Shown one piece after another: positions 1 to 64,000 of a DNA stretch of 64,000 nt. Numbering within the stretch: position 1 is the first letter of the stretch; each line of letters starts with the position of its first letter. Below the pieces are notes generated by a model that saw only the letters and a program-made list of their open reading frames with translations, made no database searches and was not told the origin of the DNA. The translations under genes and the position numbers were made by a program. This DNA is from a virus: positions 1 to 64,000 of the IMG/VR virus record IMGVR_UViG_3300009314_000003; one strand, 5' to 3'.

Positions 1-128
1 ACTAATTTAGTTTTGAAATATTTAATATCTGGTTTAGGTGTTTTTAGTGAAGCCCTAACTTCTCTTGCATCACGTGCTACCTGAACAAATACTTCATCCT
101 TTATTTTTAGTAGTTCTTCCTTTTTCAT
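1..128 (-). CDS. Hypothetical protein, 3' end beyond window edge
   Basis: An open frame on the minus strand starts at an ATG (complement of 126-128) and runs off the left edge after 42 codons. The ATG is preceded by AGGAGAACAA, a good ribosome binding site. The visible N-terminus is charged and helical (begins MKKEELLKIKDEVF). No family is recognised. It is the last visible member of the minus-strand small-gene block. Confidence 0.6.
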   Translation of the reverse strand, partial: MKKEELLKIKDEVFVQVARDAREVRASLKTPKPDIKYFKTKL

Positions 129-152
129 TTGTTCTCCTTGATTAATTAAAAA

Positions 153-193
153 GCTACTTACCAAGCAAGGGTAGGGATTGCCTGGTAAGTAGC
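153..193. other. Perfect 11-bp inverted repeat (RNA hairpin or operator)
   Basis: GCTACTTACCA at 153-163 is the exact reverse complement of TGGTAAGTAGC at 183-193, with a 19-nt loop. It lies between two minus-strand genes, about 25 nt upstream of the ATG at 128. No U-tract follows on either strand, so it is not a standard terminator. An operator, an mRNA processing site or a leader hairpin are possible. Confidence 0.55.
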
Positions 194-300
194 AGGATGC
201 TTCGTAACCATCTTAATTCCCTACCACTGAGCGGGACTTAATGAAATGTAATACGAGTTCATAATCAAGCTCCAGGTAGAAGCCGCTGTAGCTAACTGAT

Positions 301-756
301 TCAGTATCCATACTTAGCCAGTAAGAATTCCAGGGACACTCGATCCTCGGCGGGCATAGATATATCATCCATAAGTTTATGCAGCCGCGACTGAAGCTTC
401 CTGTCTCTCCATTTCTCGGGCACTGGTTTCACCGCAGCATCAAATATCAGGCTGACGACATCATTAGGCGCGGCATTATAGATATATATCTCACTCTCTG
501 CCAAGGCACTGATACAATTATTCTTCTTAGATTCCAGAAAGGCGCGGATGTCCATATGATTTTCCATATTCCTCAGGGGCCCAATCCACGTATGTCCCCG
601 GCCTCCATTAGTCTTATGAACTACCCAGACGCCTTCGGCCGGCTCACCCATATCCCAGGTGGCTACCTCCTCGTACCGACCATTCCTCTTCTTCCGGTAC
701 AGTGGACCCGGGCGGCGCAGGTAGAATTGGTGGTGTGTCTGCTCTTGCTTAGTCAT
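301..756 (-). CDS. Hypothetical protein (151 aa)
   Basis: A 151-residue soluble protein with a polar N-terminus and a helical C-terminal half rich in charged residues. No recognised family, signal peptide or membrane segment. It is co-directional with its neighbours in the minus-strand block. The purine-rich stretch AGAGAGAA lies just upstream of the ATG. Confidence 0.6.
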   Translation of the reverse strand: MTKQEQTHHQFYLRRPGPLYRKKRNGRYEEVATWDMGEPAEGVWVVHKTNGGRGHTWIGPLRNMENHMDIRAFLESKKNNCISALAESEIYIYNAAPNDVVSLIFDAAVKPVPEKWRDRKLQSRLHKLMDDISMPAEDRVSLEFLLAKYGY

Positions 757-768
757 AAAATTTCTCTC

Positions 769-867
769 TCAAACTTTGGTCTTGTCATCGGTCTTGTCAT
801 CCAGATTTCTCTCAAGTGCCAATACAGTTACGAGAATGACAATTAACACGCTTAATGTTATCAGCAT
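769..867 (-). CDS. Small membrane protein (32 aa)
   Basis: An ATG at the complement of 865-867 opens a 32-codon frame. It consists of one hydrophobic stretch (residues 2-18, MLITLSVLIVILVTVLAL) followed by a charged tail with a DDKT repeat. GAGGGAG lies about 10 nt upstream of the start. The size and single-span design resemble phage small membrane peptides of unknown role. Function is not assignable. Confidence 0.5.
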   Translation of the reverse strand: MLITLSVLIVILVTVLALERNLDDKTDDKTKV

Positions 868-920
868 TTAAACAGCTCCCTCAAAAAGGTGGTGTGATGT
901 GTGGTTATTGTGGGGGGGGG

Positions 921-1448
921 TTACTTCTTATTCTTTCCTGTCCCTGTCTTCTTTCCGGCCCCTGCCTTCTTTCCTGCTCCTGCTCGAAGGCGCTGGTAGT
1001 GTAGTTGTTCTAATGATTTATATTTGGGGGATAAGCACCCAATTTTTGAGCTCCAGAGCACTTCTGTAAGTATGGTAGCAATCTCTGAGGCCCTGACTAC
1101 CAGATGGCGAAGAATGTTAATTGTATTTCCCTTTATCTGTACCTCCAGGAGAGGAGTGGTCAATTCTCTCCCCTCATAGGGCAGTGGACTGGGAGAATCA
1201 GTGTAAAAGAGTCTCCGGGGATCCAGCTTTACAAATAACTCGTTCGCGATTGGTACCCGGTAGTACTTATATGTCCACCAGGGACGGCCGGAATGTGTGC
1301 TGGAGCTTATATAATACTCCGGGGCCCACCAGGGTCTTGCTCTCTTAAAATCTTTCCCCGCCGGGTCGGCGCGATGATAAATAATCATAGGGTATGTAGT
1401 TACTCCTCTTTTTATAGGTGTGATATGAATATCTGCCCCGCCTGACAT
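921..1448 (-). CDS. Hypothetical protein with Lys/Gly repeat tail (175 aa)
   Basis: A 175-residue protein with an aromatic, basic N-terminal two-thirds including two RPWW motifs. The C-terminal tail is made of tandem AGAGKK-type repeats and is strongly basic. Such tails often bind nucleic acid or acidic surfaces, but that is inference. It is the first gene after a roughly 0.9 kb non-coding stretch, so it may start its own transcript. Confidence 0.55.
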   Translation of the reverse strand: MSGGADIHITPIKRGVTTYPMIIYHRADPAGKDFKRARPWWAPEYYISSSTHSGRPWWTYKYYRVPIANELFVKLDPRRLFYTDSPSPLPYEGRELTTPLLEVQIKGNTINILRHLVVRASEIATILTEVLWSSKIGCLSPKYKSLEQLHYQRLRAGAGKKAGAGKKTGTGKNKK

Positions 1449-2331
1449 CTTTCGGGCAGGCCCGCCTGAATAGCGGAGTCGGGCGATGTGTGAGTATGTG
1501 TAAACTTAATTTAGTGATGGGACACGCAGCAAGAATTGCTGCTAATATACTTTAATTTAGCACCCTAAATATACTAAAGGGCGAGGATTATTCCTAACTC
1601 TTTCTTGCCCGTTTCGACCAGGACAAATGTTGTCTCAGACAGTCTTTGTCTGTTCTGGGTACGGTCCCGCGGCCCTTTCACTGTTCTAGGCCCCCCACTG
1701 TTCGCTGTGATTTAAGAAAATGGAAGAGTTGCCGGCTGGAAGGTCTTGTATACTTGTCCTCCTGTGGCCTATATTGTCCCTGCCTGGTACACACTGCCCT
1801 GTCTGGTACTGACTGTCCTCTGGTGCCATACGCGCGATGTTAGTAGGAGGAATTGTTCGCTGTGATTTAAGTACAGGAACCACACTTGTGATCAGGGCCA
1901 GGGAGTTTTACTCCCAAACTTGGGTGGGCCGCCTTGCGCAAGGTCTTCTCCTACGCGCGCGCGTCTATATATTACTATATAGCTATATACCCTGATACTG
2001 AGGTATGCCTTTATTTACCTGCATAGACCAGGACCGGAAGAATAAATAACCTTAGTATAGGAATAGATAGTAATATAGGAATAGACTAGGTAAGAGTAAT
2101 AAATTATCTATGGCAGGAATAGACTATATAACAGAAATAACCTGGTTACAGGAATAGAAGTATGGTATATACTGGGTAATTACTGGAGTAGAAAGGTAAC
2201 TCATGTTTATATACAGGTGTATAATGGTTTTGTATACACACAGGGCCAATAGTTACCACCTCTATTTCTTCTTCCCACGCGCTCGCTCCGCTCGGGCGGG
2301 GTTGTTGATGTGTTAAGAGCGTTTGAACCGG
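1449..2331. other. Long non-coding region with repeats and palindromes
   Basis: About 880 nt with no convincing ORF. It contains a GCAGCAA/TTGCTGC hairpin (1526-1542), an 18-nt direct repeat (1699 and 1854), the palindrome CCTTGCGCAAGG (1932-1943), the alternating tract ACGCGCGCGCGT (1953-1964), and several copies of GGAATAGA between about 2060 and 2160 in an AT-rich stretch. It sits upstream of the 921-1448 gene and downstream of the 2332-2790 gene on the minus strand. It may hold promoters, a replication-related region or a non-coding RNA. Confidence 0.5.
1699..1871. repeat. 18-nt direct repeat pair
   Basis: TGTTCGCTGTGATTTAAG occurs at 1699-1716 and again exactly at 1854-1871. Both copies are in the non-coding region. 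Their 155-nt spacing and identity suggest a protein binding site or a duplicated regulatory segment. Confidence 0.7.
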
Positions 2332-2790
2332 TTAAACAGGTCCGCCGATCCAGTTAAGTAGACGCTTCTTAGTTGTGGTCGGTTCTTTCTGGGCAGTCGG
2401 TTCTTCCTGGGCAGTGTCTTCATCTATCTCTTCGGGCTTCTCCTGGGCCTGGGCTACTATCTGGCTTGCGACTCTATCCTTAAAGCCTAGGGACCCTTTC
2501 AAGAGACCGTAGCTGCCCTTGAGGGCATAAGCCATTGGGCTTGCTACATACTTACTCCCGAGGGTATAGGCAGTCATCTGGATCTTTTGGCTGGTGACAG
2601 CTCTCTTCTCCGGGATGGAGACGGCCTTTGCCGCTTTGTCCTCTAGAGTTGCAGGGGCCGTAAGCCTTTTGGCTGCTTTGAGAGCTCCGCTGCTCACTCT
2701 CTGGAGGAGATGTATAGAGCCTGATGCTGCTAGCTTTGCCGCTACCTTTGCCGCCGCCTTGGCCTGTTGTAGGCTAGTATGTTCTGGCAT
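2332..2790 (-). CDS. Ala/Lys-rich hypothetical protein (152 aa)
   Basis: 152 residues. The first 70 are Ala/Lys-rich and amphipathic, the middle is moderately hydrophobic with Gly (YALKGSYGLLKGSLG), and the tail has EEPTAQKEPT-type repeats. The composition resembles internal virion or membrane-associated phage proteins, but no family is recognised. Confidence 0.55.
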   Translation of the reverse strand: MPEHTSLQQAKAAAKVAAKLAASGSIHLLQRVSSGALKAAKRLTAPATLEDKAAKAVSIPEKRAVTSQKIQMTAYTLGSKYVASPMAYALKGSYGLLKGSLGFKDRVASQIVAQAQEKPEEIDEDTAQEEPTAQKEPTTTKKRLLNWIGGPV

Positions 2791-2808
2791 TTTGTCTTTC
2801 TCCTTGTG

Positions 2809-3339
2809 TTATTTTATCTTCTTGTACTGATTCACCATTTTGGTGTCGATCCGTGTGATTATCTCTCTCATTCCAGATGATTCTGAGAATGGGAGGTCAT
2901 CCTTCTTCGCTGCGTGTAGCTGAGCTACGGTGATACCCAGGACATTACAGAGGTGTGTTCTTATGCTTCTTAGTCTCTGCACTGACTTCGCCTTGTTTAT
3001 GGCGGTCGCCACCTTTTCCTCGAACGCTTCTGTTACTCCATAGATGGGGCCAACTTCAAAAGCTGGCACACCTGCTACGTGCAGGAGGTTGAGGGTATGG
3101 ATGCCTTTCCCCCGGGTGTATACGGAGGTCTCCTTAGTCTCGAGGAGCTTTTCTCCCTTACCACCTTTAAACTCCCCCTGGGTTACCAGGGCGTTGGCCG
3201 CCTTTGCGGCGCTACTAGTAAAGGCGTAGAGGATCATCCGTTTCCCGGCGCGGGTTATTCCTTCGCAGAGGGATCCTTCGTCATTAGGAACTATCTTACC
3301 GTGCCTGCTCTTACACAGGGATATGATCTTATCCATCAT
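2809..3339 (-). CDS. Hypothetical protein (about 176 aa)
   Basis: The frame is open further upstream, but the ATG at 3337-3339 (followed by a second ATG) has AAAGGAG about 10 nt before it and lies just after the stop of the gene ending at 3368. It is therefore chosen as the start. The protein is basic and soluble, with a helical C-terminal half. No family is recognised. Confidence 0.6.
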   Translation of the reverse strand: MMDKIISLCKSRHGKIVPNDEGSLCEGITRAGKRMILYAFTSSAAKAANALVTQGEFKGGKGEKLLETKETSVYTRGKGIHTLNLLHVAGVPAFEVGPIYGVTEAFEEKVATAINKAKSVQRLRSIRTHLCNVLGITVAQLHAAKKDDLPFSESSGMREIITRIDTKMVNQYKKIK

Positions 3340-3367
3340 TATGTGTTTCTCCTTTGTTTGTTTAACC

Positions 3368-3727
3368 CTAGGCCCTGTGACTGGGCTCCAGGATCGCATT
3401 AGGGCTCTTCTGCAGAACTCTGTCGTGGTAGGACTTAATAGCCATAGCCTCGACTAATCCGCCTTCACGGCTAAGTCGGTGGGCCGCCAGCACTCTTTTA
3501 CCTACCCTATTCCTGTTGTAGGGACAGGATACGGATAGGTCGCTGATGGTGACCACCTTTCTGGCCCCTCCTAATTGGGGGAGGCCCAGCCGGAGGGCTG
3601 TGCGGACTCGCAGAAGTATCTTGTTCCCTGTTGGAACGAGACGGCCGCCCTTCTTCTCTTTTACTTCATCCGTCAGAAAGATGTAGAACCTCTCTGACCC
3701 CTGAATATTTAGGTCTTGTAGGTGCAT
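3368..3727 (-). CDS. Hypothetical basic protein (119 aa)
   Basis: 119 residues, basic, with a likely beta-rich N-terminal half (KILLRVRTALRLG, KVVTISDLSV). Its ATG overlaps the stop of the 3727-3972 gene in a TAATG arrangement, so the two are translationally coupled. No family is recognised. Confidence 0.6.
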   Translation of the reverse strand: MHLQDLNIQGSERFYIFLTDEVKEKKGGRLVPTGNKILLRVRTALRLGLPQLGGARKVVTISDLSVSCPYNRNRVGKRVLAAHRLSREGGLVEAMAIKSYHDRVLQKSPNAILEPSHRA

Positions 3728-3972
3728 TATTCCTCCTCTAATTTCTTCAGCTTCTTCTTGTCAACCCTGAGGGCCATCGTGAGGAACCTCTTGGACCTCT
3801 CTATATTCCTCATCAACTCAGGATCGGTCTTACTCACAAGTACCACCTTCCCCTCTTTGAGGGTGATGGTCTGTTCTGACCGGCCCCCAAGCTTGTCCAA
3901 CTCTCTACGGAGGTAGACAACGCTCTTCCTCAGGGAAGAGGTCTTCCTCTCCTTCATTTTCTCTTCCTTCAT
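3727..3972 (-). CDS. Small coiled-coil-like protein (81 aa)
   Basis: 81 residues, very rich in Lys/Glu/Arg/Leu and predicted fully helical. It is coupled to the downstream gene through TAATG, and its start overlaps the end of the 3969-4187 gene. No enzymatic motif is visible. A DNA- or protein-binding accessory factor is possible, but this is inference. Confidence 0.6.
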   Translation of the reverse strand: MKEEKMKERKTSSLRKSVVYLRRELDKLGGRSEQTITLKEGKVVLVSKTDPELMRNIERSKRFLTMALRVDKKKLKKLEEE

Positions 3973-4187
3973 TGCGTCTCCTTTCTTCTCTTAGGACAAT
4001 CCTCTGGTCGCCAGGCATCTCCTGGCCAGACACAGAAGTTGTTTCCGCGTGTATTGTGTGGACAGGACTTACATTCCTGTTCCGTGGTGGGTGTAGCCCG
4101 GATCAATCTGCTATCTGCCTCGTCCTGCCATCTCTCTATTCTCTCCCCAACGTAGTCGGGGTCGGGCAATTCGGATTCAGGTATCAT
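3969..4187 (-). CDS. Small four-Cys protein (72 aa)
   Basis: The open frame extends to 4241, but the ATG at 4185-4187 (MIPESELPDPD) has GGAGAA upstream and is the likely start. The C-terminal part carries four cysteines in a CKSC-x8-C-x11-C spacing, which could bind one zinc ion. It overlaps its upstream neighbour's end by 11 nt. Function unknown. Confidence 0.55.
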   Translation of the reverse strand: MIPESELPDPDYVGERIERWQDEADSRLIRATPTTEQECKSCPHNTRGNNFCVWPGDAWRPEDCPKRRKETQ

Positions 4188-4323
4188 TGGATTTTCTCCT
4201 GTATAGTTCTGTAGGTGGAGGGAATGCCATGGAAATTCCAATGGCCAGCCACATCAGGAAGATGAATACCCGCAGCATCACCCGCGACATCCACAAACAG
4301 CCATATATTTTCAGTTTATTCAT
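4177..4323 (-). CDS. Small membrane protein (48 aa)
   Basis: An ATG at 4321-4323, preceded by AAAGAGAGG, opens a 48-codon frame with a hydrophobic helix at about residues 14-33 and a short polar C-terminus. It overlaps the next gene by 11 nt. It is one of three consecutive tiny single-span proteins. Holin, spanin or host-takeover roles are all possible. Confidence 0.55.
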   Translation of the reverse strand: MNKLKIYGCLWMSRVMLRVFIFLMWLAIGISMAFPPPTELYRRKSNDT

Positions 4324-4339
4324 TTCTGCCTCTCTTTCT

Positions 4340-4480
4340 TCATTCTGGTTCAAACCAGTTGCTTATTCCTCCTAACACCCGCCGGACGGCGCGGGTAATA
4401 GCTCGGAGGATCTTTCGGACTATAATCACAACCGTCAGGGCCAGAACAATTCCGGCTCCTGTGGCGAACCATGGGTCCAT
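4340..4480 (-). CDS. Small membrane protein (46 aa)
   Basis: 46 residues with an N-terminal hydrophobic helix (GIVLALTVVIIV) followed by a strongly basic amphipathic segment (RKILRAITRAVRRV). Its ATG overlaps the stop of the 4480-4593 gene (TAATG), so the two are co-translated. The architecture is a single-span membrane protein with a positive cytoplasmic tail. Confidence 0.6.
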   Translation of the reverse strand: MDPWFATGAGIVLALTVVIIVRKILRAITRAVRRVLGGISNWFEPE

Positions 4481-4593
4481 TACTCTTCCTCCTCTAACTT
4501 CTTGAGGATATTTTTCCGGAGTTCGTGTCCGGAAACGCTTTTATACCATCTATAGACAAAGATGCCTATGATTATTCCTATGATGATTTCCAT
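4480..4593 (-). CDS. Small membrane protein (37 aa)
   Basis: 37 residues. MEIIIGIIIGIFVYRWY is a membrane anchor and the rest is a charged helix ending in EEEE. The start has AAGGAG about 8 nt upstream. It follows the deformylase terminator, so it may head a separate transcript of three small membrane proteins. Confidence 0.6.
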   Translation of the reverse strand: MEIIIGIIIGIFVYRWYKSVSGHELRKNILKKLEEEE

Positions 4594-4621
4594 CTTTTCT
4601 CCTTTCTTGTTTTATGAATAG

Positions 4622-4662
4622 AAAAAAGGGGGAGCCGACCTGGCTGGGCCGACTTCCCCCTT
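4622..4662 (-). terminator. Rho-independent terminator after deformylase
   Basis: On the minus strand, AAGGGGGA (complement of 4655-4662) pairs with TCCCCCTT, and the 3' arm is followed by TTTT. It lies 38 nt downstream of the deformylase stop codon. Confidence 0.75.
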
Positions 4663-4699
4663 CGGGTTGGAGGTGCCATGAACTAAATGTGTTTTTATG

Positions 4700-5224
4700 T
4701 TATACGCCGCAGCATTTCTTGTGCTTTCTCCCAGAATTGCAGGGGCACGGTTCATTCCTTCCCACCTTCATGTGGGAAGCGCTGCCTTTCGCTTGGCGGT
4801 CATATATTGTTATCCCGTTGATGTGATCCACTTCGTGCTGGATGCAAGCGGTCTCCAGCTGTGATAGATTATCCTTCCCGGCGTAGAAGTATAGGGCCCC
4901 GGGAATATTGTCAGCCTCCACAACAACCCCCCGGGATCTGGAGGTTGTTATAAACTTAACCTCCGGGAGTGAGAGACAGCTCTCCTTCCGGAGATAGGTC
5001 TCTTCCTCCCGCTCTGTAATCACGGGATTAATCAGGTATAGAGGTTCCTTGACTGCCATTGCTATCACGCAGGCGTCGAGGCCTACCTGATTCGCGGCCA
5101 GTCCGACTCCTGCCTTATGGGTTTGGAGCTTCTCCAGGAGCTTTTTACCAATCTCGTGACCTACTTCCTCCCCCACCTCCTTGCAGGGGATTTTGAGCAG
5201 GTCCAGGTTTGTTATGATGTTCAT
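4700..5224 (-). CDS. def: Peptide deformylase with C-terminal SEC-C zinc motif
   Basis: The protein should remove the formyl group from the initiator Met of nascent chains. All three deformylase motifs are present when starting at the ATG at 5224: GVGLAANQ (residues 39-46), ESCLS (81-85, metal Cys83) and QHEVDH (129-134, metal His130/His134 and catalytic Glu131). The frame is open 11 codons further upstream. However, this ATG overlaps the previous gene's TGA and has GAGGAG before it. Residues 152-173 form a SEC-C motif (CPCNSG...KCCG) that binds zinc and, in SecA, is linked to ribosome/SecB contact. Phage deformylases are known; the SEC-C fusion is less usual. A terminator follows. Confidence 0.93.
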
Positions 5225-5430
5225 TGGACCAGCTCCTCTTTCAGGTGGGCGGCCCACCTTTTATTAGCCAGCTGTATTACAGCCAGCTTGACAGGCACCT
5301 TCATGACCTTGTCATGTTTTAGGACCTTCTTCAGCCAGGGGATCCTCTTCTTCATCCCCTTGGCCTTCTTCAAGATCAGGGCTGCCTTGTTTTTGGCCGT
5401 CTTGCTTGTCATACTTGTTTTAGTTTTCAT
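5221..5430 (-). CDS. Small basic protein (69 aa)
   Basis: 69 residues, about one quarter lysine, helical. It lies directly upstream of the deformylase and overlaps its start codon (ATGA), so translation is coupled. It may bind nucleic acid or the ribosome; no family is recognised. Confidence 0.55.
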
Positions 5431-5434
5431 ACTA

Positions 5435-5635
5435 CTACTCCTTTGTGTGTTTATCCCTCATTTTTTTCTTCATTTTCTCGACAAACTCATCCCACTCCTC
5501 CTCGGAGAGGGTTTTAATATCCTGGGTCTCTTCATCCCAGAGGTCATTTACCTTCAGGACGAATGTTCTGTCATCGTCTTTTTGACCGAGCAAATGATAT
5601 TTGCCATTATGACTCTTAAAATTATTCTTTTTCAT
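5435..5635 (-). CDS. Small acidic protein (66 aa)
   Basis: 66 residues, with a short beta-prone N-terminal part (GKYHLLGQ, RTFVLKV) and an acidic helical C-terminus (LSEEEWDEFVEKMKKKM). It ends 5 nt before the next gene's start. Function unknown. Confidence 0.55.
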   Translation of the reverse strand: MKKNNFKSHNGKYHLLGQKDDDRTFVLKVNDLWDEETQDIKTLSEEEWDEFVEKMKKKMRDKHTKE

Positions 5636-5698
5636 TGATAGTATACTTCTGCATAGTTAACGTCTTCATTCTACTTCTCCTTCCCCTGCCGGTAGAAT

Positions 5699-6133
5699 CT
5701 ACCAGCAGAATATGTCCGGGTGTATCTCCTTAGTCACTCTGTCAGCCACCCGGATTGTCCTGAACGGACTCGTACTTGGTGACCAGCCTGTGGACTCTTT
5801 AATGGCCACCATCACCGGTAAAGGCACGATGACTATATCCACGTCCACGGGTAACAGGAGTGCCTCTTCCAGAGCTTCCCCGACAGCGGTGGTCATCCGG
5901 AAGGCTAGGTTGATTGTCTCATACCCCTGCCATCCGAGGTCCTCCATCACTTTCTCCTCCGGTGCCAGCATGAGTCCCTTGGCTCGCTCGGCAGAGCACG
6001 CCGGAAGGACCTCGCCGGAGGTGAACTTAAACTCATGGGGCGAGCTGAAGTTGGCTACATTCAGCCCGTTTGCCAGCGTTACCACTGGCATATTTACCAC
6101 TGGCATATTATTGTTGTTATTCTTGTTGCTCAT
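5699..6133 (-). CDS. Hypothetical protein (144 aa)
   Basis: 144 residues. The N-terminus has an Asn run and the duplicated MPVV motif, followed by LANGLNVANFSSPHEFKF. That last motif resembles a conserved stretch in small uncharacterised phage proteins I recall, but I cannot name a family. A strong hydrophobic strand (DIVIVPLPVMVAI) lies in the C-terminal third. Confidence 0.6.
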   Translation of the reverse strand: MSNKNNNNNMPVVNMPVVTLANGLNVANFSSPHEFKFTSGEVLPACSAERAKGLMLAPEEKVMEDLGWQGYETINLAFRMTTAVGEALEEALLLPVDVDIVIVPLPVMVAIKESTGWSPSTSPFRTIRVADRVTKEIHPDIFCW

Positions 6134-6145
6134 TATTTATCTCCT

Positions 6146-6271
6146 TTATTTATGTGCCTGCCTATTCTTGGCCGGCAGGCTTAGGCCCGGCAGGGCCCCT
6201 TCTCCTTTCCTTGCCGCGGTAGCGGCGGAGGCGGCAGCCGGAGGTGTTGAGGTGCGGAGGCTGCCTACCAT
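6146..6271 (-). CDS. Possible small Ala/Pro-rich protein (41 aa)
   Basis: A 41-codon frame begins at the ATG complementary to 6269-6271 and lies in an otherwise empty 170-nt gap. A competing 39-codon frame (6162-6281) has a better purine-rich leader but an implausible Cys/Pro/Arg composition. GCCTGCC/GGCAGGC at about 6157-6181 forms a hairpin. Coding status is uncertain. Confidence 0.25.
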   Translation of the reverse strand: MVGSLRTSTPPAAASAATAARKGEGALPGLSLPAKNRQAHK

Positions 6272-6307
6272 GGCAGATCATTTCCTTTCCTCTTTGTAAG
6301 GATCACT

Positions 6308-6673
6308 TTAATCCCCATAACAATCATCTTCTATTGATGATAATTGTCTGGAGATTTCCTCTTCAATTTCCTCTTTCGGAACAATTCCAACATCCGAAGG
6401 GTGATACAGAGGATCACACATTGCTTTCTCCTCTGTATTGTATATTTTATCACCCACTATGAAATAATGACGAGTTGCAAATCCAATCAACTCGCCATTT
6501 TTCAACTCAATTGGAATACTCCCTTCATGCCTCAATTGAGTGAATCGCCAGTTTTTGCCTGGCAATTCGTAAATATACTCAATTGTACATTCTAGATTGC
6601 CCTCTGACCTGGCATAGTGACCAGAGGGCATTTCCATGTAGATGACTTTCTTTCTGGCTACTATCTTGTTCAT
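6308..6673 (-). CDS. Hypothetical protein (121 aa)
   Basis: 121 residues with alternating beta-prone segments (KKVIYMEMPSGHYA, FATRHYFIVGDKIY) and an acidic C-terminus. It follows the large 6747-9872 gene, separated by a hairpin. A GGGGGAAAAAA leader precedes the ATG. No family is recognised. Confidence 0.6.
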   Translation of the reverse strand: MNKIVARKKVIYMEMPSGHYARSEGNLECTIEYIYELPGKNWRFTQLRHEGSIPIELKNGELIGFATRHYFIVGDKIYNTEEKAMCDPLYHPSDVGIVPKEEIEEEISRQLSSIEDDCYGD

Positions 6674-6689
6674 TTTTTCCCCCTTTAGT

Positions 6690-6728
6690 TATGAGAGCAG
6701 GCTCTGCTTGTTAAGACAGAACCTGCTT
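6690..6728 (-). other. Strong intergenic hairpin
   Basis: On the minus strand AGCAGG/CCTGCT plus the inner TTCTG/CAGAG pairings form a long stem directly after the 1041-codon gene. No U-tract follows. It may be a terminator assisted by other factors, an attenuator or an RNase site that lowers expression of the 6308-6673 gene. Confidence 0.5.
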
Positions 6729-6746
6729 CTCTGTTTGTCATGTTTG

Positions 6747-9700
6747 TTATTTGTGGTGGTCCACTGTCAGGAAGGCAGATAGCTGCCCGTCCTGTACAAT
6801 ATCTACCACCCTTACTTTACCAGTTACAACGCTGTGTCCATGGTTGGTCCGCTTTGGGCTCCCAGACACAACTTTGCAGCACCTCACACCTTTGATGTAA
6901 AGCCCAAGCCCAAGTTCGTCAGGCTTAATCTCTACACCCGCTAGGTGCTTGGCGGCCTTGACCTTTTCAATGGTCTTAGCCGCCTTCCTGGCGTTGCTCT
7001 TGTCCCCTGGCACATCTTGCCACAACCCAATCACCTTCATCAGGTGACGGGCTGTGGTTGTTCCATTCTCCTCGAATACAGGAGTCAGAATAACCAGCAC
7101 GGTGCCAGTTAACGTCATTGACCCCTTGAGGATATACGTACCAGGCTCCACAACTGTGGACCGGACTTCGCCAAGGATCTTCTTTTGGTAGAAGATCGCC
7201 TTCTTATAGCTTTTACCGTTCTTAGTACAGCTATATCCGATGATAACCTTCCTACCGACGACCTTGTCCAGGGTTTTACCCCACTCAACCACGGACAGAT
7301 CAAATGCAGCCTTCGCATCCTCATCGTCACGTAGCTTCATGGCGATTTCTCTTGGATCATAGCCGAGATCCTTGGCATGTCCTTTCCAGCCTCCATACAG
7401 CCGGACCCGAGGAGCGGGATGCTCCTCAGGTCTTAGGACTGTATAATCACGGGGCACCCTCCCAAAGCCGCCGTATTCATCGTTGAGACAGTCAACAATG
7501 ATATCAGCAACTCCGGCCGTGAAGACCACGGACGCCTTGGAACCCTTCTTGGACCTCTCAGCAGCCTCGTGTCCTGCGTTCCACAGGATACGAACCGCGT
7601 CCTTGAAGGACTTATGGTCCATGGCCTCACGTAAGTAGGCCCAATGGCAGCGGTTGGTTTCACACACCACCGTGATGGACTCGCCCCGGGTCAAGGATCC
7701 CTCCTTGGTGCTGGTGAGGACCTTGGCAATGGCGACATTGTAGTCCTTCACCATGTCAATGACCTCATCATTGAGGGTCAAGTCAGAGGGACTCCCCAGG
7801 AAGCCGAAGAACGTTCCTGGATTGAACCCGTCCAGAATGGCTTCCAGGTTGTCCTCCTTCAAGGCATCACGGACCTTCAGGACGAGCCTGTTCAAGAAGT
7901 GATCAGGCTCAACATCCCAGTCCGTATTACCCGCACGGATCTCGGCCAGGGCGCTCCTGTGGAACGGACTCTTGCCCGTGAAGAACTTCAGGAGCTCATC
8001 CACAGTGTCCTGTTTCTTCTCGGGGAGTCTTTCGCTCCACTTGTGAGCGGCCACTGCGAACGTAGTGGCCAGGCCAGTGAGCTCGGCTGCACTCTGGACT
8101 GTCAGCCCAAGTCCCTTCAGGAACTTGACTGCATTAGCATCATCCTTCCGCAGAAAGATGTTGTGCTGAAGCAGCGTCAACGCGCCGATGTTCGGTGCAT
8201 TGAGGAAGGCGCTGACAGCATCAGTGGTACCGAACTTGTGCCACTGGCTCCTGGTGCGCTCCTTGGGCTTGAACGCACCCGGCATCCCGTGCCAGTCCTC
8301 GGCCACCAGGTCGAGCTTGACGTGGTGCGGATCATCCTCACCGCAGCGGCACATTGGGTCGAAGTCGAAGTCACTGTTCATGACCTTGGCCACCGTGCTG
8401 TTGGTGAAGATGCTTCCCCGGCACCTCATGGCCGCAGTCAGCTCCGCATCGTGGGCCTTGTCGCCGTTCATGAGGCTATACAGATAATCCTCATCGACGA
8501 TCTTCAGCCGTGCGAAGTTGCCCGCAGACAACATCGGGATCCTGAAGACCCATTCATTCCCGGACCCACCGGGAACAAATGCCACATCGTCAGGTAGCGC
8601 CTCCAGACATGCCAGGTATGCGCCATCAAAGCGATGATTGGCGCACCTGGCCGCATCTGCGTACTGAGCCAGAAGGTGGTTATATATCTTGCGGGCGATC
8701 CAAGGATGCTTCATCAGCGTTTGACCGACATAGCAAGCCTCCTCGCCACCAGCAAGGACAGCCTTAAGGACCGCGTGGTGGACCATGAAGTCCTCCTGGC
8801 GCTCTTCGAGGTCATTCACGACCTCCAGGTAGCCACGAGGTGTCTTATGGGCCCCATGCAGTTCGCCGAGCCTCTCCATGACCATGGGCCAATCGAGATC
8901 CCTGTAATAGTGCTGAACCTCGATGTTGTCCCTGATCTTGAGATCACGGCTCGCCGCATCGGCCATGATGCCAAGGCGTCCATGGTATTTGTAGGTGCGA
9001 CCTACTTCTACCGGGATCTCCTTTCTTCCCTTGAAGATGGAGATCGGCAGGATTAAGTCAACATCCTCACCACGGACACTAGGCAGCAGGCTACCGGCGG
9101 CCAGTAGATCCAGCTCTTCGAACTCGAGCCTGAACTGCTTCTGGCCCCAGGTATTGTAGCCCGACTCACGAGTGAGTGGGATACTCATCCTGCCCTGGCC
9201 ATCAGCGGTGCCGAGCTCTCCCTCAGCTACCACGAGGAACTTGAAGCTCCCCGCGACAATCACCTCGTGAGAGGTGACGGTCGCCTTGCCATAGGCAACC
9301 ATGTCCTGCGGGGAGCTGAAGAACCTGCGGCGACTGGCAACATATTCCGGATCCGTGCAGACCAAGAGGCGTACGGGTGTGTCCGCCGCATTGCCTTTCT
9401 TGGCGCTCAGGATCTGGCCGGCCCATTTCTGAACGGTCTGCTTGATGAGAACAGACTTGTTCAGATTGCTGCTATTAGATCTCAGCAGCTCGGTCAGGTC
9501 CACGAACCTGAAGGCATCCAGGCTGGTTACTCCAGCCACGATATCCGCCTCCAGAAATGTGTTGAAGTTCGGGACCTCGACCGCTAACCTCTCATCCCGA
9601 CGGTTTGTGATGATCTCGCCGTCCGCATCCTTGAGGTAGAGTGGTCTACCTTGCAGATCGACGACAGGGATCTTCACACTGTGGGTATTATTCCACAGAT

Positions 9701-9872
9701 CCCGCCGGGGGGTAACGTCGAAGCGGCCAAAGGTTACCGGGCCTGAATACAGGTTTCCCTTGGCCTTTTCTTCCTTTATTACTTCCTTACCCACGTCGCC
9801 AAAGATATTGCTGACCAGACGGTCAACCATCTTTGAATCCCGGGCTCGGAAGTTTCTACGTTGTTTACGCAT
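6747..9872 (-). CDS. Large protein, candidate divergent two-barrel RNA polymerase (1041 aa)
   Basis: 1041 residues, the largest gene of the minus-strand block, and higher in GC than its neighbours over about 7.5-9.7 kb. Two motifs stand out. Near residue 500, NSDFDFDPM resembles the NADFDGDQM metal-binding motif of RNA polymerase beta' and fits the DxDxD rule of the two-barrel family. About 200 residues earlier (near 296), YKYHGRLGI resembles the beta-subunit GRHGNKG segment. The order (beta-like, then beta'-like) is that of known single-chain two-barrel polymerases such as YonO. The Gly between the Asp residues is replaced by Phe, and no other domain is recognised, so the call is inference. 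It could instead be an unrelated large early or virion protein. Confidence 0.4.
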   Translation of the reverse strand: MRKQRRNFRARDSKMVDRLVSNIFGDVGKEVIKEEKAKGNLYSGPVTFGRFDVTPRRDLWNNTHSVKIPVVDLQGRPLYLKDADGEIITNRRDERLAVEVPNFNTFLEADIVAGVTSLDAFRFVDLTELLRSNSSNLNKSVLIKQTVQKWAGQILSAKKGNAADTPVRLLVCTDPEYVASRRRFFSSPQDMVAYGKATVTSHEVIVAGSFKFLVVAEGELGTADGQGRMSIPLTRESGYNTWGQKQFRLEFEELDLLAAGSLLPSVRGEDVDLILPISIFKGRKEIPVEVGRTYKYHGRLGIMADAASRDLKIRDNIEVQHYYRDLDWPMVMERLGELHGAHKTPRGYLEVVNDLEERQEDFMVHHAVLKAVLAGGEEACYVGQTLMKHPWIARKIYNHLLAQYADAARCANHRFDGAYLACLEALPDDVAFVPGGSGNEWVFRIPMLSAGNFARLKIVDEDYLYSLMNGDKAHDAELTAAMRCRGSIFTNSTVAKVMNSDFDFDPMCRCGEDDPHHVKLDLVAEDWHGMPGAFKPKERTRSQWHKFGTTDAVSAFLNAPNIGALTLLQHNIFLRKDDANAVKFLKGLGLTVQSAAELTGLATTFAVAAHKWSERLPEKKQDTVDELLKFFTGKSPFHRSALAEIRAGNTDWDVEPDHFLNRLVLKVRDALKEDNLEAILDGFNPGTFFGFLGSPSDLTLNDEVIDMVKDYNVAIAKVLTSTKEGSLTRGESITVVCETNRCHWAYLREAMDHKSFKDAVRILWNAGHEAAERSKKGSKASVVFTAGVADIIVDCLNDEYGGFGRVPRDYTVLRPEEHPAPRVRLYGGWKGHAKDLGYDPREIAMKLRDDEDAKAAFDLSVVEWGKTLDKVVGRKVIIGYSCTKNGKSYKKAIFYQKKILGEVRSTVVEPGTYILKGSMTLTGTVLVILTPVFEENGTTTARHLMKVIGLWQDVPGDKSNARKAAKTIEKVKAAKHLAGVEIKPDELGLGLYIKGVRCCKVVSGSPKRTNHGHSVVTGKVRVVDIVQDGQLSAFLTVDHHK

Positions 9873-10116
9873 GATACCTCCTCTATTGTGAAAAGAGCGC
9901 CAAAACTACTGGGCGCCCTCCTCGTTTCAGTCTACACCTCCTACTTATTGCAGCAATCACTGCAAGAGCCGGATGATGTAGAATGTGAACTCCAAGCTCA
10001 CCCACAAGCTCTGGAACACCGCGGTCGGCGCTCCTCCTTGTAGGGACTTGGAAATATATCCGCCCCTATGTATATTTGGGGTGGAGTTTATACGCATAGG
10101 CATATCCTCCATATTG

Positions 10117-10139
10117 AGCCCCTGCCGCAAACAGGGGCT
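10117..10139. other. Intergenic hairpin (8-bp stem)
   Basis: AGCCCCTG (10117-10124) pairs with CAGGGGCT (10132-10139), with a 7-nt loop. It lies just past the stop of the 10146-10424 gene on the minus strand. No U-run is present on the minus side. The rest of 9873-10145 holds a GCGCC/GGCGC hairpin near 9897-9916 and no convincing gene. Confidence 0.5.
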
Positions 10140-10145
10140 TGTTAG

Positions 10146-10424
10146 TTACTTCCTCTCTTCAGGCTCCCCACAATAGAGGCACTCATCATGCGCTCTATCT
10201 TTCCACCTATTGTAGGCACAGTGAGCGAACGGGCTGTCCGGGCACTCCCAGCGGCTCCCAATCACAACCTCCAGTGTTGTAAGATGGATGGATGGTTTCA
10301 CCATTATTGTGGTTTTAGGTGGGTCGTGGTCTTCGATCACCAGCTCCTTGAGTTTGTACTCCAGGCGAGACACTCTGTCTCTAGCTTCCTGGAGCTGGTC
10401 ATACAACCTTTTATGTGTATTCAT
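10146..10424 (-). CDS. Hypothetical protein with N-terminal coiled coil and Cys/His tail (92 aa)
   Basis: The frame extends upstream to 10460, but the ATG at 10422-10424 with AGAGAGG before it is preferred. It lies immediately after the stop of the 10426-10617 gene. Residues 5-28 form a heptad-like coiled coil. The C-terminus has CPDSPFAHC and CLYCG, which could bind zinc. Function unknown. Confidence 0.55.
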   Translation of the reverse strand: MNTHKRLYDQLQEARDRVSRLEYKLKELVIEDHDPPKTTIMVKPSIHLTTLEVVIGSRWECPDSPFAHCAYNRWKDRAHDECLYCGEPEERK

Positions 10425-10425
10425 G

Positions 10426-10617
10426 TTATTCCTCTCTTGGTGTAAACTTCTCCCAGTCAATGGGAGAGTTCATTTTCCCGGTAGAGACCAGGTAATTATA
10501 TAACCTGGCCTCCCGTTCCTTTATGTGGACAGGGTTATCCATAATCCTGTCCTTTTTGCGAAGCTCTCGCCGATCGGTGCTGTACACCAAGCGGGAGTTT
10601 TGCTTTGTTTTATTCAT
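10426..10617 (-). CDS. Small charged protein (63 aa)
   Basis: 63 residues, basic N-terminal half and a short helical C-terminal half. It sits in a run of tightly packed minus-strand genes and ends 2 nt before the next start. No family is recognised. Confidence 0.5.
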   Translation of the reverse strand: MNKTKQNSRLVYSTDRRELRKKDRIMDNPVHIKEREARLYNYLVSTGKMNSPIDWEKFTPREE

Positions 10618-10629
10618 AGCTTCCTCCTT

Positions 10630-10881
10630 CTATGCTTCTACCATTGGCCAGCACGGGTCCTTTCGGACCACTCCCATACTGACCAGGAGAAGGATAGCCT
10701 CCTCCTTTGTTTCTTCATCCGGCGTCCGGAGTATCCTTCTTGCTTCATACTCCGGTATGGTCTCATGACGAGACCCGCCGAAACGTCTTTCCCGAGTGAC
10801 CTGCACCATGGCAGCGAGCCACTGTTGGTCGAGGTCGTCCTTGGGTACGCTAAGTACCCACACGTGTCTACTTTCACTCAT
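10630..10881 (-). CDS. Hypothetical protein (83 aa)
   Basis: 83 residues with a beta-prone N-terminus (HVWVLSVPKDDL) and a helical C-terminal half. An overlapping frame (10638-10877) was rejected because its composition is implausible. The start has GGAGGTAACC upstream. No family is recognised. Confidence 0.55.
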   Translation of the reverse strand: MSESRHVWVLSVPKDDLDQQWLAAMVQVTRERRFGGSRHETIPEYEARRILRTPDEETKEEAILLLVSMGVVRKDPCWPMVEA

Positions 10882-10893
10882 GGGGTTACCTCC

Positions 10894-11112
10894 TTATTTA
10901 AAGAACTCAAGCTGTTTAGGTATTGAGCTCCTGTTATATGACTTAGCAAGATTCCAGGCCTTGCCCGGACGATATCTTGCCAAGTCTATGACTCTAAGAG
11001 CCGCGCCCCGCTCCAGCTTGTAGCTGTAGCGAGGTCCATTCCCCTTCCAGAAATGGACCAGCACGGCCCAGCCACCCGGATTAGTCCAGGTGACCATTAT
11101 TCCACTACTCAC
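10894..11112 (-). CDS. Small aromatic-rich protein, start uncertain (up to 72 aa)
   Basis: 72 residues from a GTG at 11110-11112. An internal ATG (MVTWTNPGGWAVLVHF) is also possible. The same frame stays open upstream to about 11218 without an ATG, encoding a threonine- and alanine-rich stretch, so a longer form with a rare start cannot be excluded. Function unknown. Confidence 0.45.
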   Translation of the reverse strand: MSSGIMVTWTNPGGWAVLVHFWKGNGPRYSYKLERGAALRVIDLARYRPGKAWNLAKSYNRSSIPKQLEFFK

Positions 11113-11226
11113 GACAGCAGCTGCAGTAGCTGCAATAGCAGCTGAGTCACAAGTAGGCTGGCGAACCAGGATTGGCTCACCAGTATGACTCCCTGTCGCA
11201 ATTTGTAAGATTCCTCCCGCCTTCGT

Positions 11227-11886
11227 TTACCTCCTTTCTAGTGCCTTATCCAAACCCTCAAAGGGCCTGAATGTGGCAGCTGTGACCACTGGCTGCTCAA
11301 AGGCCCTATAGTTCTTCAGGACCTGCCTGGCCTTGAAGAACTTGCTCTTGGCCGACCGAAGAGCCTTTCGCTCCCCTGTGGTGGCCGTAAGCAGGAATTG
11401 ATAGGACGTCTCCATAGCTGTCCTCAGTTCCTGCTGAGCAGCGTTGGCCTGGGCTCCACACACACCAACCAGGGCACACATGGCGTCCCAGTCTTCGGCC
11501 GCGTGGCTGAGTCCCTTGAGCTCTTCCTGGAGCCCTAGAGCCTCTTCCCAGTCCCGCCTGGCCCTGGAGCTAAGGCTCTTAGCTTCCTCCAGTTGGCCAA
11601 GCAAGGACTCCATTTGATAACTGGCCTTGATGGCCGCCCTCCTTTCCTGAAGGGCCTCTTCGGCGCAGACCATGATGGCCTTTGCCGCCTTTTTGTCGGA
11701 CTTAAGAGATTCCTCCCTTAAGTCCTTTCTTACTCCAGCCTTGACCTCCATGGCCGCCTTCTTGGCAGCCCACTTGGCCTCAGCCTTCCGGGACTGGGCC
11801 TGTTGCTCAGCCCGGACTTGTGTTTCCCGTGCTTCTTTCACCAGGGCACGGGCTCCCTGGATATTTAGAGTTGCATTCATGACCAT
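11227..11886 (-). CDS. Ala-rich coiled-coil protein (219 aa)
   Basis: 219 residues, about one fifth alanine with many Lys/Glu/Arg, predicted almost entirely as long helices and coiled coil. The start has GGAGG 7 nt upstream. Such proteins are often structural or scaffold-like, but position in the minus-strand block separates it from virion genes. No family is recognised. Confidence 0.6.
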   Translation of the reverse strand: MVMNATLNIQGARALVKEARETQVRAEQQAQSRKAEAKWAAKKAAMEVKAGVRKDLREESLKSDKKAAKAIMVCAEEALQERRAAIKASYQMESLLGQLEEAKSLSSRARRDWEEALGLQEELKGLSHAAEDWDAMCALVGVCGAQANAAQQELRTAMETSYQFLLTATTGERKALRSAKSKFFKARQVLKNYRAFEQPVVTAATFRPFEGLDKALERR

Positions 11887-12205
11887 GACGCAGCCTCCTT
11901 CTTATATTATGGACGCTCTTTATTGAGTGAGCCCCGACTCAGGCAGCATCCTTGTTCCTGCATCGGGGCTTTTGTGTTTTCACCCCCTTCCCCTTGTTGT
12001 GTGGGGAAAAGGGGGGCTTATCTCTCTGATGAGGCTTTCCTCATCATAGGACCTCGGCGAAGAATCGAACTTCACTACAACCATTCGAGGTCTCGAGGGC
12101 TCTGCTTCCCTCAATGGCTCACCACTTTAATCCTCAACTGGTCGCTTTGCCAGCCGTATTGGATAACCCAGGTGACGGGTTGTCTTTCCTAGGACTCTGG
12201 CCTGG
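11887..12205. other. Hairpin-rich non-coding region
   Basis: No gene is seen. Successive stem-loops lie at about 11937-11971 (GCCCCGA/TCGGGGC, followed on the plus strand by TTTTGTGTTTT), 11981-12016 (CCCCCTTCCCC/GGGGAAAAGGGGG) and 12027-12046 (TGATGAGG/CCTCATCA). GACCTCG/CGAGGTC (within about 12050-12092) encloses GAAGTTCGATTCTTC on the minus strand, a T-arm-like hairpin. CCATT-GAGG/CCTCAATGG (12081-12117) overlaps it. A complete tRNA cannot be folded. A structured non-coding RNA or tandem terminators are possible. Confidence 0.5.
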
Positions 12206-12625
12206 CTAGTGTGCCAGGACCAAAACCATTATAGCCACCGCTACAGCGGCGCCTATAATGACTTTGGTGGAAGTCCCTGTCCTAGCAGCAGGGACTTCCT
12301 TTTCCCAGGATCCTGGGGCCACTATGCCAATACCCCTCGTGGCATTGACTCTGGCCCTGAGCTTGGCCTTGTGCTGGACCAAGATCATTGACCTCGACTG
12401 GGCTGAGGCCTGGAAGTACACTATTTCTGCCGAGGGGGTAGTGTACTTTTTCACCCACGGGTTATATTCCGTGGGCACCCCCAGCACGACAGTGTATGTA
12501 TATACACCATCGTGCTTAAGGTCGTCCCACACTACGCTGGTGTAGCGAAGCGTGGTGACTTCCTGGGCCACCAAGAAGGCGGCCATGAAGGTGGCCATGA
12601 AGGTGGCCATAAGAGTTGCTTTCAT
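12206..12625 (-). CDS. Exported or membrane-anchored protein (139 aa)
   Basis: 139 residues. The N-terminus (MKATLMATFMATFMAAFLVA) looks like a signal peptide and is encoded by 12-nt tandem repeats around 12571-12610. The middle is beta-rich, and the C-terminal 20 residues (KVIIGAAVAVAIMVLVLAH) form a membrane helix. The arrangement suggests a protein exposed in the periplasm or at the cell surface and held by a tail anchor. Superinfection exclusion or lysis control are possible, but unproven. Confidence 0.6.
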   Translation of the reverse strand: MKATLMATFMATFMAAFLVAQEVTTLRYTSVVWDDLKHDGVYTYTVVLGVPTEYNPWVKKYTTPSAEIVYFQASAQSRSMILVQHKAKLRARVNATRGIGIVAPGSWEKEVPAARTGTSTKVIIGAAVAVAIMVLVLAH

Positions 12626-12855
12626 AACAACTCCTTTCCTTTCTTAATCATGATGCCTCACTATCTTTTCAATGGCCCGTAAGGCTTGGGGCCTTTATTT
12701 ACTCGGATCACTCCGAGACTAGTGCAACGTAGTTGTTGCCTTGTACTCTTCTTACTTGCTATTCCTTCCTTCCTATGTACAGAAATGAAGGGTACAATTG
12801 AGCTCAGCCAGGTCTCGAAACCTGTTACCCTTTCGCAGGCACTGAGCGGTCCAGA

Positions 12856-13044
12856 TTACTTATTCTTATTAAACAAGTAATCTTCGATATTCTGAGCTGA
12901 TCTACGATACATCTTAGCAAGGTATATATAACCCTCTATTTTGCGAGGATCACATGATTTGCAGCGATGTTCTAATTCATCTGCTTTCTTTCTAGAAGAA
13001 GATGCATCTTTTCGCAGTTCAGCATCATTTAATACTTCTGGCAT
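12856..13044 (-). CDS. Small helical protein with CKSC motif (62 aa)
   Basis: 62 residues, charged and helical, with two cysteines in RCKSCDP. It is the first minus-strand gene next to the divergent junction, so its promoter should lie in 13045-13486. Upstream of its end, 12780-12835 holds an inverted repeat (AGGGTA/TACCCT) enclosing CAGGT/ACCTG. No family is recognised. Confidence 0.45.
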   Translation of the reverse strand: MPEVLNDAELRKDASSSRKKADELEHRCKSCDPRKIEGYIYLAKMYRRSAQNIEDYLFNKNK

Positions 13045-13486
13045 ATAGCCTCCATATTAAGAGTTAAAGGGAAGGTATTTTCCAAGCCCCCTTCCCATAG
13101 GGCTTATGTAGAGGGGTCGGGCATGGAACCCAAACTCTCCTTTGATACAATATAGTATCTTTACCACACCCACCGTACACCTAAAATTTCTCCCCCAGCA
13201 ATAGCGTCCCTTCCCTCCCCCAGCAATAGCGTCCCTTCCCCCCCCCAACGCCCAGCCTAGTTCCTACCAACACGCCAACCTAGTTCCATATATATATACA
13301 ACAGGGGCCCTACCCCTCCCTGGTAATAGCGTCCAGATGACATATCTAAAATAACAGGGGAAGAAAAGGGCTAGGCCCCAAAGAAAGGGTTAGGTTTGCG
13401 CCTAATAAATGCTTAAATTAGGAGGTCTCCCCCTCCCCCCCCTCTGTGTATGTGTGTTAAGTCCACCATCACCACATTACCAAGAA
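13045..13486. other. Divergent intergenic region with tandem repeat
   Basis: No gene is supported. An exact 25-bp unit is tandemly repeated at 13190-13214 and 13215-13239, and part of it (AATAGCGTCC) recurs near 13325. CCTAGTTCC occurs twice near 13255-13286. The region is strongly pyrimidine-rich on the plus strand. It separates the minus-strand block from the plus-strand genes and should contain divergent promoters or a replication-related region. Confidence 0.6.
13388..13404 (+). promoter_or_regulatory. 17-nt promoter-like repeat, copy 1
   Basis: GGTTAGGTTTGCGCCTA occurs here and at 15323-15339 in the same orientation. Both copies are preceded by a purine run (AAGAAA/GAAGAAAA) and followed about 10-13 nt later by TAAATTA. 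The conserved pair with AT-rich downstream element fits a phage-specific promoter. This copy lies about 80 nt upstream of the tRNA. Confidence 0.55.
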
Positions 13487-13562
13487 GCTGATGTAGCTCA
13501 ACTGGTAGAGCAGTTGATTTGTAATCAGCGGGTCGGGGGTTCGATTCCTCCCATCGGCTCCA
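13487..13562 (+). tRNA. tRNA-Thr (anticodon UGU)
   Basis: A full 76-nt cloverleaf. Acceptor GCTGATG/CATCGGC has one G-U pair. The D-arm contains AGCTCAACTGGTAGAGC. The anticodon stem GTTGA/TCAGC carries the loop TTTGTAA (anticodon TGT). The T-arm is GGGGGTTCGATTCCTCC, and CCA is encoded at the 3' end. It would read ACA codons. A CTTGCC/GGCAAG hairpin follows. Confidence 0.95.
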
Positions 13563-13819
13563 CCACCCGAAGGCTTGCCCACCCCCTGGCAAGGCGAGGT
13601 AAGTCCCGGGAACCCCGGCAGGTTACGATCTGTCGGAAAGCTTTCAAATGCGGGAGAATCATATATATCTGGGCCCTAGCTATGTTAGCAGCCCTAATTG
13701 AGTTATTAAAAGAGAGAAAGAGAGAAGGAGTAAATAGCAGATGAATAGGATAAATGCTTGTGGAGTTAATTAAGAGATATGACAATATGAAAGGAGATAA
13801 TGCCCCTCGGTCGGGTGGG

Positions 13820-14492
13820 ATGACAGATGAGAGCATCTGGCTTACCTCCGACCATCATTAACTTCCGCCATAAGAATGTCCTGAAGTATACCCGACCCGA
13901 ACTGGTGGAGGATCCGGAGAATATTACCAGGGAGGAGATGACCGCCGCTGAGAAGATGATGATTGAGCGCTGGAACTCTGTCGTGGGCCCTGAGGACCTT
14001 GTCTACTACCTGGGGGACTTTACCCTTAACCGCGGCCCCTCCCTCTGTAAATATATCCTGGAGAAGTTACACGGGGCCAGGGTTATCCTTCTCAAAGGGA
14101 ATCACGATAGGAAGACTAAGGCCATGGAGGCCGCCGGCTTCGCGGAGGTGCATAGCCGTCTCTTCCTCAATCAACAGAATGAGGGAGGGCCAACCTGGCA
14201 TACCACCGAACCGATTCAGGAGACTACCTTCCTGGAGCTGCATCACTATCCAGCTACAGTTACCAACAAATTCCCGGCCGCCGTTGGTCATGCCCACAAT
14301 ACCTGGAAACTAAAGGGGCCGGGGACTAAGATGTTACAGTGGGACCGCCAGCAGAAGGAGAATTCCCCCAGTATCATACTTAAGCACCCCCTGATAAATG
14401 TTTCTGTGGAGAATTGGAACTACACTCCCCTGGCCCTCTCCCATGTCATAGCATTGTTAGATGACCCTCCTCCTCCTCCGCTCCTTATATAA
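13820..14492 (+). pseudogene. Metallophosphatase with +1 frame disruption in the first catalytic motif
   Basis: The ATG at 13820 encodes MTDESIWLTSDHH and then meets TAA at 13859-13861. The adjacent frame resumes at once with NFRHKNV and runs to 14492. Together they make a calcineurin-like phosphoesterase: SDHH...HKN, YYLGDF, LKGNHD, HHYP and GHAH, with the usual length. Removing the 4 nt TAAC restores an exact DHHFRHKN reading; a +1 shift at CAT-TAA-C also restores it with one extra residue. A 7-codon ORF (13800-13823) with a strong AAGGAG overlaps the start. This is a decayed gene, a sequence error or programmed frameshifting. Without the N-terminus the enzyme lacks its first metal ligands. 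Confidence 0.7.
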
Positions 14493-14602
14493 TAGAGGGG
14501 CCTGGGGCAATAATTCAGGGGCCAGATAATAATCCAGAGAGGCGGACAGAGAGTCAGAGGTAGACAAGAAGTCAGGGGCCGAGCTTGTTTAGCAGGGTAT
14601 AT

Positions 14603-14612
14603 GACATAACTA
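14603..14612 (+). promoter_or_regulatory. GACATAACTA element, copy 1
   Basis: The decamer GACATAACTA occurs here, 38 nt before the ATG at 14651, and at three other intergenic sites (44281, 53939, 62262), always on the plus strand before a gene. Repetition only in gaps suggests a phage promoter core or regulator site. Confidence 0.5.
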
Positions 14613-14650
14613 AGGTGACTAAGAAGGGATAAACCCCTAGCCCCCCTGAG

Positions 14651-14866
14651 ATGAAGATGAAGAAGAAGATAACTAAAATTATGAGAGCAGCCACAGTGGT
14701 GGTGGTACTGCTATCCCTCTGTATAGGATGTGCAACCGGGTGGTTCGTCTTCGACTCGGGAAATAAAGGAACCGTGTATTGGAATAGGCAGGAGGAAAAG
14801 AAGAAGAAGGGATATATTTGGATGGATGAATTTTATGAGGAAGAGATGGAGAAAGATGACGGATAA
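14651..14866 (+). CDS. Small membrane protein or lipoprotein (71 aa)
   Basis: 71 residues with a basic N-terminus, a hydrophobic helix (residues 14-29) ending in LCIGCATGW, which could be a lipobox, and a charged C-terminal segment ending EEEMEKDDG. It overlaps the start of the next gene by 11 nt. With that gene it looks like part of a lysis or membrane module, though no spanin signature is certain. Confidence 0.55.
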   Translation: MKMKKKITKIMRAATVVVVLLSLCIGCATGWFVFDSGNKGTVYWNRQEEKKKKGYIWMDEFYEEEMEKDDG

Positions 14867-15119
14867 GGGTATACAAAGATCAATACCTCGCCGGGCGGAT
14901 GGCAAAATCAAGGTGTCAGAGTATAGAGAGGTTATGTGGTACGCAACCCAGGATAATAATGAGAGACTGGATAAGATTGAGGAGCACCTGAAGGAACTGA
15001 ATGGGGATGTGGCGAGGAACTCCCACTTTCGGGTGAAATTTAACTTTCTCGGTAAGATCGGTTCAGCACTAGCTGGCCTCGTAGCCCTTGGCATCGGTAT
15101 TTGGAAATTATTTAAGTAG
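14856..15119 (+). CDS. Tail-anchored coiled-coil protein, holin/XhlA-like (87 aa)
   Basis: The frame is open back to 14730, but the ATG at 14856 overlaps the previous stop and gives a sensible 87-residue protein. Residues about 25-50 (NNERLDKIEEHLKELNGDVA) form a coiled coil, and the C-terminus (GSALAGLVALGIGIWKLF) is a membrane anchor. This coiled-coil-plus-tail-anchor form is seen in XhlA-type phage lysis accessory proteins. The assignment rests on architecture only. Confidence 0.5.
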   Translation: MTDKGIQRSIPRRADGKIKVSEYREVMWYATQDNNERLDKIEEHLKELNGDVARNSHFRVKFNFLGKIGSALAGLVALGIGIWKLFK

Positions 15120-15322
15120 GAGAGTAGTGGAGAAAAGATTCCTAAGTCCCTTCCCCTCTCCCAACATATTATACGGTGGGTGTCCTCCAACACAACGCAG
15201 GGTGCGGGCGGTCTTTCCCCTCCTTTCACCGTCCCTCCCTGCACCCTCCAAAACATACAACCCTCCCCCCACCCGAGGGGTTTTGGTGCTTGGTAACTAA
15301 TAATAAATAAAAGTGAAGAAAA

Positions 15323-15339
15323 GGTTAGGTTTGCGCCTA
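15323..15339 (+). promoter_or_regulatory. 17-nt promoter-like repeat, copy 2
   Basis: Exact second copy of GGTTAGGTTTGCGCCTA, followed by TAAATTA, ending 15 nt before the ATG at 15355. If it is a promoter the transcript would have a very short leader; an operator function is the alternative. The rest of 15120-15322 is C-rich with a CCAAAAC/GTTTTGG inverted repeat. Confidence 0.55.
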
Positions 15340-15354
15340 TTATTGTTGTAAATT

Positions 15355-15639
15355 ATGATGCGTTCAAAAGTAGAAACAACCAACCGTTTAGCCTCCCTCA
15401 ATAAATTTCTCTGCAAATTACAGGATAAAGTATTGGAGACTACCAAGAAAAGTAAACACCAGGTAGGAGCCATTCTCCTACAAGAAGCCCTTCTGGAGGG
15501 TTATACCGCGGGCTTACGGTGGATTCTGGGTGAAGAAGGTGATAATGACTTCGTTGATATTGCAGAAATGAAGATGAAGTTGGGCGAGGCCTTTTCAAAA
15601 TGGCCGGATGCCCCACCACCCAAGGAAATGTATGACTAG
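15355..15639 (+). CDS. Hypothetical helical protein (94 aa)
   Basis: 94 residues, mostly helical, with an acidic C-terminal third. A second ATG follows the first. It is directly downstream of the repeated promoter-like element. No family is recognised. Confidence 0.55.
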   Translation: MMRSKVETTNRLASLNKFLCKLQDKVLETTKKSKHQVGAILLQEALLEGYTAGLRWILGEEGDNDFVDIAEMKMKLGEAFSKWPDAPPPKEMYD

Positions 15640-15689
15640 TTAGAGGACACAACACCCATATACAAGTGAAGGAGGTATATCAATAATCT

Positions 15690-15980
15690 ATGAGAGGAGA
15701 AGAAGAAAGGGAGGGTGCTGAAATAGCCGCCAGAGCATACAATACGGAATCTGATACTGATGATACTGATTACCCCGTTGAAAAGCTTACCTACGTAGAA
15801 CACCGTTACTCCGACGGCACCATAAAACGTATTACCGATCCAGGAGAACTAGATTACTACCAGGAAACTCTCGGTGGTCTGGTTCTTTTCGCGCATGTAC
15901 ACGGATTTAATCCTTTTGAGGATAGGCCCGTAACCTGGGAAAAGAGCAAGGCTACGGATAAAATTGTGGAGGGATATTAG
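15690..15980 (+). CDS. Hypothetical acidic protein (96 aa)
   Basis: 96 residues, acidic, with a possible beta core (LTYVEHRYSDGTIKRI). AAGGAGG lies about 14 nt before the ATG. It ends 1 nt before the start of the nuclease gene, so the two are likely co-transcribed. Function unknown. Confidence 0.55.
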   Translation: MRGEEEREGAEIAARAYNTESDTDDTDYPVEKLTYVEHRYSDGTIKRITDPGELDYYQETLGGLVLFAHVHGFNPFEDRPVTWEKSKATDKIVEGY

Positions 15981-15981
15981 G

Positions 15982-16827
15982 ATGGCACTACAACTACCGA
16001 AGGGTTATCTGAGCATCTCGCAGGTCCAAACATTTATGACTTGCGGACTAAGATATCATTTCCGCTACGTCAAGGGTATTATCAGCCCACCCTCCGTGGC
16101 GCTGGTCTTTGGCTCCTCAGGCCATAAAGCCCTGGAGAAAAACTTCTTCCAGAAGATTGAGACCAAGATTGACCTACCTACTCAGCAGATTCTGGACGAA
16201 TTCTCCGACCAGTTTGATGTTAAGTCTGTGGAGGTGGAGGACTGGGAGGGCCAGAGGCCCGGGATAATTAAGGACAAGGGCATACGGGCTATATCTCTAC
16301 ACCAGCGTGAGATTGCCCCCGGCCTCCAGCCTGTGGAGGATGGTGTGGAGAGAGAACTCTCTCTGGCAGTAGACGGGGTGGAAATGCTCGGTTACACAGA
16401 TTTGATAACGGAGAAGTCTGTTATCGATCACAAGTTTGTTGGCAAGGTTCGTTCCCAGGGGCAGGCTGATAATGATTTACAGCTCTCCTACTATTCTTAC
16501 GCCACCGGTAAGAAGGATGTGGGCCTGAACTGTATCATAAAACCAACTCCCCGTTACCCTGAGGGTAAGGTCCGAATGGTGACTAGCCGGCGTACAAAGA
16601 AGGACCTGGAGTGGATGGAGTTTACTATTAGGTCCGTGGCGGAGAATATATCCAAAGGGGTATTTACACCTGCCCTGCCAGACTCCTGGGCCTGCTGTTC
16701 ACGATTCTGTGGTTATTGGGATATGTGTCGGGGAGGTAAGAATTATCTTGCCCTGGGAAGTGTGGAGGGCCGAGAGGATGAAAACGTAGCAGAACCAAAA
16801 AGCTTGGTGGATATTTTAGACGGATGA
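15982..16827 (+). CDS. PD-(D/E)XK nuclease, Cas4/RecB-like with Fe-S cysteines (281 aa)
   Basis: A predicted DNA nuclease of the PDDEXK superfamily. Visible motifs: LSISQVQTFMTCGLRYHFRY near the N-terminus, the GSSGHKALE helix, GYTDLI (motif II Asp) followed by VIDHKF (D/E-x-K), and QLSYYSYATG (motif III Gln/Tyr). The C-terminal cluster ACCSRFCGYWDMC plus the Cys in MTCG could hold a 4Fe-4S cluster as in AddB and Cas4. Start at 15982; the frame is open six codons upstream. It overlaps the next gene by 4 nt. Likely roles are recombination, end processing or host DNA breakdown. Confidence 0.85.
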   Translation: MALQLPKGYLSISQVQTFMTCGLRYHFRYVKGIISPPSVALVFGSSGHKALEKNFFQKIETKIDLPTQQILDEFSDQFDVKSVEVEDWEGQRPGIIKDKGIRAISLHQREIAPGLQPVEDGVERELSLAVDGVEMLGYTDLITEKSVIDHKFVGKVRSQGQADNDLQLSYYSYATGKKDVGLNCIIKPTPRYPEGKVRMVTSRRTKKDLEWMEFTIRSVAENISKGVFTPALPDSWACCSRFCGYWDMCRGGKNYLALGSVEGREDENVAEPKSLVDILDG

Positions 16828-17945
16828 GGGTAGGGTATATAGCTCCTCTCTCTCCTACAGGGTATGGATCAGCCGCTCTGGGGTATATAAGGGCCATACA
16901 CGAGGCGGGGGTGGATATAAACCTTTCTCTCTGGACCGAATACAGACAGAAGGGTACTTACGAAGGAGATGATGAGCAGTTGATCAGGGAATTGCTATCC
17001 AGGTCGGAGGAAATGAGGGTTTGTGACACAATTATTCATCATAAACAGCCAGATGTTGCCAAACCTGTGGAGGACAAGTATAATATCTGTTATACCGTCT
17101 TCGAGGCTAATGTTATTCCATCTTTATGGGTACAGATTCTTAATAGTTATTTCCAGGAGGTGTGGGTTCCTTCTGAGTTTAACGTTACCTCCTTCCGTAA
17201 TTCTGGCGTTCGTATCCCAATTACCAAGATACCTCATATTGTTAAGGCAGAACCCCTCCAATCTGCTGCTGAGCCTATTGCCCTGAATCCTCAGGACTTT
17301 GAGGGGAAGGTGCTTTTCCTGTTCATAGGCACCTGGGACCAGCGAAAGAACCCTGATGGCCTTCTTACTACCTACTACGAAACCTTTTCCGCGCAGGATA
17401 ATACTCTTCTGGTATGTCGTACACACCTTGGTACTCACGGGGCCGAGTTACCAGCTGATACAATTGCTCGGATCAAAAAGGCAGTTCCTAAGGAACAATA
17501 CCCGCCTGTTATAATCCTTGGGGAGAACCTACCGCAACAGGATATTATCTGGCTACACCAACAGGCTCGTGTCTTCACCTCACTTGCTTACTCAGAGGGA
17601 TGGGGCCTTGGCCACTCTCAGAGCCTGGCTGCTGGTGTACCAGTTCTTTCTAATAACTGGGGCGGTTCCCTGGAATACCAGAATGAGGAGAATAGTTTCC
17701 TGGTAGATACTATTAAAATTGGTCCAGTTACTAGTTCCAATCGAAATACCATATACAATCCATTCTTAATGAGTTGGGGGTACCCTGATCTTAAGCATGC
17801 CTCCAAATTACTTCGTCGGGCCCTGGAAGAACCTGCCCTGTGTCAGGAAAAGGGAAGGGCCGGACAGAAAGATATGAAGCAGTATAATTCCACAACCATT
17901 GGCGAACTAATACAGGGCCGCCTTCGTGACATACCTAAGACATGA
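16824..17945 (+). CDS. Glycosyltransferase, GT-B fold (373 aa)
   Basis: Resembles GT4-type enzymes that transfer a sugar from a nucleotide-sugar donor. The N-terminus MRVGYIAPLSPTGYGSAA is the usual Gly-rich acceptor loop. GTWDQRKNPDGLL starts the donor domain, and EGWGLGHSQSLAAGVPVLSN is the EX7E-type donor-binding region (first Glu in SEGWG, second position changed). It overlaps both neighbours by 4 nt. With other transferases at 22.3-30.2 kb it probably acts on phage DNA, virion or host surface glycans. Confidence 0.8.
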   Translation: MRVGYIAPLSPTGYGSAALGYIRAIHEAGVDINLSLWTEYRQKGTYEGDDEQLIRELLSRSEEMRVCDTIIHHKQPDVAKPVEDKYNICYTVFEANVIPSLWVQILNSYFQEVWVPSEFNVTSFRNSGVRIPITKIPHIVKAEPLQSAAEPIALNPQDFEGKVLFLFIGTWDQRKNPDGLLTTYYETFSAQDNTLLVCRTHLGTHGAELPADTIARIKKAVPKEQYPPVIILGENLPQQDIIWLHQQARVFTSLAYSEGWGLGHSQSLAAGVPVLSNNWGGSLEYQNEENSFLVDTIKIGPVTSSNRNTIYNPFLMSWGYPDLKHASKLLRRALEEPALCQEKGRAGQKDMKQYNSTTIGELIQGRLRDIPKT

Positions 17946-18304
17946 GAAGAGGAAGAAGAAAAGCGGTTAGAATCTTTGGATATTCTCGTAGGCGGTGGAA
18001 TAAACCACGTATAATACGAGAGATACAGCAGCTGGAGGAGGTTTACTCCACCTGGGTAAAGAAGAATAACAATGCCCTCTGGAAAGCCGCTGTACGTTAT
18101 TTTGGCTCGTGGATGGAGGCTGTGGAGGCTGCAGGTTTTGAATATAGTAAGGTAAGGCGCAAGGGCCCAACCAAACCTCCCCCTAATAAAGGGGTCGGTG
18201 GTAATTGTAGTGAGCATGGGTGTGATGAACCCCATCATGCCAAGGGCCTTTGTAAGAGGCACTATACCATTAAGCGACGTAAGAACGTAAGGCGAAACGC
18301 TTAG
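17942..18304 (+). CDS. Putative DNA-binding protein with C-terminal zinc knuckle (120 aa)
   Basis: Residues 20-68 form helices around KAAVRYFGSWMEAVEAAGFEY, a pattern seen in DNA-binding domains attached to phage HNH and homing proteins. The C-terminus CSEHGCDEPHHAKGLCKRHY is a small zinc-binding module. No complete HNH nuclease motif is visible. A transcription or recombination accessory role is possible. Starts within the end of the glycosyltransferase. Confidence 0.6.
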   Translation: MRRGRRKAVRIFGYSRRRWNKPRIIREIQQLEEVYSTWVKKNNNALWKAAVRYFGSWMEAVEAAGFEYSKVRRKGPTKPPPNKGVGGNCSEHGCDEPHHAKGLCKRHYTIKRRKNVRRNA

Positions 18305-18334
18305 CCTAGATCACGTCACACACGACGTCGTACT

Positions 18335-18375
18335 TACCACCACCATCACCACCACCACCACCATTATTATCACCA
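18335..18375. repeat. CAC/CAT trinucleotide tract
   Basis: A run of CACCAC, CATCAC and CACCATTATTATCACC units in the gap between two genes. Simple sequence of this kind may be slippage-prone. No gene is in the 100-nt gap. Confidence 0.6.
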
Positions 18376-18400
18376 AAATAGGAGACCAGCTAAAGATACT

Positions 18401-18931
18401 ATGATCATAGTTAAGCACGTAGCCGAGGATCCTCTCTATATCTACACGGTAAATCATTACCAGGGTATGTATGCCCTTGATTATCTCATTGACCAACTAT
18501 CTGTCTGGATTAAAAATGACTACGAGGAATTTAACCTGGTTCTCACAGGATCCTCATTTGATATGTTGTTGGACGAGGGCGAGTTTATACCTAAGCTCCT
18601 TCGTCGATACGTGGAAGTAAGTGATATGAGTTGGTTAACCGTTGATTGTTACTCCCTTGCCCATCCCCATCCAGAGAATAACCCACAACTGAATGGTTCT
18701 GGGGCTGTACCTCTGTGGTATGATATTATAGAACTCCCAAACAAAAGAGCCGAACGAAGTTTGGTAAGGTTATTGGATAAATATTGTTACCGTAAACAGA
18801 CAGAGAGGAAGGAGAAGAAGAAAAAGAAGGAGGAGGGGAAGGGAACAGAAGAGAGAAAGAGAAAGACTGGTACTACCACTAATAAGAGAAAAAGAGGTCA
18901 TGGCCGGAGACACACCAACAGAAAAACGTAG
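18401..18931 (+). CDS. Hypothetical protein with long basic tail (176 aa)
   Basis: The first about 125 residues look globular. The last 50 are almost only Lys, Glu, Arg, Thr and Gly. The end overlaps the start of the next gene by about 32 nt. No family is recognised. Confidence 0.55.
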   Translation: MIIVKHVAEDPLYIYTVNHYQGMYALDYLIDQLSVWIKNDYEEFNLVLTGSSFDMLLDEGEFIPKLLRRYVEVSDMSWLTVDCYSLAHPHPENNPQLNGSGAVPLWYDIIELPNKRAERSLVRLLDKYCYRKQTERKEKKKKKEEGKGTEERKRKTGTTTNKRKRGHGRRHTNRKT

Positions 18932-20174
18932 AGTACTTAAGTATAAACCCGATATTGAGTTCCGCAGGAGACCTATATCAGGGGATGGCGGTATACGCGC
19001 CGAGGATGATATCGAGGCTAGGCGTGAGTCAAGGGTAGATGGTGTTAAGCAGAGACGTAGACGCCGGCTGAATAAACTTATCAGGACCGAGGAGAAGTTG
19101 GATGATATTGAAGAACGTCTTGAAGAAATGCTGGAGGACTTGAGGTTTACCTTTAATCCAACAGAGCGGCCTAGACTGTCCCAGGCAGTTGATATACTTA
19201 ACCGGAGTAAAGGCCCGGCTCCCCTGGGTACCCGCCCCTATGAATCTGATTATACAACCGGTGTTGTGGATTTTACAACATACAAAAGGGCCCTCACGCT
19301 TTCCATGGATGCTATGCTCCATACCTACGGAGTTGATCCTGTGAACTATATCTTTGCTCAACAGGATGAGTATGGACAGCCACTTATTCCTAAGCCACAA
19401 GGTAAACCAGCAAATTGCCAGGAGATGGAGGAAATGAGTTACATTAATGAGGGGGATGATGCCGAATTGGCCCCCATTGATGTGGTAATTGAGGAGATGC
19501 AGCAGTCTGCCCTCCTGGATATAATGACTCTTCTCTGGAAGCTCCTTCTCTATTTTGTCTACGGCTTCATCATTTATTTCTGTAAGAAACTTAAGTTAAC
19601 AAAGATTCCTGCTGGTATTGGTAAGAAGGTAAAGAAATTCATTAAGAAGCTGAAGAGAAAGAGGGCCGAGATATTATGTGAAATTAGTGGTGACTGTTCT
19701 GACCTGGAAGATACTGAGGATACTGGATTGGACTACGAGGGTTTTGATGATATGGATCATACCGGAGATGAATTTTGGTCAGGGGTAGAATGTCTAACCG
19801 CCGCCAAGACAGTTCTTGACTTCGTTAACCGCTCCGCCGCCGGTGCAATAGAGAATCAGGCCAATATAAATATCCCTGCAGGCGTTGACACACTTGGCGG
19901 TTCTGATGGGGGCGATGGTGGTGCAGATACACCCGGTGGTGATGAATCTCCTCCTGTCGAGGGACGGGTAAGTGCACTCCCTCTCTATACCACAGTCCAG
20001 CGTATACGTGATCTCCTGGAGGCGGAAAAGTTTAATGCGATTATGGAAGTCCCCTCCAGCGAAGAAGACCTTCAGCCCCTGGTGGATACTCTTGAGGAAG
20101 GGACTCACACACGTAAGCGTTATAGAAACAGATATTTTAACCGTAATGCCCAGGCGTGGAGAAATTTGAGATGA
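18900..20174 (+). CDS. Large hypothetical protein with one membrane segment (424 aa)
   Basis: 424 residues. Residues about 35-90 are a charged coiled coil (LIRTEEKLDDIEERLEEML), and a hydrophobic segment near 210-228 (LLWKLLLYFVYGFIIYF) is followed by a Lys-rich stretch. The last part has a Gly/Asp-rich linker (GGSDGGDGGADTPGGD). The start overlaps the previous gene. The helix, membrane-prone segment and Gly linker recall the 38427-40187 protein, but no sequence identity is obvious. Possibly a virion or membrane protein. Confidence 0.6.
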   Translation: MAGDTPTEKRRVLKYKPDIEFRRRPISGDGGIRAEDDIEARRESRVDGVKQRRRRRLNKLIRTEEKLDDIEERLEEMLEDLRFTFNPTERPRLSQAVDILNRSKGPAPLGTRPYESDYTTGVVDFTTYKRALTLSMDAMLHTYGVDPVNYIFAQQDEYGQPLIPKPQGKPANCQEMEEMSYINEGDDAELAPIDVVIEEMQQSALLDIMTLLWKLLLYFVYGFIIYFCKKLKLTKIPAGIGKKVKKFIKKLKRKRAEILCEISGDCSDLEDTEDTGLDYEGFDDMDHTGDEFWSGVECLTAAKTVLDFVNRSAAGAIENQANINIPAGVDTLGGSDGGDGGADTPGGDESPPVEGRVSALPLYTTVQRIRDLLEAEKFNAIMEVPSSEEDLQPLVDTLEEGTHTRKRYRNRYFNRNAQAWRNLR

Positions 20175-20398
20175 AGATTATAGAAGGTTCAGAGGAATGG
20201 CTCCTGGAGGAAGAAGAATTTACTATAAACGAACAGAGTGCCTCAATTAGCTGCATAGGTTGTGGAAAGCCATTGGAGCTTTATAATTACATTAGTACCT
20301 CTTGTGATTGTGGACGTCTTTACCGAATGCAGACCGCGGTCGTGGTTGAGTGGGTAGAGGGAGAGGAGATAGTACAAGAGAAGTGGGAATATGAGTGA
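20171..20398 (+). CDS. Small zinc-ribbon-like protein (75 aa)
   Basis: Start taken at the ATG at 20171, overlapping the previous stop (ATGA). Two Cys pairs, CIGCG and CDCG about 20 residues apart, form a zinc ribbon. Such small phage proteins often bind nucleic acid. Function unknown. Confidence 0.6.
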   Translation: MKIIEGSEEWLLEEEEFTINEQSASISCIGCGKPLELYNYISTSCDCGRLYRMQTAVVVEWVEGEEIVQEKWEYE

Positions 20399-20445
20399 CA
20401 CTAAGAGGTGATTGATGAACCTAGATAGTAGAAGAGAGGAGGTAT

Positions 20446-20811
20446 ATGGTTATCTTCAAATGGGGAAGTGATGGAAATGTTATTTGGGTTAGAAGAGAGG
20501 AAGAGGAAAAGGAGAAGGAGAAGAGGAGTTCTATGATAGAGAATTGGTTAATTAACCTCCTGCGAGAGGAACCTGAGAATATCAGTATCAGCTTCAATCA
20601 CTCCTGGGTATGTGAGGTACGGAACGCCACAAAGGGTTTGGAGCCTTATGTATCTCGTGTTAATGGGTTCCCGGTTTTTGGCAAGGGAGGCGGGTTACTC
20701 CTGAGGTTAGAGGGTGTTATGTGTGAATACAGTAATATGGATACACTCTTCGCCTTCGAGGGAGATAATATTGTTGAGGCTGATTTAATAAGGAATTTAC
20801 AACATGGCTAG
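20446..20811 (+). CDS. Hypothetical protein (121 aa)
   Basis: 121 residues with an acidic/basic low-complexity run near residue 20 (REEEEKEKEKR) and a beta-rich remainder. GAGAGGAGG precedes the ATG. Overlaps the next gene by 8 nt. No family is recognised. Confidence 0.55.
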   Translation: MVIFKWGSDGNVIWVRREEEEKEKEKRSSMIENWLINLLREEPENISISFNHSWVCEVRNATKGLEPYVSRVNGFPVFGKGGGLLLRLEGVMCEYSNMDTLFAFEGDNIVEADLIRNLQHG

Positions 20812-21061
20812 TACTTATGAGATACAGAGGGTGAAACTCATCTCCGAAGACACTATGGCCGAGTTGGAAGGTGCTATAAACGCCGAACTAGAAGATCTTC
20901 GGGTGGGTATTGGAGATGATTTGCTCTCCATCATTAATGTCCATACCCATGTGAGCCGTGTCCCCTTTGTGGATTATTCTGATAATATTGTTACAGATTC
21001 TTATATAAGCACCAAGTACATAGGTCAGATTAATTATATTGAGACCGTCGTGGTTGAATAG
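20804..21061 (+). CDS. Hypothetical protein (85 aa)
   Basis: 85 residues with a helix followed by strands, no motifs. Starts inside the end of the preceding gene. The following 85-nt gap has inverted copies of TGTGTGT/ACACACA and an AGGAGG for the next gene. Confidence 0.55.
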   Translation: MASTYEIQRVKLISEDTMAELEGAINAELEDLRVGIGDDLLSIINVHTHVSRVPFVDYSDNIVTDSYISTKYIGQINYIETVVVE

Positions 21062-21146
21062 TAACAACCCGGCACCAGAACATATGTGTGTGTAACATAA
21101 ATACACACATACCCACGCATAATATATATATAGGAGGATATAACTA

Positions 21147-21713
21147 TTGGAGGATAAGAACAGGACGATTGCACTTATTGGTGAGATAAACGAGACTCTG
21201 GTTCTTGAGACTATCAAGGATATGGAGGATATGTTGCGGGAGGATTCAAAGGCTCCCATCAAAGTTATGGTTAATTCCGGTGGAGGCCATTTTAATGATG
21301 GTATGGCCTTATTTGATTGCTTTACCCTGGCGGAGGCACCCATTCATACCTATGCCATTGGTACTGTATACAGCTCTGCCTTTTGTGCTTACATAGGAGG
21401 TTGCGAACGCTATGCCCTTCCTAATTCAGTGTTTCTTCTCCATCCCCCACGGTGGTCGAATGAGGTGGATAGTACTCCCACCACCATGTTTGATGTCGCA
21501 AGCTTTGCTAGGAGACAGTTTGAACATTCCACCAGGATAATGGCGGAGCGTTTAGGTATACCGGAGGATGAGTTTACTACTATAGCCCTAGCAGAATCAT
21601 TCTTTGTTGCGGATGATGCTAAGGAGATAGGCATAGTTCATAATATCCTTACCTCCTTTCCATTCTGGCAGGCAATAACTGATCCTGTGGAGAATGACAG
21701 TGAAGCAGATTAA
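21147..21713 (+). CDS. ClpP-like serine protease (188 aa)
   Basis: Belongs to the ClpP/crotonase-fold peptidases by pattern: VMVNSGGGHFNDGMALFD (strand and oxyanion loop), IGTVYSSAFCAYIGG (nucleophile Ser near 76-77), and VFLLHPP (His99). At the position of the third catalytic residue, ERD of ClpP, the sequence reads AES, so the Asp appears to be Glu150 or lost. The start is TTG 9 nt after AGGAGG; an ATT lies one base earlier. In phages such proteins can act as prohead proteases, but this one is 20 kb from the capsid genes and another candidate protease sits there. It may instead act with host ClpX-like unfoldases. Confidence 0.8.
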   Translation: MEDKNRTIALIGEINETLVLETIKDMEDMLREDSKAPIKVMVNSGGGHFNDGMALFDCFTLAEAPIHTYAIGTVYSSAFCAYIGGCERYALPNSVFLLHPPRWSNEVDSTPTTMFDVASFARRQFEHSTRIMAERLGIPEDEFTTIALAESFFVADDAKEIGIVHNILTSFPFWQAITDPVENDSEAD

Positions 21714-22077
21714 GCGCATTGATAGCCTTCCCAAACCCATTATGGTCTTAGCTAAATCATTCTACGAGATGGATACCTATTTCCCTACCGTGTATGAGTG
21801 CACCGATACAGAAATGAGCGCTCTTAAGGAAGAGGAGGAGATTATCTTTCAATTAATCTTCGACCGTGAGTGGCAAAAATGGTATTTGATTGGTGTAGGC
21901 GATCCGGAAAGGCAAATAGTATCAGAGTATATCTATCATGACCCACTTCGTATCAAGCGCTCTATCCTTTGCTTCCAACCCGTAGATGAAGCTTGGATAC
22001 GTGCAAGGAGGCATGAGTATGAGAAGCAGATGATCTATGAAAAGGAACGTATCTGGACCGGAGAGGGGTGGCTCTAA
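21694..22077 (+). CDS. Hypothetical protein (127 aa)
   Basis: 127 residues, overlapping the end of the protease gene by 20 nt and coupled to the next gene by TAATG. Mixed alpha/beta, with a charged C-terminal helix. No family is recognised; it may work with the ClpP-like protein because of coupling, which is inference. Confidence 0.6.
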   Translation: MTVKQIKRIDSLPKPIMVLAKSFYEMDTYFPTVYECTDTEMSALKEEEEIIFQLIFDREWQKWYLIGVGDPERQIVSEYIYHDPLRIKRSILCFQPVDEAWIRARRHEYEKQMIYEKERIWTGEGWL

Positions 22078-22337
22078 TGTCTAAGGTAGACATAATAGAA
22101 GACGGTAAAAGGCTCTTTATAGACGGAGTTGAGGTAGAGGGGATAGTAACTGTTTCAGTAGAATATAAGGAGCACAATTCTAGTTTGTTTTCCCCATACG
22201 AAGAGCGACAGCGCGGGCAACCTAAATTGACGGTGACTTTTACACCTGATCTGATAGAGTATGAAAAAGACCTGACAGAGCACAGAGTGTCCAAACTTGG
22301 ATGGTCAACAGCAGACGCCCTGGGTATAGAGGAGTAG
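22077..22337 (+). CDS. Hypothetical beta-rich protein (86 aa)
   Basis: Start at the ATG of TAATG (22077); the open frame begins three codons earlier. 86 residues with predicted strands (KRLFIDGVEVEGIVTVSVEY) typical of small beta proteins. It ends 2 nt before the glycosyltransferase. Function unknown. Confidence 0.55.
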   Translation: MSKVDIIEDGKRLFIDGVEVEGIVTVSVEYKEHNSSLFSPYEERQRGQPKLTVTFTPDLIEYEKDLTEHRVSKLGWSTADALGIEE

Positions 22338-22339
22338 GA

Positions 22340-23365
22340 ATGAAGCTTCTTTACCTCTCATGCCACGAGATCCTCGAATTCGATGAGGTGAGATTATTTC
22401 ATGAACTGGGCCACAATGTCTTCTCCCCGGGGGCATATGTAGAGCCTAGAAACAGAGGGGATAATCATCTCCGGCCCGATATTCCTGATCCCACCTACGA
22501 CCCCGAGGATGTGGAGGCCTGGCACGCCCTGGGCCGACCGGGGGTTGACAACAAGGAGCTCCTCACCCGGGAGTTTGTCGACCGCTTTGATGTGGTCATT
22601 GTCATGCACATACCAGATTGGGTTGCCAAGAACTGGGAGGCCATGGGCCACAAGCCAGTGGTTTGGAGGACCATTGGTCAATCCGTTAGCTCTGTGGAGC
22701 AGAGGCTTCTCCCCTACCGCCGCCAGGGGTTGAGAATTGTCCGCTACTCCCCCCGGGAGCGTACCATACCTGGCTACATAGGTGAGGATGCCCTCATCCG
22801 TTTCTACAAGGACCAGGATGAGTTCGGCGGCTACGTAGGTGAGAAGCAGCAGGTGATAACCTTCGCCCAGAGTATGAAGCAGAGGGACCAGGCCTGCAAC
22901 TTCACCCTCTTTGAGTCTGTCACCAGAGACCTCCCCCGAACTCTATATGGGCCCGGGAATGAGGAGGTTGACTTCTCCGGCGGCAAGCTCTCCTTTGAAG
23001 AGATGAAGGAAGCCCTGCAGGGCAACAGGGTCTATTTTGCTGCAGGTACAACACCCGCAAGCTATACCCTGAACTTCGTGGAAGCTTGGATGACAGCTAT
23101 TCCAGTGGTTGCTATCGGGCCCCAGTATGGCAATGCTTCCCACTTCCCTGATCACAACCTTTATGAGGTCCCCGACTTTATCAGGAGCGGAGTTAATGGA
23201 TACTGCTCAGATGACCACAAACAACTGCGGCAGTGGTGTATTGACCTACTCCAGGACCACAACCTGGCCCGCCAGATTGGTGAGGAGGGCCGGAAATCAG
23301 CCATAGAGATATTTAACAAGAGGAGGATCAAGGAAGAGTGGAAGCTGTTTCTAAAGAGCCTGTAG
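22340..23365 (+). CDS. Glycosyltransferase-like protein (341 aa)
   Basis: The start is set to the ATG at 22340, giving MKLLYLSCHEILEFDE; the longer frame would overlap the previous gene. The C-terminal half has a GT-B donor-domain pattern: EAWMTAIPVVAIGP, then SGVNGY and repeated helices ending in KRRIKEEWKLFL. It starts a plus-strand sugar cluster. Sugar and acceptor cannot be told. Confidence 0.7.
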   Translation: MKLLYLSCHEILEFDEVRLFHELGHNVFSPGAYVEPRNRGDNHLRPDIPDPTYDPEDVEAWHALGRPGVDNKELLTREFVDRFDVVIVMHIPDWVAKNWEAMGHKPVVWRTIGQSVSSVEQRLLPYRRQGLRIVRYSPRERTIPGYIGEDALIRFYKDQDEFGGYVGEKQQVITFAQSMKQRDQACNFTLFESVTRDLPRTLYGPGNEEVDFSGGKLSFEEMKEALQGNRVYFAAGTTPASYTLNFVEAWMTAIPVVAIGPQYGNASHFPDHNLYEVPDFIRSGVNGYCSDDHKQLRQWCIDLLQDHNLARQIGEEGRKSAIEIFNKRRIKEEWKLFLKSL

Positions 23366-23529
23366 GATGGATTTGTGATATGTGTGGCAAGTCCACCTAC
23401 CACACCGAGTATGACTACCTGGTTACTCCCCGACTCCACCTGGGCTGCTATTTGGATGATCAGATGAAGCATCCCCTGGAGAAGGCCGTGGAGGAGGTAC
23501 TGTCGGAGGACAATAATGAACAGCAGTAA
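23338..23529 (+). CDS. Small zinc-finger-like protein (63 aa)
   Basis: A GTG start within the end of the glycosyltransferase. Residues include CDMCG and a downstream His/Cys pair (LHLGCY), consistent with one zinc site. The end overlaps the methyltransferase start by 14 nt. Function unknown. Confidence 0.5.
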   Translation: MEAVSKEPVGWICDMCGKSTYHTEYDYLVTPRLHLGCYLDDQMKHPLEKAVEEVLSEDNNEQQ

Positions 23530-24211
23530 CAATATCTCAGACTTCCTGTATGTACGCAAGGACTGGTTCACCAGAGCCTACGCCGATAAGCTGGATCACC
23601 GCTTCCCTACCATGAAGGCCGCCCTGAACCTCTTCTACCAGCGCGGGGGCGAGACGATAGTAGAGACAGGCTGCCAGCGGCTGGTGGATGACTGGGGAGC
23701 CGGTTGCTCCGCCCAGCTCTTTGCTGAGGTAATTAGGCATCACGGCGGCCAGCTACATAGTGTAGACAACGACAGGACCCATCTGGACACAGCCCGGCGG
23801 ATTGTCGGGGATCAGCAGGTTAGTTTCTATCTCCAGGACTCAGTAGCCTTCCTGATGAACTTTGGAGGGCCGATAGATCTCCTGTATCTGGATAGCTATG
23901 ACTATCCCTACTTCGAACTTCTTGATATCTATGGTGGGCGCCACAGTACTGAGGCTATAATGGCCCTGGATGGTTTAGAGGAGGAGGAGATAGTTGAGCG
24001 TCACGGGGATTTAATCATACCCTGTCAGGAGCACTGCCTAAGAGAACTTACTGCCGCCCGGGATAAGCTACACGACAGGAGTGTAATCCTAATTGATGAC
24101 AACAACTTCCCCGGGGGCGGTAAACCCCGCCTGGCCCGGGAGTATCTCAAGGATCGGGGCTGGGAGGTGATTCTGGACTATCAACAGACACTATGGACCA
24201 AGAAGCAGTAA
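23516..24211 (+). CDS. Class I SAM methyltransferase-like protein (231 aa)
   Basis: Rossmann-type pattern: TIVETGCQRL (motif I, with Gly), LHSVDNDRTHLDTAR (acidic residue after strand 2), VSFYLQDSVAFL, and LLYLDSYD (strand 4). The later VILIDDNNFPGGGK is typical of Methyltransf_24-type proteins in surface polysaccharide clusters. It probably methylates a sugar or small molecule made by neighbouring enzymes. Overlaps both neighbours. Confidence 0.75.
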   Translation: MNSSNNISDFLYVRKDWFTRAYADKLDHRFPTMKAALNLFYQRGGETIVETGCQRLVDDWGAGCSAQLFAEVIRHHGGQLHSVDNDRTHLDTARRIVGDQQVSFYLQDSVAFLMNFGGPIDLLYLDSYDYPYFELLDIYGGRHSTEAIMALDGLEEEEIVERHGDLIIPCQEHCLRELTAARDKLHDRSVILIDDNNFPGGGKPRLAREYLKDRGWEVILDYQQTLWTKKQ

Positions 24212-24783
24212 AACGTGCCTTCTTAGTTGTGGGCCCTGAGTCGAGCGGTACACGCTTCCTAACCAGGCTGTTCATCGCGTGTGGTTGTTTAGGAGACGGT
24301 GGGCATTATCAGAGGCTTGATTCTTATTTCTCTATGGTCCCTGGTAGTCTTAAGGATGTTGGGGAAGAGGGTATCAGTATTGATATTGATGGTGTGGATC
24401 TGCTTGTGTGGCGGAGAAGCCTCCCCCATGGGGGGCGTGAGGAGTGGCCTGATTTAAGGCTAATGATAAAGGCCCTTAGGAGGCGTGGGTTTGAGGTGTG
24501 GGTTGTGGTTATCCTTAGAGATTGGCTGGTAACTGCGAAGTCACAGGTCCGGAGGGGTATGGCGGCGTCAGTTGATGAGGCTTTGGAAAGGATACACAGA
24601 AGTGTACTCAGTTCCTTAGAGGCGATCAAACACGAGTCTGTGGCTTGGCACGTGGTATTATATGAGTCGCTAGTTCTTCACCCCCACAGCGCCACAAGTC
24701 AGCTGTTCAAGCATTTAGATTTGACATTACCGGCCAAGTTTGAGAAACCAGTGGATATGAACCTGAAATACTATGGCAACTAA
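24193..24783 (+). CDS. Sulfotransferase-like P-loop protein (196 aa)
   Basis: FLVVGPESSGTRFLTRLF near the N-terminus matches the 5'-phosphosulfate binding loop of sulfotransferases. VVVILRDWLVTAKSQ fits the 3'-phosphate binding region (R...S), and WHVVLYESLVLHP fits the usual YE-DL segment. The product would transfer sulfate from PAPS to a glycan or nucleotide sugar. Overlaps both neighbours, so it is in the sugar operon. Confidence 0.75.
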   Translation: MDQEAVKRAFLVVGPESSGTRFLTRLFIACGCLGDGGHYQRLDSYFSMVPGSLKDVGEEGISIDIDGVDLLVWRRSLPHGGREEWPDLRLMIKALRRRGFEVWVVVILRDWLVTAKSQVRRGMAASVDEALERIHRSVLSSLEAIKHESVAWHVVLYESLVLHPHSATSQLFKHLDLTLPAKFEKPVDMNLKYYGN

Positions 24784-25831
24784 TAGAGTACTAGTAGATC
24801 TCCATCATGCTGACCTTTTCTATTCCCTTCAGCTCCTCTTCGAGAAGCGACTCGGTGCAGAAGTATTCAGGCCCATTGGTATGGAGTGGTATACCGAAGG
24901 GTACTGGCATGTATATCCCCACATCAATGTGGCCCGGCAGTACCTAGGTATGGATAACAGCATTATCCACAAAGACGTACACGGACAACCCTTGGACAAG
25001 TCTGCCTGGGTTAATGCGTCCTACACAACCTCGGGTGATGGAATCTACTATGTCATGGATGTTACCAAGGATAAGCTGAATAGGGGCATCACCCTGGAGG
25101 CGTTCAAGGAAACTGAGTTTGATATCATCATCTCCTCAATACCGGCCCACATTAGGCCATTCAATGAACTCATCAGGCTATACCAGCCCAGGGCCAAGCA
25201 TATCTTCCAGATAAGCAATTCCTGGACCTTCGATCCCGATGTACGGAATATCATGTCATCCGCCTCTCCCTTCCCTACTACCAAGCACGCAATCTTCTAT
25301 CACCAGGAGTTTGAGCTGGATACGTTCCACTATGAGCCGCCACAGGGCGTAGCGACTGTATCGAGCTTCATTCACTACATGCAGGAGATGGATATTCGCA
25401 ACCGCTTCGCAGCCATGCTTCCAGATTGGACTTTTCGCTCCTATGGCGCTGGAATGCCTGAGGGCAATATTTGCAAGACGGCCGAGATTGCCGATCGGAT
25501 GCGGGAGAGTGACTTCATCTGGCATGTCAAGCCAGGCGGGGACGGGTTTGGTTATAACATCCACGAGGCCTACGCCGTTGGCCGTCCTGTTATTACTCGT
25601 ATGCATCATTACAGAGGCAAGCTGGCCGAGCAGCTGCTTACCGATCAGGAGACCTGCATCGACCTTGATAGGTACACGGAGCAGGAGGTGGCCAGCCAGC
25701 TTGAGTACTATAATACCAACCCAGAAGAACACCTGGCCCTGTGTCAGAGGGCCTATGATCGCTTTGGGAAAGTGGTCGACTATGATCAGGAGTTTGAGGA
25801 GCTCAAAACCTTTATGGAGGACTTGAGATAA
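24773..25831 (+). CDS. Glycosyltransferase-like protein (352 aa)
   Basis: GT-B type by its C-terminal part: VKPGGDGFGYNIHEAYAVGRPVITR is the donor-binding loop with the acidic residue in HEAYA. The N-terminal MATNRVLVDLHHADLFYSL is the acceptor-domain strand and loop. Its stop overlaps the GDP-mannose dehydratase start (ATGA-type). Donor sugar could be GDP-linked given the neighbour, but this is inference. Confidence 0.7.
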   Translation: MATNRVLVDLHHADLFYSLQLLFEKRLGAEVFRPIGMEWYTEGYWHVYPHINVARQYLGMDNSIIHKDVHGQPLDKSAWVNASYTTSGDGIYYVMDVTKDKLNRGITLEAFKETEFDIIISSIPAHIRPFNELIRLYQPRAKHIFQISNSWTFDPDVRNIMSSASPFPTTKHAIFYHQEFELDTFHYEPPQGVATVSSFIHYMQEMDIRNRFAAMLPDWTFRSYGAGMPEGNICKTAEIADRMRESDFIWHVKPGGDGFGYNIHEAYAVGRPVITRMHHYRGKLAEQLLTDQETCIDLDRYTEQEVASQLEYYNTNPEEHLALCQRAYDRFGKVVDYDQEFEELKTFMEDLR

Positions 25832-26820
25832 TGAAGAAGAGAGCGTTAATAACGGGAATCACGGGACAGGACGGCAGTTATCTTGCTGAGATCCTACTGG
25901 AGAAGAGGTACGAGGTCTTCGGCCTGGAGCGCAGGGCGTCCCGCAAGAGGCGGGACAATGTGGCCCACATAGAAGATAAGATCAACTGGCTGACCGGCGA
26001 CCTGGCGGATCAAAACTCCATCTACCGCGCCGTGCGGGAGTCCGAACCCGATGAAGTTTTCCAATTGGCTAGCCAATCATTTGTCAAGGAGAGCTGGAAC
26101 TCCCCCGAGTACACAGGTGATGTCACGGGTCTTGGGGCCCTCCGGGTCCTGGAGGCAGTACGTGAGTATGGAGAGCCGGTGAAGTTCTATCAGGCCAGCT
26201 CCTCAGAGATGTTTGGCAGGATGGTAGAGAACCCAGCCAATGAGAATACCCCCTTCTACCCCCGCTCACCCTATGGTGTAGCCAAACTCTACGCCCACTG
26301 GATTACGGTTAACTATCGTGAGAGTTATGATATGTTCAACTGCTCGGGAATACTGTTTAATCACGAAGGACCACGTCGGAGTCTGGAGTTTGTCACCCGT
26401 AAGATCACACACGGAGTGGCCAGAATAGCACTTGGCCTAGACAGTTACATTACTCTTGGTAATCTGGACGCCAAGAGGGACTGGGGGCATGCTCGGGACT
26501 ATATGATGGCGGCGTGGATGATGTTGCAACAGGAGAAGCCGATGGACTTTGTCATAGCGACAGGCGAAAACCACTCCATCAGGGACTTCCTATCTGAGGC
26601 GTTTAGGTGTGTTGGCATAACTGATTGGGAGCCGTATGTCAAGCAGGACCCGCGCTTTATGAGACCAGCCGAGGTTAATGTTCTGTGTGGTGATGCCGCA
26701 CGAGCCAGGCTCCTACTAGGCTGGGAGCCAACCGTCTCCTTCAAGGAGCTAGTGTCTGGAATGGTGGAAAATGACATAAAACAGTTGACGGAGGTTAGAA
26801 AGACGGTAAAGGAGTCATAG
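25831..26820 (+). CDS. gmd: GDP-mannose 4,6-dehydratase
   Basis: Short-chain dehydrogenase-like enzyme that converts GDP-mannose to GDP-4-keto-6-deoxymannose, the precursor of GDP-fucose, rhamnose and perosamine. Motifs seen: GITGQDGSYLAE (9-20, NADP binding), LASQSFVKESWNSP, the active-site ASSSEMFG, and YGVAKLYAH (catalytic Tyr and Lys). NHEGPRR and the ARDYM region also match. At 329 residues it is slightly shorter than bacterial Gmd (about 350-370). It lies among glycosyl-, methyl- and sulfotransferase-like genes, indicating synthesis of an unusual deoxysugar for DNA, virion or host-surface modification. Confidence 0.92.
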   Translation: MKKRALITGITGQDGSYLAEILLEKRYEVFGLERRASRKRRDNVAHIEDKINWLTGDLADQNSIYRAVRESEPDEVFQLASQSFVKESWNSPEYTGDVTGLGALRVLEAVREYGEPVKFYQASSSEMFGRMVENPANENTPFYPRSPYGVAKLYAHWITVNYRESYDMFNCSGILFNHEGPRRSLEFVTRKITHGVARIALGLDSYITLGNLDAKRDWGHARDYMMAAWMMLQQEKPMDFVIATGENHSIRDFLSEAFRCVGITDWEPYVKQDPRFMRPAEVNVLCGDAARARLLLGWEPTVSFKELVSGMVENDIKQLTEVRKTVKES

Positions 26821-26821
26821 G

Positions 26822-27115
26822 ATGGGTAAACCCGCAACTACTTACTTCTGTACCCAGGGCCATCTTGTCGAGGATAATCCTCATCATTGCTTTGGCCACA
26901 GGGACTTTGATGGTTGGTATAGTGGAGAGGCAGAGTCCGAGCCATGTCCTTACTGTGGGAGTGAAGTAAAGACAATGATCTGTGACTTCTGGGATGACCC
27001 GGCCCCCGTAGTTAAGACGGAAGACATTCAACAGACTGACCACCTGGGGAATACCTACTATATTCAGGTGGAAGTATATGATATGAAGGAACTGACAACA
27101 GAAGATGCATCTTAG
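26822..27115 (+). CDS. Cys/His-rich protein (97 aa)
   Basis: 97 residues with FCTQGHLV near the N-terminus, a central CPYCGSEV pair and a following Cys (MICDFW), which could bind zinc. Starts 1 nt after the gmd stop and overlaps the next gene by 11 nt. Function unknown. Confidence 0.6.
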   Translation: MGKPATTYFCTQGHLVEDNPHHCFGHRDFDGWYSGEAESEPCPYCGSEVKTMICDFWDDPAPVVKTEDIQQTDHLGNTYYIQVEVYDMKELTTEDAS

Positions 27116-28538
27116 ATTCCAATCCTTTACAGTTGTACTATTAGTAGCGCTTGGTGTAGCCACCATCTCAGCATGGTTTACGGTAAATGGTCTTATTGCC
27201 CTATTCTCTGGGGCCATCAATTCCATTGTTGCCATGGTCATAGCCCTGGAGGTCGGCAAGATAACCATCGCCGGCTGGCTCATCCTTGGTCGTAGAACTA
27301 AACTTAAAATACCACTCCTAATTATTATGCTGGTCCTCATGGGTATAGCCGGGGTCGGGCATTTTGGCTTTCTCTCAGAGGCCTATAATAAAGAGCGCGC
27401 TGTTCAAACCAGGACCGAGGGTAAGGTAGAGCGCTTGGAGCGGCAGATTGAAATGTTGGAAGCCCGGGACACTGACCTACAAACCCTGGTAGATAGAACC
27501 CCTGAGAATTATGTTACCCGCCGGTGGCAAATATGGCAGGACATTGCCCCGGAGCAGGAAAAGATATACAAACAACTTGACAGCTTGTATATTGTAAGAG
27601 ATAACCTGGCTGAGGAGGAATTGGAGATAGAACTTTCCATTGGCCCCTACCGCCACATTGCGGCCCTCCTGGGCACAACGAAGGACAATGTAGCTCGAGG
27701 TGTTGCATTGATATTGTCTCTAATTATCGATCCGTTGGCTATACTGCTTATTATGGCAGGTAGCAGGCAGACAAAAGTAATTGTCCAATCCCCTTCCTCT
27801 TCTCTCCCATCTCCTCTCCGTTCCTCTTCTGTGAGTAAGATAAAGTCTGAAGGCGTTTTCAAACGCCTTAACATCCCCAGCCGTCGTAGGAAGGTGAATA
27901 AGGCGGCGTTAGTAGAGAAAAGAAAGGGACCAGTTAAGGATAGGGTTATTATAGCCATTGGGGGATCACTTCACCATGCCATATATAAACTGGCTGTCAT
28001 TCTAAGGTGTCGGGGTAGTGTGATTCTTCATTTACAGCACGGTCTTGAGCCTTTAGAATCTATTTGCCATAAACTCCCCAATGTACAAGAGGTAATTATA
28101 GGGTTACCAGGGGAGGCTGATATCATTCTTACAGAGGACAAAACCGTTGTAAAAGAAGGGTGGGTAGGTTCACAATATATTACCCCAGAGGAATGGTTTG
28201 GCCTCGGTAGTAGCCTTTTGTCAGATGTTTCCATAGCCCATAGTAAGAAGGTCTACTTGAACCTCGGGGACACGCCGATTGATCAGGATTTGTATGGTTT
28301 GGGTGTTCAGCTTAGTGATGAGGACGACACCCTTATGGATATGCTGATTACCGCCGCTGGATGTTACAGGCGTTGCGTTTCTGTTGGTGTTTTGAGTGCC
28401 CTACTAGAATTTACTGGTCTGGGGTATGTGGCCTGGGTTGCACAGACCGATAACAAACTTTATGGTATCTATTTACTTCCTTTAACAAAAACTCTATCAT
28501 GTAAGGAGGAATTTGTGGATGAGTTTTCTTTTATCTGA
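27105..28538 (+). CDS. Multi-span membrane protein with coiled coil and soluble domain (477 aa)
   Basis: The N-terminal 85 residues contain three hydrophobic helices, then a coiled coil (RTEGKVERLERQIEMLEARD) runs to about 180. Another membrane helix follows (VALILSLIIDPLAILLIMAG). The last 180 residues are soluble with alternating strands and helices (VIIAIGGSLHHAIYKLAVIL). The N-terminal half resembles membrane proteins found in other phages whose role is unclear. A sensor, transporter or superinfection-exclusion function are options; none is proven. Confidence 0.65.
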   Translation: MHLRFQSFTVVLLVALGVATISAWFTVNGLIALFSGAINSIVAMVIALEVGKITIAGWLILGRRTKLKIPLLIIMLVLMGIAGVGHFGFLSEAYNKERAVQTRTEGKVERLERQIEMLEARDTDLQTLVDRTPENYVTRRWQIWQDIAPEQEKIYKQLDSLYIVRDNLAEEELEIELSIGPYRHIAALLGTTKDNVARGVALILSLIIDPLAILLIMAGSRQTKVIVQSPSSSLPSPLRSSSVSKIKSEGVFKRLNIPSRRRKVNKAALVEKRKGPVKDRVIIAIGGSLHHAIYKLAVILRCRGSVILHLQHGLEPLESICHKLPNVQEVIIGLPGEADIILTEDKTVVKEGWVGSQYITPEEWFGLGSSLLSDVSIAHSKKVYLNLGDTPIDQDLYGLGVQLSDEDDTLMDMLITAAGCYRRCVSVGVLSALLEFTGLGYVAWVAQTDNKLYGIYLLPLTKTLSCKEEFVDEFSFI

Positions 28539-28761
28539 AGAAACAAAGGAGAAGGATATAGCAAGGGATATATTAAAGCGTTTACTGATTTATTACGAGA
28601 GGAGTACTCCTCCTCCAAAGTACTTGGCAAGACTTCCTGCCTGGATATCCTTCCGGCGGGTAGTGCCTATTATGGGTAGTGATTGTGAGTATGTCCTCGC
28701 CATCTGTAATGCGATTCGCATTCATCACCCTGATGTTGTGGAGAGAATACTAAGTGAGTAG
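28519..28761 (+). CDS. Hypothetical protein (80 aa)
   Basis: The ATG at 28519 is chosen because AAGGAGG lies 9 nt before it. 80 residues, helical, with a basic middle. It overlaps the preceding membrane protein gene and the start of the following glycosyltransferase. Unknown function. Confidence 0.55.
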   Translation: MSFLLSEETKEKDIARDILKRLLIYYERSTPPPKYLARLPAWISFRRVVPIMGSDCEYVLAICNAIRIHHPDVVERILSE

Positions 28762-30208
28762 GCGCGTCTTAATATCTTCTGATTCTACCAACATACGTAC
28801 AGGGTATAGTCGTGTAGCCACAGATATAATGCAGGCCTTGCACAAAGCAGGTCATGAGGTAGCCCAGTTAGCCTGGTTCCACAGGAGCGAGAATTTATTA
28901 CATCGTCCCTGGCAAACATTTACCACTTACAAGGATCATAAGAAGTGTTGCGGACGAGGGGACTACATCAGTGAGGTATACAGAGATATGAAAGTCTCTT
29001 ATCTGCAGGTTGATAAGGAGACAGGTTATCCGCAGGCGGTGGGTAAAGACTTTCCATATTGTCCCCACGGCCAACGTTTGTCTGGTGATATATATGGTCA
29101 GATGAGCATAGATCTGGTAGTATCTATTTTTCAACCGGAGATCGTTATATCCATAGGGGATCAATGGATGTGTGCCAGTATTGAGGGGTGTATCTTTAGG
29201 GGCTCCTTCAAACATGTTATGTATGCTGCCGTTGATGGTGCTCCATTACCTCGTTACACCATCAAGAATGGTCACCGTCTTGATTGGAGGCAACTTTACC
29301 TTGATGTGGATTACCCAGTTACTATGTGTAACTGGGCCGCGGAAGAAGTCGATAAGATGGTTGATGATGGTGGAGTAGCCTGTAAAACCATTTTACATGG
29401 TGTGGATACGGATTGTTTTCATCCTTTGAGTAGTACACAAAGAACCCGCATCCGTTCAGGAAATACCCCTGGCTTTATAGAGATTGGTCGTTCCTCTGGA
29501 TCTGGTATATGGGATCGCGTAACCAATTTAGATGATGATTTTCTAGTACTTTATGTGGGCCGAAATATGTCCCGGAAGAGTATTCCCTTCCTATTTCGAA
29601 CGATAAGGCAATTTAAGGATGAGGGGTTGGAAGACAAGGACAAAGTTCGACTCCTACTACATATGCCTTACAAGGATGTAGGGTGGAATATGGATGAGCT
29701 TATTCGTATCTACGATGCTTATGATTGGGTTATGGTTAATCCACAGGTGAAGGTTGGAACAGGGCCAGATGATAAGGAACTTAATAAGGTATACAATATG
29801 GCTGATGTGAGCCTGCATATGTCATCTGCAGAAGGATTTGCCCTGACCCTGGCTGAAAGCCTTTCCGCCGGTGTTCCTACCACCGCACTTGATTATTCAG
29901 CCCCACCCTCCTGGGGCGGGGAAGTATTACAGCTTATTCGACCTATAGAAGTTATACAGGAACCTGTAACTAACCTGGGTAGGGCAGTTCCTGATATAGA
30001 TGATGCCGTAAAGACTCTAAAGCGTATTTATGATATGCCCAGGAAAGAGAGAATAGAAGTATCTAAGGCCGGCAGACGTTTTATGGTAAAGGGGTTTAAT
30101 TGGAAGGGGAGTATCACTCCTAGTTGGGTGGCTCTAGTTGACACCATTTCCCTGGATGGTATTACTCCACTGTCTTCCCAAGATATGCACAGTAACCAAA
30201 AGAGGTAA
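28754..30208 (+). CDS. Glycosyltransferase, GT4-like (484 aa)
   Basis: GTG start. The N-terminus VLISSDSTNIRTGYSRVATDIM has the GT-B acceptor-domain loop. YVGRNMSRKSIPFLFRTI opens the donor domain, and SSAEGFALTLAESLSAGVPT is a full EX7E motif (Glu in AEGF and in LAES). It is the most canonical GT4 enzyme in the window. Ends 1 nt before the phosphoesterase gene. Confidence 0.85.
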   Translation: MSRRVLISSDSTNIRTGYSRVATDIMQALHKAGHEVAQLAWFHRSENLLHRPWQTFTTYKDHKKCCGRGDYISEVYRDMKVSYLQVDKETGYPQAVGKDFPYCPHGQRLSGDIYGQMSIDLVVSIFQPEIVISIGDQWMCASIEGCIFRGSFKHVMYAAVDGAPLPRYTIKNGHRLDWRQLYLDVDYPVTMCNWAAEEVDKMVDDGGVACKTILHGVDTDCFHPLSSTQRTRIRSGNTPGFIEIGRSSGSGIWDRVTNLDDDFLVLYVGRNMSRKSIPFLFRTIRQFKDEGLEDKDKVRLLLHMPYKDVGWNMDELIRIYDAYDWVMVNPQVKVGTGPDDKELNKVYNMADVSLHMSSAEGFALTLAESLSAGVPTTALDYSAPPSWGGEVLQLIRPIEVIQEPVTNLGRAVPDIDDAVKTLKRIYDMPRKERIEVSKAGRRFMVKGFNWKGSITPSWVALVDTISLDGITPLSSQDMHSNQKR

Positions 30209-30209
30209 A

Positions 30210-31175
30210 ATGACTGATACTAAGAGTAGAAGTAATTTCAAGTATAGTGAGGAGCATATTCAATGGATCAGTGATCATCTGGAGAAGGAGTGGGGATGGC
30301 CCCGGGTTGTAAGAGCTTTTAATGCCATCTTTGTGGAGGAGAATCTGGATGTGGAGACTATTTCGGAGGAGAGCCTCCGAGGTGTTTACCGTTACCGGAC
30401 GAAGGCCACTGTTAGGGATGGTACTTATCGCGTCCTGATAGTTCCTGATATCCACATTCCTTTTCAAGATCGTAAGGTTTTGGGTGGTATGAGATTACTA
30501 ATTCCGGATCTTGAATGCACTGATATCGTCTTTATAGGAGATGTCTTTGATTGTGCGTCCATCTCGAGATTCGATAAGGATCCGAGACGCATTAAGGCCT
30601 TCATGACGGAGTTTGAGGAAGGCATAGACGAGTTGAAACTATGGCTACAAGCCGCTAATGGGGCCCGTGTTCACTATGTAATCGGGAATCATGAGAAGAG
30701 ATTGTTCGCGCGGCTCCGACGAAGGGTACCTGAGTTATTAGGCGCCATACCCTCCAACTGGGAGGATATGATCAAGTTTCATTCCCCTGATGTTTATAAC
30801 AGTATGATTATCCACCCGGACGGATTTGAGTTGGCAGGTTTCAAGTTTGTACATGGTGGCCAGGCCTACTCAAAGTTCTCTGCTTATTCGGCTAAAGCCC
30901 ATGCCTACCTCTATCATAAGAGCGGCTTCTCCGGCCATACTCACCGCGTCGGTTCATATTATGAGACTACCGAGGATAGTACGATTGAATGGCATGAGGT
31001 TGGGCACGTAACTATGCAGGAGGAATATGCCGACTATATTACTGGGACTCCAAACTGGCAGAAGGCATTCGCAACCCTAGAGGTTAGTCCAGATAAGGAG
31101 TTTCCGAAGATACAGATAGTCCGGATTGATAGTAAGTCCGGCTTCTGGTATGGGAATCAGTATTATGGTGACTAA
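30210..31175 (+). CDS. Calcineurin-like metallophosphoesterase (321 aa)
   Basis: Start set to the ATG at 30210 right after the previous stop, with AAAGAGG upstream; the open frame extends to 30138. Residues 1-65 are a helical DNA-binding-like region. The catalytic motifs follow: PDIHIP (D-x-H), GDVFD, GNHE, HGG and GHTHR. The family includes phosphodiesterases and DNA/RNA phosphatases. The first phosphoesterase in this window, at 13.8 kb, is disrupted, whereas this one is intact. Confidence 0.85.
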   Translation: MTDTKSRSNFKYSEEHIQWISDHLEKEWGWPRVVRAFNAIFVEENLDVETISEESLRGVYRYRTKATVRDGTYRVLIVPDIHIPFQDRKVLGGMRLLIPDLECTDIVFIGDVFDCASISRFDKDPRRIKAFMTEFEEGIDELKLWLQAANGARVHYVIGNHEKRLFARLRRRVPELLGAIPSNWEDMIKFHSPDVYNSMIIHPDGFELAGFKFVHGGQAYSKFSAYSAKAHAYLYHKSGFSGHTHRVGSYYETTEDSTIEWHEVGHVTMQEEYADYITGTPNWQKAFATLEVSPDKEFPKIQIVRIDSKSGFWYGNQYYGD

Positions 31176-31239
31176 GACCGACGAGTTGAAAGATATAATC
31201 ACTCAAAGGTTTGATCGAAATTATTCGCATAGACGATAA
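31165..31239 (+). CDS. Possible 24-residue peptide
   Basis: An ATG at 31165 overlapping the phosphoesterase end opens 24 codons (MVTKTDELKDIITQRFDRN...). Composition is protein-like, but there is no clear ribosome binding site. The remaining gap to 31288 holds only a GGAGAG leader for the next gene. Confidence 0.25.
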   Translation: MVTKTDELKDIITQRFDRNYSHRR

Positions 31240-31288
31240 CTCAAAATTCTCTTACAACGGGAGAATATATAAAGGAGAGTAATATCTA

Positions 31289-31555
31289 ATGAAGGAATAT
31301 AATATTCCCAGGGGTACTATAGCCCGTATTATGGGTATTGAGCGGCCAAAAGAGTCCAAGGCAGCCACAGAAGAGGAAGGGCATTTGGCTGAGGAGGAGC
31401 GTATGTTTGATGATGTAGGTGTTTATGTACAAGATCCTAATATCAATATTAAATGGATTTATGACGGTACATCAACACCAACATCAGAATGGGATAAAGC
31501 AACAACAGGTACGGCCAACAACTTCCATTACTATTCTAGTTCCAATAGTACTTAA
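31289..31555 (+). CDS. Hypothetical protein (88 aa)
   Basis: 88 residues with an acidic middle and a Thr/Ser/Asn-rich C-terminus. AAAGGAGAG precedes the ATG. Its stop and the next start overlap (TAAATG region). First gene of the virion-related run; function unknown. Confidence 0.55.
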   Translation: MKEYNIPRGTIARIMGIERPKESKAATEEEGHLAEEERMFDDVGVYVQDPNINIKWIYDGTSTPTSEWDKATTGTANNFHYYSSSNST

Positions 31556-32332
31556 ATGACTGGAGAGAAGAAGGAAGAAAAGCTTATTCCCCATGGTCCA
31601 ACTAAGGCCCTGGCAAAGAAGATAGGGCCGGAGGATGAGATTCTTGTTGCTGATTATGCAGATGATTTCCCGGAGGTGAAGAGGCTCCTCTCCTCCTACC
31701 CCGAGGAGGCACATGATTCTCTTATTATAACCGGGGCCCAATTACTTCATCTGGTACAGTATCAACAGGATACTGCTTTTGGTATGGTTCGTACCGTCCC
31801 TCTTAATTGTGGTGGGGAGGATTGTGACTTTGCTGATGTTTGTGCCTACTACAAAATAGGCATCGCACCTATGGGGCACCCCTGTCCAGAAGAGGTAGAG
31901 GTAGTTCGAGCAGTCGTGCCACAACTAATACGTGACCTGGATGTTGATACGGAATCATATCTTGAGATTAATATGGTTCAGGAGTATGTTGATGCCCTTA
32001 TCCAGGAACATAGGGCTCAGAAGTATCTTGCCCTTGATAATGACATGATCCCCAGGTCGATAGGTATTGACCAGGCTACTGGAATTCCAATCTGGCAGGA
32101 TGACATGTCCCCCGCCCTATCTAACAAGGAGAGGGCCCAACGGAAGAAGGAAAAGCTCCGGAAGGAGTTTGTAGCTACCCGGGAGATGCGACTTAAGTTC
32201 AAGGTAGCTACCCCGGAGGATGAAAGTCAGAAGGCAGCAGCTATGAGAAAGCAAATGGAAGAAGCTATTCAAAGGCAGGCACAAGAGGCCAAGTTTGAAG
32301 ATATAGAGGAAGAAAGAGAAAATGCCACTTAA
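31556..32332 (+). CDS. Cys-cluster protein upstream of virion genes (258 aa)
   Basis: 258 residues. The middle has a cysteine cluster (NCGGEDCDFADVCAYY ... GHPCP) that probably binds a metal. The C-terminal third is a long charged helix rich in Gln, Glu and Lys. Proteins with such a cluster occur near phage packaging genes in my recollection, so a packaging accessory role (small-terminase-like) is possible. It overlaps the next gene by 11 nt. Confidence 0.5.
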   Translation: MTGEKKEEKLIPHGPTKALAKKIGPEDEILVADYADDFPEVKRLLSSYPEEAHDSLIITGAQLLHLVQYQQDTAFGMVRTVPLNCGGEDCDFADVCAYYKIGIAPMGHPCPEEVEVVRAVVPQLIRDLDVDTESYLEINMVQEYVDALIQEHRAQKYLALDNDMIPRSIGIDQATGIPIWQDDMSPALSNKERAQRKKEKLRKEFVATREMRLKFKVATPEDESQKAAAMRKQMEEAIQRQAQEAKFEDIEEERENAT

Positions 32333-32945
32333 TCTATTTAAGAAAGCAGCTGTGAGCAGGGGCCTACTTAAGAAAGCAGCTAGTAGCAGGACAGGCTTAT
32401 ACGCGAGGACGCGGGAAGAATTCACAAGGAGGCTTTATCAAGAAGGATCGCTTAAGGTCGGGGATGTGATAGAGGCATCCATAAGGGGCGAGACTGGCGG
32501 CGGGGCGATCAAGAGCTCCATAGCCGTGACCGAGTCCATCTCGACTAGACTGACAAGAGGCTCCTCGTTGCATGCCCAGCGTGCTTCTCCCCAGGCATTT
32601 ACCGCAGAACTGAGCGGTATCTTAGGTGATACGTTAGGCGGTACAAAGAATTTCATGCGAGAGCTGATGGCATCAACATCTAAGTACAACTACTCCGGGG
32701 CAGGCACATTTGTGGGTGCTGCAATAGGTATGAGTGGGGCTTATGACAGGGATGATACATCAATGCCGCGTATGTTAGCCTATGGCATGGCGGGTGGACT
32801 GCTGGGAAGATATGTAGGCGGGTTCGCCGTTAAGAAGGGAAAGTTTATTAACTGGTTAAACAAGACCGGCGGGAGATTTAATATAAGTACACAGGTTCTA
32901 CAAGGTGGTAAACACCCGTCCGTTGTTGGAAAGGTATTTAGGTAA
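32322..32945 (+). CDS. Structural-type protein with Gly-rich region (207 aa)
   Basis: 207 residues: basic N-terminus with repeated LLKKAA-type units, a Ser/Thr-rich middle, and a Gly/Ala hydrophobic stretch (GTFVGAAIGMSGAYD, GMAGGLLGRYVGGFAV). The Gly-zipper-like stretch may insert into membranes. Similar composition is shared by the next two larger proteins, suggesting a related internal virion set. Confidence 0.55.
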   Translation: MPLNLFKKAAVSRGLLKKAASSRTGLYARTREEFTRRLYQEGSLKVGDVIEASIRGETGGGAIKSSIAVTESISTRLTRGSSLHAQRASPQAFTAELSGILGDTLGGTKNFMRELMASTSKYNYSGAGTFVGAAIGMSGAYDRDDTSMPRMLAYGMAGGLLGRYVGGFAVKKGKFINWLNKTGGRFNISTQVLQGGKHPSVVGKVFR

Positions 32946-32951
32946 AGCGGG

Positions 32952-33668
32952 ATGTCTTTAAAAGCTATGATACAGGGAGTTAAGGCTTCGAAGGTAGTTG
33001 AGAATGCCGGCCGGTTCCTGTCAGGCCCAAATGCCTCAAATGCATCCGCTGCTGTAATGCTTGGCCTCGGAGGTGTGGGTATTGCTGCAGGCATAGGTTA
33101 TATGACGGACACCTCATACTATGGCCGTTACGGTATGGACCTGGGCAGTGGTATGGAAAATACCCTAGCCAACCGGCCGTGGTTTGGTATTTGGGGTAAG
33201 AGTCCGGCAGAGGCCTCAGGCTTCGGTATATACATGAAACCCATATCCCCCTGGGATGCAATAAAGCAATCTGCTTCTTACATGACATCTAGTAAGGATG
33301 CCGCGTTACTGAGAAAAGGCACTAGGGCAGGGGCTGTTACCGGCGGTGTAATAGGTGCCGCGGCGGGACTGTTCTTTGGCAAAGGGACGAGGGGCTGGTC
33401 AGCTGTTATTGGCGGTCTTATAGGCGCCGCCGCAGGTGGCTACCAGGGGAGCAAGTTGGTCCTTGGTATGTCTAAGGCTGTTAATGATGTTGTCCGTACC
33501 TATCACGGCCTTAATAACACTATGACAGACAGAACAAAAGTTGGCGGCGGTCAAGGATATCGTACCTGGATGAAACGGCCAGGTGGTAGGATGTACCCTG
33601 GACACCTAGGGGCCAGCGGCAATTTAGCACTAGCCTCCCACAGAGTAAGAAACCGGAGTATGTTGTAA
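32952..33668 (+). CDS. Gly-zipper membrane-active protein (238 aa)
   Basis: 238 residues with several Gly/Ala-rich hydrophobic segments (AAVMLGLGGVGIAAGIGYM; GAVTGGVIGAAAGLFFG; SAVIGGLIGAAAGGYQG). Two of these form a glycine-zipper hairpin. Such segments are found in pore-forming and ejection proteins of phage virions. Follows the previous gene by 6 nt. Confidence 0.55.
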   Translation: MSLKAMIQGVKASKVVENAGRFLSGPNASNASAAVMLGLGGVGIAAGIGYMTDTSYYGRYGMDLGSGMENTLANRPWFGIWGKSPAEASGFGIYMKPISPWDAIKQSASYMTSSKDAALLRKGTRAGAVTGGVIGAAAGLFFGKGTRGWSAVIGGLIGAAAGGYQGSKLVLGMSKAVNDVVRTYHGLNNTMTDRTKVGGGQGYRTWMKRPGGRMYPGHLGASGNLALASHRVRNRSML

Positions 33669-33669
33669 T

Positions 33670-33774
33670 ATGCCACTATTCAGAAGAGATATCCCTAGGC
33701 GAGCACCTTCCAGGCCTATAAAGAAGGTGGGCAAGGCTAAGAAGCCAAATGTGAAAAGAGGCAAGAAGTCATGA
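33670..33774 (+). CDS. Very small basic protein (34 aa)
   Basis: ATG at 33670, overlapping the end of the previous gene, encodes 34 residues, one third Lys or Arg with several Pro. The stop overlaps the next ATG (ATGA). The very high charge suggests DNA or RNA binding. Too short for family assignment. Confidence 0.5.
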   Translation: MPLFRRDIPRRAPSRPIKKVGKAKKPNVKRGKKS

Positions 33775-33911
33775 AAAAGGTAAGGTGTGCAGAGCGTGGC
33801 GAAGTTGTCATTATCCTTGAAAAAGGTAGTCAGATAAAGCCTGATCTATACATTGTACATGAGTGTTGTCCAAATCTGAGTAGCCAGGATGGTGTAGAGT
33901 CTCCCCCCTAA
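33771..33911 (+). CDS. Small protein with Cys residues (46 aa)
   Basis: 46 codons from the ATG at 33771, translationally coupled to the preceding ORF. It begins MKKVRCAERGEVVIILEKG, and the later HECCPN gives three cysteines that may bind metal. No family is recognised. Confidence 0.5.
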   Translation: MKKVRCAERGEVVIILEKGSQIKPDLYIVHECCPNLSSQDGVESPP

Positions 33912-33955
33912 TGAAGTAGAGGCTAAAGACATAATAGATTTTCTAGGTAAATTTA

Positions 33956-35092
33956 ATGCCCTCAATTAAACAGGCAACCAACGCCAGTTGGACCAACCCG
34001 GCACTGATAGGTGCTGCGGCGGCCGGTGCGGGTGGTATTGCTACTGATGTTGCCGCTGGTTTTAACCCCCTCTCAGTTCTCTTTGTAAATCCGCTTGAGT
34101 CCCTCCGGATGGGTATGTTAGTTAACCCATTCCAAGGGCTAGGCCCGAGCGGGGCAGGGTTAAGTCAGTTCAAGTTTGGCGGGATGTGGGGCTATAAGAC
34201 CCTTCTCACAGGAGTAACTGGGCCCAGTCGCTACCTCAGCGCCGGTAATATAATTCTTTCAGCAGTTGAGGGTGTGGCACGTACTCCCCTGGCAGGTTCC
34301 CTATTAGGTGATAATGCTAGAGTAGCTCTACAGCATGCACGTTCCTTGGGCCTGGCAGGTATAGTTGACCCGGGGCGGTCTGTAGTCTCTCTCGGAAGCG
34401 TCGCGGACTTAATTGATGATGCATTAGAGACAGACCTGGGTTATAGGAAGAATATATTTAAGGGGGAAGTTAGATGGGTAAAGAAGGATGCTAAAAGGGG
34501 CAGTAGGAAGTGGGGCGCTAAAACAGCGGCCAAGATTACAAGACACATGGATAAAGACAAATTGGTTAGGGGACCGGCTAGGCGTAAGTTAGTTTCAATG
34601 ATTGGCGACCGTGAGGCTCCTAAGGGCGTTGTGAGAAAGATACTCCGGGCCGCGGGAGAGGGATTTGACGCGGATGATGTACTTAAAGGGGCACGAATTG
34701 TTGAGGAGGGTGGTACATACAGGGCCATTGTTAGTGCATCCAGTAAAAAGGCAAGTACCTTAGCTATAAAATTGGGCAAAGGTTTTGCAGGTAAGGCTGC
34801 CGGACTTGCTCTAAGAGGATTCGCCGCATGGAGTTGGGCCAGCCTGGCCTGGTTAGCCCTTAAGCCATTGGGCTCCGCCATGATAAGAGAGGCCGGAGGC
34901 GTTGCAGCCTCAGCCCTTACCCTGCTGGATGAGTTCCGCTCCTTGGAGATCAGTACAGGCAGACTTCCAGGGGCCTTCATGACCCCCGGAGCTGCCACAG
35001 AGAGACAACGTGCGGTTCAGGCCATCTATCAGGCGAAGGTACAGCCCAGTAATCGCTTCCTAGGAAATGAAGCACAGTTCTATCATAGATAG
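33956..35092 (+). CDS. Ala/Gly-rich structural-type protein (378 aa)
   Basis: 378 residues. A hydrophobic Gly/Ala start (NPALIGAAAAGAGGIATDV), a basic middle (KKDAKRGSRKWGAKTAAK), and a C-terminal hydrophobic helix (GLALRGFAAWSWASLAWLAL). The pattern suggests a virion protein able to enter membranes, perhaps injected with DNA. TAGGAGGACATATGG at its end provides the ribosome site for bS21. Confidence 0.55.
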   Translation: MPSIKQATNASWTNPALIGAAAAGAGGIATDVAAGFNPLSVLFVNPLESLRMGMLVNPFQGLGPSGAGLSQFKFGGMWGYKTLLTGVTGPSRYLSAGNIILSAVEGVARTPLAGSLLGDNARVALQHARSLGLAGIVDPGRSVVSLGSVADLIDDALETDLGYRKNIFKGEVRWVKKDAKRGSRKWGAKTAAKITRHMDKDKLVRGPARRKLVSMIGDREAPKGVVRKILRAAGEGFDADDVLKGARIVEEGGTYRAIVSASSKKASTLAIKLGKGFAGKAAGLALRGFAAWSWASLAWLALKPLGSAMIREAGGVAASALTLLDEFRSLEISTGRLPGAFMTPGAATERQRAVQAIYQAKVQPSNRFLGNEAQFYHR

Positions 35093-35100
35093 GAGGACAT

Positions 35101-35280
35101 ATGGTAATTGTTGAGGTTAAGGGACAGGAAGAAAGAGACATAATTAAAGCCCTCCGTAGATTCAGGAGGAAAGTAGATAAAGCTAATATCATTAGAGATG
35201 TTCTTGATCACCGCTATTATTTGAAGCCATCAGCTAGGAGGCACAGGGATCGTAACAGCACCAAAAGACGAAAAAGGTAG
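35101..35280 (+). CDS. rpsU: Ribosomal protein bS21 homologue (59 aa)
   Basis: 59 residues matching bS21: a beta start (MVIVEVKGQEE), then IKALRRFRRKVDKANII, the DVLDHRYYLKPSARRHR segment, and a basic tail (TKRRKR). bS21 sits at the 30S platform near the anti-Shine-Dalgarno and is swapped dynamically, so phage versions can alter initiation. The strong AGGAGG 5 nt upstream suggests high expression. Phage-encoded S21 is known from uncultivated viruses. It is next to virion genes, which hints at late expression. Confidence 0.9.
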   Translation: MVIVEVKGQEERDIIKALRRFRRKVDKANIIRDVLDHRYYLKPSARRHRDRNSTKRRKR

Positions 35281-35293
35281 GGAAGGTGAAAGG

Positions 35294-36175
35294 CTGTTAA
35301 TCTCGGCCGCGCAGGAGATTGTACTCGCCGACGGTTCTTTTCACAAGGCCGGCGACTTAATTGGTTGTGGTCCTGTTGAGGGTTTGGGTTGGTTGGTTTC
35401 TTCTCCGCGAAAGCAAATGATAGAGATTTATCCTGTGGAAGAGGGTTCATCCGCTCGACTTTGTGGTCTTGTGAGCTCAAATGGCCGCAGTATCTTATGT
35501 GGGGAGGAGACAGAACTCTTAGGGGCCAAGGGGTGGATATCCTTCGCCGAGCATGTTAGGCAATATAAAAGATGTCGATGGTTAAAAATATATCCCTATC
35601 TCATTAACAGAATTAATAACTATGGGAGGGATGAGCGTGGTCAGGAGTGGGTGGATGCCTTTGTTGCCTCTCTGGTTGAGCTGTCACGTCGTAGTCCGCA
35701 TATGGGCGAGCGTGGTACTATCACAATTCCTTCCTACCTTGGTAAATTAAATGAAGCATCCCTTAATCGTTTTCTGGGGGCCTTATTTAACGCATTCTCC
35801 AAAAGTAAGAGAACTGCCTTTATAAGAAGGATTGATTATGAGAGTCAGCAGCGATTATTTAGCTTATTTACGAGGACTGGCTCCTACAAAACAACCAGCC
35901 GGGGTAAAAGCAGGATTTATGAGGTTGGTATACCTGGCGCTAATTTACATAAGAGGCCTGATGAAAACACCAACAACAGAGGAGGTTGGTGGCCATCACC
36001 AAATTTATTAATCCGTACAAGTAATATTGATGATTCTGTAGTTACTTGTTGTATAAACCGCTATAGGATAGTTGATCGTGATATATATGAGACCCTTGTT
36101 GAGGTCCGCACCCAAATTGGTAATTTCATTGATAAGAGCTTCATATGTCGGACCGAAAAGATCAATCCAGCCTAG
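35294..36175 (+). CDS. Free-standing Hint/intein-like protein, start uncertain (263-294 aa)
   Basis: The frame is open from 35225 but has no ATG, GTG or TTG until a TTG at 35384. Yet the codons before that TTG encode EIVLADGSFHKAGDLI, which resembles intein block A. A CTG at 35294 with GGAAGG 7 nt before it is a possible start. Later GRSILCGEETELLGAKGWISF resembles block B, and YETLVEVRTQIGNFI resembles block F. The C-terminus ends in FICRTEKINPA with no terminal His-Asn plus Ser/Thr/Cys, so self-splicing is unlikely. The middle about 120 residues may be a degenerate endonuclease. It overlaps TerL by 31 nt. Confidence 0.5.
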   Translation: MLISAAQEIVLADGSFHKAGDLIGCGPVEGLGWLVSSPRKQMIEIYPVEEGSSARLCGLVSSNGRSILCGEETELLGAKGWISFAEHVRQYKRCRWLKIYPYLINRINNYGRDERGQEWVDAFVASLVELSRRSPHMGERGTITIPSYLGKLNEASLNRFLGALFNAFSKSKRTAFIRRIDYESQQRLFSLFTRTGSYKTTSRGKSRIYEVGIPGANLHKRPDENTNNRGGWWPSPNLLIRTSNIDDSVVTCCINRYRIVDRDIYETLVEVRTQIGNFIDKSFICRTEKINPA

Positions 36176-38427
36176 GTAGTTTCTCTCCAGACGAATTCCT
36201 GGAGGCCCAGACCATTATAGACCCTACGCTCTTTGCTGAATCTTACCTCCGTAATCCAGCCGATCCAACTGAGCCTCTCGTCTTACGGCCTTATCAGAGG
36301 ACTATTCTTAGGGACCAACACCAGCATCGTCTTCTGCGACTAGGAAGGCGCGTTGGAAAATCCGTAACCTTAGCTATTGAGGCGATTTGGAAAGCCTTCA
36401 CTCATAATTATCGTCAGGTTTTGGTTGTAGCCGCCTACGAGAACCAGCTGGATATCATATTTAACCTAATGGGTAATATGATATATGACGCCCCAAAGAT
36501 AAAGGACTCCATTAAGAATGTTCGGAAGAAACCACACGAGATTTGGTTTGAGAATGGTTCCAGTATTATCGGTAATGTTGGTAATTCCTCAGTTCGCGGT
36601 AAATGTCTCCCCGCAGGAACAAAGGTATGGATGGCAGGCGGATCTTGGAAATCAGTTGAGGAAATTAAAGCTGGTGAACGGGTTCGTTCCTATGACCTGG
36701 ATGATCTTTGTATGGTGACTAGAAAGGTGACGGCTATACACGATAATGGTAAGAAGCTTATCTATCAACTAAATACCACCTCCAGTCGGATTCTAAAGGC
36801 TACTGCTGAGCACAAGATCTTTATCTTTGGAAAGGGTTTTATAGAATTAGAGGATATCAAGACTTGGAAAACTGACCAGAATATGTCTCACTTTGTGGGG
36901 GTGGTAGATATAAATGGTGGACTTAATTGGAGCCGAGCATATAATGTTGAGGAGATGGGGGAGGAGAGGACTTATGACCTTACTGTGGAAGAGGAACACA
37001 ACTTCATTGTTATGACACCACCCCCAGAAGAGTTAGGGGGTTTTCGCATATCTGGAGTAGCTAATGGAGGTTTCCTTGTACATAACTCTGCGCACGACCT
37101 TATTATTGATGAGGGTGACTATATACCGGAGAATATAATCATTGAGGATATCTGGCCCATATCTACCTCCCACAAGGATACGCAGGTAATATTTTCTTCT
37201 ACACCCTCCGGCCGTCGGGGTTTCTTCTTTAACCTGAGTCGCAACAAGGACGATCCCAGGTTTGACTTCCACGAACATCACATCCCCAGCTCATCTAGCC
37301 CGGAATGGACTACGGAACAGGAAGCACTAGCCCGTTCCATCGCGGATGAGAGTCAATACAATAGGGAGTATTGTGCCCTCTTTAGTGATGCGACTGAAGG
37401 CGTCTTCCGGAACAAGTTTATTGAGCCGGCTCTATTTGTTTATGACTATCCTGACCTACAATTTAATCCGGAGAACTATTATACCATGGGGGTTGACTGG
37501 AATGAGGCCGCCACTGGGGTACATGTAGTTATCCTGGAGCATGTTAATAAGCCGGTGGAAATGGTCCCGTACAGGTCTGGCCTTATCGGAGAACCTAAGA
37601 AAGTGGGAAAGGTTCTTCGCCTCTTCAAGGCAGATAGGGTTGATGCCCTGGAATATACCAACGTAGTGGCAGTTGATTTTATCCTATCTCTTCTACATAA
37701 GTACAGGATTGACTATGCCTGTTTTGATCATGGCCACGGGCATACCAATTGGGAGCTCTTACGATTATCCATACAGAGGGGTATCTCTCCTACCGGTATG
37801 AGGTGTACCGGCCTTACCAGGATGCTGGATAGGATGGAGGTAGTTGATTTTGGCGGCTCTAGTGAGGTTATTGATCCAACTACCAATAGTACCAGTAAGG
37901 TGCGGACTAAGAATTTCCTTGTTCGTAATGGAGTTCGAGTTTTGGAGGGTGGTAGAATTATTATTCCTGCTGTTGATGTCTTGGGCAACCCAATAGAACT
38001 TAACGAGAAACGACTTGTGGGCCAGATGCGTGCTTATACTGTGGAACGTGTAGGGGCCCGGGGGGAGGTTTATTCCAAAGGAAACGATCATGTCTTAGAT
38101 AGTTGGATGTTAGCTGTTCATGCTTACCTCACTAATCATGATGATTTCATGGCCTGGGATTATGCTATGGAAAGTGCAGGGGTAGAAGATTCTACTCTCA
38201 TTCCCCATGCAATAGCCAGACGTAATGTACTTAGTCCTGTAAGTAGTAAGAAGACATCTTTGGACCCAGAGGTATTTCAAGCAGGCGAGTATACAGTCAA
38301 TCATTATGGGCATTGGCCTAAGAAAGGTGAACCGCCGGAGCGGGAAGATAAGGGGGATCCGCTTCTCCCCAAACGTCGTGGGTCCCGGGGAGATAGACAC
38401 CACACTCCAAGGAGAACAGATATATAA
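36145..38427 (+). CDS. terL: Terminase large subunit, interrupted by a mini-intein
   Basis: DNA-packaging motor ATPase and nuclease. Walker A LGRRVGKS (residues 66-73), Walker B LIIDE (319-323), and the RNase H-like nuclease with acidic residues at D451 (GVDWNEA), D528 (FDHGHGH) and D648/D652 (DHVLDSW). A 161-residue intein (154-314) sits between RGK and SAHD, just before Walker B; removing it leaves a 599-residue terminase of normal size. Overlaps the Hint-like gene and ends in TAATG with the next gene. Until the intein is removed, ATPase motifs are separated, so splicing should control activity. Confidence 0.95.
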   Translation: MSDRKDQSSLGSFSPDEFLEAQTIIDPTLFAESYLRNPADPTEPLVLRPYQRTILRDQHQHRLLRLGRRVGKSVTLAIEAIWKAFTHNYRQVLVVAAYENQLDIIFNLMGNMIYDAPKIKDSIKNVRKKPHEIWFENGSSIIGNVGNSSVRGKCLPAGTKVWMAGGSWKSVEEIKAGERVRSYDLDDLCMVTRKVTAIHDNGKKLIYQLNTTSSRILKATAEHKIFIFGKGFIELEDIKTWKTDQNMSHFVGVVDINGGLNWSRAYNVEEMGEERTYDLTVEEEHNFIVMTPPPEELGGFRISGVANGGFLVHNSAHDLIIDEGDYIPENIIIEDIWPISTSHKDTQVIFSSTPSGRRGFFFNLSRNKDDPRFDFHEHHIPSSSSPEWTTEQEALARSIADESQYNREYCALFSDATEGVFRNKFIEPALFVYDYPDLQFNPENYYTMGVDWNEAATGVHVVILEHVNKPVEMVPYRSGLIGEPKKVGKVLRLFKADRVDALEYTNVVAVDFILSLLHKYRIDYACFDHGHGHTNWELLRLSIQRGISPTGMRCTGLTRMLDRMEVVDFGGSSEVIDPTTNSTSKVRTKNFLVRNGVRVLEGGRIIIPAVDVLGNPIELNEKRLVGQMRAYTVERVGARGEVYSKGNDHVLDSWMLAVHAYLTNHDDFMAWDYAMESAGVEDSTLIPHAIARRNVLSPVSSKKTSLDPEVFQAGEYTVNHYGHWPKKGEPPEREDKGDPLLPKRRGSRGDRHHTPRRTDI
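36604..37086 (+). other. Mini-intein in terminase (161 aa)
   Basis: Begins with Cys (CLPAGTKVWMAGG, block A), has block B TAEHKIFIFGKGF with the TxxH motif, block F RTYDLTVEEEHNFIV, and block G GGFLVHN followed by Ser as first extein residue. All residues needed for class 1 splicing are present: Cys1, His in block B, penultimate His, terminal Asn, Ser+1. There is no endonuclease domain, so it cannot home on its own. Confidence 0.93.
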
Positions 38428-40187
38428 TGCCGGATGATTTTGACAAGGCGGCCAAGGCGGCCGAGGATCTGGGGAATCTTGCTGTGAGTGAGTTTTCAGG
38501 GTCTCTGGAGAACCAGCTTAGTGGTTTACAGGAGGAGATGACAGGGCGTACGCATGGGCCCAGTAGTGGGGAACCGAATCCAGTCGCGAGTAGGATTAAT
38601 ACCTGGCTGACAACCCGTCTTGATGATCTTGCGTCATACAGTGACACATTACGTGAGGATTGGGGCTTTTCTAAAGAGACTGGTGTTGCTAAGCTCTCCA
38701 AACCTATCAATCTTGGGAACACCAAGATAAGTGTAAAGGACTTCTCTGCCACTGCCATGGAGGAAGAGTGGAAGGCTAATGAGGGTCATAATAGGGTGGG
38801 TTTCGTGGAGGGAGAGACTCGTATTTCTGATAGGTTACCTGAGTTTGTTAAGTCGAAGTTTGTGAGTGGAGGCGCAATTATTGAATTAACCCTTGAGGGG
38901 GGAGGGGTTCAGAGTAGCTGGCTTAAAGAATTCTATGAGAATAAGGGTGTTGATATACCTTCCCCCTTAAGTGTGCCAAGAGGCACACCAATAGCGAATT
39001 TTCATAAGGGTTTTGGAGGAAACTTAACAAATATAGAGGATGCTGGCTATGGCGTCATCGGACGTGTCTTTGAGGAAACCGTAGACCTTCTTGAAGGCGC
39101 TGTAAGATCGCTGGAGCATATGGATACTGAGCCAGTTATGTTTGTCTGCTGTCTTATACGCCAACTTGCTGCTTGGGATAAAATTGAACGAACAGAGTTG
39201 GAGAAGGCTCTGGAGGCCGGAGTATTGGATGAAGATGTTAGGAAGGCCATGCGTGAGGTAAGGACAGTATTATGCAGCGTTCGGTTAATTCTTACTCTTG
39301 CGATCTCGGAGAAAAAGGACTTTAGCATTAAGATGTTAACGATGAACATCTTCAAGATTATGGTGGACAGTCTGATTATGGCCACATTTGGGACACTTCA
39401 GGTGTTATGTGGAATACTTAAGAGATCTATATACGCCTGGGCTATGAAGATGTTGAAAAAGTATAAGATACAATCGTGTATGCCATTTCTCTCTTTGATC
39501 CAGCTCGCACTTTCTAAACTTTTTGGTCGAGAAGGTATTCTTGCGCAGCTCATCAGTTATCGACGTCAAACAGAGGCCCGTATGTCTAAGTTGTTAGGGG
39601 GAGAAATACAGGAGGATATCAAGGAAACAATGGTCATTGAGTATTTAACCATTCTTATTCAATTGATGGATGCCTTAATAGATGCAGGATATAGGGCTGA
39701 GTTATGCGTGGAAGATATCCTAGATGACATGTATGACACAACTAAGGAAGAGATCCCTGCTGATGATAATATAAGTGCAGGAGACGATACAGGTGGTTTA
39801 GATAGAGGTGGTTTAGATAGAGGTGGTTTAGATAGAGGTGGTGGAGATGCAGGAACTTATATAGATAACCCAATGCGTGATGGTTTTGAGGATCTAGATG
39901 AACTTGATTCTGCGTTACGCAATATTATGTCCCCGTCAACAACCTCTACGGCTCTTGGAGTGCCTTCAACGGGGGAAACGGCACCAACCCTTAATGATTT
40001 GCTTATATCGGGGCCAACTGATGCGGAATTGGAAAGGTTTATGATTGCGCGGCTGGGGGTAGATCCGGCTACAGCACGGGATGCCGTCTACAGATCTCGC
40101 GTATCTGGTGATTGTGCAAAGGGCCTAACATCCGCCGAGTTGCGGGAAGTATATGAAGCTTTAGAAGATATGAAGGTTTACAAATAA
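38427..40187 (+). CDS. Hypothetical protein between terminase and portal (586 aa)
   Basis: 586 residues. Polar N-terminal third, a helical middle with a hydrophobic stretch near residues 295-345 (SLIMATFGTLQVLCGIL), an acidic Gly/Asp linker containing three copies of GGLDR, and a helical C-terminal domain (about 520-586). Position suggests a virion or portal-associated protein. No family is recognised. Confidence 0.65.
   Translation: MPDDFDKAAKAAEDLGNLAVSEFSGSLENQLSGLQEEMTGRTHGPSSGEPNPVASRINTWLTTRLDDLASYSDTLREDWGFSKETGVAKLSKPINLGNTKISVKDFSATAMEEEWKANEGHNRVGFVEGETRISDRLPEFVKSKFVSGGAIIELTLEGGGVQSSWLKEFYENKGVDIPSPLSVPRGTPIANFHKGFGGNLTNIEDAGYGVIGRVFEETVDLLEGAVRSLEHMDTEPVMFVCCLIRQLAAWDKIERTELEKALEAGVLDEDVRKAMREVRTVLCSVRLILTLAISEKKDFSIKMLTMNIFKIMVDSLIMATFGTLQVLCGILKRSIYAWAMKMLKKYKIQSCMPFLSLIQLALSKLFGREGILAQLISYRRQTEARMSKLLGGEIQEDIKETMVIEYLTILIQLMDALIDAGYRAELCVEDILDDMYDTTKEEIPADDNISAGDDTGGLDRGGLDRGGLDRGGGDAGTYIDNPMRDGFEDLDELDSALRNIMSPSTTSTALGVPSTGETAPTLNDLLISGPTDAELERFMIARLGVDPATARDAVYRSRVSGDCAKGLTSAELREVYEALEDMKVYK
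39792..39836 (+). repeat. 15-bp tandem repeat, three copies
   Basis: Three near-perfect in-frame copies of GGTGGTTTAGATAGA encode repeated GGLDR units in the linker of the 586-residue protein. Copy number could vary between related genomes. Confidence 0.8.
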
Positions 40188-40188
40188 T

Positions 40189-41943
40189 ATGGCAGCAATA
40201 AAAGAGAGAAGATATTTCTGGCAGGTGTGGCGGCCCAGGGAAGTTAGTGTGGTAGAAAGAATACACCAGATTGAGGAAGATAATGTCAGTGCTCATACAC
40301 AACTTACCGATACTCCCACACCCAAGGGGAGATCTGTAAGCATAAGCAGTGTTCTGCAGAAGTTACGTTCCACAGTACTAAGGGCGGCAGGGTTTGCTAC
40401 CAGGGGATCTTTTGAGGCAAGCGAGTGGGATCTTGTACAGGTACAGAATGCTGTTCAGACAGAATCCATACTTCGTAGGGCCATTGAGAAATATGTGGAG
40501 CAGATATGGAAGAATGGCTTCGAGTTCGTAGGTCAAAATCCCAAGACTACAAAGTATATCCGTAGGCGTTTTGAACAAATTGCTCAGGTAACAGGCAAGA
40601 CAACTATGGAGCTTTTTCAGGAGATAAGTTATTCCCTCGTGGTATATGCAAACGCCTTCGTCATTAAACAACGTAACATGAAAGCCTCCGGAGGTCGAAA
40701 GAGGGTAACCTTTGACAATAAACTTCGTGTCCCTGTTGCTGGTTATCGTGTGGTCGATCCCACTTCTATGTGGTTTGATGGGGATCGTTTTGGTAATGTA
40801 TATCGTTGGAAGCAAGTAATAGCGGGTATGGAGCAATCCTCCTTCTTTCATGTCTCCAAGGAGACAGCTAAGGAGTGGCCCCCTTATAATGTTATTCATT
40901 TCCAGGATCGTACGGCTACTCCCAGTAAATATTTCTTTGCTATGCCCATGGCTGTACCAGTGATACCCGATATCAAAGCCCTTCGTGAGACGGAGGAGCT
41001 AAGTCTTTTGCAGGCTATTAAATTTGCTATTCCCCGTTACCATGGCAAGGTCGGGGAAAAGGACAAACCCGGTACCCAACCTGAGCTTGATGCGCTTGCT
41101 GATCTGATTGATACTCTCCCCCATGACGCTGTTCTTGTCACCTCCAGCAGGGCTGAGATAGCTAATATATCCCGGAATGATAGTGTACTCGAGCTGGAGC
41201 CTTATTTGGAATATTGGCGCCAGCGTATTCTAACGGGCCTGGGTATGAGTGATGTTGGTATGGGGAGAGGCGAAAGTTCATCGAAAGCAACTGCACAGGT
41301 TCTATCGGCGGAGATGCAGTACACCACAGTCAAATTTCAGCAGATCATCAAGAAAACTATTGAAGAGGAAATGATTAAGGAGCTTCTCTTCGAGGCCGGT
41401 TACACACCCGAGACTCTAGGAATTGAGGACATGGTGCGGCTGCATGTACCGGAAATTGATCTGGAGGAGAAGATTAGGCGCGAAGCTCATTCCCTAAATC
41501 TTTATCTGACTAATGGTATCACCCAGGATGAGCTGCGTAAGGAGCTGGGCCGGGATATTGTATCGGAAGAGGAACAGAAGCTTATGTATTTACACCTGGT
41601 GCAAATACCATTGGCCCAGGCAAAGGCTAACCTCCTATCCCCCGGGGAAAATAGCGCTAGCAACAAAGCTCAGCCGGAAAATCAGTATGGTAAGAGTTTG
41701 GTCAAGCCGCGAATTACTAAGGAGGAGTATATGAGCCTTTGGGAGGATGTTGCTCAGTATGAGGAGGAGAAAGCCATTATTCATACCATTACTACCTCAC
41801 CCATACTTAATGATTATACAGAAATGCGAGATCATTTGGTAACCCATCTACGTGAGGCTTTAAGGCATAATGGTATTATGCCCTCCCATGTTGTGAATTT
41901 AGTATTTCAAACCCTAGAACCTCACCTAACCGAAGAGTATTAG
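40189..41943 (+). CDS. Portal protein (584 aa)
   Basis: The dodecameric ring at the capsid vertex through which DNA enters. Evidence: order after terminase, length near 580, and portal-like segments TESILRRAIEKYVEQIWKNG, VVDPTSMWFDGD, and QILTGLGMSDVGMGRGES-type loop before a long helix (AQVLSAEMQYTTVKFQQIIK). Its ATG follows the previous stop by one base. The family is recognised by pattern, not by search. Confidence 0.85.
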   Translation: MAAIKERRYFWQVWRPREVSVVERIHQIEEDNVSAHTQLTDTPTPKGRSVSISSVLQKLRSTVLRAAGFATRGSFEASEWDLVQVQNAVQTESILRRAIEKYVEQIWKNGFEFVGQNPKTTKYIRRRFEQIAQVTGKTTMELFQEISYSLVVYANAFVIKQRNMKASGGRKRVTFDNKLRVPVAGYRVVDPTSMWFDGDRFGNVYRWKQVIAGMEQSSFFHVSKETAKEWPPYNVIHFQDRTATPSKYFFAMPMAVPVIPDIKALRETEELSLLQAIKFAIPRYHGKVGEKDKPGTQPELDALADLIDTLPHDAVLVTSSRAEIANISRNDSVLELEPYLEYWRQRILTGLGMSDVGMGRGESSSKATAQVLSAEMQYTTVKFQQIIKKTIEEEMIKELLFEAGYTPETLGIEDMVRLHVPEIDLEEKIRREAHSLNLYLTNGITQDELRKELGRDIVSEEEQKLMYLHLVQIPLAQAKANLLSPGENSASNKAQPENQYGKSLVKPRITKEEYMSLWEDVAQYEEEKAIIHTITTSPILNDYTEMRDHLVTHLREALRHNGIMPSHVVNLVFQTLEPHLTEEY

Positions 41944-41945
41944 AA

Positions 41946-42314
41946 ATGATTGAAGAGAAGAAAGAATTTATAGAGTTCAAATGCCCGCCGAGTTGTGGTC
42001 GTATGCTCTGCCGGTATATTGAGAAACCAAGTAATGAACCGTACGCCTTTGAAATTAAATGCCATCACCACGGCTGTAATGCGCTCAATTACCGTGGTAA
42101 TGTTATTGTAACTGACAGTATGGAAGAGTTTCGTTGCTATGCCATTGACAAGAAGAAGAGCGTTCATTGGGGCGCCGAAACTGTTTGTAACAAGCTTCTG
42201 GCTAGGATATTACCTGGCACAGAGCTGGAAATTAGATGTCCTCGTTGCGGAGCGATTGTAAATAGTAATGAGGCAGACATCAAAACACCCGAGAGTGTTG
42301 AGGCAGAGAAATAA
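41946..42314 (+). CDS. Zinc-binding protein with two Cys clusters (122 aa)
   Basis: An N-terminal cluster (KCPPSCGRMLCRY ... KCHHHGCNALNY) and a C-terminal CPRCGAIVN pair. Both resemble small zinc ribbons such as the Com regulator family. Sits between portal and protease genes. A role in virion assembly or regulation is open. Confidence 0.65.
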   Translation: MIEEKKEFIEFKCPPSCGRMLCRYIEKPSNEPYAFEIKCHHHGCNALNYRGNVIVTDSMEEFRCYAIDKKKSVHWGAETVCNKLLARILPGTELEIRCPRCGAIVNSNEADIKTPESVEAEK

Positions 42315-42327
42315 TACAGGTATATAA

Positions 42328-44109
42328 ATGAACAACAAATTACTTATCGATACTATTGAGGTTGATGCTAAAAAAGCTAATAAGGATTATGTATTCACCA
42401 CCATTCCCAAGGCGGCCTTACTTACAACTATTGATGCTACACACTCAGGATATGTTAATAGTAACTTCTATTACTATGATCCTGATTCTATGAAGGAATC
42501 CTACCATACATGGACAACTCCCTACAAGAAGCCAATCCTACGACATCATAATTTAGGCGGTGGTTTATTTTCTTCGGCCGAGGATCCTATGGGCCGTGTA
42601 CAAGATGCTCGCTTCCTAAAGGATGCCCGTGGTGGGTTCATTCAACTTGATGCTCGCATCACAGATGAAGATGCTAAGGCTAAAATAATGGATAGCCGTT
42701 ATGAAACCGTCTCTACGGCGGGTAAGCCTGTAGACTTTGTGGAATGCTCTGTTTGTGGCGTGAATATGCTTAAGGGTGGAAAGTTCTGTGGCCACAACAG
42801 GGGTCAGGTATATGAGGATGAGGAATCCGCTGAGAAAAAGCTTGCTTATTGGAAGATTGGTCCGATGCAGTATAAGGAGATGTCATTTGTTAATGCGCCG
42901 GCAGATCAATCTGATACACACGCGGCCCGGGTAGTGAGTTGGCAATTTGCTGACTCTGAGCAACCAGCCCCAGCTCAACAGGACCAGGTTCGGCACACAG
43001 GTATTTGGGTGTTTGATACCCAGGTTGTTTTACCTGATTCAGGTATAATTACTCTCTTTCGGGAGAAGCCAGATGAGGATATGATCGTTAATAAATCCCT
43101 CTGGGAAGCAATCGAGGGAGATATATCACGTTATGCTGAGCTTGGTGGTTTGGTATTAAGGCCCGACAGTGTTGTGACCCCGATCTCCACTACTGTCCCC
43201 GAGGGGGCCAATCTGGCCCAGGAAGAACATTTTGCCCAGGAGGGGCAAGATGATGATGATGATGAAGAGTGGACAGAAGACGATCTTAAGGTCCTTGACT
43301 GGTTAATGGACGAATTGGAGAAGCTGGAAGATGAAGCCCTATCCAAATCTCGTAAGCTAACAAACAAAGTTGGACAGAAGGGTAAAGTGGCTCATAATCA
43401 TGTTGTCCGTCTTAATGAGGTAGGCAATGGTCGCACAGATTGGGTTCTGAGCCATTCCCATGATGTTGTGAACAGTAAAATATCTGATGCAGTAAGCAGA
43501 GGTGAAGAAAAGGCACATAACCACAGTATTACCGAGGATCTGAAGGTTCCTAAGAAGAAATGCCCGTGGGAACTATACGAACGATATACCACAGACTTCC
43601 CCAACATTAAGGGGGCCAGGAAGCACCGTCACGTTGTTGACCTCAACGAAGCGGAAAACGGAGACACTGAATATGTTGTCGCCCATAACCATGAAGTCGT
43701 TGGCAACCGCATCCTACCTTCCACAGCCGATGGTGATACAAAGGCCCACACTCATAAGTTGGGTGATCTTCTGACCGAGGATCAGTGGTTAGATGAGGAG
43801 ACATGGGATATTGTGACAGAGGCTAAAGATAAACTCTCTGAAAAGACTAAGAAGTCCGCTAGTAAGGCAGGAAAGAAATTTTGTGGCCCTCAGGATCCGA
43901 GGAAAGGTCGTAAAAGCTTCCCGGCTTATAGATGCCAAAATGTGCGCAGCGGATTACAGCTTTTGGCTAAGTACAAAGGGCCTGGTTCCAAGGCAAAAAT
44001 ACGTAAGTGTTTATTATCTCAGAACAAGAAGCTGAAGTGTGGTATTACCACTAAAGACCTAGAGGTCTATGATCTTCTAGCTCTAGTTGAAACCCTCATA
44101 AGCGGGTAA
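42328..44109 (+). CDS. Putative prohead protease / maturation protein with HxH repeats (593 aa)
   Basis: Placed between portal and scaffold-like/capsid genes. The N-terminal 210 residues fit phage head maturation protease-like proteins: PYKKPILRHHN, EDPMGRVQDAR and SRYETVSTAG. It also has a CSVCG-x-CGH zinc cluster at about 135-155. Residues about 345-480 hold two related blocks with AHNHVVRLNEVGNG and KHRHVVDLNEAENG, each followed by a SHSHDVV/AHNHEVV pair, which could bind metal. The end (FPAYRCQNVRSGLQLLAKYK) resembles a domain common at the end of phage proteases. Catalytic residues are not certain. Confidence 0.6.
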   Translation: MNNKLLIDTIEVDAKKANKDYVFTTIPKAALLTTIDATHSGYVNSNFYYYDPDSMKESYHTWTTPYKKPILRHHNLGGGLFSSAEDPMGRVQDARFLKDARGGFIQLDARITDEDAKAKIMDSRYETVSTAGKPVDFVECSVCGVNMLKGGKFCGHNRGQVYEDEESAEKKLAYWKIGPMQYKEMSFVNAPADQSDTHAARVVSWQFADSEQPAPAQQDQVRHTGIWVFDTQVVLPDSGIITLFREKPDEDMIVNKSLWEAIEGDISRYAELGGLVLRPDSVVTPISTTVPEGANLAQEEHFAQEGQDDDDDEEWTEDDLKVLDWLMDELEKLEDEALSKSRKLTNKVGQKGKVAHNHVVRLNEVGNGRTDWVLSHSHDVVNSKISDAVSRGEEKAHNHSITEDLKVPKKKCPWELYERYTTDFPNIKGARKHRHVVDLNEAENGDTEYVVAHNHEVVGNRILPSTADGDTKAHTHKLGDLLTEDQWLDEETWDIVTEAKDKLSEKTKKSASKAGKKFCGPQDPRKGRKSFPAYRCQNVRSGLQLLAKYKGPGSKAKIRKCLLSQNKKLKCGITTKDLEVYDLLALVETLISG

Positions 44110-44280
44110 GCAGTACAGCAGAATTAACCTATCCACACACATACACATACTAAAGATGAATTATAATGGTACAGAATGATTATAGTACGTACCAAATAAG
44201 GGCCGTTGAGTCTATTCAAACAGACTTGAAATAGTTACTTCCTTCTCAGGGCTTGTTTAAAGGCCCGTAAGAATTGGAGT

Positions 44281-44290
44281 GACATAACTA
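44281..44290 (+). promoter_or_regulatory. GACATAACTA element, copy 2
   Basis: Exact copy of GACATAACTA in the 205-nt gap before the scaffold-like gene, 24 nt upstream of its ATG. GGGCTTGTTTAAAGGCCC nearby forms a small hairpin. Confidence 0.5.
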
Positions 44291-44314
44291 TATATAGCAG
44301 GACAACTGCATAAA

Positions 44315-45022
44315 ATGATGATAAATGATAACTATCCATCAATAAGTAGTAACACGTTACAGAGCCTCACAGAGATACTCTATCATATTCCCCTAGACAA
44401 ACTCGACCGAATTAAGAAGGTGGTCGCATATAGCGGCTACTCTGAGGAAGTGGTAGATATATTTCTGCAGGCACTGACTCAAATAGGAGACAAAATGTCC
44501 ATGACTATGAACCTTGAGGAAATTCTGGCCTTGGATGAGGTTCAGGAGCACCTTAGACAGAAGGTTGACGAGGCTGTACAAAACAGTGAGATAACTCATC
44601 GAGAAGAGTCGGCTGATATAAAGGCCGGGTTTGAGAATGAGTTGCAAGTACTCAGGGATGAGAAGAATACTTCCGCCCAGGAGTACCATGCGCTTGTTGT
44701 GGACAGTATCGTCTTCCTATCAACCATACTACGTAAAGACGTCATTGATTTTAATGATGAAGCAGGATCCCAGGAGAAATATCGGGAAGAGCTATCAAGT
44801 AGTTCCGAAGAGGAATTGAAAGAGACACTCTCCGAACTCCAGGGCGAGTACATTGCTTCGTTTAGCAATGTTCCGGCCGAATCTCTTGACGGCGAAGTCG
44901 TTACAGAGAGCGGTCAGAGAAACCCCTCCGAGGGTTCTGATGGAGATGAGAAGGCAGTGACAATATCATCACTTGGTGATGTTCTCAAAGTAGCCTTCAA
45001 ATCCATTGGAAAGAATAATTAA
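44315..45022 (+). CDS. Scaffold-like coiled-coil protein (235 aa)
   Basis: 235 residues, acidic, with a long coiled coil (residues about 60-175) and a short basic C-terminus. Position between protease and capsid proteins and composition match capsid scaffolds, which are helical and removed by the protease. Not identified by sequence family. Confidence 0.6.
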   Translation: MMINDNYPSISSNTLQSLTEILYHIPLDKLDRIKKVVAYSGYSEEVVDIFLQALTQIGDKMSMTMNLEEILALDEVQEHLRQKVDEAVQNSEITHREESADIKAGFENELQVLRDEKNTSAQEYHALVVDSIVFLSTILRKDVIDFNDEAGSQEKYREELSSSSEEELKETLSELQGEYIASFSNVPAESLDGEVVTESGQRNPSEGSDGDEKAVTISSLGDVLKVAFKSIGKNN

Positions 45023-45045
45023 GTAAATGGAGTTGCTATACTAAA

Positions 45046-46191
45046 ATGGCTAAACTCACATTCTCTGCACAGAGCGGACGTAAGAGACCTATTAAGCCTG
45101 TCTCCAGTAAGTATCTGGAATCCAAAATCAGGCCTAATATTGAGGTCTCCGATGGTATCCGCCCGGCTCTTCCTCTCATACCTCTACGGTATCTTCCTGT
45201 AAAGTTCCAGGATGTTACCACGGAGCAGTGGGTGGTAATTCCAAAGGGCCGGATCGTATCAGCTGTTATGGCAACTAATTCAATTAATGAACCATCCAGC
45301 GAACATCTAGAGATAGGTCATGCCTCTGGTGATATCCAGACTGGCTATGCCTCTGAACTTGACGGTTCAACTGCACTATCTCTTGGGGCAGATACAAGTT
45401 ACTATGGCATCAGCCGTAATATCCTGGGCCTTATGGTCCCAGCTAACGGTGGTGCTGTATTCGAAGTAACTTATGATGCTGATGATGTCAGCGCTAATGT
45501 ACCTTCCGTGGTAAATACTGGCTCACCTGTGGCAGCGGCTGAGGGATATACCCTTCCAGCAAATATGCCCATTGGTATTGCTATGTATGATGTTTACCAG
45601 GATATTCGTGGTGCTCATTTGAATTACGAGCTGTGGAAAAACTATGGCGTCCTCGCAGAACACGTCATCAAGCTTCCATTTGTTGATGTATATGAACTCG
45701 AGGCCCTTTCTGAGGTATCAGCAAATAGTTTCACAAATCTTTCGGGTGCTAATGATGCACCGTTAGCTATTGCTGAAGCTGCTGGTGGTTATGAAGCGGT
45801 TGAGAAATACTACTCCTTCCTAACCTTTAATACCTCGCAAACAGGTCATGGCCTGGCAGGTTCCCTTGTGAAGTCCGATGTCTTCGGTAACTTTGCTATG
45901 CAAGGGGCCAGTTTGGCTGAAAGCCGTAACACACAGACTGTAGGTCGCTTGATTGGTATTGATACACGCCATCCCAAGGATCTCCTTGAGACGGTTGACA
46001 CATACTGGGACCAGTTCCAGACCGGTACCAAAACAGCCGGCGTACCTGAGAACCTGTATGACTTCGCTGATAAAATCTTCACGGGTTGTGGCATTACTTG
46101 GCCCTCCGATAAGGATAAGGCAATCTATATTCGAGATGCAATCCAGGCGGGTGCCATAGGTTATGCCCATATACAGATATCTCTGCGTTAG
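45046..46191 (+). CDS. Virion structural protein upstream of capsid (381 aa)
   Basis: 381 residues, beta-rich, no Cys. The N-terminus is basic ([19 protein letters not shown]). Its place between scaffold-like and major capsid genes suggests a capsid-associated protein such as a decoration or minor capsid protein. No family is recognised. Confidence 0.6.
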   Translation: MAKLTFSAQSGRKRPIKPVSSKYLESKIRPNIEVSDGIRPALPLIPLRYLPVKFQDVTTEQWVVIPKGRIVSAVMATNSINEPSSEHLEIGHASGDIQTGYASELDGSTALSLGADTSYYGISRNILGLMVPANGGAVFEVTYDADDVSANVPSVVNTGSPVAAAEGYTLPANMPIGIAMYDVYQDIRGAHLNYELWKNYGVLAEHVIKLPFVDVYELEALSEVSANSFTNLSGANDAPLAIAEAAGGYEAVEKYYSFLTFNTSQTGHGLAGSLVKSDVFGNFAMQGASLAESRNTQTVGRLIGIDTRHPKDLLETVDTYWDQFQTGTKTAGVPENLYDFADKIFTGCGITWPSDKDKAIYIRDAIQAGAIGYAHIQISLR

Positions 46192-46217
46192 TAATAGATA
46201 CAATAAGACTACCAAGG

Positions 46218-46241
46218 CTCCGGTTCTTAACAGGACCGGAG
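46218..46241 (+). other. Hairpin between two capsid-region genes
   Basis: CTCCGGTTC pairs with GGACCGGAG (one mismatch) over a 6-nt loop in the 123-nt gap. No U-run follows; it may set mRNA stability or partly terminate. Confidence 0.5.
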
Positions 46242-46314
46242 ACCTTCTGTCTCCCCAGGTCCTTAGAGGCCAAATCATTTGCACGCTTAATATCTGAGGA
46301 GTGCAATAAATAAT

Positions 46315-47658
46315 ATGAAGATACTAAGTACAAACCGTACTGGCGAACAGATCCTTAATGATCTTGTCTACAATGTCTTCACGAATAATGGCGTGGTTGG
46401 TCTTCCAAAAGAGGATAAAACCATTGTCCAGCTCGGTTTTAATGATCTCTTTTCCATCCCTGAGGAGTTAAAGAGTATTCCGGAGATTGCTGACACGGTT
46501 ACTAGTAAGGACCTAACAAGGTTCATTGAAACCTCAATTTCCCGTGTAGTTAGAGATGCTATTGAGCCTGAGCTCGTTGTTGTGCCAAATCTGTTTACCG
46601 ATATTCGGTATGAAGGACCTGGGCGACAGGTTGAGATTGGCTCACTAGGTGCGTTTCATGCGGCTGAGGTTCCAGAAGGCGGGGAATATGAAGAGGTTGA
46701 ATTTAACTTTGGTGAGGGTCACATGATCCAGGTAGGTATCTCCAAGCATGGCTTGAAGATGCGTGTTACTGAAGAAGTTATAGAAGACAATCTCTTTGAT
46801 GTTTTCGGTCTCTGGCTTCGTATGGCTGGCCGAGCTCTTGCAAGACATAAGGAGGAATATGGTATCAAACTCGTAAATGATATGGGTATTGATGTATTTG
46901 ATAATTCCTCTCCATCCACAGCGGATATAGGTTCTTGTTCCGGCCGCGGTATAGATGGCGCACAGAATGGCTCCATGACGGTAGATGATATTTTTGAGAT
47001 GTATGCCTATCTCTATCTACGAGGTTTTGCGCCTGACACCTTATTGATGAATCCATTATCCTGGAAGGTCTTTATGACGGATCCAGAAACTCGTGAGATC
47101 ATTTTTAAAGGTGCTACACTGGCAACCAACAGACTCCCTGGCGGAAGCTATTCCAAAGCATTTGGAACCGGCTTTGCCGGTCTGGGTGCTCGGACAACTG
47201 CCACGGGCCGTGGATTCGACAGCTCAACGGGTGGTGACGATAATCGTGTAGCTGGTAACAATCCATTTGTAACGTCCCTTAATCCTTTAGGGGCCACATT
47301 TCAGATTGCTCCAAGCTATCTCCCGTCACCTCTTAGGGTGATTGTATCGCCACACGTAACATATAAGACAGCTACTGTAGGCTCTGCAACTAAACATGTA
47401 GCCGATATCATTATGGCTGACAGTTCACGCTGCGGTCTTTTACTCAGTAAGGAAGAACCTTCCATTGATGAGTGGAACGATCCGGAACGCGATATTCGGG
47501 CTATGAAGATAAAGGAACGTTGGGGTATGGGTCTGTTTGAACAGGGTAAGGGTATTGCCGTTGCTCGCGATGTTGTTATTGAGAAGAACTATGTCTTTGA
47601 CAATGTTAATCAACAGGTGTTATCAGCCCTTAACCATAGCTCAGCTATTGTAGACTAG
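46315..47658 (+). CDS. Major capsid protein, HK97-like fold (447 aa)
   Basis: 447 residues. Typical elements are a helical N-arm, a segment resembling an E-loop (GRQVEIGSLGAFHAAEVPEG), the spine-helix-like region DNLFDVFGLWLRMAGRALAR, and the P-domain-like DTLLMNPLSWKVFMTDPETR. The late ERWGMGLFEQGKGIAVARDV region also resembles capsid proteins of large myoviruses. Follows a scaffold-like gene and a structural gene, and is followed by a strong hairpin. Expected to form the icosahedral shell. Confidence 0.85.
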   Translation: MKILSTNRTGEQILNDLVYNVFTNNGVVGLPKEDKTIVQLGFNDLFSIPEELKSIPEIADTVTSKDLTRFIETSISRVVRDAIEPELVVVPNLFTDIRYEGPGRQVEIGSLGAFHAAEVPEGGEYEEVEFNFGEGHMIQVGISKHGLKMRVTEEVIEDNLFDVFGLWLRMAGRALARHKEEYGIKLVNDMGIDVFDNSSPSTADIGSCSGRGIDGAQNGSMTVDDIFEMYAYLYLRGFAPDTLLMNPLSWKVFMTDPETREIIFKGATLATNRLPGGSYSKAFGTGFAGLGARTTATGRGFDSSTGGDDNRVAGNNPFVTSLNPLGATFQIAPSYLPSPLRVIVSPHVTYKTATVGSATKHVADIIMADSSRCGLLLSKEEPSIDEWNDPERDIRAMKIKERWGMGLFEQGKGIAVARDVVIEKNYVFDNVNQQVLSALNHSSAIVD

Positions 47659-47693
47659 TACAGATAGCACATTAGCATATATACACACAATCA

Positions 47694-47725
47694 GATAGTG
47701 GTGGGGCAATAACCCCGCCGCTATC
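47694..47725 (+). other. Strong hairpin downstream of the major capsid gene
   Basis: GATAGTGGTGGGG pairs with CCCCGCCGCTATC (13 bp with two G-U pairs) over CAATAA, and flanking ATACACA/TGTGTAT can extend it. No U-tract follows. It could protect the capsid mRNA 3' end from exonuclease or attenuate transcription. Confidence 0.65.
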
Positions 47726-47774
47726 ATCTGTGTATATGTATATGGACTAAAACAGTGGAGGAATCAATACCTAT

Positions 47775-48455
47775 ATGAGTACTGACAAAGAACAAAAGAA
47801 TACCACCAAAAAGGAATTTAGTAAGAAATACGTTATTCTAACCAATCAGATGATGTGGCAGGATCCAACAACTAAGTTTCAGTTGAATTGGTTTAATCCC
47901 GAGGAGGAGGAGTCCTGGTGGGCCAGGACTGAGGATATTCCTGGTGAGGCTGTGGATATAGTTAAGAAGGCCATTGGTATGGGGATATTAAAGGTAGCGA
48001 ATAGTTATAAGAAGTGGGCTGATAAGAACAAGGTAGCGGGATCTAAAGGACGCCGAAAGGATAAACTTGTTTGGACCGAGTTGGATAAGGATGATGTTAA
48101 GGCAAATAAACGGACTCCAAGGAATCCTAGCATTGCTAAAGGTACATTAACTTATGGAGACCAAAACTCAAAGGCCTATCAGATATTGCAGAAGACAGTT
48201 ATAGAACTTACAAAGGAGCTACCTAAAATAACTGCCTCTATGTCAAAGGAGAATGCAGAAGCTTTTCTTCGTGAAGCTATGGACATTGAAAAGCACGGGT
48301 ACAACCGCGTATTACATCCCCGTGACAGTGTACTCGATACAATCAAACAAATTCTGGTGAGTATGGGCCTTTCCTCCGGCATTACTCGGGTGGTGCAGGA
48401 GAGGGATGATGAACCCATTACCAGGGATAGCAAACCCGTAAGGTTTGCTCTTTAA
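47775..48455 (+). CDS. Hypothetical virion-region protein (226 aa)
   Basis: 226 residues, basic N-terminal region and a middle with QMMWQDPTTKFQLNWFNPEEEE. GGAGGAATC lies upstream of its ATG. Located between capsid and neck-type proteins. No family is recognised. Confidence 0.6.
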   Translation: MSTDKEQKNTTKKEFSKKYVILTNQMMWQDPTTKFQLNWFNPEEEESWWARTEDIPGEAVDIVKKAIGMGILKVANSYKKWADKNKVAGSKGRRKDKLVWTELDKDDVKANKRTPRNPSIAKGTLTYGDQNSKAYQILQKTVIELTKELPKITASMSKENAEAFLREAMDIEKHGYNRVLHPRDSVLDTIKQILVSMGLSSGITRVVQERDDEPITRDSKPVRFAL

Positions 48456-48465
48456 GACTGTGTAA

Positions 48466-49821
48466 ATGACCACCTTTGATGTTACGTCAATATCTCCATC
48501 ATTTAATGCCACTGATGTATTACTTGATACAACAGTGGAAGCCACATTCAATGCGGCTGTACTTGCCTCCAGCGTAACTTCCCTCAGCTTCAGTTTTGTA
48601 AAAGCCAACACCCTAACACCTATTGAGGGCACGGTTACTTTAGTTGGCAACAATACAGTACGCTATACTCCCAACGATAATTTAGCAGGCAATACACGCT
48701 ATACAGCTATCGTTATGGGTGGGCCACATGGAATTATCTCAGCCGGGCAGCAAGAACTTATATCTCCTACCATCTCATGGAGCTTTACAACCGGCTTATA
48801 TGAGGATAGTGAGGATCAAGAGGATTCCATTCCATTCGGTGTTGACCCAACAACCCAACCTACGGGAGATGAACTCTATATAGTTTCTTCAGAGCCGCTC
48901 GATGATAGTATAGGTGTTCTCTCTCCGAGTTTGAGAATAGCACTCACAGGACCTGTTCCTTCCGATACAGCCGCCTCTATTAAGGCTTATCATCCCCTTG
49001 GATATCCAATGGGTGATAGTTATTGGCAGAAGTATTCTCAGTCTGTTGTAAGTGGGGATTATATTATTATTACCTCATCCGGCGATTTGTCTGAGGATGT
49101 GGCTATTAGATTAGTGCTTTATGATGATGAAACCGAGATAGAGGAAAGTTCTATTGTGGTAGCTAGTTCTGGGGCTATATCAGATGGTATGATACCGTGT
49201 ACCTTTGTTACCGACCCAAATTTTACTTATGAGGTGGATGTTTTCATTCCTACCAACAGATTTACTCCCGAGGTATCCTTTCTTTCAGAAATGGTACCCC
49301 AATACGCCCCGGTAGAGGAATTACGTCTGGCTATGGGACCTGCAACGGGTAAGTTTAATGACTATACCTTATCAGTTTTACTCTATAAGATTAGTCGAAT
49401 AGCAAAGGATATATGGACCGGTAATAACCATACCTGGCCCAGTACGGTCCCCTACTATGCTAAGGAATATGTTCTTGCCAGGGCCCAGCGTGATTTGGTA
49501 CAGATTATTCTTCGTGACCCCGGAGGTTCCGGAGGAGCTTCAAAAGCTCTAGGGGATATTCGTATACAAACCAGAACTGATTCAGATACCTTAGCAGAAG
49601 ATCTGCGGCAGTTGGATCTTCTTACAAACATCCTTGCTGGTAAATTAGCCAGGGGAGACATAGGCACCAGGCCAATATCTGGTCCTGTTTGGGCAGAAGC
49701 GAGTAAAGGCGGCAGTTATGGTACAATAGGAAGATACTCTGAGGACTATGGGCCAGAGGACCTATACTCTAGGAGCGGCAGCAACAATTTTAGTCGTGGA
49801 ATCAAAGAGCAGAAGAGATAA
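48466..49821 (+). CDS. Structural protein with N-terminal SbsA-type Ig-like domain (451 aa)
   Basis: Residues 1-110 match the bacterial Ig-like SbsA pattern: SISPSFNATDVLLDTTVEA, then VRYTPNDNLAGNTRYTA and TISWSFTTG. The middle is beta-rich, and the last 170 residues are helical (YAKEYVLARAQRDLVQIIL). Ig-like domains are often displayed on virion surfaces and bind cell-surface sugars weakly. The C-terminal part may be the neck or head-completion part. Confidence 0.65.
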   Translation: MTTFDVTSISPSFNATDVLLDTTVEATFNAAVLASSVTSLSFSFVKANTLTPIEGTVTLVGNNTVRYTPNDNLAGNTRYTAIVMGGPHGIISAGQQELISPTISWSFTTGLYEDSEDQEDSIPFGVDPTTQPTGDELYIVSSEPLDDSIGVLSPSLRIALTGPVPSDTAASIKAYHPLGYPMGDSYWQKYSQSVVSGDYIIITSSGDLSEDVAIRLVLYDDETEIEESSIVVASSGAISDGMIPCTFVTDPNFTYEVDVFIPTNRFTPEVSFLSEMVPQYAPVEELRLAMGPATGKFNDYTLSVLLYKISRIAKDIWTGNNHTWPSTVPYYAKEYVLARAQRDLVQIILRDPGGSGGASKALGDIRIQTRTDSDTLAEDLRQLDLLTNILAGKLARGDIGTRPISGPVWAEASKGGSYGTIGRYSEDYGPEDLYSRSGSNNFSRGIKEQKR

Positions 49822-49826
49822 TATAC

Positions 49827-50300
49827 ATGAGTAGCTCACAAATATTTGGAGGGGAGTCTTCCCTATCTGATAGTATAGGAAGAGACTTTGACGTGTTTCT
49901 GGAGGACTTTGGTCATTGGGTTATTTACCGCCGGTATGACCTAACCAGGAAATCTACTTACGTAGATGAAACTACTGGTGAGGGTGTAAGTGGCCCACGC
50001 TGGACTTATGTGGATGAACCAATCAAAATTAGACACGACTCGGCCAGTGTACGCGCTATTGCCGGGCTTATAGAAGATGAAAGTAAAATATATTGTGGTG
50101 CTGAGGTACGACCAAAGAGAGGTGATGTAGTAATAGAGATCGATTATGATGGTGACAGTAATAAGCTTACTCCTGGTGTAGTAATGTCTTACCCCCACCG
50201 GGAGGCATATCGTATTGATGAGCTTGACACCAAACGTGGTATTGGGGGCCATGTGGTCTATTATCGCCTCATTGTGAAGCCGGAGTTGAAGGATTACTAA
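49827..50300 (+). CDS. Neck/tail completion-type protein (157 aa)
   Basis: 157 residues, beta-rich with several YRRYD/VIEIDYD-like strands. In the usual head-to-tail gene order it occupies the connector or completion slot. Assignment is positional. Confidence 0.5.
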   Translation: MSSSQIFGGESSLSDSIGRDFDVFLEDFGHWVIYRRYDLTRKSTYVDETTGEGVSGPRWTYVDEPIKIRHDSASVRAIAGLIEDESKIYCGAEVRPKRGDVVIEIDYDGDSNKLTPGVVMSYPHREAYRIDELDTKRGIGGHVVYYRLIVKPELKDY

Positions 50301-50305
50301 AACAT

Positions 50306-50983
50306 ATGAGTAAGATAAGACTGTACAACGAAGACATATCCCAAGAACCTACGTTGGTTTGTCTTACTGTGGATGGTAGTTCTATCCCAACTGGGGTTAG
50401 TCTATACTCCTTCATCTCGGGTATGCGAAGGACACTCAAGATGATTGCACCTGCCCTACATTTTGAGCCGGCGTACCCGGATTATATTATAAATTATGAT
50501 GAAACCAAATTTGAGACGGCTATTACCTGGGAAGTGCAAACTATGGCCCCTACGAAATTAGGTGGGAGTCCATCAAAATCTCCAAGCATTGGAACAAGGG
50601 AAATAAAGCCCCGTCTTCGCTCTGAGGTACATGTTGATGGTAAGTATTATCAAATTACCGGGCAATTCCTTGATTGTTTCCTACGGTTTGTTGTATGGGC
50701 CAAAACCGCAAGCGAGTCGGAACAAGTAACTCAGTGGTTTCAATCAGATTTCATGAATAACTTTTCACGCCTGTTTGGTTCACAGCAGGTATATCTTTAT
50801 GAACGGTCGAGAGATAGCGAATTGTTGAAGATAAACAATACGCTTCAAACAAGGTCCCTGGAGTATTATGTACTCCTGGAGGACTACACAGCCATATTGA
50901 CAAGCACGATCCAAGAGATCAAAGTGGATATAGAAGCTAAGGATACACTTACTAATATCATGGGCCATGGAAATGATACCTAA
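50306..50983 (+). CDS. Neck/tail completion-type protein (225 aa)
   Basis: 225 residues, mixed alpha/beta (DCFLRFVVWAKTASESEQVTQ). Starts 5 nt after the previous gene. Located immediately before the sheath gene, where a tail terminator is common in myoviruses. Assignment is positional. Confidence 0.5.
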   Translation: MSKIRLYNEDISQEPTLVCLTVDGSSIPTGVSLYSFISGMRRTLKMIAPALHFEPAYPDYIINYDETKFETAITWEVQTMAPTKLGGSPSKSPSIGTREIKPRLRSEVHVDGKYYQITGQFLDCFLRFVVWAKTASESEQVTQWFQSDFMNNFSRLFGSQQVYLYERSRDSELLKINNTLQTRSLEYYVLLEDYTAILTSTIQEIKVDIEAKDTLTNIMGHGNDT

Positions 50984-51024
50984 TATCGTTTTCCATAGGG
51001 CTGTGATTTAGATCATACAAATGT

Positions 51025-51051
51025 TATCATCATCATTATCATCATTATCAC
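51025..51051. repeat. ATC/ATT trinucleotide tract
   Basis: TATCATCATCATTATCATC-type simple repeat in the 185-nt gap between the completion protein and sheath genes. The rest of the gap holds no gene. Confidence 0.6.
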
Positions 51052-51168
51052 ACCGTCCTGTTTTGAGTGATGTAAGTGTCAATGTGATGATACAACCTTG
51101 TTGTTCATCAGTATGTGCGTCAATATATGAGCTGATTTATTACTCTCACAGCAGGAGTAAGAAATAGA

Positions 51169-53826
51169 ATGGCACTTCCTAAAATCACAAGTGTTTTGAC
51201 AGATGGAAATCTGGAACGGGCCGAGGGTAGTGGTAATCGTAGTAAACATATTACCATTATAGGTACAGCTGTAGATGGGCCAATGTATACATCGGTGACG
51301 ATCCGAGATCTGGATCACGCTGAGAGCATTTTTGGTACCTTCAATAGAGGAACTCTTCTCCGCGCCATGAATGAGGCATGGCAAGCCCAGATGGATAGCG
51401 GTAGAACTCCGTACATCTCTGGTGTGCGTGTAGGTGGTCTGGTTGCTTCGAGGGCTGATCTTGAGATTGAGAATAATAACTCAGAAGTAGCTCTAAAGCT
51501 TGAGGCTCTTTACCACGGTAGTCGATATAATGACATCGTTATCACCGAGGATAGTTCTAATGATGCTATCAAGATATACAACCCCGTATCTGGTATTTGG
51601 TCAACCTTCAAATATAACTGGACAAATTCCAACGCGGGAGGCGTAGATGCGCATAACGTCGTTGAACTGGCAAATGCCATCAATGCTGATAGTAATCTGA
51701 ATGGTATTTTGGTTGCATCGGTTCCTGAGATGATTGCTACGTTTGAGGTATTTGCTAAAAGCGGCGACGCTTTTGTGTCTTCCTCAAATAGTAAAACCAC
51801 TATCACCCTTAATGGGGCCGGTAGTGGCGATCTAAATGCAGACACTCTTTACCTGGACGGGTCATCGAGTACCACTACCATAGACGAAGTTCATAGACCA
51901 ATTGTAAGAGTGTCAAAGGTGTATGCTATTACTGATGGTGGTATCGAGGTTCTTGAGGGCGGAAGTTCTCAGGCTACGACAGTACATCTACCTCTGGCGG
52001 GCCGGAGTGATACTCGTTTTGATACCCTTCTCAATGTTATTGATGAGAACGGGACATTAGGCGAGCTAGCTCAAACCCCGGATGATTTGGCCATAACTTC
52101 AGAAGGGTATTTCAAAGTCCGGAATCAGGGCATTGGTATACTTGATCTTGATGTTGGTAGTATTACCTTCGATGCTCCCCTTGCTATTGCCGATGCCGAT
52201 ACTTCAAGTAATTTAAGTGGTACAGCATCAGCCTATACTACGGCTAAAAATTATGGTGCTGGTTACACTGCAAGCAATCTTGGAGCAGAATTCCAAGGCT
52301 TAACTAGATGGACAGTAGCAGGGGAAGAAAGTTCCTCTGGTACTTATCCTATCAAAGTTGAGTGGAAGGATCCCTCTGCAGGACCTAATGCGTGGCAGGC
52401 CGCCAATCTAGGCGACACAGCCTGGGCCCTTAGTTGGGCAAACGATCAAGCGACACTTACGTTCCCAAGCAGTACACCGGACAGGTATGACGGAATGGAG
52501 ATTAGAATCTCTTTCGATTCATGTATTGGAGTGTTCAATGAGAAGTCAACCCTGGCCGGGGTTGAGGAGTCTTCATCTTCCTTCCTGGATTACTTTGTGC
52601 GAGGTCAGGAAATCATCTTTGGTAAAGCCCTACCACATAACTTGGCAGTTCGTTACGCCAGGGTACAATACTATGAGCTCGGCTCCACAATATCTCTAGA
52701 AGATGCTGAGGCCGGCAAATTTAGTATTACTGGTGTAGGTATACAACCAGGTCCTGGGGGCGGTGCTCTTGGAACTAGCGATAGTACTATCGGCTTTGAT
52801 GTTATATACGCTCAGGATGAATTCAGTTTAAGTAGCTCTCAATCTCTTCTAGGTGGTACCTCCGGTACTGGTTTATCGGATAGTACTCTCTACAGTGAGC
52901 TAAAGGAGGCCTATGATAATCTGGATGCATTTGATTTTGACCTCTTAATCACACCTGGTGCATATATTGACTCCACAAAAGGTGGTTACAATGTACTAAC
53001 AGGCGCTCCAGAAGAGGTGAACGCAGGATTCCATGAGCTTATGGATGAGTTTCTCTCCGGTTATAATGGAGATGCCCGTGGTATTATGGGTTTCAAACCC
53101 ATAGTAGGTACTGGTATCAATAATACCATCAGCAGGAAAGATGTTGCCAGTCGTGTGTCCAAACTAACTGTAGTTGATTACAGTGATAATCTTCGTGCGG
53201 CTAACTTTCTGGCTAACTTCGACTCCAAATATATGATGGCTATTGATCTAGAACCTATCGTTATAGCTAAAGGCTCCCGTTATACAACTACGGGCGAAGC
53301 AATAGTTGCTGGTCACCTGGCAATTCTAGAGCCAGAAGAAGCCCCTTATCTTAGCTCCTTAACAGGTACACAGGGTCTTCGTTATCGTTACTCTAGTAAA
53401 GTAGCTGATGGCCGTAGTCAACTTGATGCACTAAGCGACATGAGAATAATAGGGGCCAGGATCGATGGTTACAGGGCGCGGCTCGTTGATGGACCGTCCC
53501 TTGCTGAACCTGGATCTGATTACGAACGCTGGACAACCTCCAGCATCGTGGCTGCTGTTATGAAAGATGTTCGCGCTGTTGCCGAACCATTCCTCGGACA
53601 TGTCTCTAATTTGCCTACACTACAGGCACTGGAGACTACTCTCCGAAGTAGACTTAATCAGCGAGTACCAAAGTCACTTTCCGCGTATTCCTTTAAGATC
53701 AAGTCTTCTCCGGCACAGAAGGTTGTTGGCATCATCGAAATCCCACTGACATTGGTACCTGTGTTTGAAATCCGTCAGATAAAGGTTACAGTTGTACTTA
53801 AGGCTGACGCCTCGACTCTGGCGTAA
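51169..53826 (+). CDS. Tail sheath protein (885 aa)
   Basis: Forms the contractile outer tube. The C-terminal 250 residues match the sheath family: ADGRSQLDALSDMRIIGAR, ALETTLRSRLNQ, and the closing strand FEIRQIKVTVVLKA used to interlock subunits. At 885 residues it is longer than typical sheaths (about 400-700), with an expanded beta-rich insertion in the first half, likely exposed. Ends just before a clear terminator. Confidence 0.9.
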   Translation: MALPKITSVLTDGNLERAEGSGNRSKHITIIGTAVDGPMYTSVTIRDLDHAESIFGTFNRGTLLRAMNEAWQAQMDSGRTPYISGVRVGGLVASRADLEIENNNSEVALKLEALYHGSRYNDIVITEDSSNDAIKIYNPVSGIWSTFKYNWTNSNAGGVDAHNVVELANAINADSNLNGILVASVPEMIATFEVFAKSGDAFVSSSNSKTTITLNGAGSGDLNADTLYLDGSSSTTTIDEVHRPIVRVSKVYAITDGGIEVLEGGSSQATTVHLPLAGRSDTRFDTLLNVIDENGTLGELAQTPDDLAITSEGYFKVRNQGIGILDLDVGSITFDAPLAIADADTSSNLSGTASAYTTAKNYGAGYTASNLGAEFQGLTRWTVAGEESSSGTYPIKVEWKDPSAGPNAWQAANLGDTAWALSWANDQATLTFPSSTPDRYDGMEIRISFDSCIGVFNEKSTLAGVEESSSSFLDYFVRGQEIIFGKALPHNLAVRYARVQYYELGSTISLEDAEAGKFSITGVGIQPGPGGGALGTSDSTIGFDVIYAQDEFSLSSSQSLLGGTSGTGLSDSTLYSELKEAYDNLDAFDFDLLITPGAYIDSTKGGYNVLTGAPEEVNAGFHELMDEFLSGYNGDARGIMGFKPIVGTGINNTISRKDVASRVSKLTVVDYSDNLRAANFLANFDSKYMMAIDLEPIVIAKGSRYTTTGEAIVAGHLAILEPEEAPYLSSLTGTQGLRYRYSSKVADGRSQLDALSDMRIIGARIDGYRARLVDGPSLAEPGSDYERWTTSSIVAAVMKDVRAVAEPFLGHVSNLPTLQALETTLRSRLNQRVPKSLSAYSFKIKSSPAQKVVGIIEIPLTLVPVFEIRQIKVTVVLKADASTLA

Positions 53827-53884
53827 GGTACAAGATGGACTGATCTAGAGCTAGTCTGGTCCAGAAGAAACTAACTCAAATCAG

Positions 53885-53912
53885 AAGGCCCCTATAACCT
53901 GGGGGCCTTTGC
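53885..53912 (+). terminator. Rho-independent terminator after tail sheath
   Basis: AAGGCCCC (53885-53892) pairs with GGGGCCTT (53902-53909), followed by T-rich sequence. It is about 60 nt after the sheath stop. Confidence 0.8.
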
Positions 53913-53938
53913 TTATTAAAGGGGTATTACCGCTCTGT

Positions 53939-53948
53939 GACATAACTA
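53939..53948 (+). promoter_or_regulatory. GACATAACTA element, copy 3
   Basis: Exact GACATAACTA, 27 nt downstream of the sheath terminator and 82 nt upstream of the tail tube ATG. Its place just after a terminator supports a promoter role. Confidence 0.6.
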
Positions 53949-54030
53949 ATTACAAGAGCTCAAGGGCCGGCAGTTAATACTGCATAGAGCTGAGGGCCAT
54001 TAACTTCTGAAACAAGGAGATGTAAATACA

Positions 54031-57000
54031 ATGAGTAATGTGTTTGATGTAAGTACAAACGATGTTGCTAAGACATTTACGACCTTCTCTGGTTCGGACA
54101 TCAAAGCGGTATTCGGAAATGTGGAGATAGGCAATCTGCAAGGCCTTTCACTCTCGGTAAACCGTGAGGTGAGGCCGGTGTTTGTGATGGGTAAATAGAT
54201 GATTTGCCCTTTCCTGCTAATATCGGGGAAATCTAAGGGCCAGTGGGCCTATGGCAATCCCGAGGCAAGCCCATTATGTGGCAGCCGTAGAGACTTGATC
54301 AGCAATGATCAGGCTCCGTTGAGAAAGACCCTAATACAGGGTAACGGAAGCAATACGCAGGAGCTGTCTAAATGAACGATCAAACACATCAGCTATTGAA
54401 TGGTAGTCTGTTGGGTGACGGTTACTTGAGCAAGTGCCAATATCATACCGCCAGTGATGGATACACACGCTGGCATAATAGTCGTTATGAGGAAGATCAC
54501 AAAGAAGATGACAAGTCCTACCTTGAGTGGAAGGCAACAATCATGAGTCAGGACTTTGATGTGAAGTGGGTATATAAAGAGGCACGCACGTTGGGCATTA
54601 AAGGACATGAGGCGGACTGTGGTCCTGTTTATCGAATTTACACCAATACGTCTACTGAACTGTCCGATCTACGGCAGATATGGTACCCAGATGGCCAGAA
54701 GATAATACCGGACTATCTGGATGACTTTGACTCCTCGACACTGACTTCCTGGTACTATGATGATGGCACCTATCATGTTCACCGTCAGATAATAGAGATC
54801 AGCACCGATAGTTTCACCCTTGAGGACGTCAAACGCCTCCAGGGATGGCTTAGAGACCGGTGGAACATTGAGGCTGCCATCAAGCGCAAACCAGGACACG
54901 CTATTAGGCGGTACTACCTTCATCTTAACAGGGAAGCCTCCAAGAGGCTCCTCAGTCTAGTCGAGGATGTACCAAGTATGGAACGCAAGAAGCCTATGGG
55001 CTGGGATGGAGTCTTTGATCGTAGTGAGACACCATCCAACTTTCATAGGCGGCTGAACGCTAGGCTGTCCTCAGGTGAGAAGCGGAAGCTAATAGTCCTC
55101 GACCTACAAGAGTTCTATGAACAGACTGGGCCGTGGGATGGTTTCCCAGCCGTAAAGTATCACTACACTGAGGATTGCATAAGTCCAACCCTGGCCATAC
55201 GCCACTTCGGATCATTCAAGGTGGCTCTCGAGTCGGCCAGACTGCCAACTAACTATATTTAGACAGCAAGAGATAGTCCATACCTACCGAAAGGTTAGGA
55301 TGAATTGAAATCAGATGCCGTGAGTTACTCGAAGGGTAAATAGATGTTTGCCCTTGTAAAAGCTAGCTCGTTCGAGGAAACCTACAGGGCCGTGAGGCGC
55401 CAAGGCAATCTCGATGCAAAGACGGTCCCGGGGACTTGGTTACCGGGATGCAGAGGCGGTAGAGACTGCACGCTAGCCAGCTGGGCCTCCAAGGGTCAAA
55501 CAGCTGAAGGAACAGTCCAGGCCCATGGGAAACCATGGAGAATTACTGAAACGCGGAATCGCAGGGTTGAGATGAATTGGCTCTGCTTAAATCCGGCTTA
55601 TATCGGTGAACGCCGAGAGGCTAATACCGAGGGGTATCCGTACCTGTGATGCAAACAATAGGAACTAACATAAATGTCTAGTGGAAAGTGGAAGAAGTAC
55701 AGATCCTGTCCTATTACTAGAGACGGGGTCAGAGTACTGTATGGGACTTTGCTAGGAGACGGATCCTTATTTAAGGATCCAGAGTGTGTGAATTATAGAT
55801 TTTCAGTAACACACTCTAATCGTCACTCAGATTATATACAGTGGAAACAGTCTATACTTGGACTTCCATCGAGTATTTGGAATGATGAGAAAAGAAACCT
55901 AGTAAAACTTCAGTCACTAGCCTGTACCGAGCTTACTTCTATACATACCAGCTTCTACAATGGAGCTGTTAAACGAATTCCACGTGACATTGACTTAACT
56001 GAACTGCTGTCACCTTTATCGATAGCTACCTGGTTCATGGATGATGGTAGCTACGATGTTGAGGAGGCAGTAGTTATATCCGCGTATGCTTTCTGCGAAG
56101 AAGATATGCTTCGTGTAGCAAAATACATGGATCACGTTTATGGGATTAAGATCAATGTCTGGAGTGATAATCGTGTTTACATACGCAAGGAATCACATGA
56201 CAGGTTCTTTAGTATTATCACTCACTACGTAAGTGAGGTTCCTTCTATGCATTATAAGGTACGCACTTGGATAAAACCAGGTGTCTCCCAGGTGAAACTC
56301 CTGGGGTATGACGAGCCCTGTAGAGACTATCCCACAGCCGTGGGATCATGGGATGGATTTATCCGCCCATGAAACGCCGGACTTGAACTAATAGAATATG
56401 AACTGGACACAAGAAGAAACTGAGATCCTGAGAGATAATTACTCCTGGAATCCAAGGACAGCTATGTTACTTCCTAACAGGTCTGCACATCAGGTAATAA
56501 AGAAGGCTAATAATATAGGCCTGAAGAGAGATGGGCGAGGTAGGATAGATACTCTAAGGGCTGACTATTTTGATCATTGGACCCCTAACATGACATACAT
56601 CCTAGGATTCTTCACAGCGGATGGAAACATATATGCACCACCAACCCGGGTTGATGGGGTTAGTGTTTATAAGATCACATTTGCCCAAAGTGACCCATAC
56701 ATACTAGAACTAGTATGTGATGAGTTGGGTATCTCAAGAGGGTATATTTATGGACAGCAAGGGCTTAATGCCTTACCTCAGGGCGGGTACCTGAATATGA
56801 TACATCCGATGTATAGGGTAATGTTTACCAGTAAGTATATGGTAGAGAGATTGAAGGAGCTTGGCTTGTCTGAGCGTAAATCAACACAACTCAAGAAAGT
56901 ATCCGTACCTAAGAAGTTCTTCGCTCACTTCTTGAGGGGCTACTTTGATGGAGATGGTTGTCTTCAGATATCCAATAACACCACACCAAGTATCACATTT

Positions 57001-60000
57001 ACTGGTGGATCGAGGCAGTTTCTTAAATCAATCGAGGCCCGAATCAGTCGTTATTGGGATCTCCCAGGTGGCAGACTAAGGCCCAGGAAAAGAAACAAGG
57101 TCTGGGATCTGCGGTATCGTAAGGCTACTTCTCTCGAGATCTTGAAGAGAATGTATGAGGGCCATCCAGATATTCTATGCTTACTGACTAAGTACAACAA
57201 ATATGCGGGTGTTATAGGTGATGATGTAATTGATATACCAGAAGTATCATACAATTACCGAGTCTATGACACTGGCACACAAGTTCAAGAAGATATAGTC
57301 CAGGAATAGAAGATAACGTAAGTTATTGATAATTCAGCACTTATATTGACCATGTTTGACCGCCAAGCCCTACACGACATCATGCGGAGTGCTCGCTATG
57401 TAGCCAAACCAGATGATTGGGCAGGGTCGGCGGGTGTTTCTCGTGCTTTAGGCGATGCCTCAGATGTAGGTAGTGACTACACCCTGGAGTCTCCATCATA
57501 TAGTGACCAGATTCCACCGTTCGATATTACACTCGTCGGTAAACCTAAATAAGAGATGAGTAATCTTAAATACGATAAAGAACAGTTAGTATCTGAATCT
57601 CTTATTGAACAGCCGCTCTCAGAAGCGATTCTGAGTGAAACACCGGGTGAATTCAGTGGATCCCTAAGTACCAGTCAAATCTGGGATATGGCAACACTGA
57701 GCCAAGCCACGCTGGGCTTTGATAGCGTGGAAGGTGCAACGACTACATCTCTGAGTCCCAACAATAACGAGATGCACGAGCTCCCGGCACCCCTTCGGGG
57801 TGATGATATAGTCTGTGCTTCAGGGAAACCTGAAGAAGTAGCGGATAAAGAGCCGCTATGGTAACAATACAGGTTAACGAGTTTGGGTCAGCGACAACAA
57901 TGCGAATACATGGAGTTCACCTCATTTCAGAGGGAACTGGTGTGTCGGTTGACAATCAGCCGCTTTCCCAAGAGATTGGGATTGACAAACTGGGTGAATT
58001 CGGAGGAAGCCTAAGTGCTATTGCATAAGGTAACTCCGAGCCAAGCCGTACTGGGCTTAGATAGTACGGAAGGTGTAGAGACTAGCTTGAATCATATAAT
58101 AATAGTTCACCAAAGTGTGTAACGAAAATGAATAAAGACAAACGTAGCATACTCTTAGGTATGTGTATAGGAGATGGTTACATAGGTGTCAGTACAGACA
58201 AACGGTGGAATACCAAATCCTACGTACTTAGGCTATGTCACTCAGTGAAGCAGAAAGCATATCTAGAGCATAAAACCGAGCTCCTCCATTCTGCTTTAGG
58301 TGGCAAGAAACCTAGAATCGTTGAGTATAACAATAATGGATACCCAGGTGTGAAGTGTAGCAAGACAAATAAGTACTTTAAGGTGCTTAGAGATTGGTTG
58401 TACAAGGATGGGGAAAAGGTTGTTACCCGTAGAATCCTTGATATGCTTACTCCACAAGGTATCGCAATATGGCATATGGATGATGGTAGTTTGTATACTA
58501 AACGCCGCAACGGAAAGGTTCACGCTTGGGAGTTATGTACCAGCACATATGTAAGCTGGGATGAAAACCAAGTAATAGTGGACTATTTTCGTGATGTCCA
58601 TGGAATACGCTTTACAATAGTCAAGGGAAAAGGAAAGTACAGGATTCGCTGTGGTACAAAAGAGGCAAAGAAGTTTATTGAGATCGTCAAGCCATTTATA
58701 ATACCATCAATGTTGTACAAAGTCCGAATGATCTCTGACAATAATGATTCAAGCCAAGAGCGCCCAGCACCCCACGTGGGTGATGATATAGTCCGGACTC
58801 CAATGAAAGTTGGAGAGATAAGGTTTAAACGGCCTTATGATAACAAGTCGTGATGACAATGTCCAAGAGGCGACACAACTGCCTCTCTTCTCGAGTAATT
58901 GAGATGCCTAAACCAGGCTTATATCAGGGGAGGCTAAGTCCTACGGGATATGCTAATCCTGAGGGGTTCACGCCCTGCAGAGACTCATCCACTATGGATG
59001 GATCCGGAGTGCTTTGTCAGCCGGATAATACGCCTGGCTCCCACTTTATGTGGGATGATGAGATAGTCCATACCTACCGAAAGAGTAGGAGTAAATGCAC
59101 AAATGACGTTTGTGGCTTTACCCAAGACGGGCTGGGTCACATTAAACCGTGCTTAATCGGGGAACCCTTACTGGGGAATCCCGAGGGGTGTTTCGTCCCG
59201 GTTACTGCCGGGAGTCTGACAAGCCCTGTAGAGACTGAATAGTATGAAACTATGGACTAACAAAGAAGTTGAGATCCTTCACGAGAACTATAGCTGGAAT
59301 CCGCGTATTGATGAACTATTACCGGATCGTCCCAGACGTCAGATTGTGAGTAAGGCAAACCGAGAGGGCCTGAAAGTAATGGGACGCGGACGTGCATGGG
59401 GCTTAAAGGTAGACTTCTTTGACCATTGGAGTGAGGAGATGGCTTATGTTTATGGCCTGATCGTTGCTGATGGGTGTATAATGAAGCGTAAGGATAGTGG
59501 TATAATGGTTATTGATATAACGCTAAATGATGAAGACCACATTAGGCGATTAGCCAATTTGTTGGGCGTACCAGAGCGTGTTTATAGTAACAGTGATGGT
59601 ACATATCATCTGAGGTTTGTTAGCAACTACATAGCCAAAAGACTGATGAAGCTTAAGGTTCCGTTTCGTAAGTCTCTTGTCCTTGGTAAGCTTCCTGTCC
59701 CTAAGAAGTTCTTCTCTCACTTCCTACGTGGTTACTTTGATGGAGATGGATCCTTCAGTATTAATGCTAAGGGCCGAGCTCCTATGCTTAGTTTCACATC
59801 AGGTTCATACAATTTCCTTCGATGGATTCAAGCAAAGTTAAAGAGGTATTATGGCTTTCCAATGGGTCGTCTTCGTAATAAGAAAGGCACCAATACATGG
59901 AATGTCTGGTATAGGAAATCTGCATCTATATTCCTAATGGCAATAATGTATAGGGATAAGGGTGACCTCTTTCTTCGCAGGAAGTATAACAGATACATTA

Positions 60001-60206
60001 GTTATCTATCCGATCAAGGACATACTATTCGAGAAAAGGAATTCATTTCCCTTCTAAACGCACGGCTACCTCAGAAAGAGGTAGAAGAGATAGTCCATTC
60101 TCTTGAACAAGAGAAGCAGCAAGTAACATGGTGGAAACCAGTTGAATCCGACGCGGACAAACTAGATATCGATGATATTTCAGGTACGATAGTTGGATTA
60201 CAATAG
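54031..60206 (+). CDS. Tail tube protein gene split into eight exons by seven group I introns
   Basis: The tube forms the inner channel of the contractile tail. Exons as read: 54031-54192, 55308-55337, 55549-55567, 57338-57540, 57873-57949, 58851-about 58881, 59106-59117 and 60120-60206. They sum to about 621 nt (206 codons plus stop). The joined protein restores the tube pattern: REVRPVFVMG, then SDAVSYSKG, KRGIAGSLIL, TMFDRQAL, PPFDITLVG, NEFGSATTMRI, LISEGTGVSVDD, TFVA. Every junction keeps frame. Exons 2, 3, 6 and 7 are only about 30, 19, 31 and 12 nt. The 5' site of intron 6 is uncertain by a few nt. Unspliced, translation stops after 55 codons. Confidence 0.85.
54193..55307 (+). ncRNA. 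Group I intron 1 (about 1115 nt) with endonuclease ORF
   Basis: The 5' exon ends in GGGT, pairing with the internal guide GCCC at about 54204-54208 (U-G at the splice site). The P7 strands are TAGAGACTT (near 54288-54296) and AGATAGTCC (55271-55279). The P9 hairpin is CCTAC-CGAAAG-GTTAGG. The intron ends in G before AAATCAGAT. The endonuclease ORF lies between R and S (P8 loop). Confidence 0.85.
54372..55262 (+). CDS. LAGLIDADG homing endonuclease in intron 1 (296 aa)
   Basis: Two LAGLIDADG-type helices: LLNGSLLGDGYL near residue 8 and LTSWYYDDGTY near 134, each with the catalytic acidic residue. A C-terminal region (about 215-296; FYEQTGPWDGFPAVKYHY) is probably an extra DNA-binding part. 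It would cut intronless tube genes at the exon 1/exon 2 junction. It ends just before the S element. Confidence 0.88.
   Translation: MNDQTHQLLNGSLLGDGYLSKCQYHTASDGYTRWHNSRYEEDHKEDDKSYLEWKATIMSQDFDVKWVYKEARTLGIKGHEADCGPVYRIYTNTSTELSDLRQIWYPDGQKIIPDYLDDFDSSTLTSWYYDDGTYHVHRQIIEISTDSFTLEDVKRLQGWLRDRWNIEAAIKRKPGHAIRRYYLHLNREASKRLLSLVEDVPSMERKKPMGWDGVFDRSETPSNFHRRLNARLSSGEKRKLIVLDLQEFYEQTGPWDGFPAVKYHYTEDCISPTLAIRHFGSFKVALESARLPTNYI
55338..55548 (+). ncRNA. Group I intron 2 (about 211 nt), no ORF
   Basis: The exon end AAGGGT pairs with the guide GCCCTT (55351-55356) over 6 bp with a terminal U-G. R is GTAGAGACTGC (55459-55469) and S is AACAGTCC (55511-55518). P9 is CCATGG-GAAA-CCATGG. The intron ends in G before AAACGCGGA. 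It is a minimal ribozyme without an endonuclease. Confidence 0.88.
55674..56372 (+). CDS. LAGLIDADG homing endonuclease in intron 3, first (232 aa)
   Basis: Motifs LYGTLLGDGSL and ATWFMDDGSY mark the two LAGLIDADG helices. The ORF continues through the R element of the intron core, so the last about 18 codons overlap ribozyme sequence. It is the same class as the intron 1 and intron 5 proteins but sits at a different place in the intron. Confidence 0.85.
   Translation: MSSGKWKKYRSCPITRDGVRVLYGTLLGDGSLFKDPECVNYRFSVTHSNRHSDYIQWKQSILGLPSSIWNDEKRNLVKLQSLACTELTSIHTSFYNGAVKRIPRDIDLTELLSPLSIATWFMDDGSYDVEEAVVISAYAFCEEDMLRVAKYMDHVYGIKINVWSDNRVYIRKESHDRFFSIITHYVSEVPSMHYKVRTWIKPGVSQVKLLGYDEPCRDYPTAVGSWDGFIRP
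56398..57309 (+). CDS. LAGLIDADG homing endonuclease in intron 3, second (303 aa)
   Basis: Residues 1-50 form a Myb/SANT-like helical region (WTQEETEILRDNYSWNPR). The nuclease motifs are ILGFFTADGNIY and HFLRGYFDGDGCL. It is a paralogue of the intron 7 protein (same N-terminal opening and FLRGYFDGDG). The ORF end covers the S element. Confidence 0.88.
   Translation: MNWTQEETEILRDNYSWNPRTAMLLPNRSAHQVIKKANNIGLKRDGRGRIDTLRADYFDHWTPNMTYILGFFTADGNIYAPPTRVDGVSVYKITFAQSDPYILELVCDELGISRGYIYGQQGLNALPQGGYLNMIHPMYRVMFTSKYMVERLKELGLSERKSTQLKKVSVPKKFFAHFLRGYFDGDGCLQISNNTTPSITFTGGSRQFLKSIEARISRYWDLPGGRLRPRKRNKVWDLRYRKATSLEILKRMYEGHPDILCLLTKYNKYAGVIGDDVIDIPEVSYNYRVYDTGTQVQEDIVQE
57541..57872 (+). ncRNA. 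Group I intron 4 (about 332 nt), no endonuclease
   Basis: The exon ends GTCGGT. A guide GCCG lies near 57614, giving a large P1 loop (so the P1 call is weaker). R is CAACGACTAC (about 57738-57747), S is GATATAGTCTG (57804-57814), and P8 has CACCCCTTCGGGGTG. It ends CAG before GTTAACGAG. A 102-codon open frame inside has no protein features and is judged non-coding. Confidence 0.75.
57950..58850 (+). ncRNA. Group I intron 5 (about 901 nt) with endonuclease ORF
   Basis: The exon ends TGTCGGT with the guide GCCG at about 57959. R is TGTAGAGACTAG (58074-58085), S is GATATAGTCCGG (58784-58795), and P9 is CTCCAATGAAAGTTGGAG. It ends TCG before TGATGACAA. The core resembles intron 4 closely (GCCAAGCC...CTGGGCT...GGAAGGTG in both), and both insert after GTCGGT. 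Confidence 0.82.
58128..58853 (+). CDS. LAGLIDADG homing endonuclease in intron 5 (241 aa)
   Basis: Motifs LLGMCIGDGYIG (N-terminal) and IAIWHMDDGSLY (middle) are the two active helices. The reading frame runs through S, and its TGA stop uses the first bases of exon 6. Relative of the intron 1 and first intron 3 proteins. Confidence 0.88.
   Translation: MNKDKRSILLGMCIGDGYIGVSTDKRWNTKSYVLRLCHSVKQKAYLEHKTELLHSALGGKKPRIVEYNNNGYPGVKCSKTNKYFKVLRDWLYKDGEKVVTRRILDMLTPQGIAIWHMDDGSLYTKRRNGKVHAWELCTSTYVSWDENQVIVDYFRDVHGIRFTIVKGKGKYRIRCGTKEAKKFIEIVKPFIIPSMLYKVRMISDNNDSSQERPAPHVGDDIVRTPMKVGEIRFKRPYDNKS
58882..59105 (+). ncRNA. Group I intron 6 (about 224 nt), no ORF; 5' site uncertain
   Basis: R is CTGCAGAGACTC (about 58975-58986), S is GAGATAGTCC (59060-59069), and P9 is CCTAC-CGAAAG-AGTAGG. 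The S-to-P9 stretch is almost identical to that of intron 1 (55271-55299). It ends in G before ACGTTTGTG. The 5' boundary is inferred from protein continuity (EATQ then TFVA) rather than a clear P1. Confidence 0.7.
59118..60119 (+). ncRNA. Group I intron 7 (about 1002 nt) with endonuclease ORF
   Basis: The 5' exon TGTGGCT (59111-59117) pairs over 7 bp with the guide GGTCACA (59135-59141), ending in U-G. R is CTGTAGAGACTG (59226-59237), S is AGAGATAGTCC (60086-60096), and P9 is TTCTCTT-GAAC-AAGAGAA. It ends CAG before CAAGTAACA. Confidence 0.85.
59244..60206 (+). CDS. LAGLIDADG homing endonuclease in intron 7, in frame with last exon (320 aa)
   Basis: Paralogue of the second intron 3 protein: Myb-like start (WTNKEVEILHENYSWNPR), then VYGLIVADGCIM and HFLRGYFDGDGSF. 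There is no stop between the endonuclease and exon 8, so the ORF runs through S and into the tube C-terminus (residues 293-320 are tube sequence). Confidence 0.85.
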   Translation: MKLWTNKEVEILHENYSWNPRIDELLPDRPRRQIVSKANREGLKVMGRGRAWGLKVDFFDHWSEEMAYVYGLIVADGCIMKRKDSGIMVIDITLNDEDHIRRLANLLGVPERVYSNSDGTYHLRFVSNYIAKRLMKLKVPFRKSLVLGKLPVPKKFFSHFLRGYFDGDGSFSINAKGRAPMLSFTSGSYNFLRWIQAKLKRYYGFPMGRLRNKKGTNTWNVWYRKSASIFLMAIMYRDKGDLFLRRKYNRYISYLSDQGHTIREKEFISLLNARLPQKEVEEIVHSLEQEKQQVTWWKPVESDADKLDIDDISGTIVGLQ

Positions 60207-60246
60207 AAAGTCAGTAGACAAGCGTGTATGGACAATATAAATAAAG

Positions 60247-61155
60247 ATGCCTTACGGACCATTTCAGTTTGGTAGTTTAGAATCGGGGCAAACCTTCTCC
60301 GGGGTAGATATTATTGCTACCCTACGGGGACCAGATATACCCGGAGCTATTGCTATGACAAACCTAAACACCGTAAGTTACTCTATACACAGGGAGAAGG
60401 CACCCGTCCGTCGACTCGGGCGGGTGTACTCCCAAGGCTACACCAGAGGCCCCCGCACAATCGCCGGCAGTATGGTGTGGATAAACTTTAATAAGGCAGC
60501 TCTCTGGGAACTAATTAGAACGGCCCCTGGCGAGGAATCGCCTGTTCACTCCATCATGACAGATCAGCTCCCCCCTTTCCATATGGGCTTTACCTTTGTC
60601 AATGAGAATGGGCTGTCAGCCTTTATGAATCTCTTTGGCATTGAGATTGTGGACGAGGGAATGGTGCTGGGTACGGATGAGGCTTACCTAGAAACGACCA
60701 TGCAATATGTAGCAGAGGATATTGACCTTATGTACCCAGGAGATGATATTAACGAGAAGTGGGATGAGCTTATGCGGCAAGGTATAGACAAACAACACCA
60801 TGAAATCTTTAATAGTAAAGAGGAAGCCAACCAGTTTGCTGCTGAGTTAAGGGGTAAAGGAATAAGAATAAATGTTGGGAAAATAATGAGTGGAGAAGAT
60901 AAGGATAAGTGGAAGGTGTACTTTTCCTTAACAACAGGTGAAGAGATGTTCAACGTCTTAGGTCCATCAAATAAAGACTTTGTTCGTATGATGAAGGCAG
61001 CAGGTCTACTTGATTTTGATCCTTGGGGAGAGAGTCTTGATAAGAAGGATCTTGTATACTATGACGCCCATGGAAATCCACACTACGATACAACCCATAC
61101 ATATCAACACTATACACCACCACCACCTGAACCTGAAAATGGAGATGATGGTTAA
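60247..61155 (+). CDS. Tail tube paralogue with C-terminal extension (302 aa)
   Basis: Residues 1-160 match the tube pattern: SYSIHREKAPVRRLGRVYSQ, GYTRGPRTIAGSMVW, NKAALWEL, then LPPFHMGFTFVNENG and FGIEIVDEGM. The rest includes NSKEEANQFAAELRGKGIR, which resembles a SPOR-like repeat. Intron-free although it has the same conserved motif that is interrupted in the upstream gene. Probably a tail tip, initiator or minor tube ring. Confidence 0.75.
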   Translation: MPYGPFQFGSLESGQTFSGVDIIATLRGPDIPGAIAMTNLNTVSYSIHREKAPVRRLGRVYSQGYTRGPRTIAGSMVWINFNKAALWELIRTAPGEESPVHSIMTDQLPPFHMGFTFVNENGLSAFMNLFGIEIVDEGMVLGTDEAYLETTMQYVAEDIDLMYPGDDINEKWDELMRQGIDKQHHEIFNSKEEANQFAAELRGKGIRINVGKIMSGEDKDKWKVYFSLTTGEEMFNVLGPSNKDFVRMMKAAGLLDFDPWGESLDKKDLVYYDAHGNPHYDTTHTYQHYTPPPPEPENGDDG

Positions 61156-62258
61156 TGTACTATAGCGGAACACAAGCTACAGCTTGGGTGGCCAGTAAAA
61201 AAGGTAGCCGGCGGCTTACATTATTTGAATTAGATGTAGCCTCCTTCCAATTCAATGCCTCTGTAGTTAAGATGCCACTCTATGGCTACCGCTCCAAGAC
61301 TTTTGATGCCGTAGCTGTTGGTGAAAAGCTGATTCAAGGCCAGATGATGATTAACTTTAAGGAAGCAGATCAACTGGAGCTTCTTGAGGAGGAGATAACG
61401 TTTGAACTTACCCTCGAATATCAGCGTGGGCTGGGCTCGGACTTCACCCAATATATCTTTGAGGATGTACACTTCTCCACCCTCTCCCATGGGGCCACAC
61501 CAACCGGGAATCCAATTATAGAGGCCGTTGACTTCATAGCTAAAGACTTCCGGGCCAAGACTACTGCGCGTCCACCTATTGCTATTCCTGAGGATGAAAC
61601 GAGCGTGGGAGAAGATTCTTTAGGTGGTGTTCCACCCCCGGAAGATATACCTTTAGATGTATTTGTAGATAAAATTAAAGCAGAAGCCTACCAACTTATT
61701 GTAGGTTCTATATCAACCCACGATCGGTTTTACATACCCTATAGTAGTATAACACGCAACTCACCTTTACTTACTAGTTATATAACTGACTATACAGTGA
61801 AGGCTGGAGATTTGGTATGTTGTCGGCCTTCATGTGGGGTTGAGACAAGAGGAGGCGATTTCCGGATAACGGTGGGCTCTAGGGTGAAGCCCCGCTGGGC
61901 TTTTCAAATTAAACAGGCTGTAGAGGCATCCATTTCGCCGGAGGGGACTTCCTCCTACATTGGCCCATTTAGTAGTAAAGAGGCCGCCGAAAGTTTCTAT
62001 GAATTCTATCCTATCTTTGGAAATGGTATGTGGATATGGGGTACTCGGGATGGTCCGATGGTGATCATAAAGGGAAATACTAGATTCCCTGATTTTGTTG
62101 TGTTTAAAGATTCGCAGGAGGAATCATTGGGGGTCATAAGTAATCAGCTGGGGGAGATTATGTATATAAACTCCGATGATATAGACGACTTACTCCATAA
62201 TAGGACGACTAAAGTAGAAATACTTAATCACTTATTTGCCCACCTTGTCCAATCATAG
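61155..62258 (+). CDS. Second tail-tube-like protein (367 aa)
   Basis: Residues 1-140 follow the same fold pattern at lower similarity (PLYGYRSKTFDAVAVGEKLI, GQMMINFKEADQLELL). Later residues include a loop with two Cys (VCCRPSCG) and a second alpha/beta part (GPFSSKEAAESFYEFYPIFG) like that of the preceding paralogue. Its ATG overlaps the previous stop. Confidence 0.65.
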   Translation: MYYSGTQATAWVASKKGSRRLTLFELDVASFQFNASVVKMPLYGYRSKTFDAVAVGEKLIQGQMMINFKEADQLELLEEEITFELTLEYQRGLGSDFTQYIFEDVHFSTLSHGATPTGNPIIEAVDFIAKDFRAKTTARPPIAIPEDETSVGEDSLGGVPPPEDIPLDVFVDKIKAEAYQLIVGSISTHDRFYIPYSSITRNSPLLTSYITDYTVKAGDLVCCRPSCGVETRGGDFRITVGSRVKPRWAFQIKQAVEASISPEGTSSYIGPFSSKEAAESFYEFYPIFGNGMWIWGTRDGPMVIIKGNTRFPDFVVFKDSQEESLGVISNQLGEIMYINSDDIDDLLHNRTTKVEILNHLFAHLVQS

Positions 62259-62261
62259 CCG

Positions 62262-62271
62262 GACATAACTA
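62262..62271 (+). promoter_or_regulatory. GACATAACTA element, copy 4
   Basis: Exact GACATAACTA 4 nt after the stop of the preceding gene and 53 nt before the ATG at 62325. Confidence 0.5.
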
Positions 62272-62324
62272 AACTACAAACAGAATTAAACTCATAACAT
62301 ACATATATGGAGGATAAACCATAA

Positions 62325-62747
62325 ATGATTGAAGAACAACAACAGCAAGAAGAAGAAGTAACGGAAGAAGTAATGCTCCCAGAGGAAGTAATATCCCCCG
62401 AGGATTTATTTGAGGGAGATGATTCCTATCCTTACGGTCCTAAGGGGCCCAGCCGAGCTGAAATAAATACCCTCAAGGAGAAATATGGTGATCTACAACT
62501 AACTGAAGTTGCTGGCAATATCTATATCTACCGCCTTATGCTCAGGGGTGAGCATATGAAGCTGGTGGAGAGCGGCGCCCTGGAGGGCGATGATTCAGAG
62601 ATGATTACCGTGGAAACTCTCCTTGTCTGGCCTAATCCTAAGGAGATCGACTGGGATGCTGTAGGGGCCGGAGTGGTACCCACCCTATCAACAGATATGC
62701 TTCAGTTCTCGGGCTTCATTCGCTTAACCCAACCCATCAAGCTATAA
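62325..62747 (+). CDS. Tail assembly chaperone-like protein (140 aa)
   Basis: 140 residues: acidic Gln/Glu-rich N-terminus, then a globular part (YGDLQLTEVAGNIYIYRLMLRGEHMKLVE) seen in small acidic proteins placed between tube and tape measure genes. GGAGG lies upstream of the ATG. No slippery sequence linking it to the next gene was noticed. Positional assignment. Confidence 0.5.
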   Translation: MIEEQQQQEEEVTEEVMLPEEVISPEDLFEGDDSYPYGPKGPSRAEINTLKEKYGDLQLTEVAGNIYIYRLMLRGEHMKLVESGALEGDDSEMITVETLLVWPNPKEIDWDAVGAGVVPTLSTDMLQFSGFIRLTQPIKL

Positions 62748-62886
62748 CCTCCCCACACCCATAACGGGCCGCTGTTTTGGCCTGTAGGATGGTTTCATGC
62801 CATCACTAATCTGTGAGCAGACACCTCGAAATAGAATGACTCATAGGAGGTGGTGAGGTACGCCTTTAATGGAGTAATACTTACAC

Positions 62887-63486
62887 ATGTCTTATAAGGA
62901 AATAACCAGTTGGAAGCAACGTTGGGGCACCATCCATCAGATTGTTCTGGAGGGTATTACCTGCTACTATCGCAGTCTTACGGCGTGGGAGTTTACAGCC
63001 CTCAAGGAATTGATGGACCACAATCCCAGTGTCGACTGGGATAGTGTTATATGTTCGATGGGCCTGTTAGGATCCGATGTTTCACAATTCAAACTGGCTG
63101 GTACAACAACAACTATGTCCTCCCTTATACTTGAAGCCTCCATCTTTACTGAAGAGACCATAGGGCCTAGCGTGATAGAGGCTAGGGAGTGGGCCGCAAA
63201 GGTAGTGGAAGACAATTTCCTCATAGGTCTGGCCCTTGCCATCGGCAGTATATATCCAGGCTCTGATATTATATCCCTACTTAATGAGCCGGCTGAGAGA
63301 CTTATTAAACTTGGTGCCCTCGTAGAGCAAATCACTAAGCAACCCATCTTTAAGGATTCCAGTGGTCTTAAGGCTATGCCTCTAACAAAGACTGGAGAGA
63401 TGGCAGCACAAAATAAGGGTAAGCAAATAGCGGAGTCAACGCGTGCCCTAAGAGAGGAGATATCAAAGCAGCGTAAGAAGAAATAA
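62887..63486 (+). CDS. Second chaperone-like protein (199 aa)
   Basis: 199 residues starting KEITSWKQRWGTIHQIVLEG, with YYRSLTAWEFTALKEL resembling the preceding protein's core, then a helical C-terminus with a Lys-rich end. The pair occupies the usual two-chaperone position before the tape measure. A CGGGCCGC/GGCCTG hairpin and a 139-nt gap separate them. Confidence 0.5.
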   Translation: MSYKEITSWKQRWGTIHQIVLEGITCYYRSLTAWEFTALKELMDHNPSVDWDSVICSMGLLGSDVSQFKLAGTTTTMSSLILEASIFTEETIGPSVIEAREWAAKVVEDNFLIGLALAIGSIYPGSDIISLLNEPAERLIKLGALVEQITKQPIFKDSSGLKAMPLTKTGEMAAQNKGKQIAESTRALREEISKQRKKK

Positions 63487-63490
63487 TCTA

Positions 63491-64000
63491 ATGCCGGATC
63501 AGAGAGAGACATTCGAAGAACTACAGCCACAGGAAGGTGGTGGGGCGCTGAAACAGCTTGCTGGTTTAGGCCTTGCCCTTGTAGGCTGGGGTATAGGCCT
63601 CACCCTGGCCAGATTCGGATTTACGGCCGGTAAAGCAGCTGCCTTGAAACGGCTGGCTGGTATAAAGAAACCAGCCACAGAGGTTCTTAAGCGCTATAAG
63701 ACAGCAGCTATTTACGCACAGGACAAGGGAGGTAGCTTCTCCCATTTTGCCTCCAAGGCAGGTATGCCTGGTGGTAAAGCATTAGCGGACATACGTTATG
63801 CGGCTGAGGAATCTCCTATAATCAAATCCTTTAGGACCTCAACTAAGAATAAGAGTATACTACAGAAGGTTGGAACCTACCGTAGTTTCCCCAGGGGTCA
63901 GAGAATAGAACTTGGACGGGGCCTTGCTGCTCACTACGGGCGGGAAATGGCTTTTGTGGCCCCTACCTTCTATGTTGGGGAGCAGATGCTCGGACGTTTG
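63491..64000 (+). CDS. Start of a large structural protein, tape-measure candidate (partial)
   Basis: An ATG at 63491 opens a frame of 170 codons that runs off the window. Starts MPDQRETFEELQPQ, then a hydrophobic Gly-rich helix (LAGLGLALVGWGIGL) and a basic helical region. The place after the chaperone pair fits a tape measure; composition also resembles the Ala/Gly-rich proteins at 32.3-35.1 kb. Confidence 0.6.
   Translation, partial: MPDQRETFEELQPQEGGGALKQLAGLGLALVGWGIGLTLARFGFTAGKAAALKRLAGIKKPATEVLKRYKTAAIYAQDKGGSFSHFASKAGMPGGKALADIRYAAEESPIIKSFRTSTKNKSILQKVGTYRSFPRGQRIELGRGLAAHYGREMAFVAPTFYVGEQMLGRL

Follow-up and report, generated by a model that had tools for sequence, protein, structure and literature searches.

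Group I introns split protein genes in several phage lineages, and the closest precedent for the locus described here is orf142 of phage Twort. This gene immediately follows the sheath gene; its database record assembles it from four pieces, and the group I intron model RF00028 matches it three times. The available text of the published accounts reports that the product of orf142 proved to be the tail tube, that the introns of this tail tube gene were shown to splice and that exon skipping was observed; exon skipping is likewise described in the accessible part of the SIOphi report. Two of the Twort introns are similar, both follow the same GCAT (as determined by reading), and a tiny exon lies between them. 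The first-pass annotation of our locus had named T4 td, SPO1 and Twort-like phages as precedents; phage genes with a few group I introns are indeed known, but it had missed that the three-intron gene of Twort is itself a tail tube gene.

Other systems share single aspects, each described here from the available portions of its source. In Bastillevirinae (relatives of SPO1 and Bastille), genes carry two or three mostly IA-type introns together with homing endonucleases, phage-borne as in our case; polymerase, terminase and reductase genes are affected, with at most three introns per gene. The major capsid protein (MCP) gene of the crAss-like Zeta group (OLRF01000054) is, like ours, a structural gene in many pieces in a genome with inteins, but it comprises five fragments with group I domains in three of four gaps, against eight fragments and a core in every gap here; the RNA polymerase genes in this group are reported to be broken up further still, by stops and frameshifts of an unexplained kind. 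In Jug phages and Cluster J mycobacteriophages, the genes that group I introns interrupt include capsid and tail genes, and RNA supports splicing; however, the introns of Jug phages (18.5 per genome on average) are spread over genes, with terL in two or three fragments, and those of Cluster J occur one per gene. The mitochondrial cox1 of Agaricus bisporus is a single gene packed with group I introns, but an organelle gene, and mirusvirus morphogenesis genes are intron-packed, but with spliceosomal introns in viruses of eukaryotes.

The present locus lies in a 64,000-nt stretch (hereafter the window) of the 147,988-bp IMG/VR virus record IMGVR_UViG_3300009314_000003. Downstream of a tail sheath gene, a stretch of 6,176 nt holds eight coding pieces totalling 621 nt and seven gaps totalling 5,555 nt, or 90% of the gene (Table 1); these computed coordinates agree with the earlier estimate of eight exons of about 621 nt spread over 6.2 kb. 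We interpret the arrangement as very probably a tail tube gene with seven predicted self-splicing group I introns, whose exons would be rejoined to encode a 206-aa protein (MSNVFDVST...IVGLQ). This reading is preferred because the junctions are gapless and in frame, the gene sits after the sheath gene, the joined sequence shows an overall third-position bias, every intron contains a group I core, and a related phage has interruptions at three of these positions.

Table 1. Coordinates of the tail tube gene, its predicted introns and endonuclease genes, and the flanking genes (window positions)
Feature	Coordinates	Strand	Remarks
Tail sheath gene	51169..53826	+	phrog_16991, 5.3e-35; upstream of tube gene
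Tube exon 1	54031..54192	+	162 nt; codons 1-54, ends GATGGGT
Intron 1	54193..55307	+	1115 nt; P1 GGGU/GCCC; LAGLIDADG gene in P8 loop
H1, LAGLIDADG_2	54372..55262	+	PF03161, 1.4e-23; L8 of intron 1
Tube exon 2	55308..55337	+	30 nt; KSDAVSYSKG
Intron 2	55338..55548	+	211 nt; without endonuclease gene; P7 GACUG/CAGUC
Tube exon 3	55549..55567	+	19 nt; KRGIAG+1
Intron 3	55568..57337	+	1770 nt; two endonuclease genes in separate loops, L6 and L8
H3a, LAGLIDADG_2	55674..56372	+	PF03161, 7.6e-29; between P4' and P7, read as L6
H3b, LAGLIDADG_3/1	56398..57309	+	PF14528, 4.1e-10; L8 of intron 3
Tube exon 4	57338..57540	+	203 nt; tube profile match
Intron 4	57541..57872	+	332 nt; 102-aa ORF 57556-57864; RF00028 77.3 bits
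Tube exon 5	57873..57949	+	77 nt
Intron 5	57950..58850	+	901 nt; RF00028 37.1 bits
H5, LAGLIDADG_2	58128..58853	+	PF03161, 2e-30; between P7 and P3' of intron 5
Tube exon 6	58851..58870	+	20 nt; 5' splice site after this exon least certain
Intron 6	58871..59097	+	227 nt; without endonuclease gene; P1 without U·G; RF00028 40.3 bits
Tube exon 7	59098..59117	+	20 nt
Intron 7	59118..60116	+	999 nt; P1 7 bp; P10 4 bp (CAGC/GCUG); RF00028 29.5 bits
H7, LAGLIDADG_3/1	59244..60206	+	PF14528, 2.7e-15; between P7 and P3' of intron 7
Tube exon 8	60117..60206	+	90 nt; QQVTWWKPV...stop
Uninterrupted tube paralogue	60247..61155	+	phrog_9206, 4.2e-25; downstream

Exon and intron boundaries were placed by P1 guides, the terminal G and intact relatives. 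An exon 8 start at 60132 (TGG) was dropped: relatives read FVA, four residues and WW at this point, which leads to 60117, a start that also gives a 4-bp P10. An exon 6 ending in GAGGCGA, one residue longer, was discarded, since two residues separate E from M/F/L-T in the relatives.

Like orf142, this is a tail tube gene located after the sheath gene and split by group I introns, those of Twort lying near its 3' end; it differs in having seven introns rather than three, with splicing predicted from sequence. The two tube proteins share no significant sequence similarity. By hand alignment, Twort introns 2 and 3 fall near, not at, our sites 6 and 7, a placement to be read with the caveat that the tubes cannot be aligned significantly.

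To compare the joined coding sequence with uninterrupted genes, we performed a profile search of viral contigs, which returned 478 relatives; the best 80 of these were retained, a set biased towards intact genes because ranking was by contiguous match. The tube frame was taken from all 80; the resulting proteins comprise 48 distinct sequences (188-234 aa) and 32 copies identical to one or other of these. A codon alignment of the window with 11 intact relatives was gap-free across all seven junctions, with the frame maintained, which confirms the earlier proposal that the joined exons restore a continuous tail tube pattern. Amino acid identity was highest with L010 (66.5% over 200 aa); it was 55.0% with L011 and 40.3-56.0% with the remaining relatives. 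Exon 4 as a query found at least 80 loci, one of them from the same phage. Among bacterial genome contigs, the exon 1 query had no match and the tube profile matched 11 contigs.

Substitutions were counted by codon position, because NG86 dN/dS was undefined for three of four pairs. Over 200 codons, the window differs from L010 at 56, 43 and 127 first, second and third positions, and the same excess at third positions holds against a second relative, L210 (34/27/84 over 134 codons). Differences from L010 are confined to third positions in exons 3 (0/0/5) and 7 (0/0/4); the counts are 9/8/42 in exon 1, 21/18/38 in exon 4, 5/4/18 in exon 5 and 1/1/2 in exon 6, and the third-position bias is absent from exon 2 (5/2/4) and exon 8 (15/10/14).

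Gene place and a modelled fold support the identification of the product as a tail tube protein. The gene lies directly 3' of the sheath gene in the window and in its relatives L010, KLEB27-3, MTATph1 and ME3. The joined protein matches PHROG 9206 (6.6e-43), a family labelled 'major head protein', and its match in the isolated phage KLEB27-3 is annotated as tail tube; the profile alignment and the PHROG and KLEB27-3 queries used an earlier version of the protein, five residues shorter (exon 8 at 60132). Structural comparison was based on a fold of the L010 protein rather than of the spliced window protein. With this model (pLDDT 59.6), the ten best Foldseek hits were contractile injection or tail entries or Hcp (E 2.8e-4 to 1e-3), the top chains comprising PVC and AFP entries, phage 812 neck entries, a Haloferax tailed virus and Hcp proteins; folding again with 29 sequences brought no improvement (pLDDT 59.7). 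A sequence search of the PDB gave no match to the tube family, and the comparison of profiles with the tubes of Herelleviridae did not reach significance (probability 1.4%).

The order sheath, tube, paralogue is kept in L010 and KLEB27-3, and one additional gene separates tube and paralogue in MTATph1. The tube profile, run over the 148-kb record at E<=10, found only the pieces of this gene and the paralogue, so that, apart from the paralogue, no intact tube gene of the kind the first-pass annotation had considered was detected elsewhere; this holds for the available record, which is linear and perhaps incomplete. Could the interrupted copy be a decaying pseudogene swamped by mobile elements, with the paralogue serving as the tube? 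The paralogue is intact and belongs to the same PHROG family, and exons 2 and 8 lack the third-position bias. However, KLEB27-3, MTATph1 and L010 each carry both genes, close together and both intact, which argues that the paralogue is no replacement. Moreover, differences over the whole join are mostly at third positions (exclusively so in exons 3 and 7), each intron keeps a full core, and L210 also keeps the frame. We therefore consider decay very unlikely.

Within the seven gaps, strands of P3, P4, P7 and P8 occur in group I order (P3-P4-P7-P3'-P8-P7') and spacing in every case. P7 is GACT/AGTC throughout, with a fifth pair that is A-U in introns 3, 4 and 5 and G-C in intron 2, and all seven introns terminate in G; both features had been claimed for each gap from the first inspection. 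Subgroup IA introns, usual in phages, carry the extra helices P7.1/P7.2; such helices were seen by eye between P7 and P3' in introns 1, 3, 4, 5 and 6 and are absent from intron 2, and in intron 7 the endonuclease gene occupies this region.

As these core strands were first picked by eye, independent support comes from covariance models. RF00028 recovered intron 4 above its gathering score and, at E<=5, added introns 6, 5 and 7 below it; introns 1-3 were not found at this threshold in the 64-kb window. When searched alone, intron 1 gave a partial 13-bit match and intron 2 gave none. The Rfam search suggested by the first-pass annotation detected four introns, one of them at gathering level, and missed three; judged by the Rfam cut-off by itself, only one of seven introns in a gene of this type would be recognised and six would be overlooked. 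Four introns are broken up by large genes. We then built R1 from introns 4 and 5 and R2 from introns 6 and 7, two-intron models being used because MAFFT alignments of seven, four or three cores misplaced P4.

Searching both strands of the window at E<=10 with R1 yielded six matches, all in the tube gene (introns 4, 5, 6, 1 and 2), with E-values, rough because calibration was short, of 4e-7 for intron 6, 3.1e-4 for part of intron 1 and 0.055 for intron 2. R2 gave 12 matches in the window, 11 of them in the tube gene and touching all seven introns, the twelfth having an E-value of 9.8. On the same rough scale, its values were 3.1e-4 and 8.2e-4 for two pieces of intron 1, 0.0054 for intron 2 at full length, 0.046 and 0.22 for intron 3 (two pieces only), 0.0052 for intron 4, and 0.002 and 0.15 for intron 5. 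Across the whole 148-kb record, the matches of RF00028 (5), R1 (4) and R2 (4 at E<=1) were confined to the tube gene. Neither R1 nor R2 matched at E<=1 in the best 80 of the 478 relatives, which are intact (1.23 Mb), and the sole R2 match at E<=1 on six other loci was the first orf142 intron at the Twort tail tube locus (E 0.0039).

Intron 3 has the weakest independent model support in the window, and the splice site of intron 6 is without U·G; one or two gaps, chiefly these, might not be independently splicing group I introns or might have other boundaries. This is improbable: intron 6 is matched by Rfam (Table 1) and by R1, the core of intron 3 is complete and in order and its P1 has 7 bp, exactly site 3 carries a high-scoring group I intron in L210, and the junctions of both introns are gapless.

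Five LAGLIDADG genes reside in four introns, and each has its Pfam domain above cut-off (Table 1). H3b and H7 are 40.5% identical in amino acid sequence. The stop codon of H5 is formed by the first three bases of exon 6, and the H7 frame crosses P3', P8, P7' and P9 into exon 8, where it shares its stop codon with the tube. Within the 148-kb record, all three PF03161 matches fall in the tube gene, and PF14528 has ten matches, three in the tube gene and seven in two other long frames bearing intein domains; a search for HNH (PF01844) gave no match. With H7 as the query, viral contigs returned the same phage only, and the combined H7 and H3b query returned the same phage and two distant loci, both without tube matches.

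Counted consecutively from the splice site, introns 1-7 form 4, 6, 7, 4, 4, 5 and 7 P1 pairs with their own guides and 6, 5, 2, 0, 4, 2 and 4 P10 pairs, intron 4 being without P10. The base before the intron is U in introns 1-5 and 7, giving U·G at the 5' site in six of seven introns; in intron 6 it is G, and a 5-bp P1 with G-C takes its place. This matches the expectation from the first inspection that P1 would be recognisable in all but possibly intron 6.

These features suggest how the gene would be expressed. A single long transcript would carry seven group I ribozymes, each pairing the end of its upstream exon with an internal guide to form P1. With a guanosine cofactor, the ribozymes would cleave at U·G, or at G-C in the case of intron 6, and the exons would be ligated, producing a 621-nt message for the 206-aa tube protein; unspliced RNA could express the endonucleases. 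Homing, together with copying to similar sites within the gene, may have led mobile introns to accumulate in this single conserved gene.

Guides are partly shared among sites. Introns 1 and 2 have a common guide, at GATGGGT^AAA and GAAGGGT^AAA, and sites 1-3, which end in GGGU, pair with each other's guides over 4-7 consecutive positions. Sites 4 and 5 end in GUCGGU, a hexamer (GTCGGT) found nowhere else in the 621-nt coding sequence, and pair with each other's guides over 4 positions. Site 2 forms 7 pairs with guide 1 against 6 with its own; apart from it, no site pairs longer with a foreign guide than with its own.

This cross-pairing raises the possibility that all seven introns are real but that splicing is not simply sequential, shared guides leading to exon skipping and several tube variants. 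The preference of site 2 for guide 1 favours it, as does the exon skipping recorded in the available accounts of Twort orf142 and SIOphi, and skipping exon 2 keeps the frame because this exon is 30 nt long. However, own guides are not beaten at any site but site 2, the full-length product is the conserved one, and loss of exon 3, 4, 5, 6 or 7 alone (19, 203, 77, 20 or 20 nt) breaks the frame. We regard non-sequential splicing as possible, though rather unlikely.

A sister phage provides an independent view of the same gene. The exon 1 query found 17 loci, 10 of which were checked by tblastn: the gene is continuous in nine and broken in one, L210 (IMGVR_UViG_3300002231_000721). In L210, site 1 is empty, whereas introns lie at site 2 (266 nt; RF00028 20.6 bits, below cut-off) and site 3 (251 nt; RF00028 68.8 bits; R1 E 1.2e-7). 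At site 4 an insert runs off the contig; it contains an HNH_repeat endonuclease (PF18780, 1.7e-26), and its ribozyme core would lie beyond the available sequence. The L210 exons join in frame over 135 codons, exon 3 being 19 nt as in the window.

At site 2, the exon and guide sequences are AAGGGU/GCCCUU in the window, as against AGAGGU/GCCUCU in L210, so that two pairs have changed on both sides; this covariation is support rather than proof, because cross-pairing still holds at 6 of 7 positions through wobbles. A 28-nt match (22/28) aligns the start of the L210 endonuclease gene with the start of the 102-aa ORF of intron 4. This ORF has no Pfam match and, given that alignment, looks like an endonuclease remnant.

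These comparisons also bear on assembly. The record was assembled from environmental DNA and lacks end repeats, which would leave room for a metagenomic artefact or chimera. However, a second IMG/VR record (L006, 107,589 bp), possibly not an independent sample, is identical across the gene, and L210, which is another phage, has interruptions at three of these sites. An assembly origin of the interruptions is thus extremely improbable.

Sequence comparison revealed kinship among the introns. Introns 4 and 5 share about 71% nucleotide identity over two stretches of 136 and 93 nt (blastn), introns 1 and 6 have 31 nt at 94% in common near their 3' ends, and a 63-nt stretch is 84% identical between introns 3 and 7, which also carry sister endonucleases (H3b and H7). 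The presence of related introns at matching sites suggests spread within the gene. The LAGLIDADG genes and the presence/absence pattern agree with homing into alleles that lack introns, and copying to new sites in the gene fits the related intron pairs at matching 5' sites; either reverse splicing or relaxed endonuclease cutting may have been the route of copying.

These observations may be combined into a tentative picture, less likely than not, in which the intron set grew partly by within-gene copying to sites chosen by the RNA guides, with a tail tube gene acting as a refuge for introns, and a tube isoform lacking exon 2. The route of copying in this picture, which we propose with similar reserve, would be reverse splicing followed by reverse transcription or recombination, not DNA cutting. 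A 2014 review, in its available text, states that there is no direct evidence of mobility by reverse splicing and that the best circumstantial case comes from rDNA.

Collectively, the elements are of a known kind, and their number and arrangement are without counterpart in the literature searched. The highest number of group I introns per phage gene that we found, in the available text of the sources, is three, or four gaps in the crAss-like gene, in line with the initial impression that seven in one short gene are exceptional. In that literature, which covered papers outside subscription, we found no report of seven such introns in a single phage gene, a result that is not proof.

Tube genes are, in general, highly expressed. 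Seven introns within 621 nt of coding sequence, with exons as short as 19-30 nt, would make this major virion gene a test of the accuracy of serial self-splicing. With related introns at matching sites, a sister phage carrying a different intron set and a close relative whose gene is intact, the old problem of how such introns come to occupy new sites becomes experimentally accessible in a protein gene. If the combined picture is true, tail tube genes would be a recurrent refuge for intron clusters, as in Twort, the window phage and L210, and shared guides could permit exon 2 to be skipped without loss of frame, so that a second tube isoform would be made.

For the relatives of the tube gene in phages MTATph1 and ME3, the annotation reads major head or major structural protein, and PHROG 9206 likewise carries the label major head protein. 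These "head/structural" proteins look like tail tubes under a wrong name. A search with the tube profile identified further relatives on 11 bacterial genome contigs (L220-L230), including those of Alicyclobacillus shizuokensis and Paenibacillus sp. TCA20; these contigs are probably either prophages or phage contigs binned together with their hosts.

Within the tube gene itself, predicted intron 4 is filled by a 102-aa ORF (57556-57864). At its start, this ORF matches the beginning of an HNH_repeat endonuclease gene that is carried by the insert at the same site (site 4) in the related phage record L210. Comparison of the window with the near-identical record L006 revealed 11 mismatches over 20,655 nt, all confined to 31 bases (61416-61446) inside a tail cluster gene (ORF 61155-62258). 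The stretch is a tiny, apparently replaced patch.

Across the whole record, two long open frames outside the window contain several intein-like stretches and account for seven of the eight matches to PF14890 (Intein_splicing) and 7 of 10 to PF14528 (LAGLIDADG_3). The phage seems to bear a heavy intein load in addition to its introns.

Coordinates of intein-like stretches, the terminase gene, related tube genes and the tRNA gene (G000 stands for the whole 147,988-bp record)
Feature	Sequence	Position	Strand	Detail
Intein-like stretches	G000	66749-74428	+	in 4405-aa open frame, outside window
Intein-like stretches	G000	140680-143037	-	in 1397-aa open frame, outside window
Terminase large subunit gene with a small intein	window	36145-38427		intein at residues 169-289; PF14890, E 1.4e-10
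Tube genes	MTATph1 (L008)	6118-6600 and 7022-7546		annotation at issue
Tube gene	ME3 (L009)	5986-6672		annotation at issue
tRNA gene, one	window	13487-13559		Rfam, 64.8 bits
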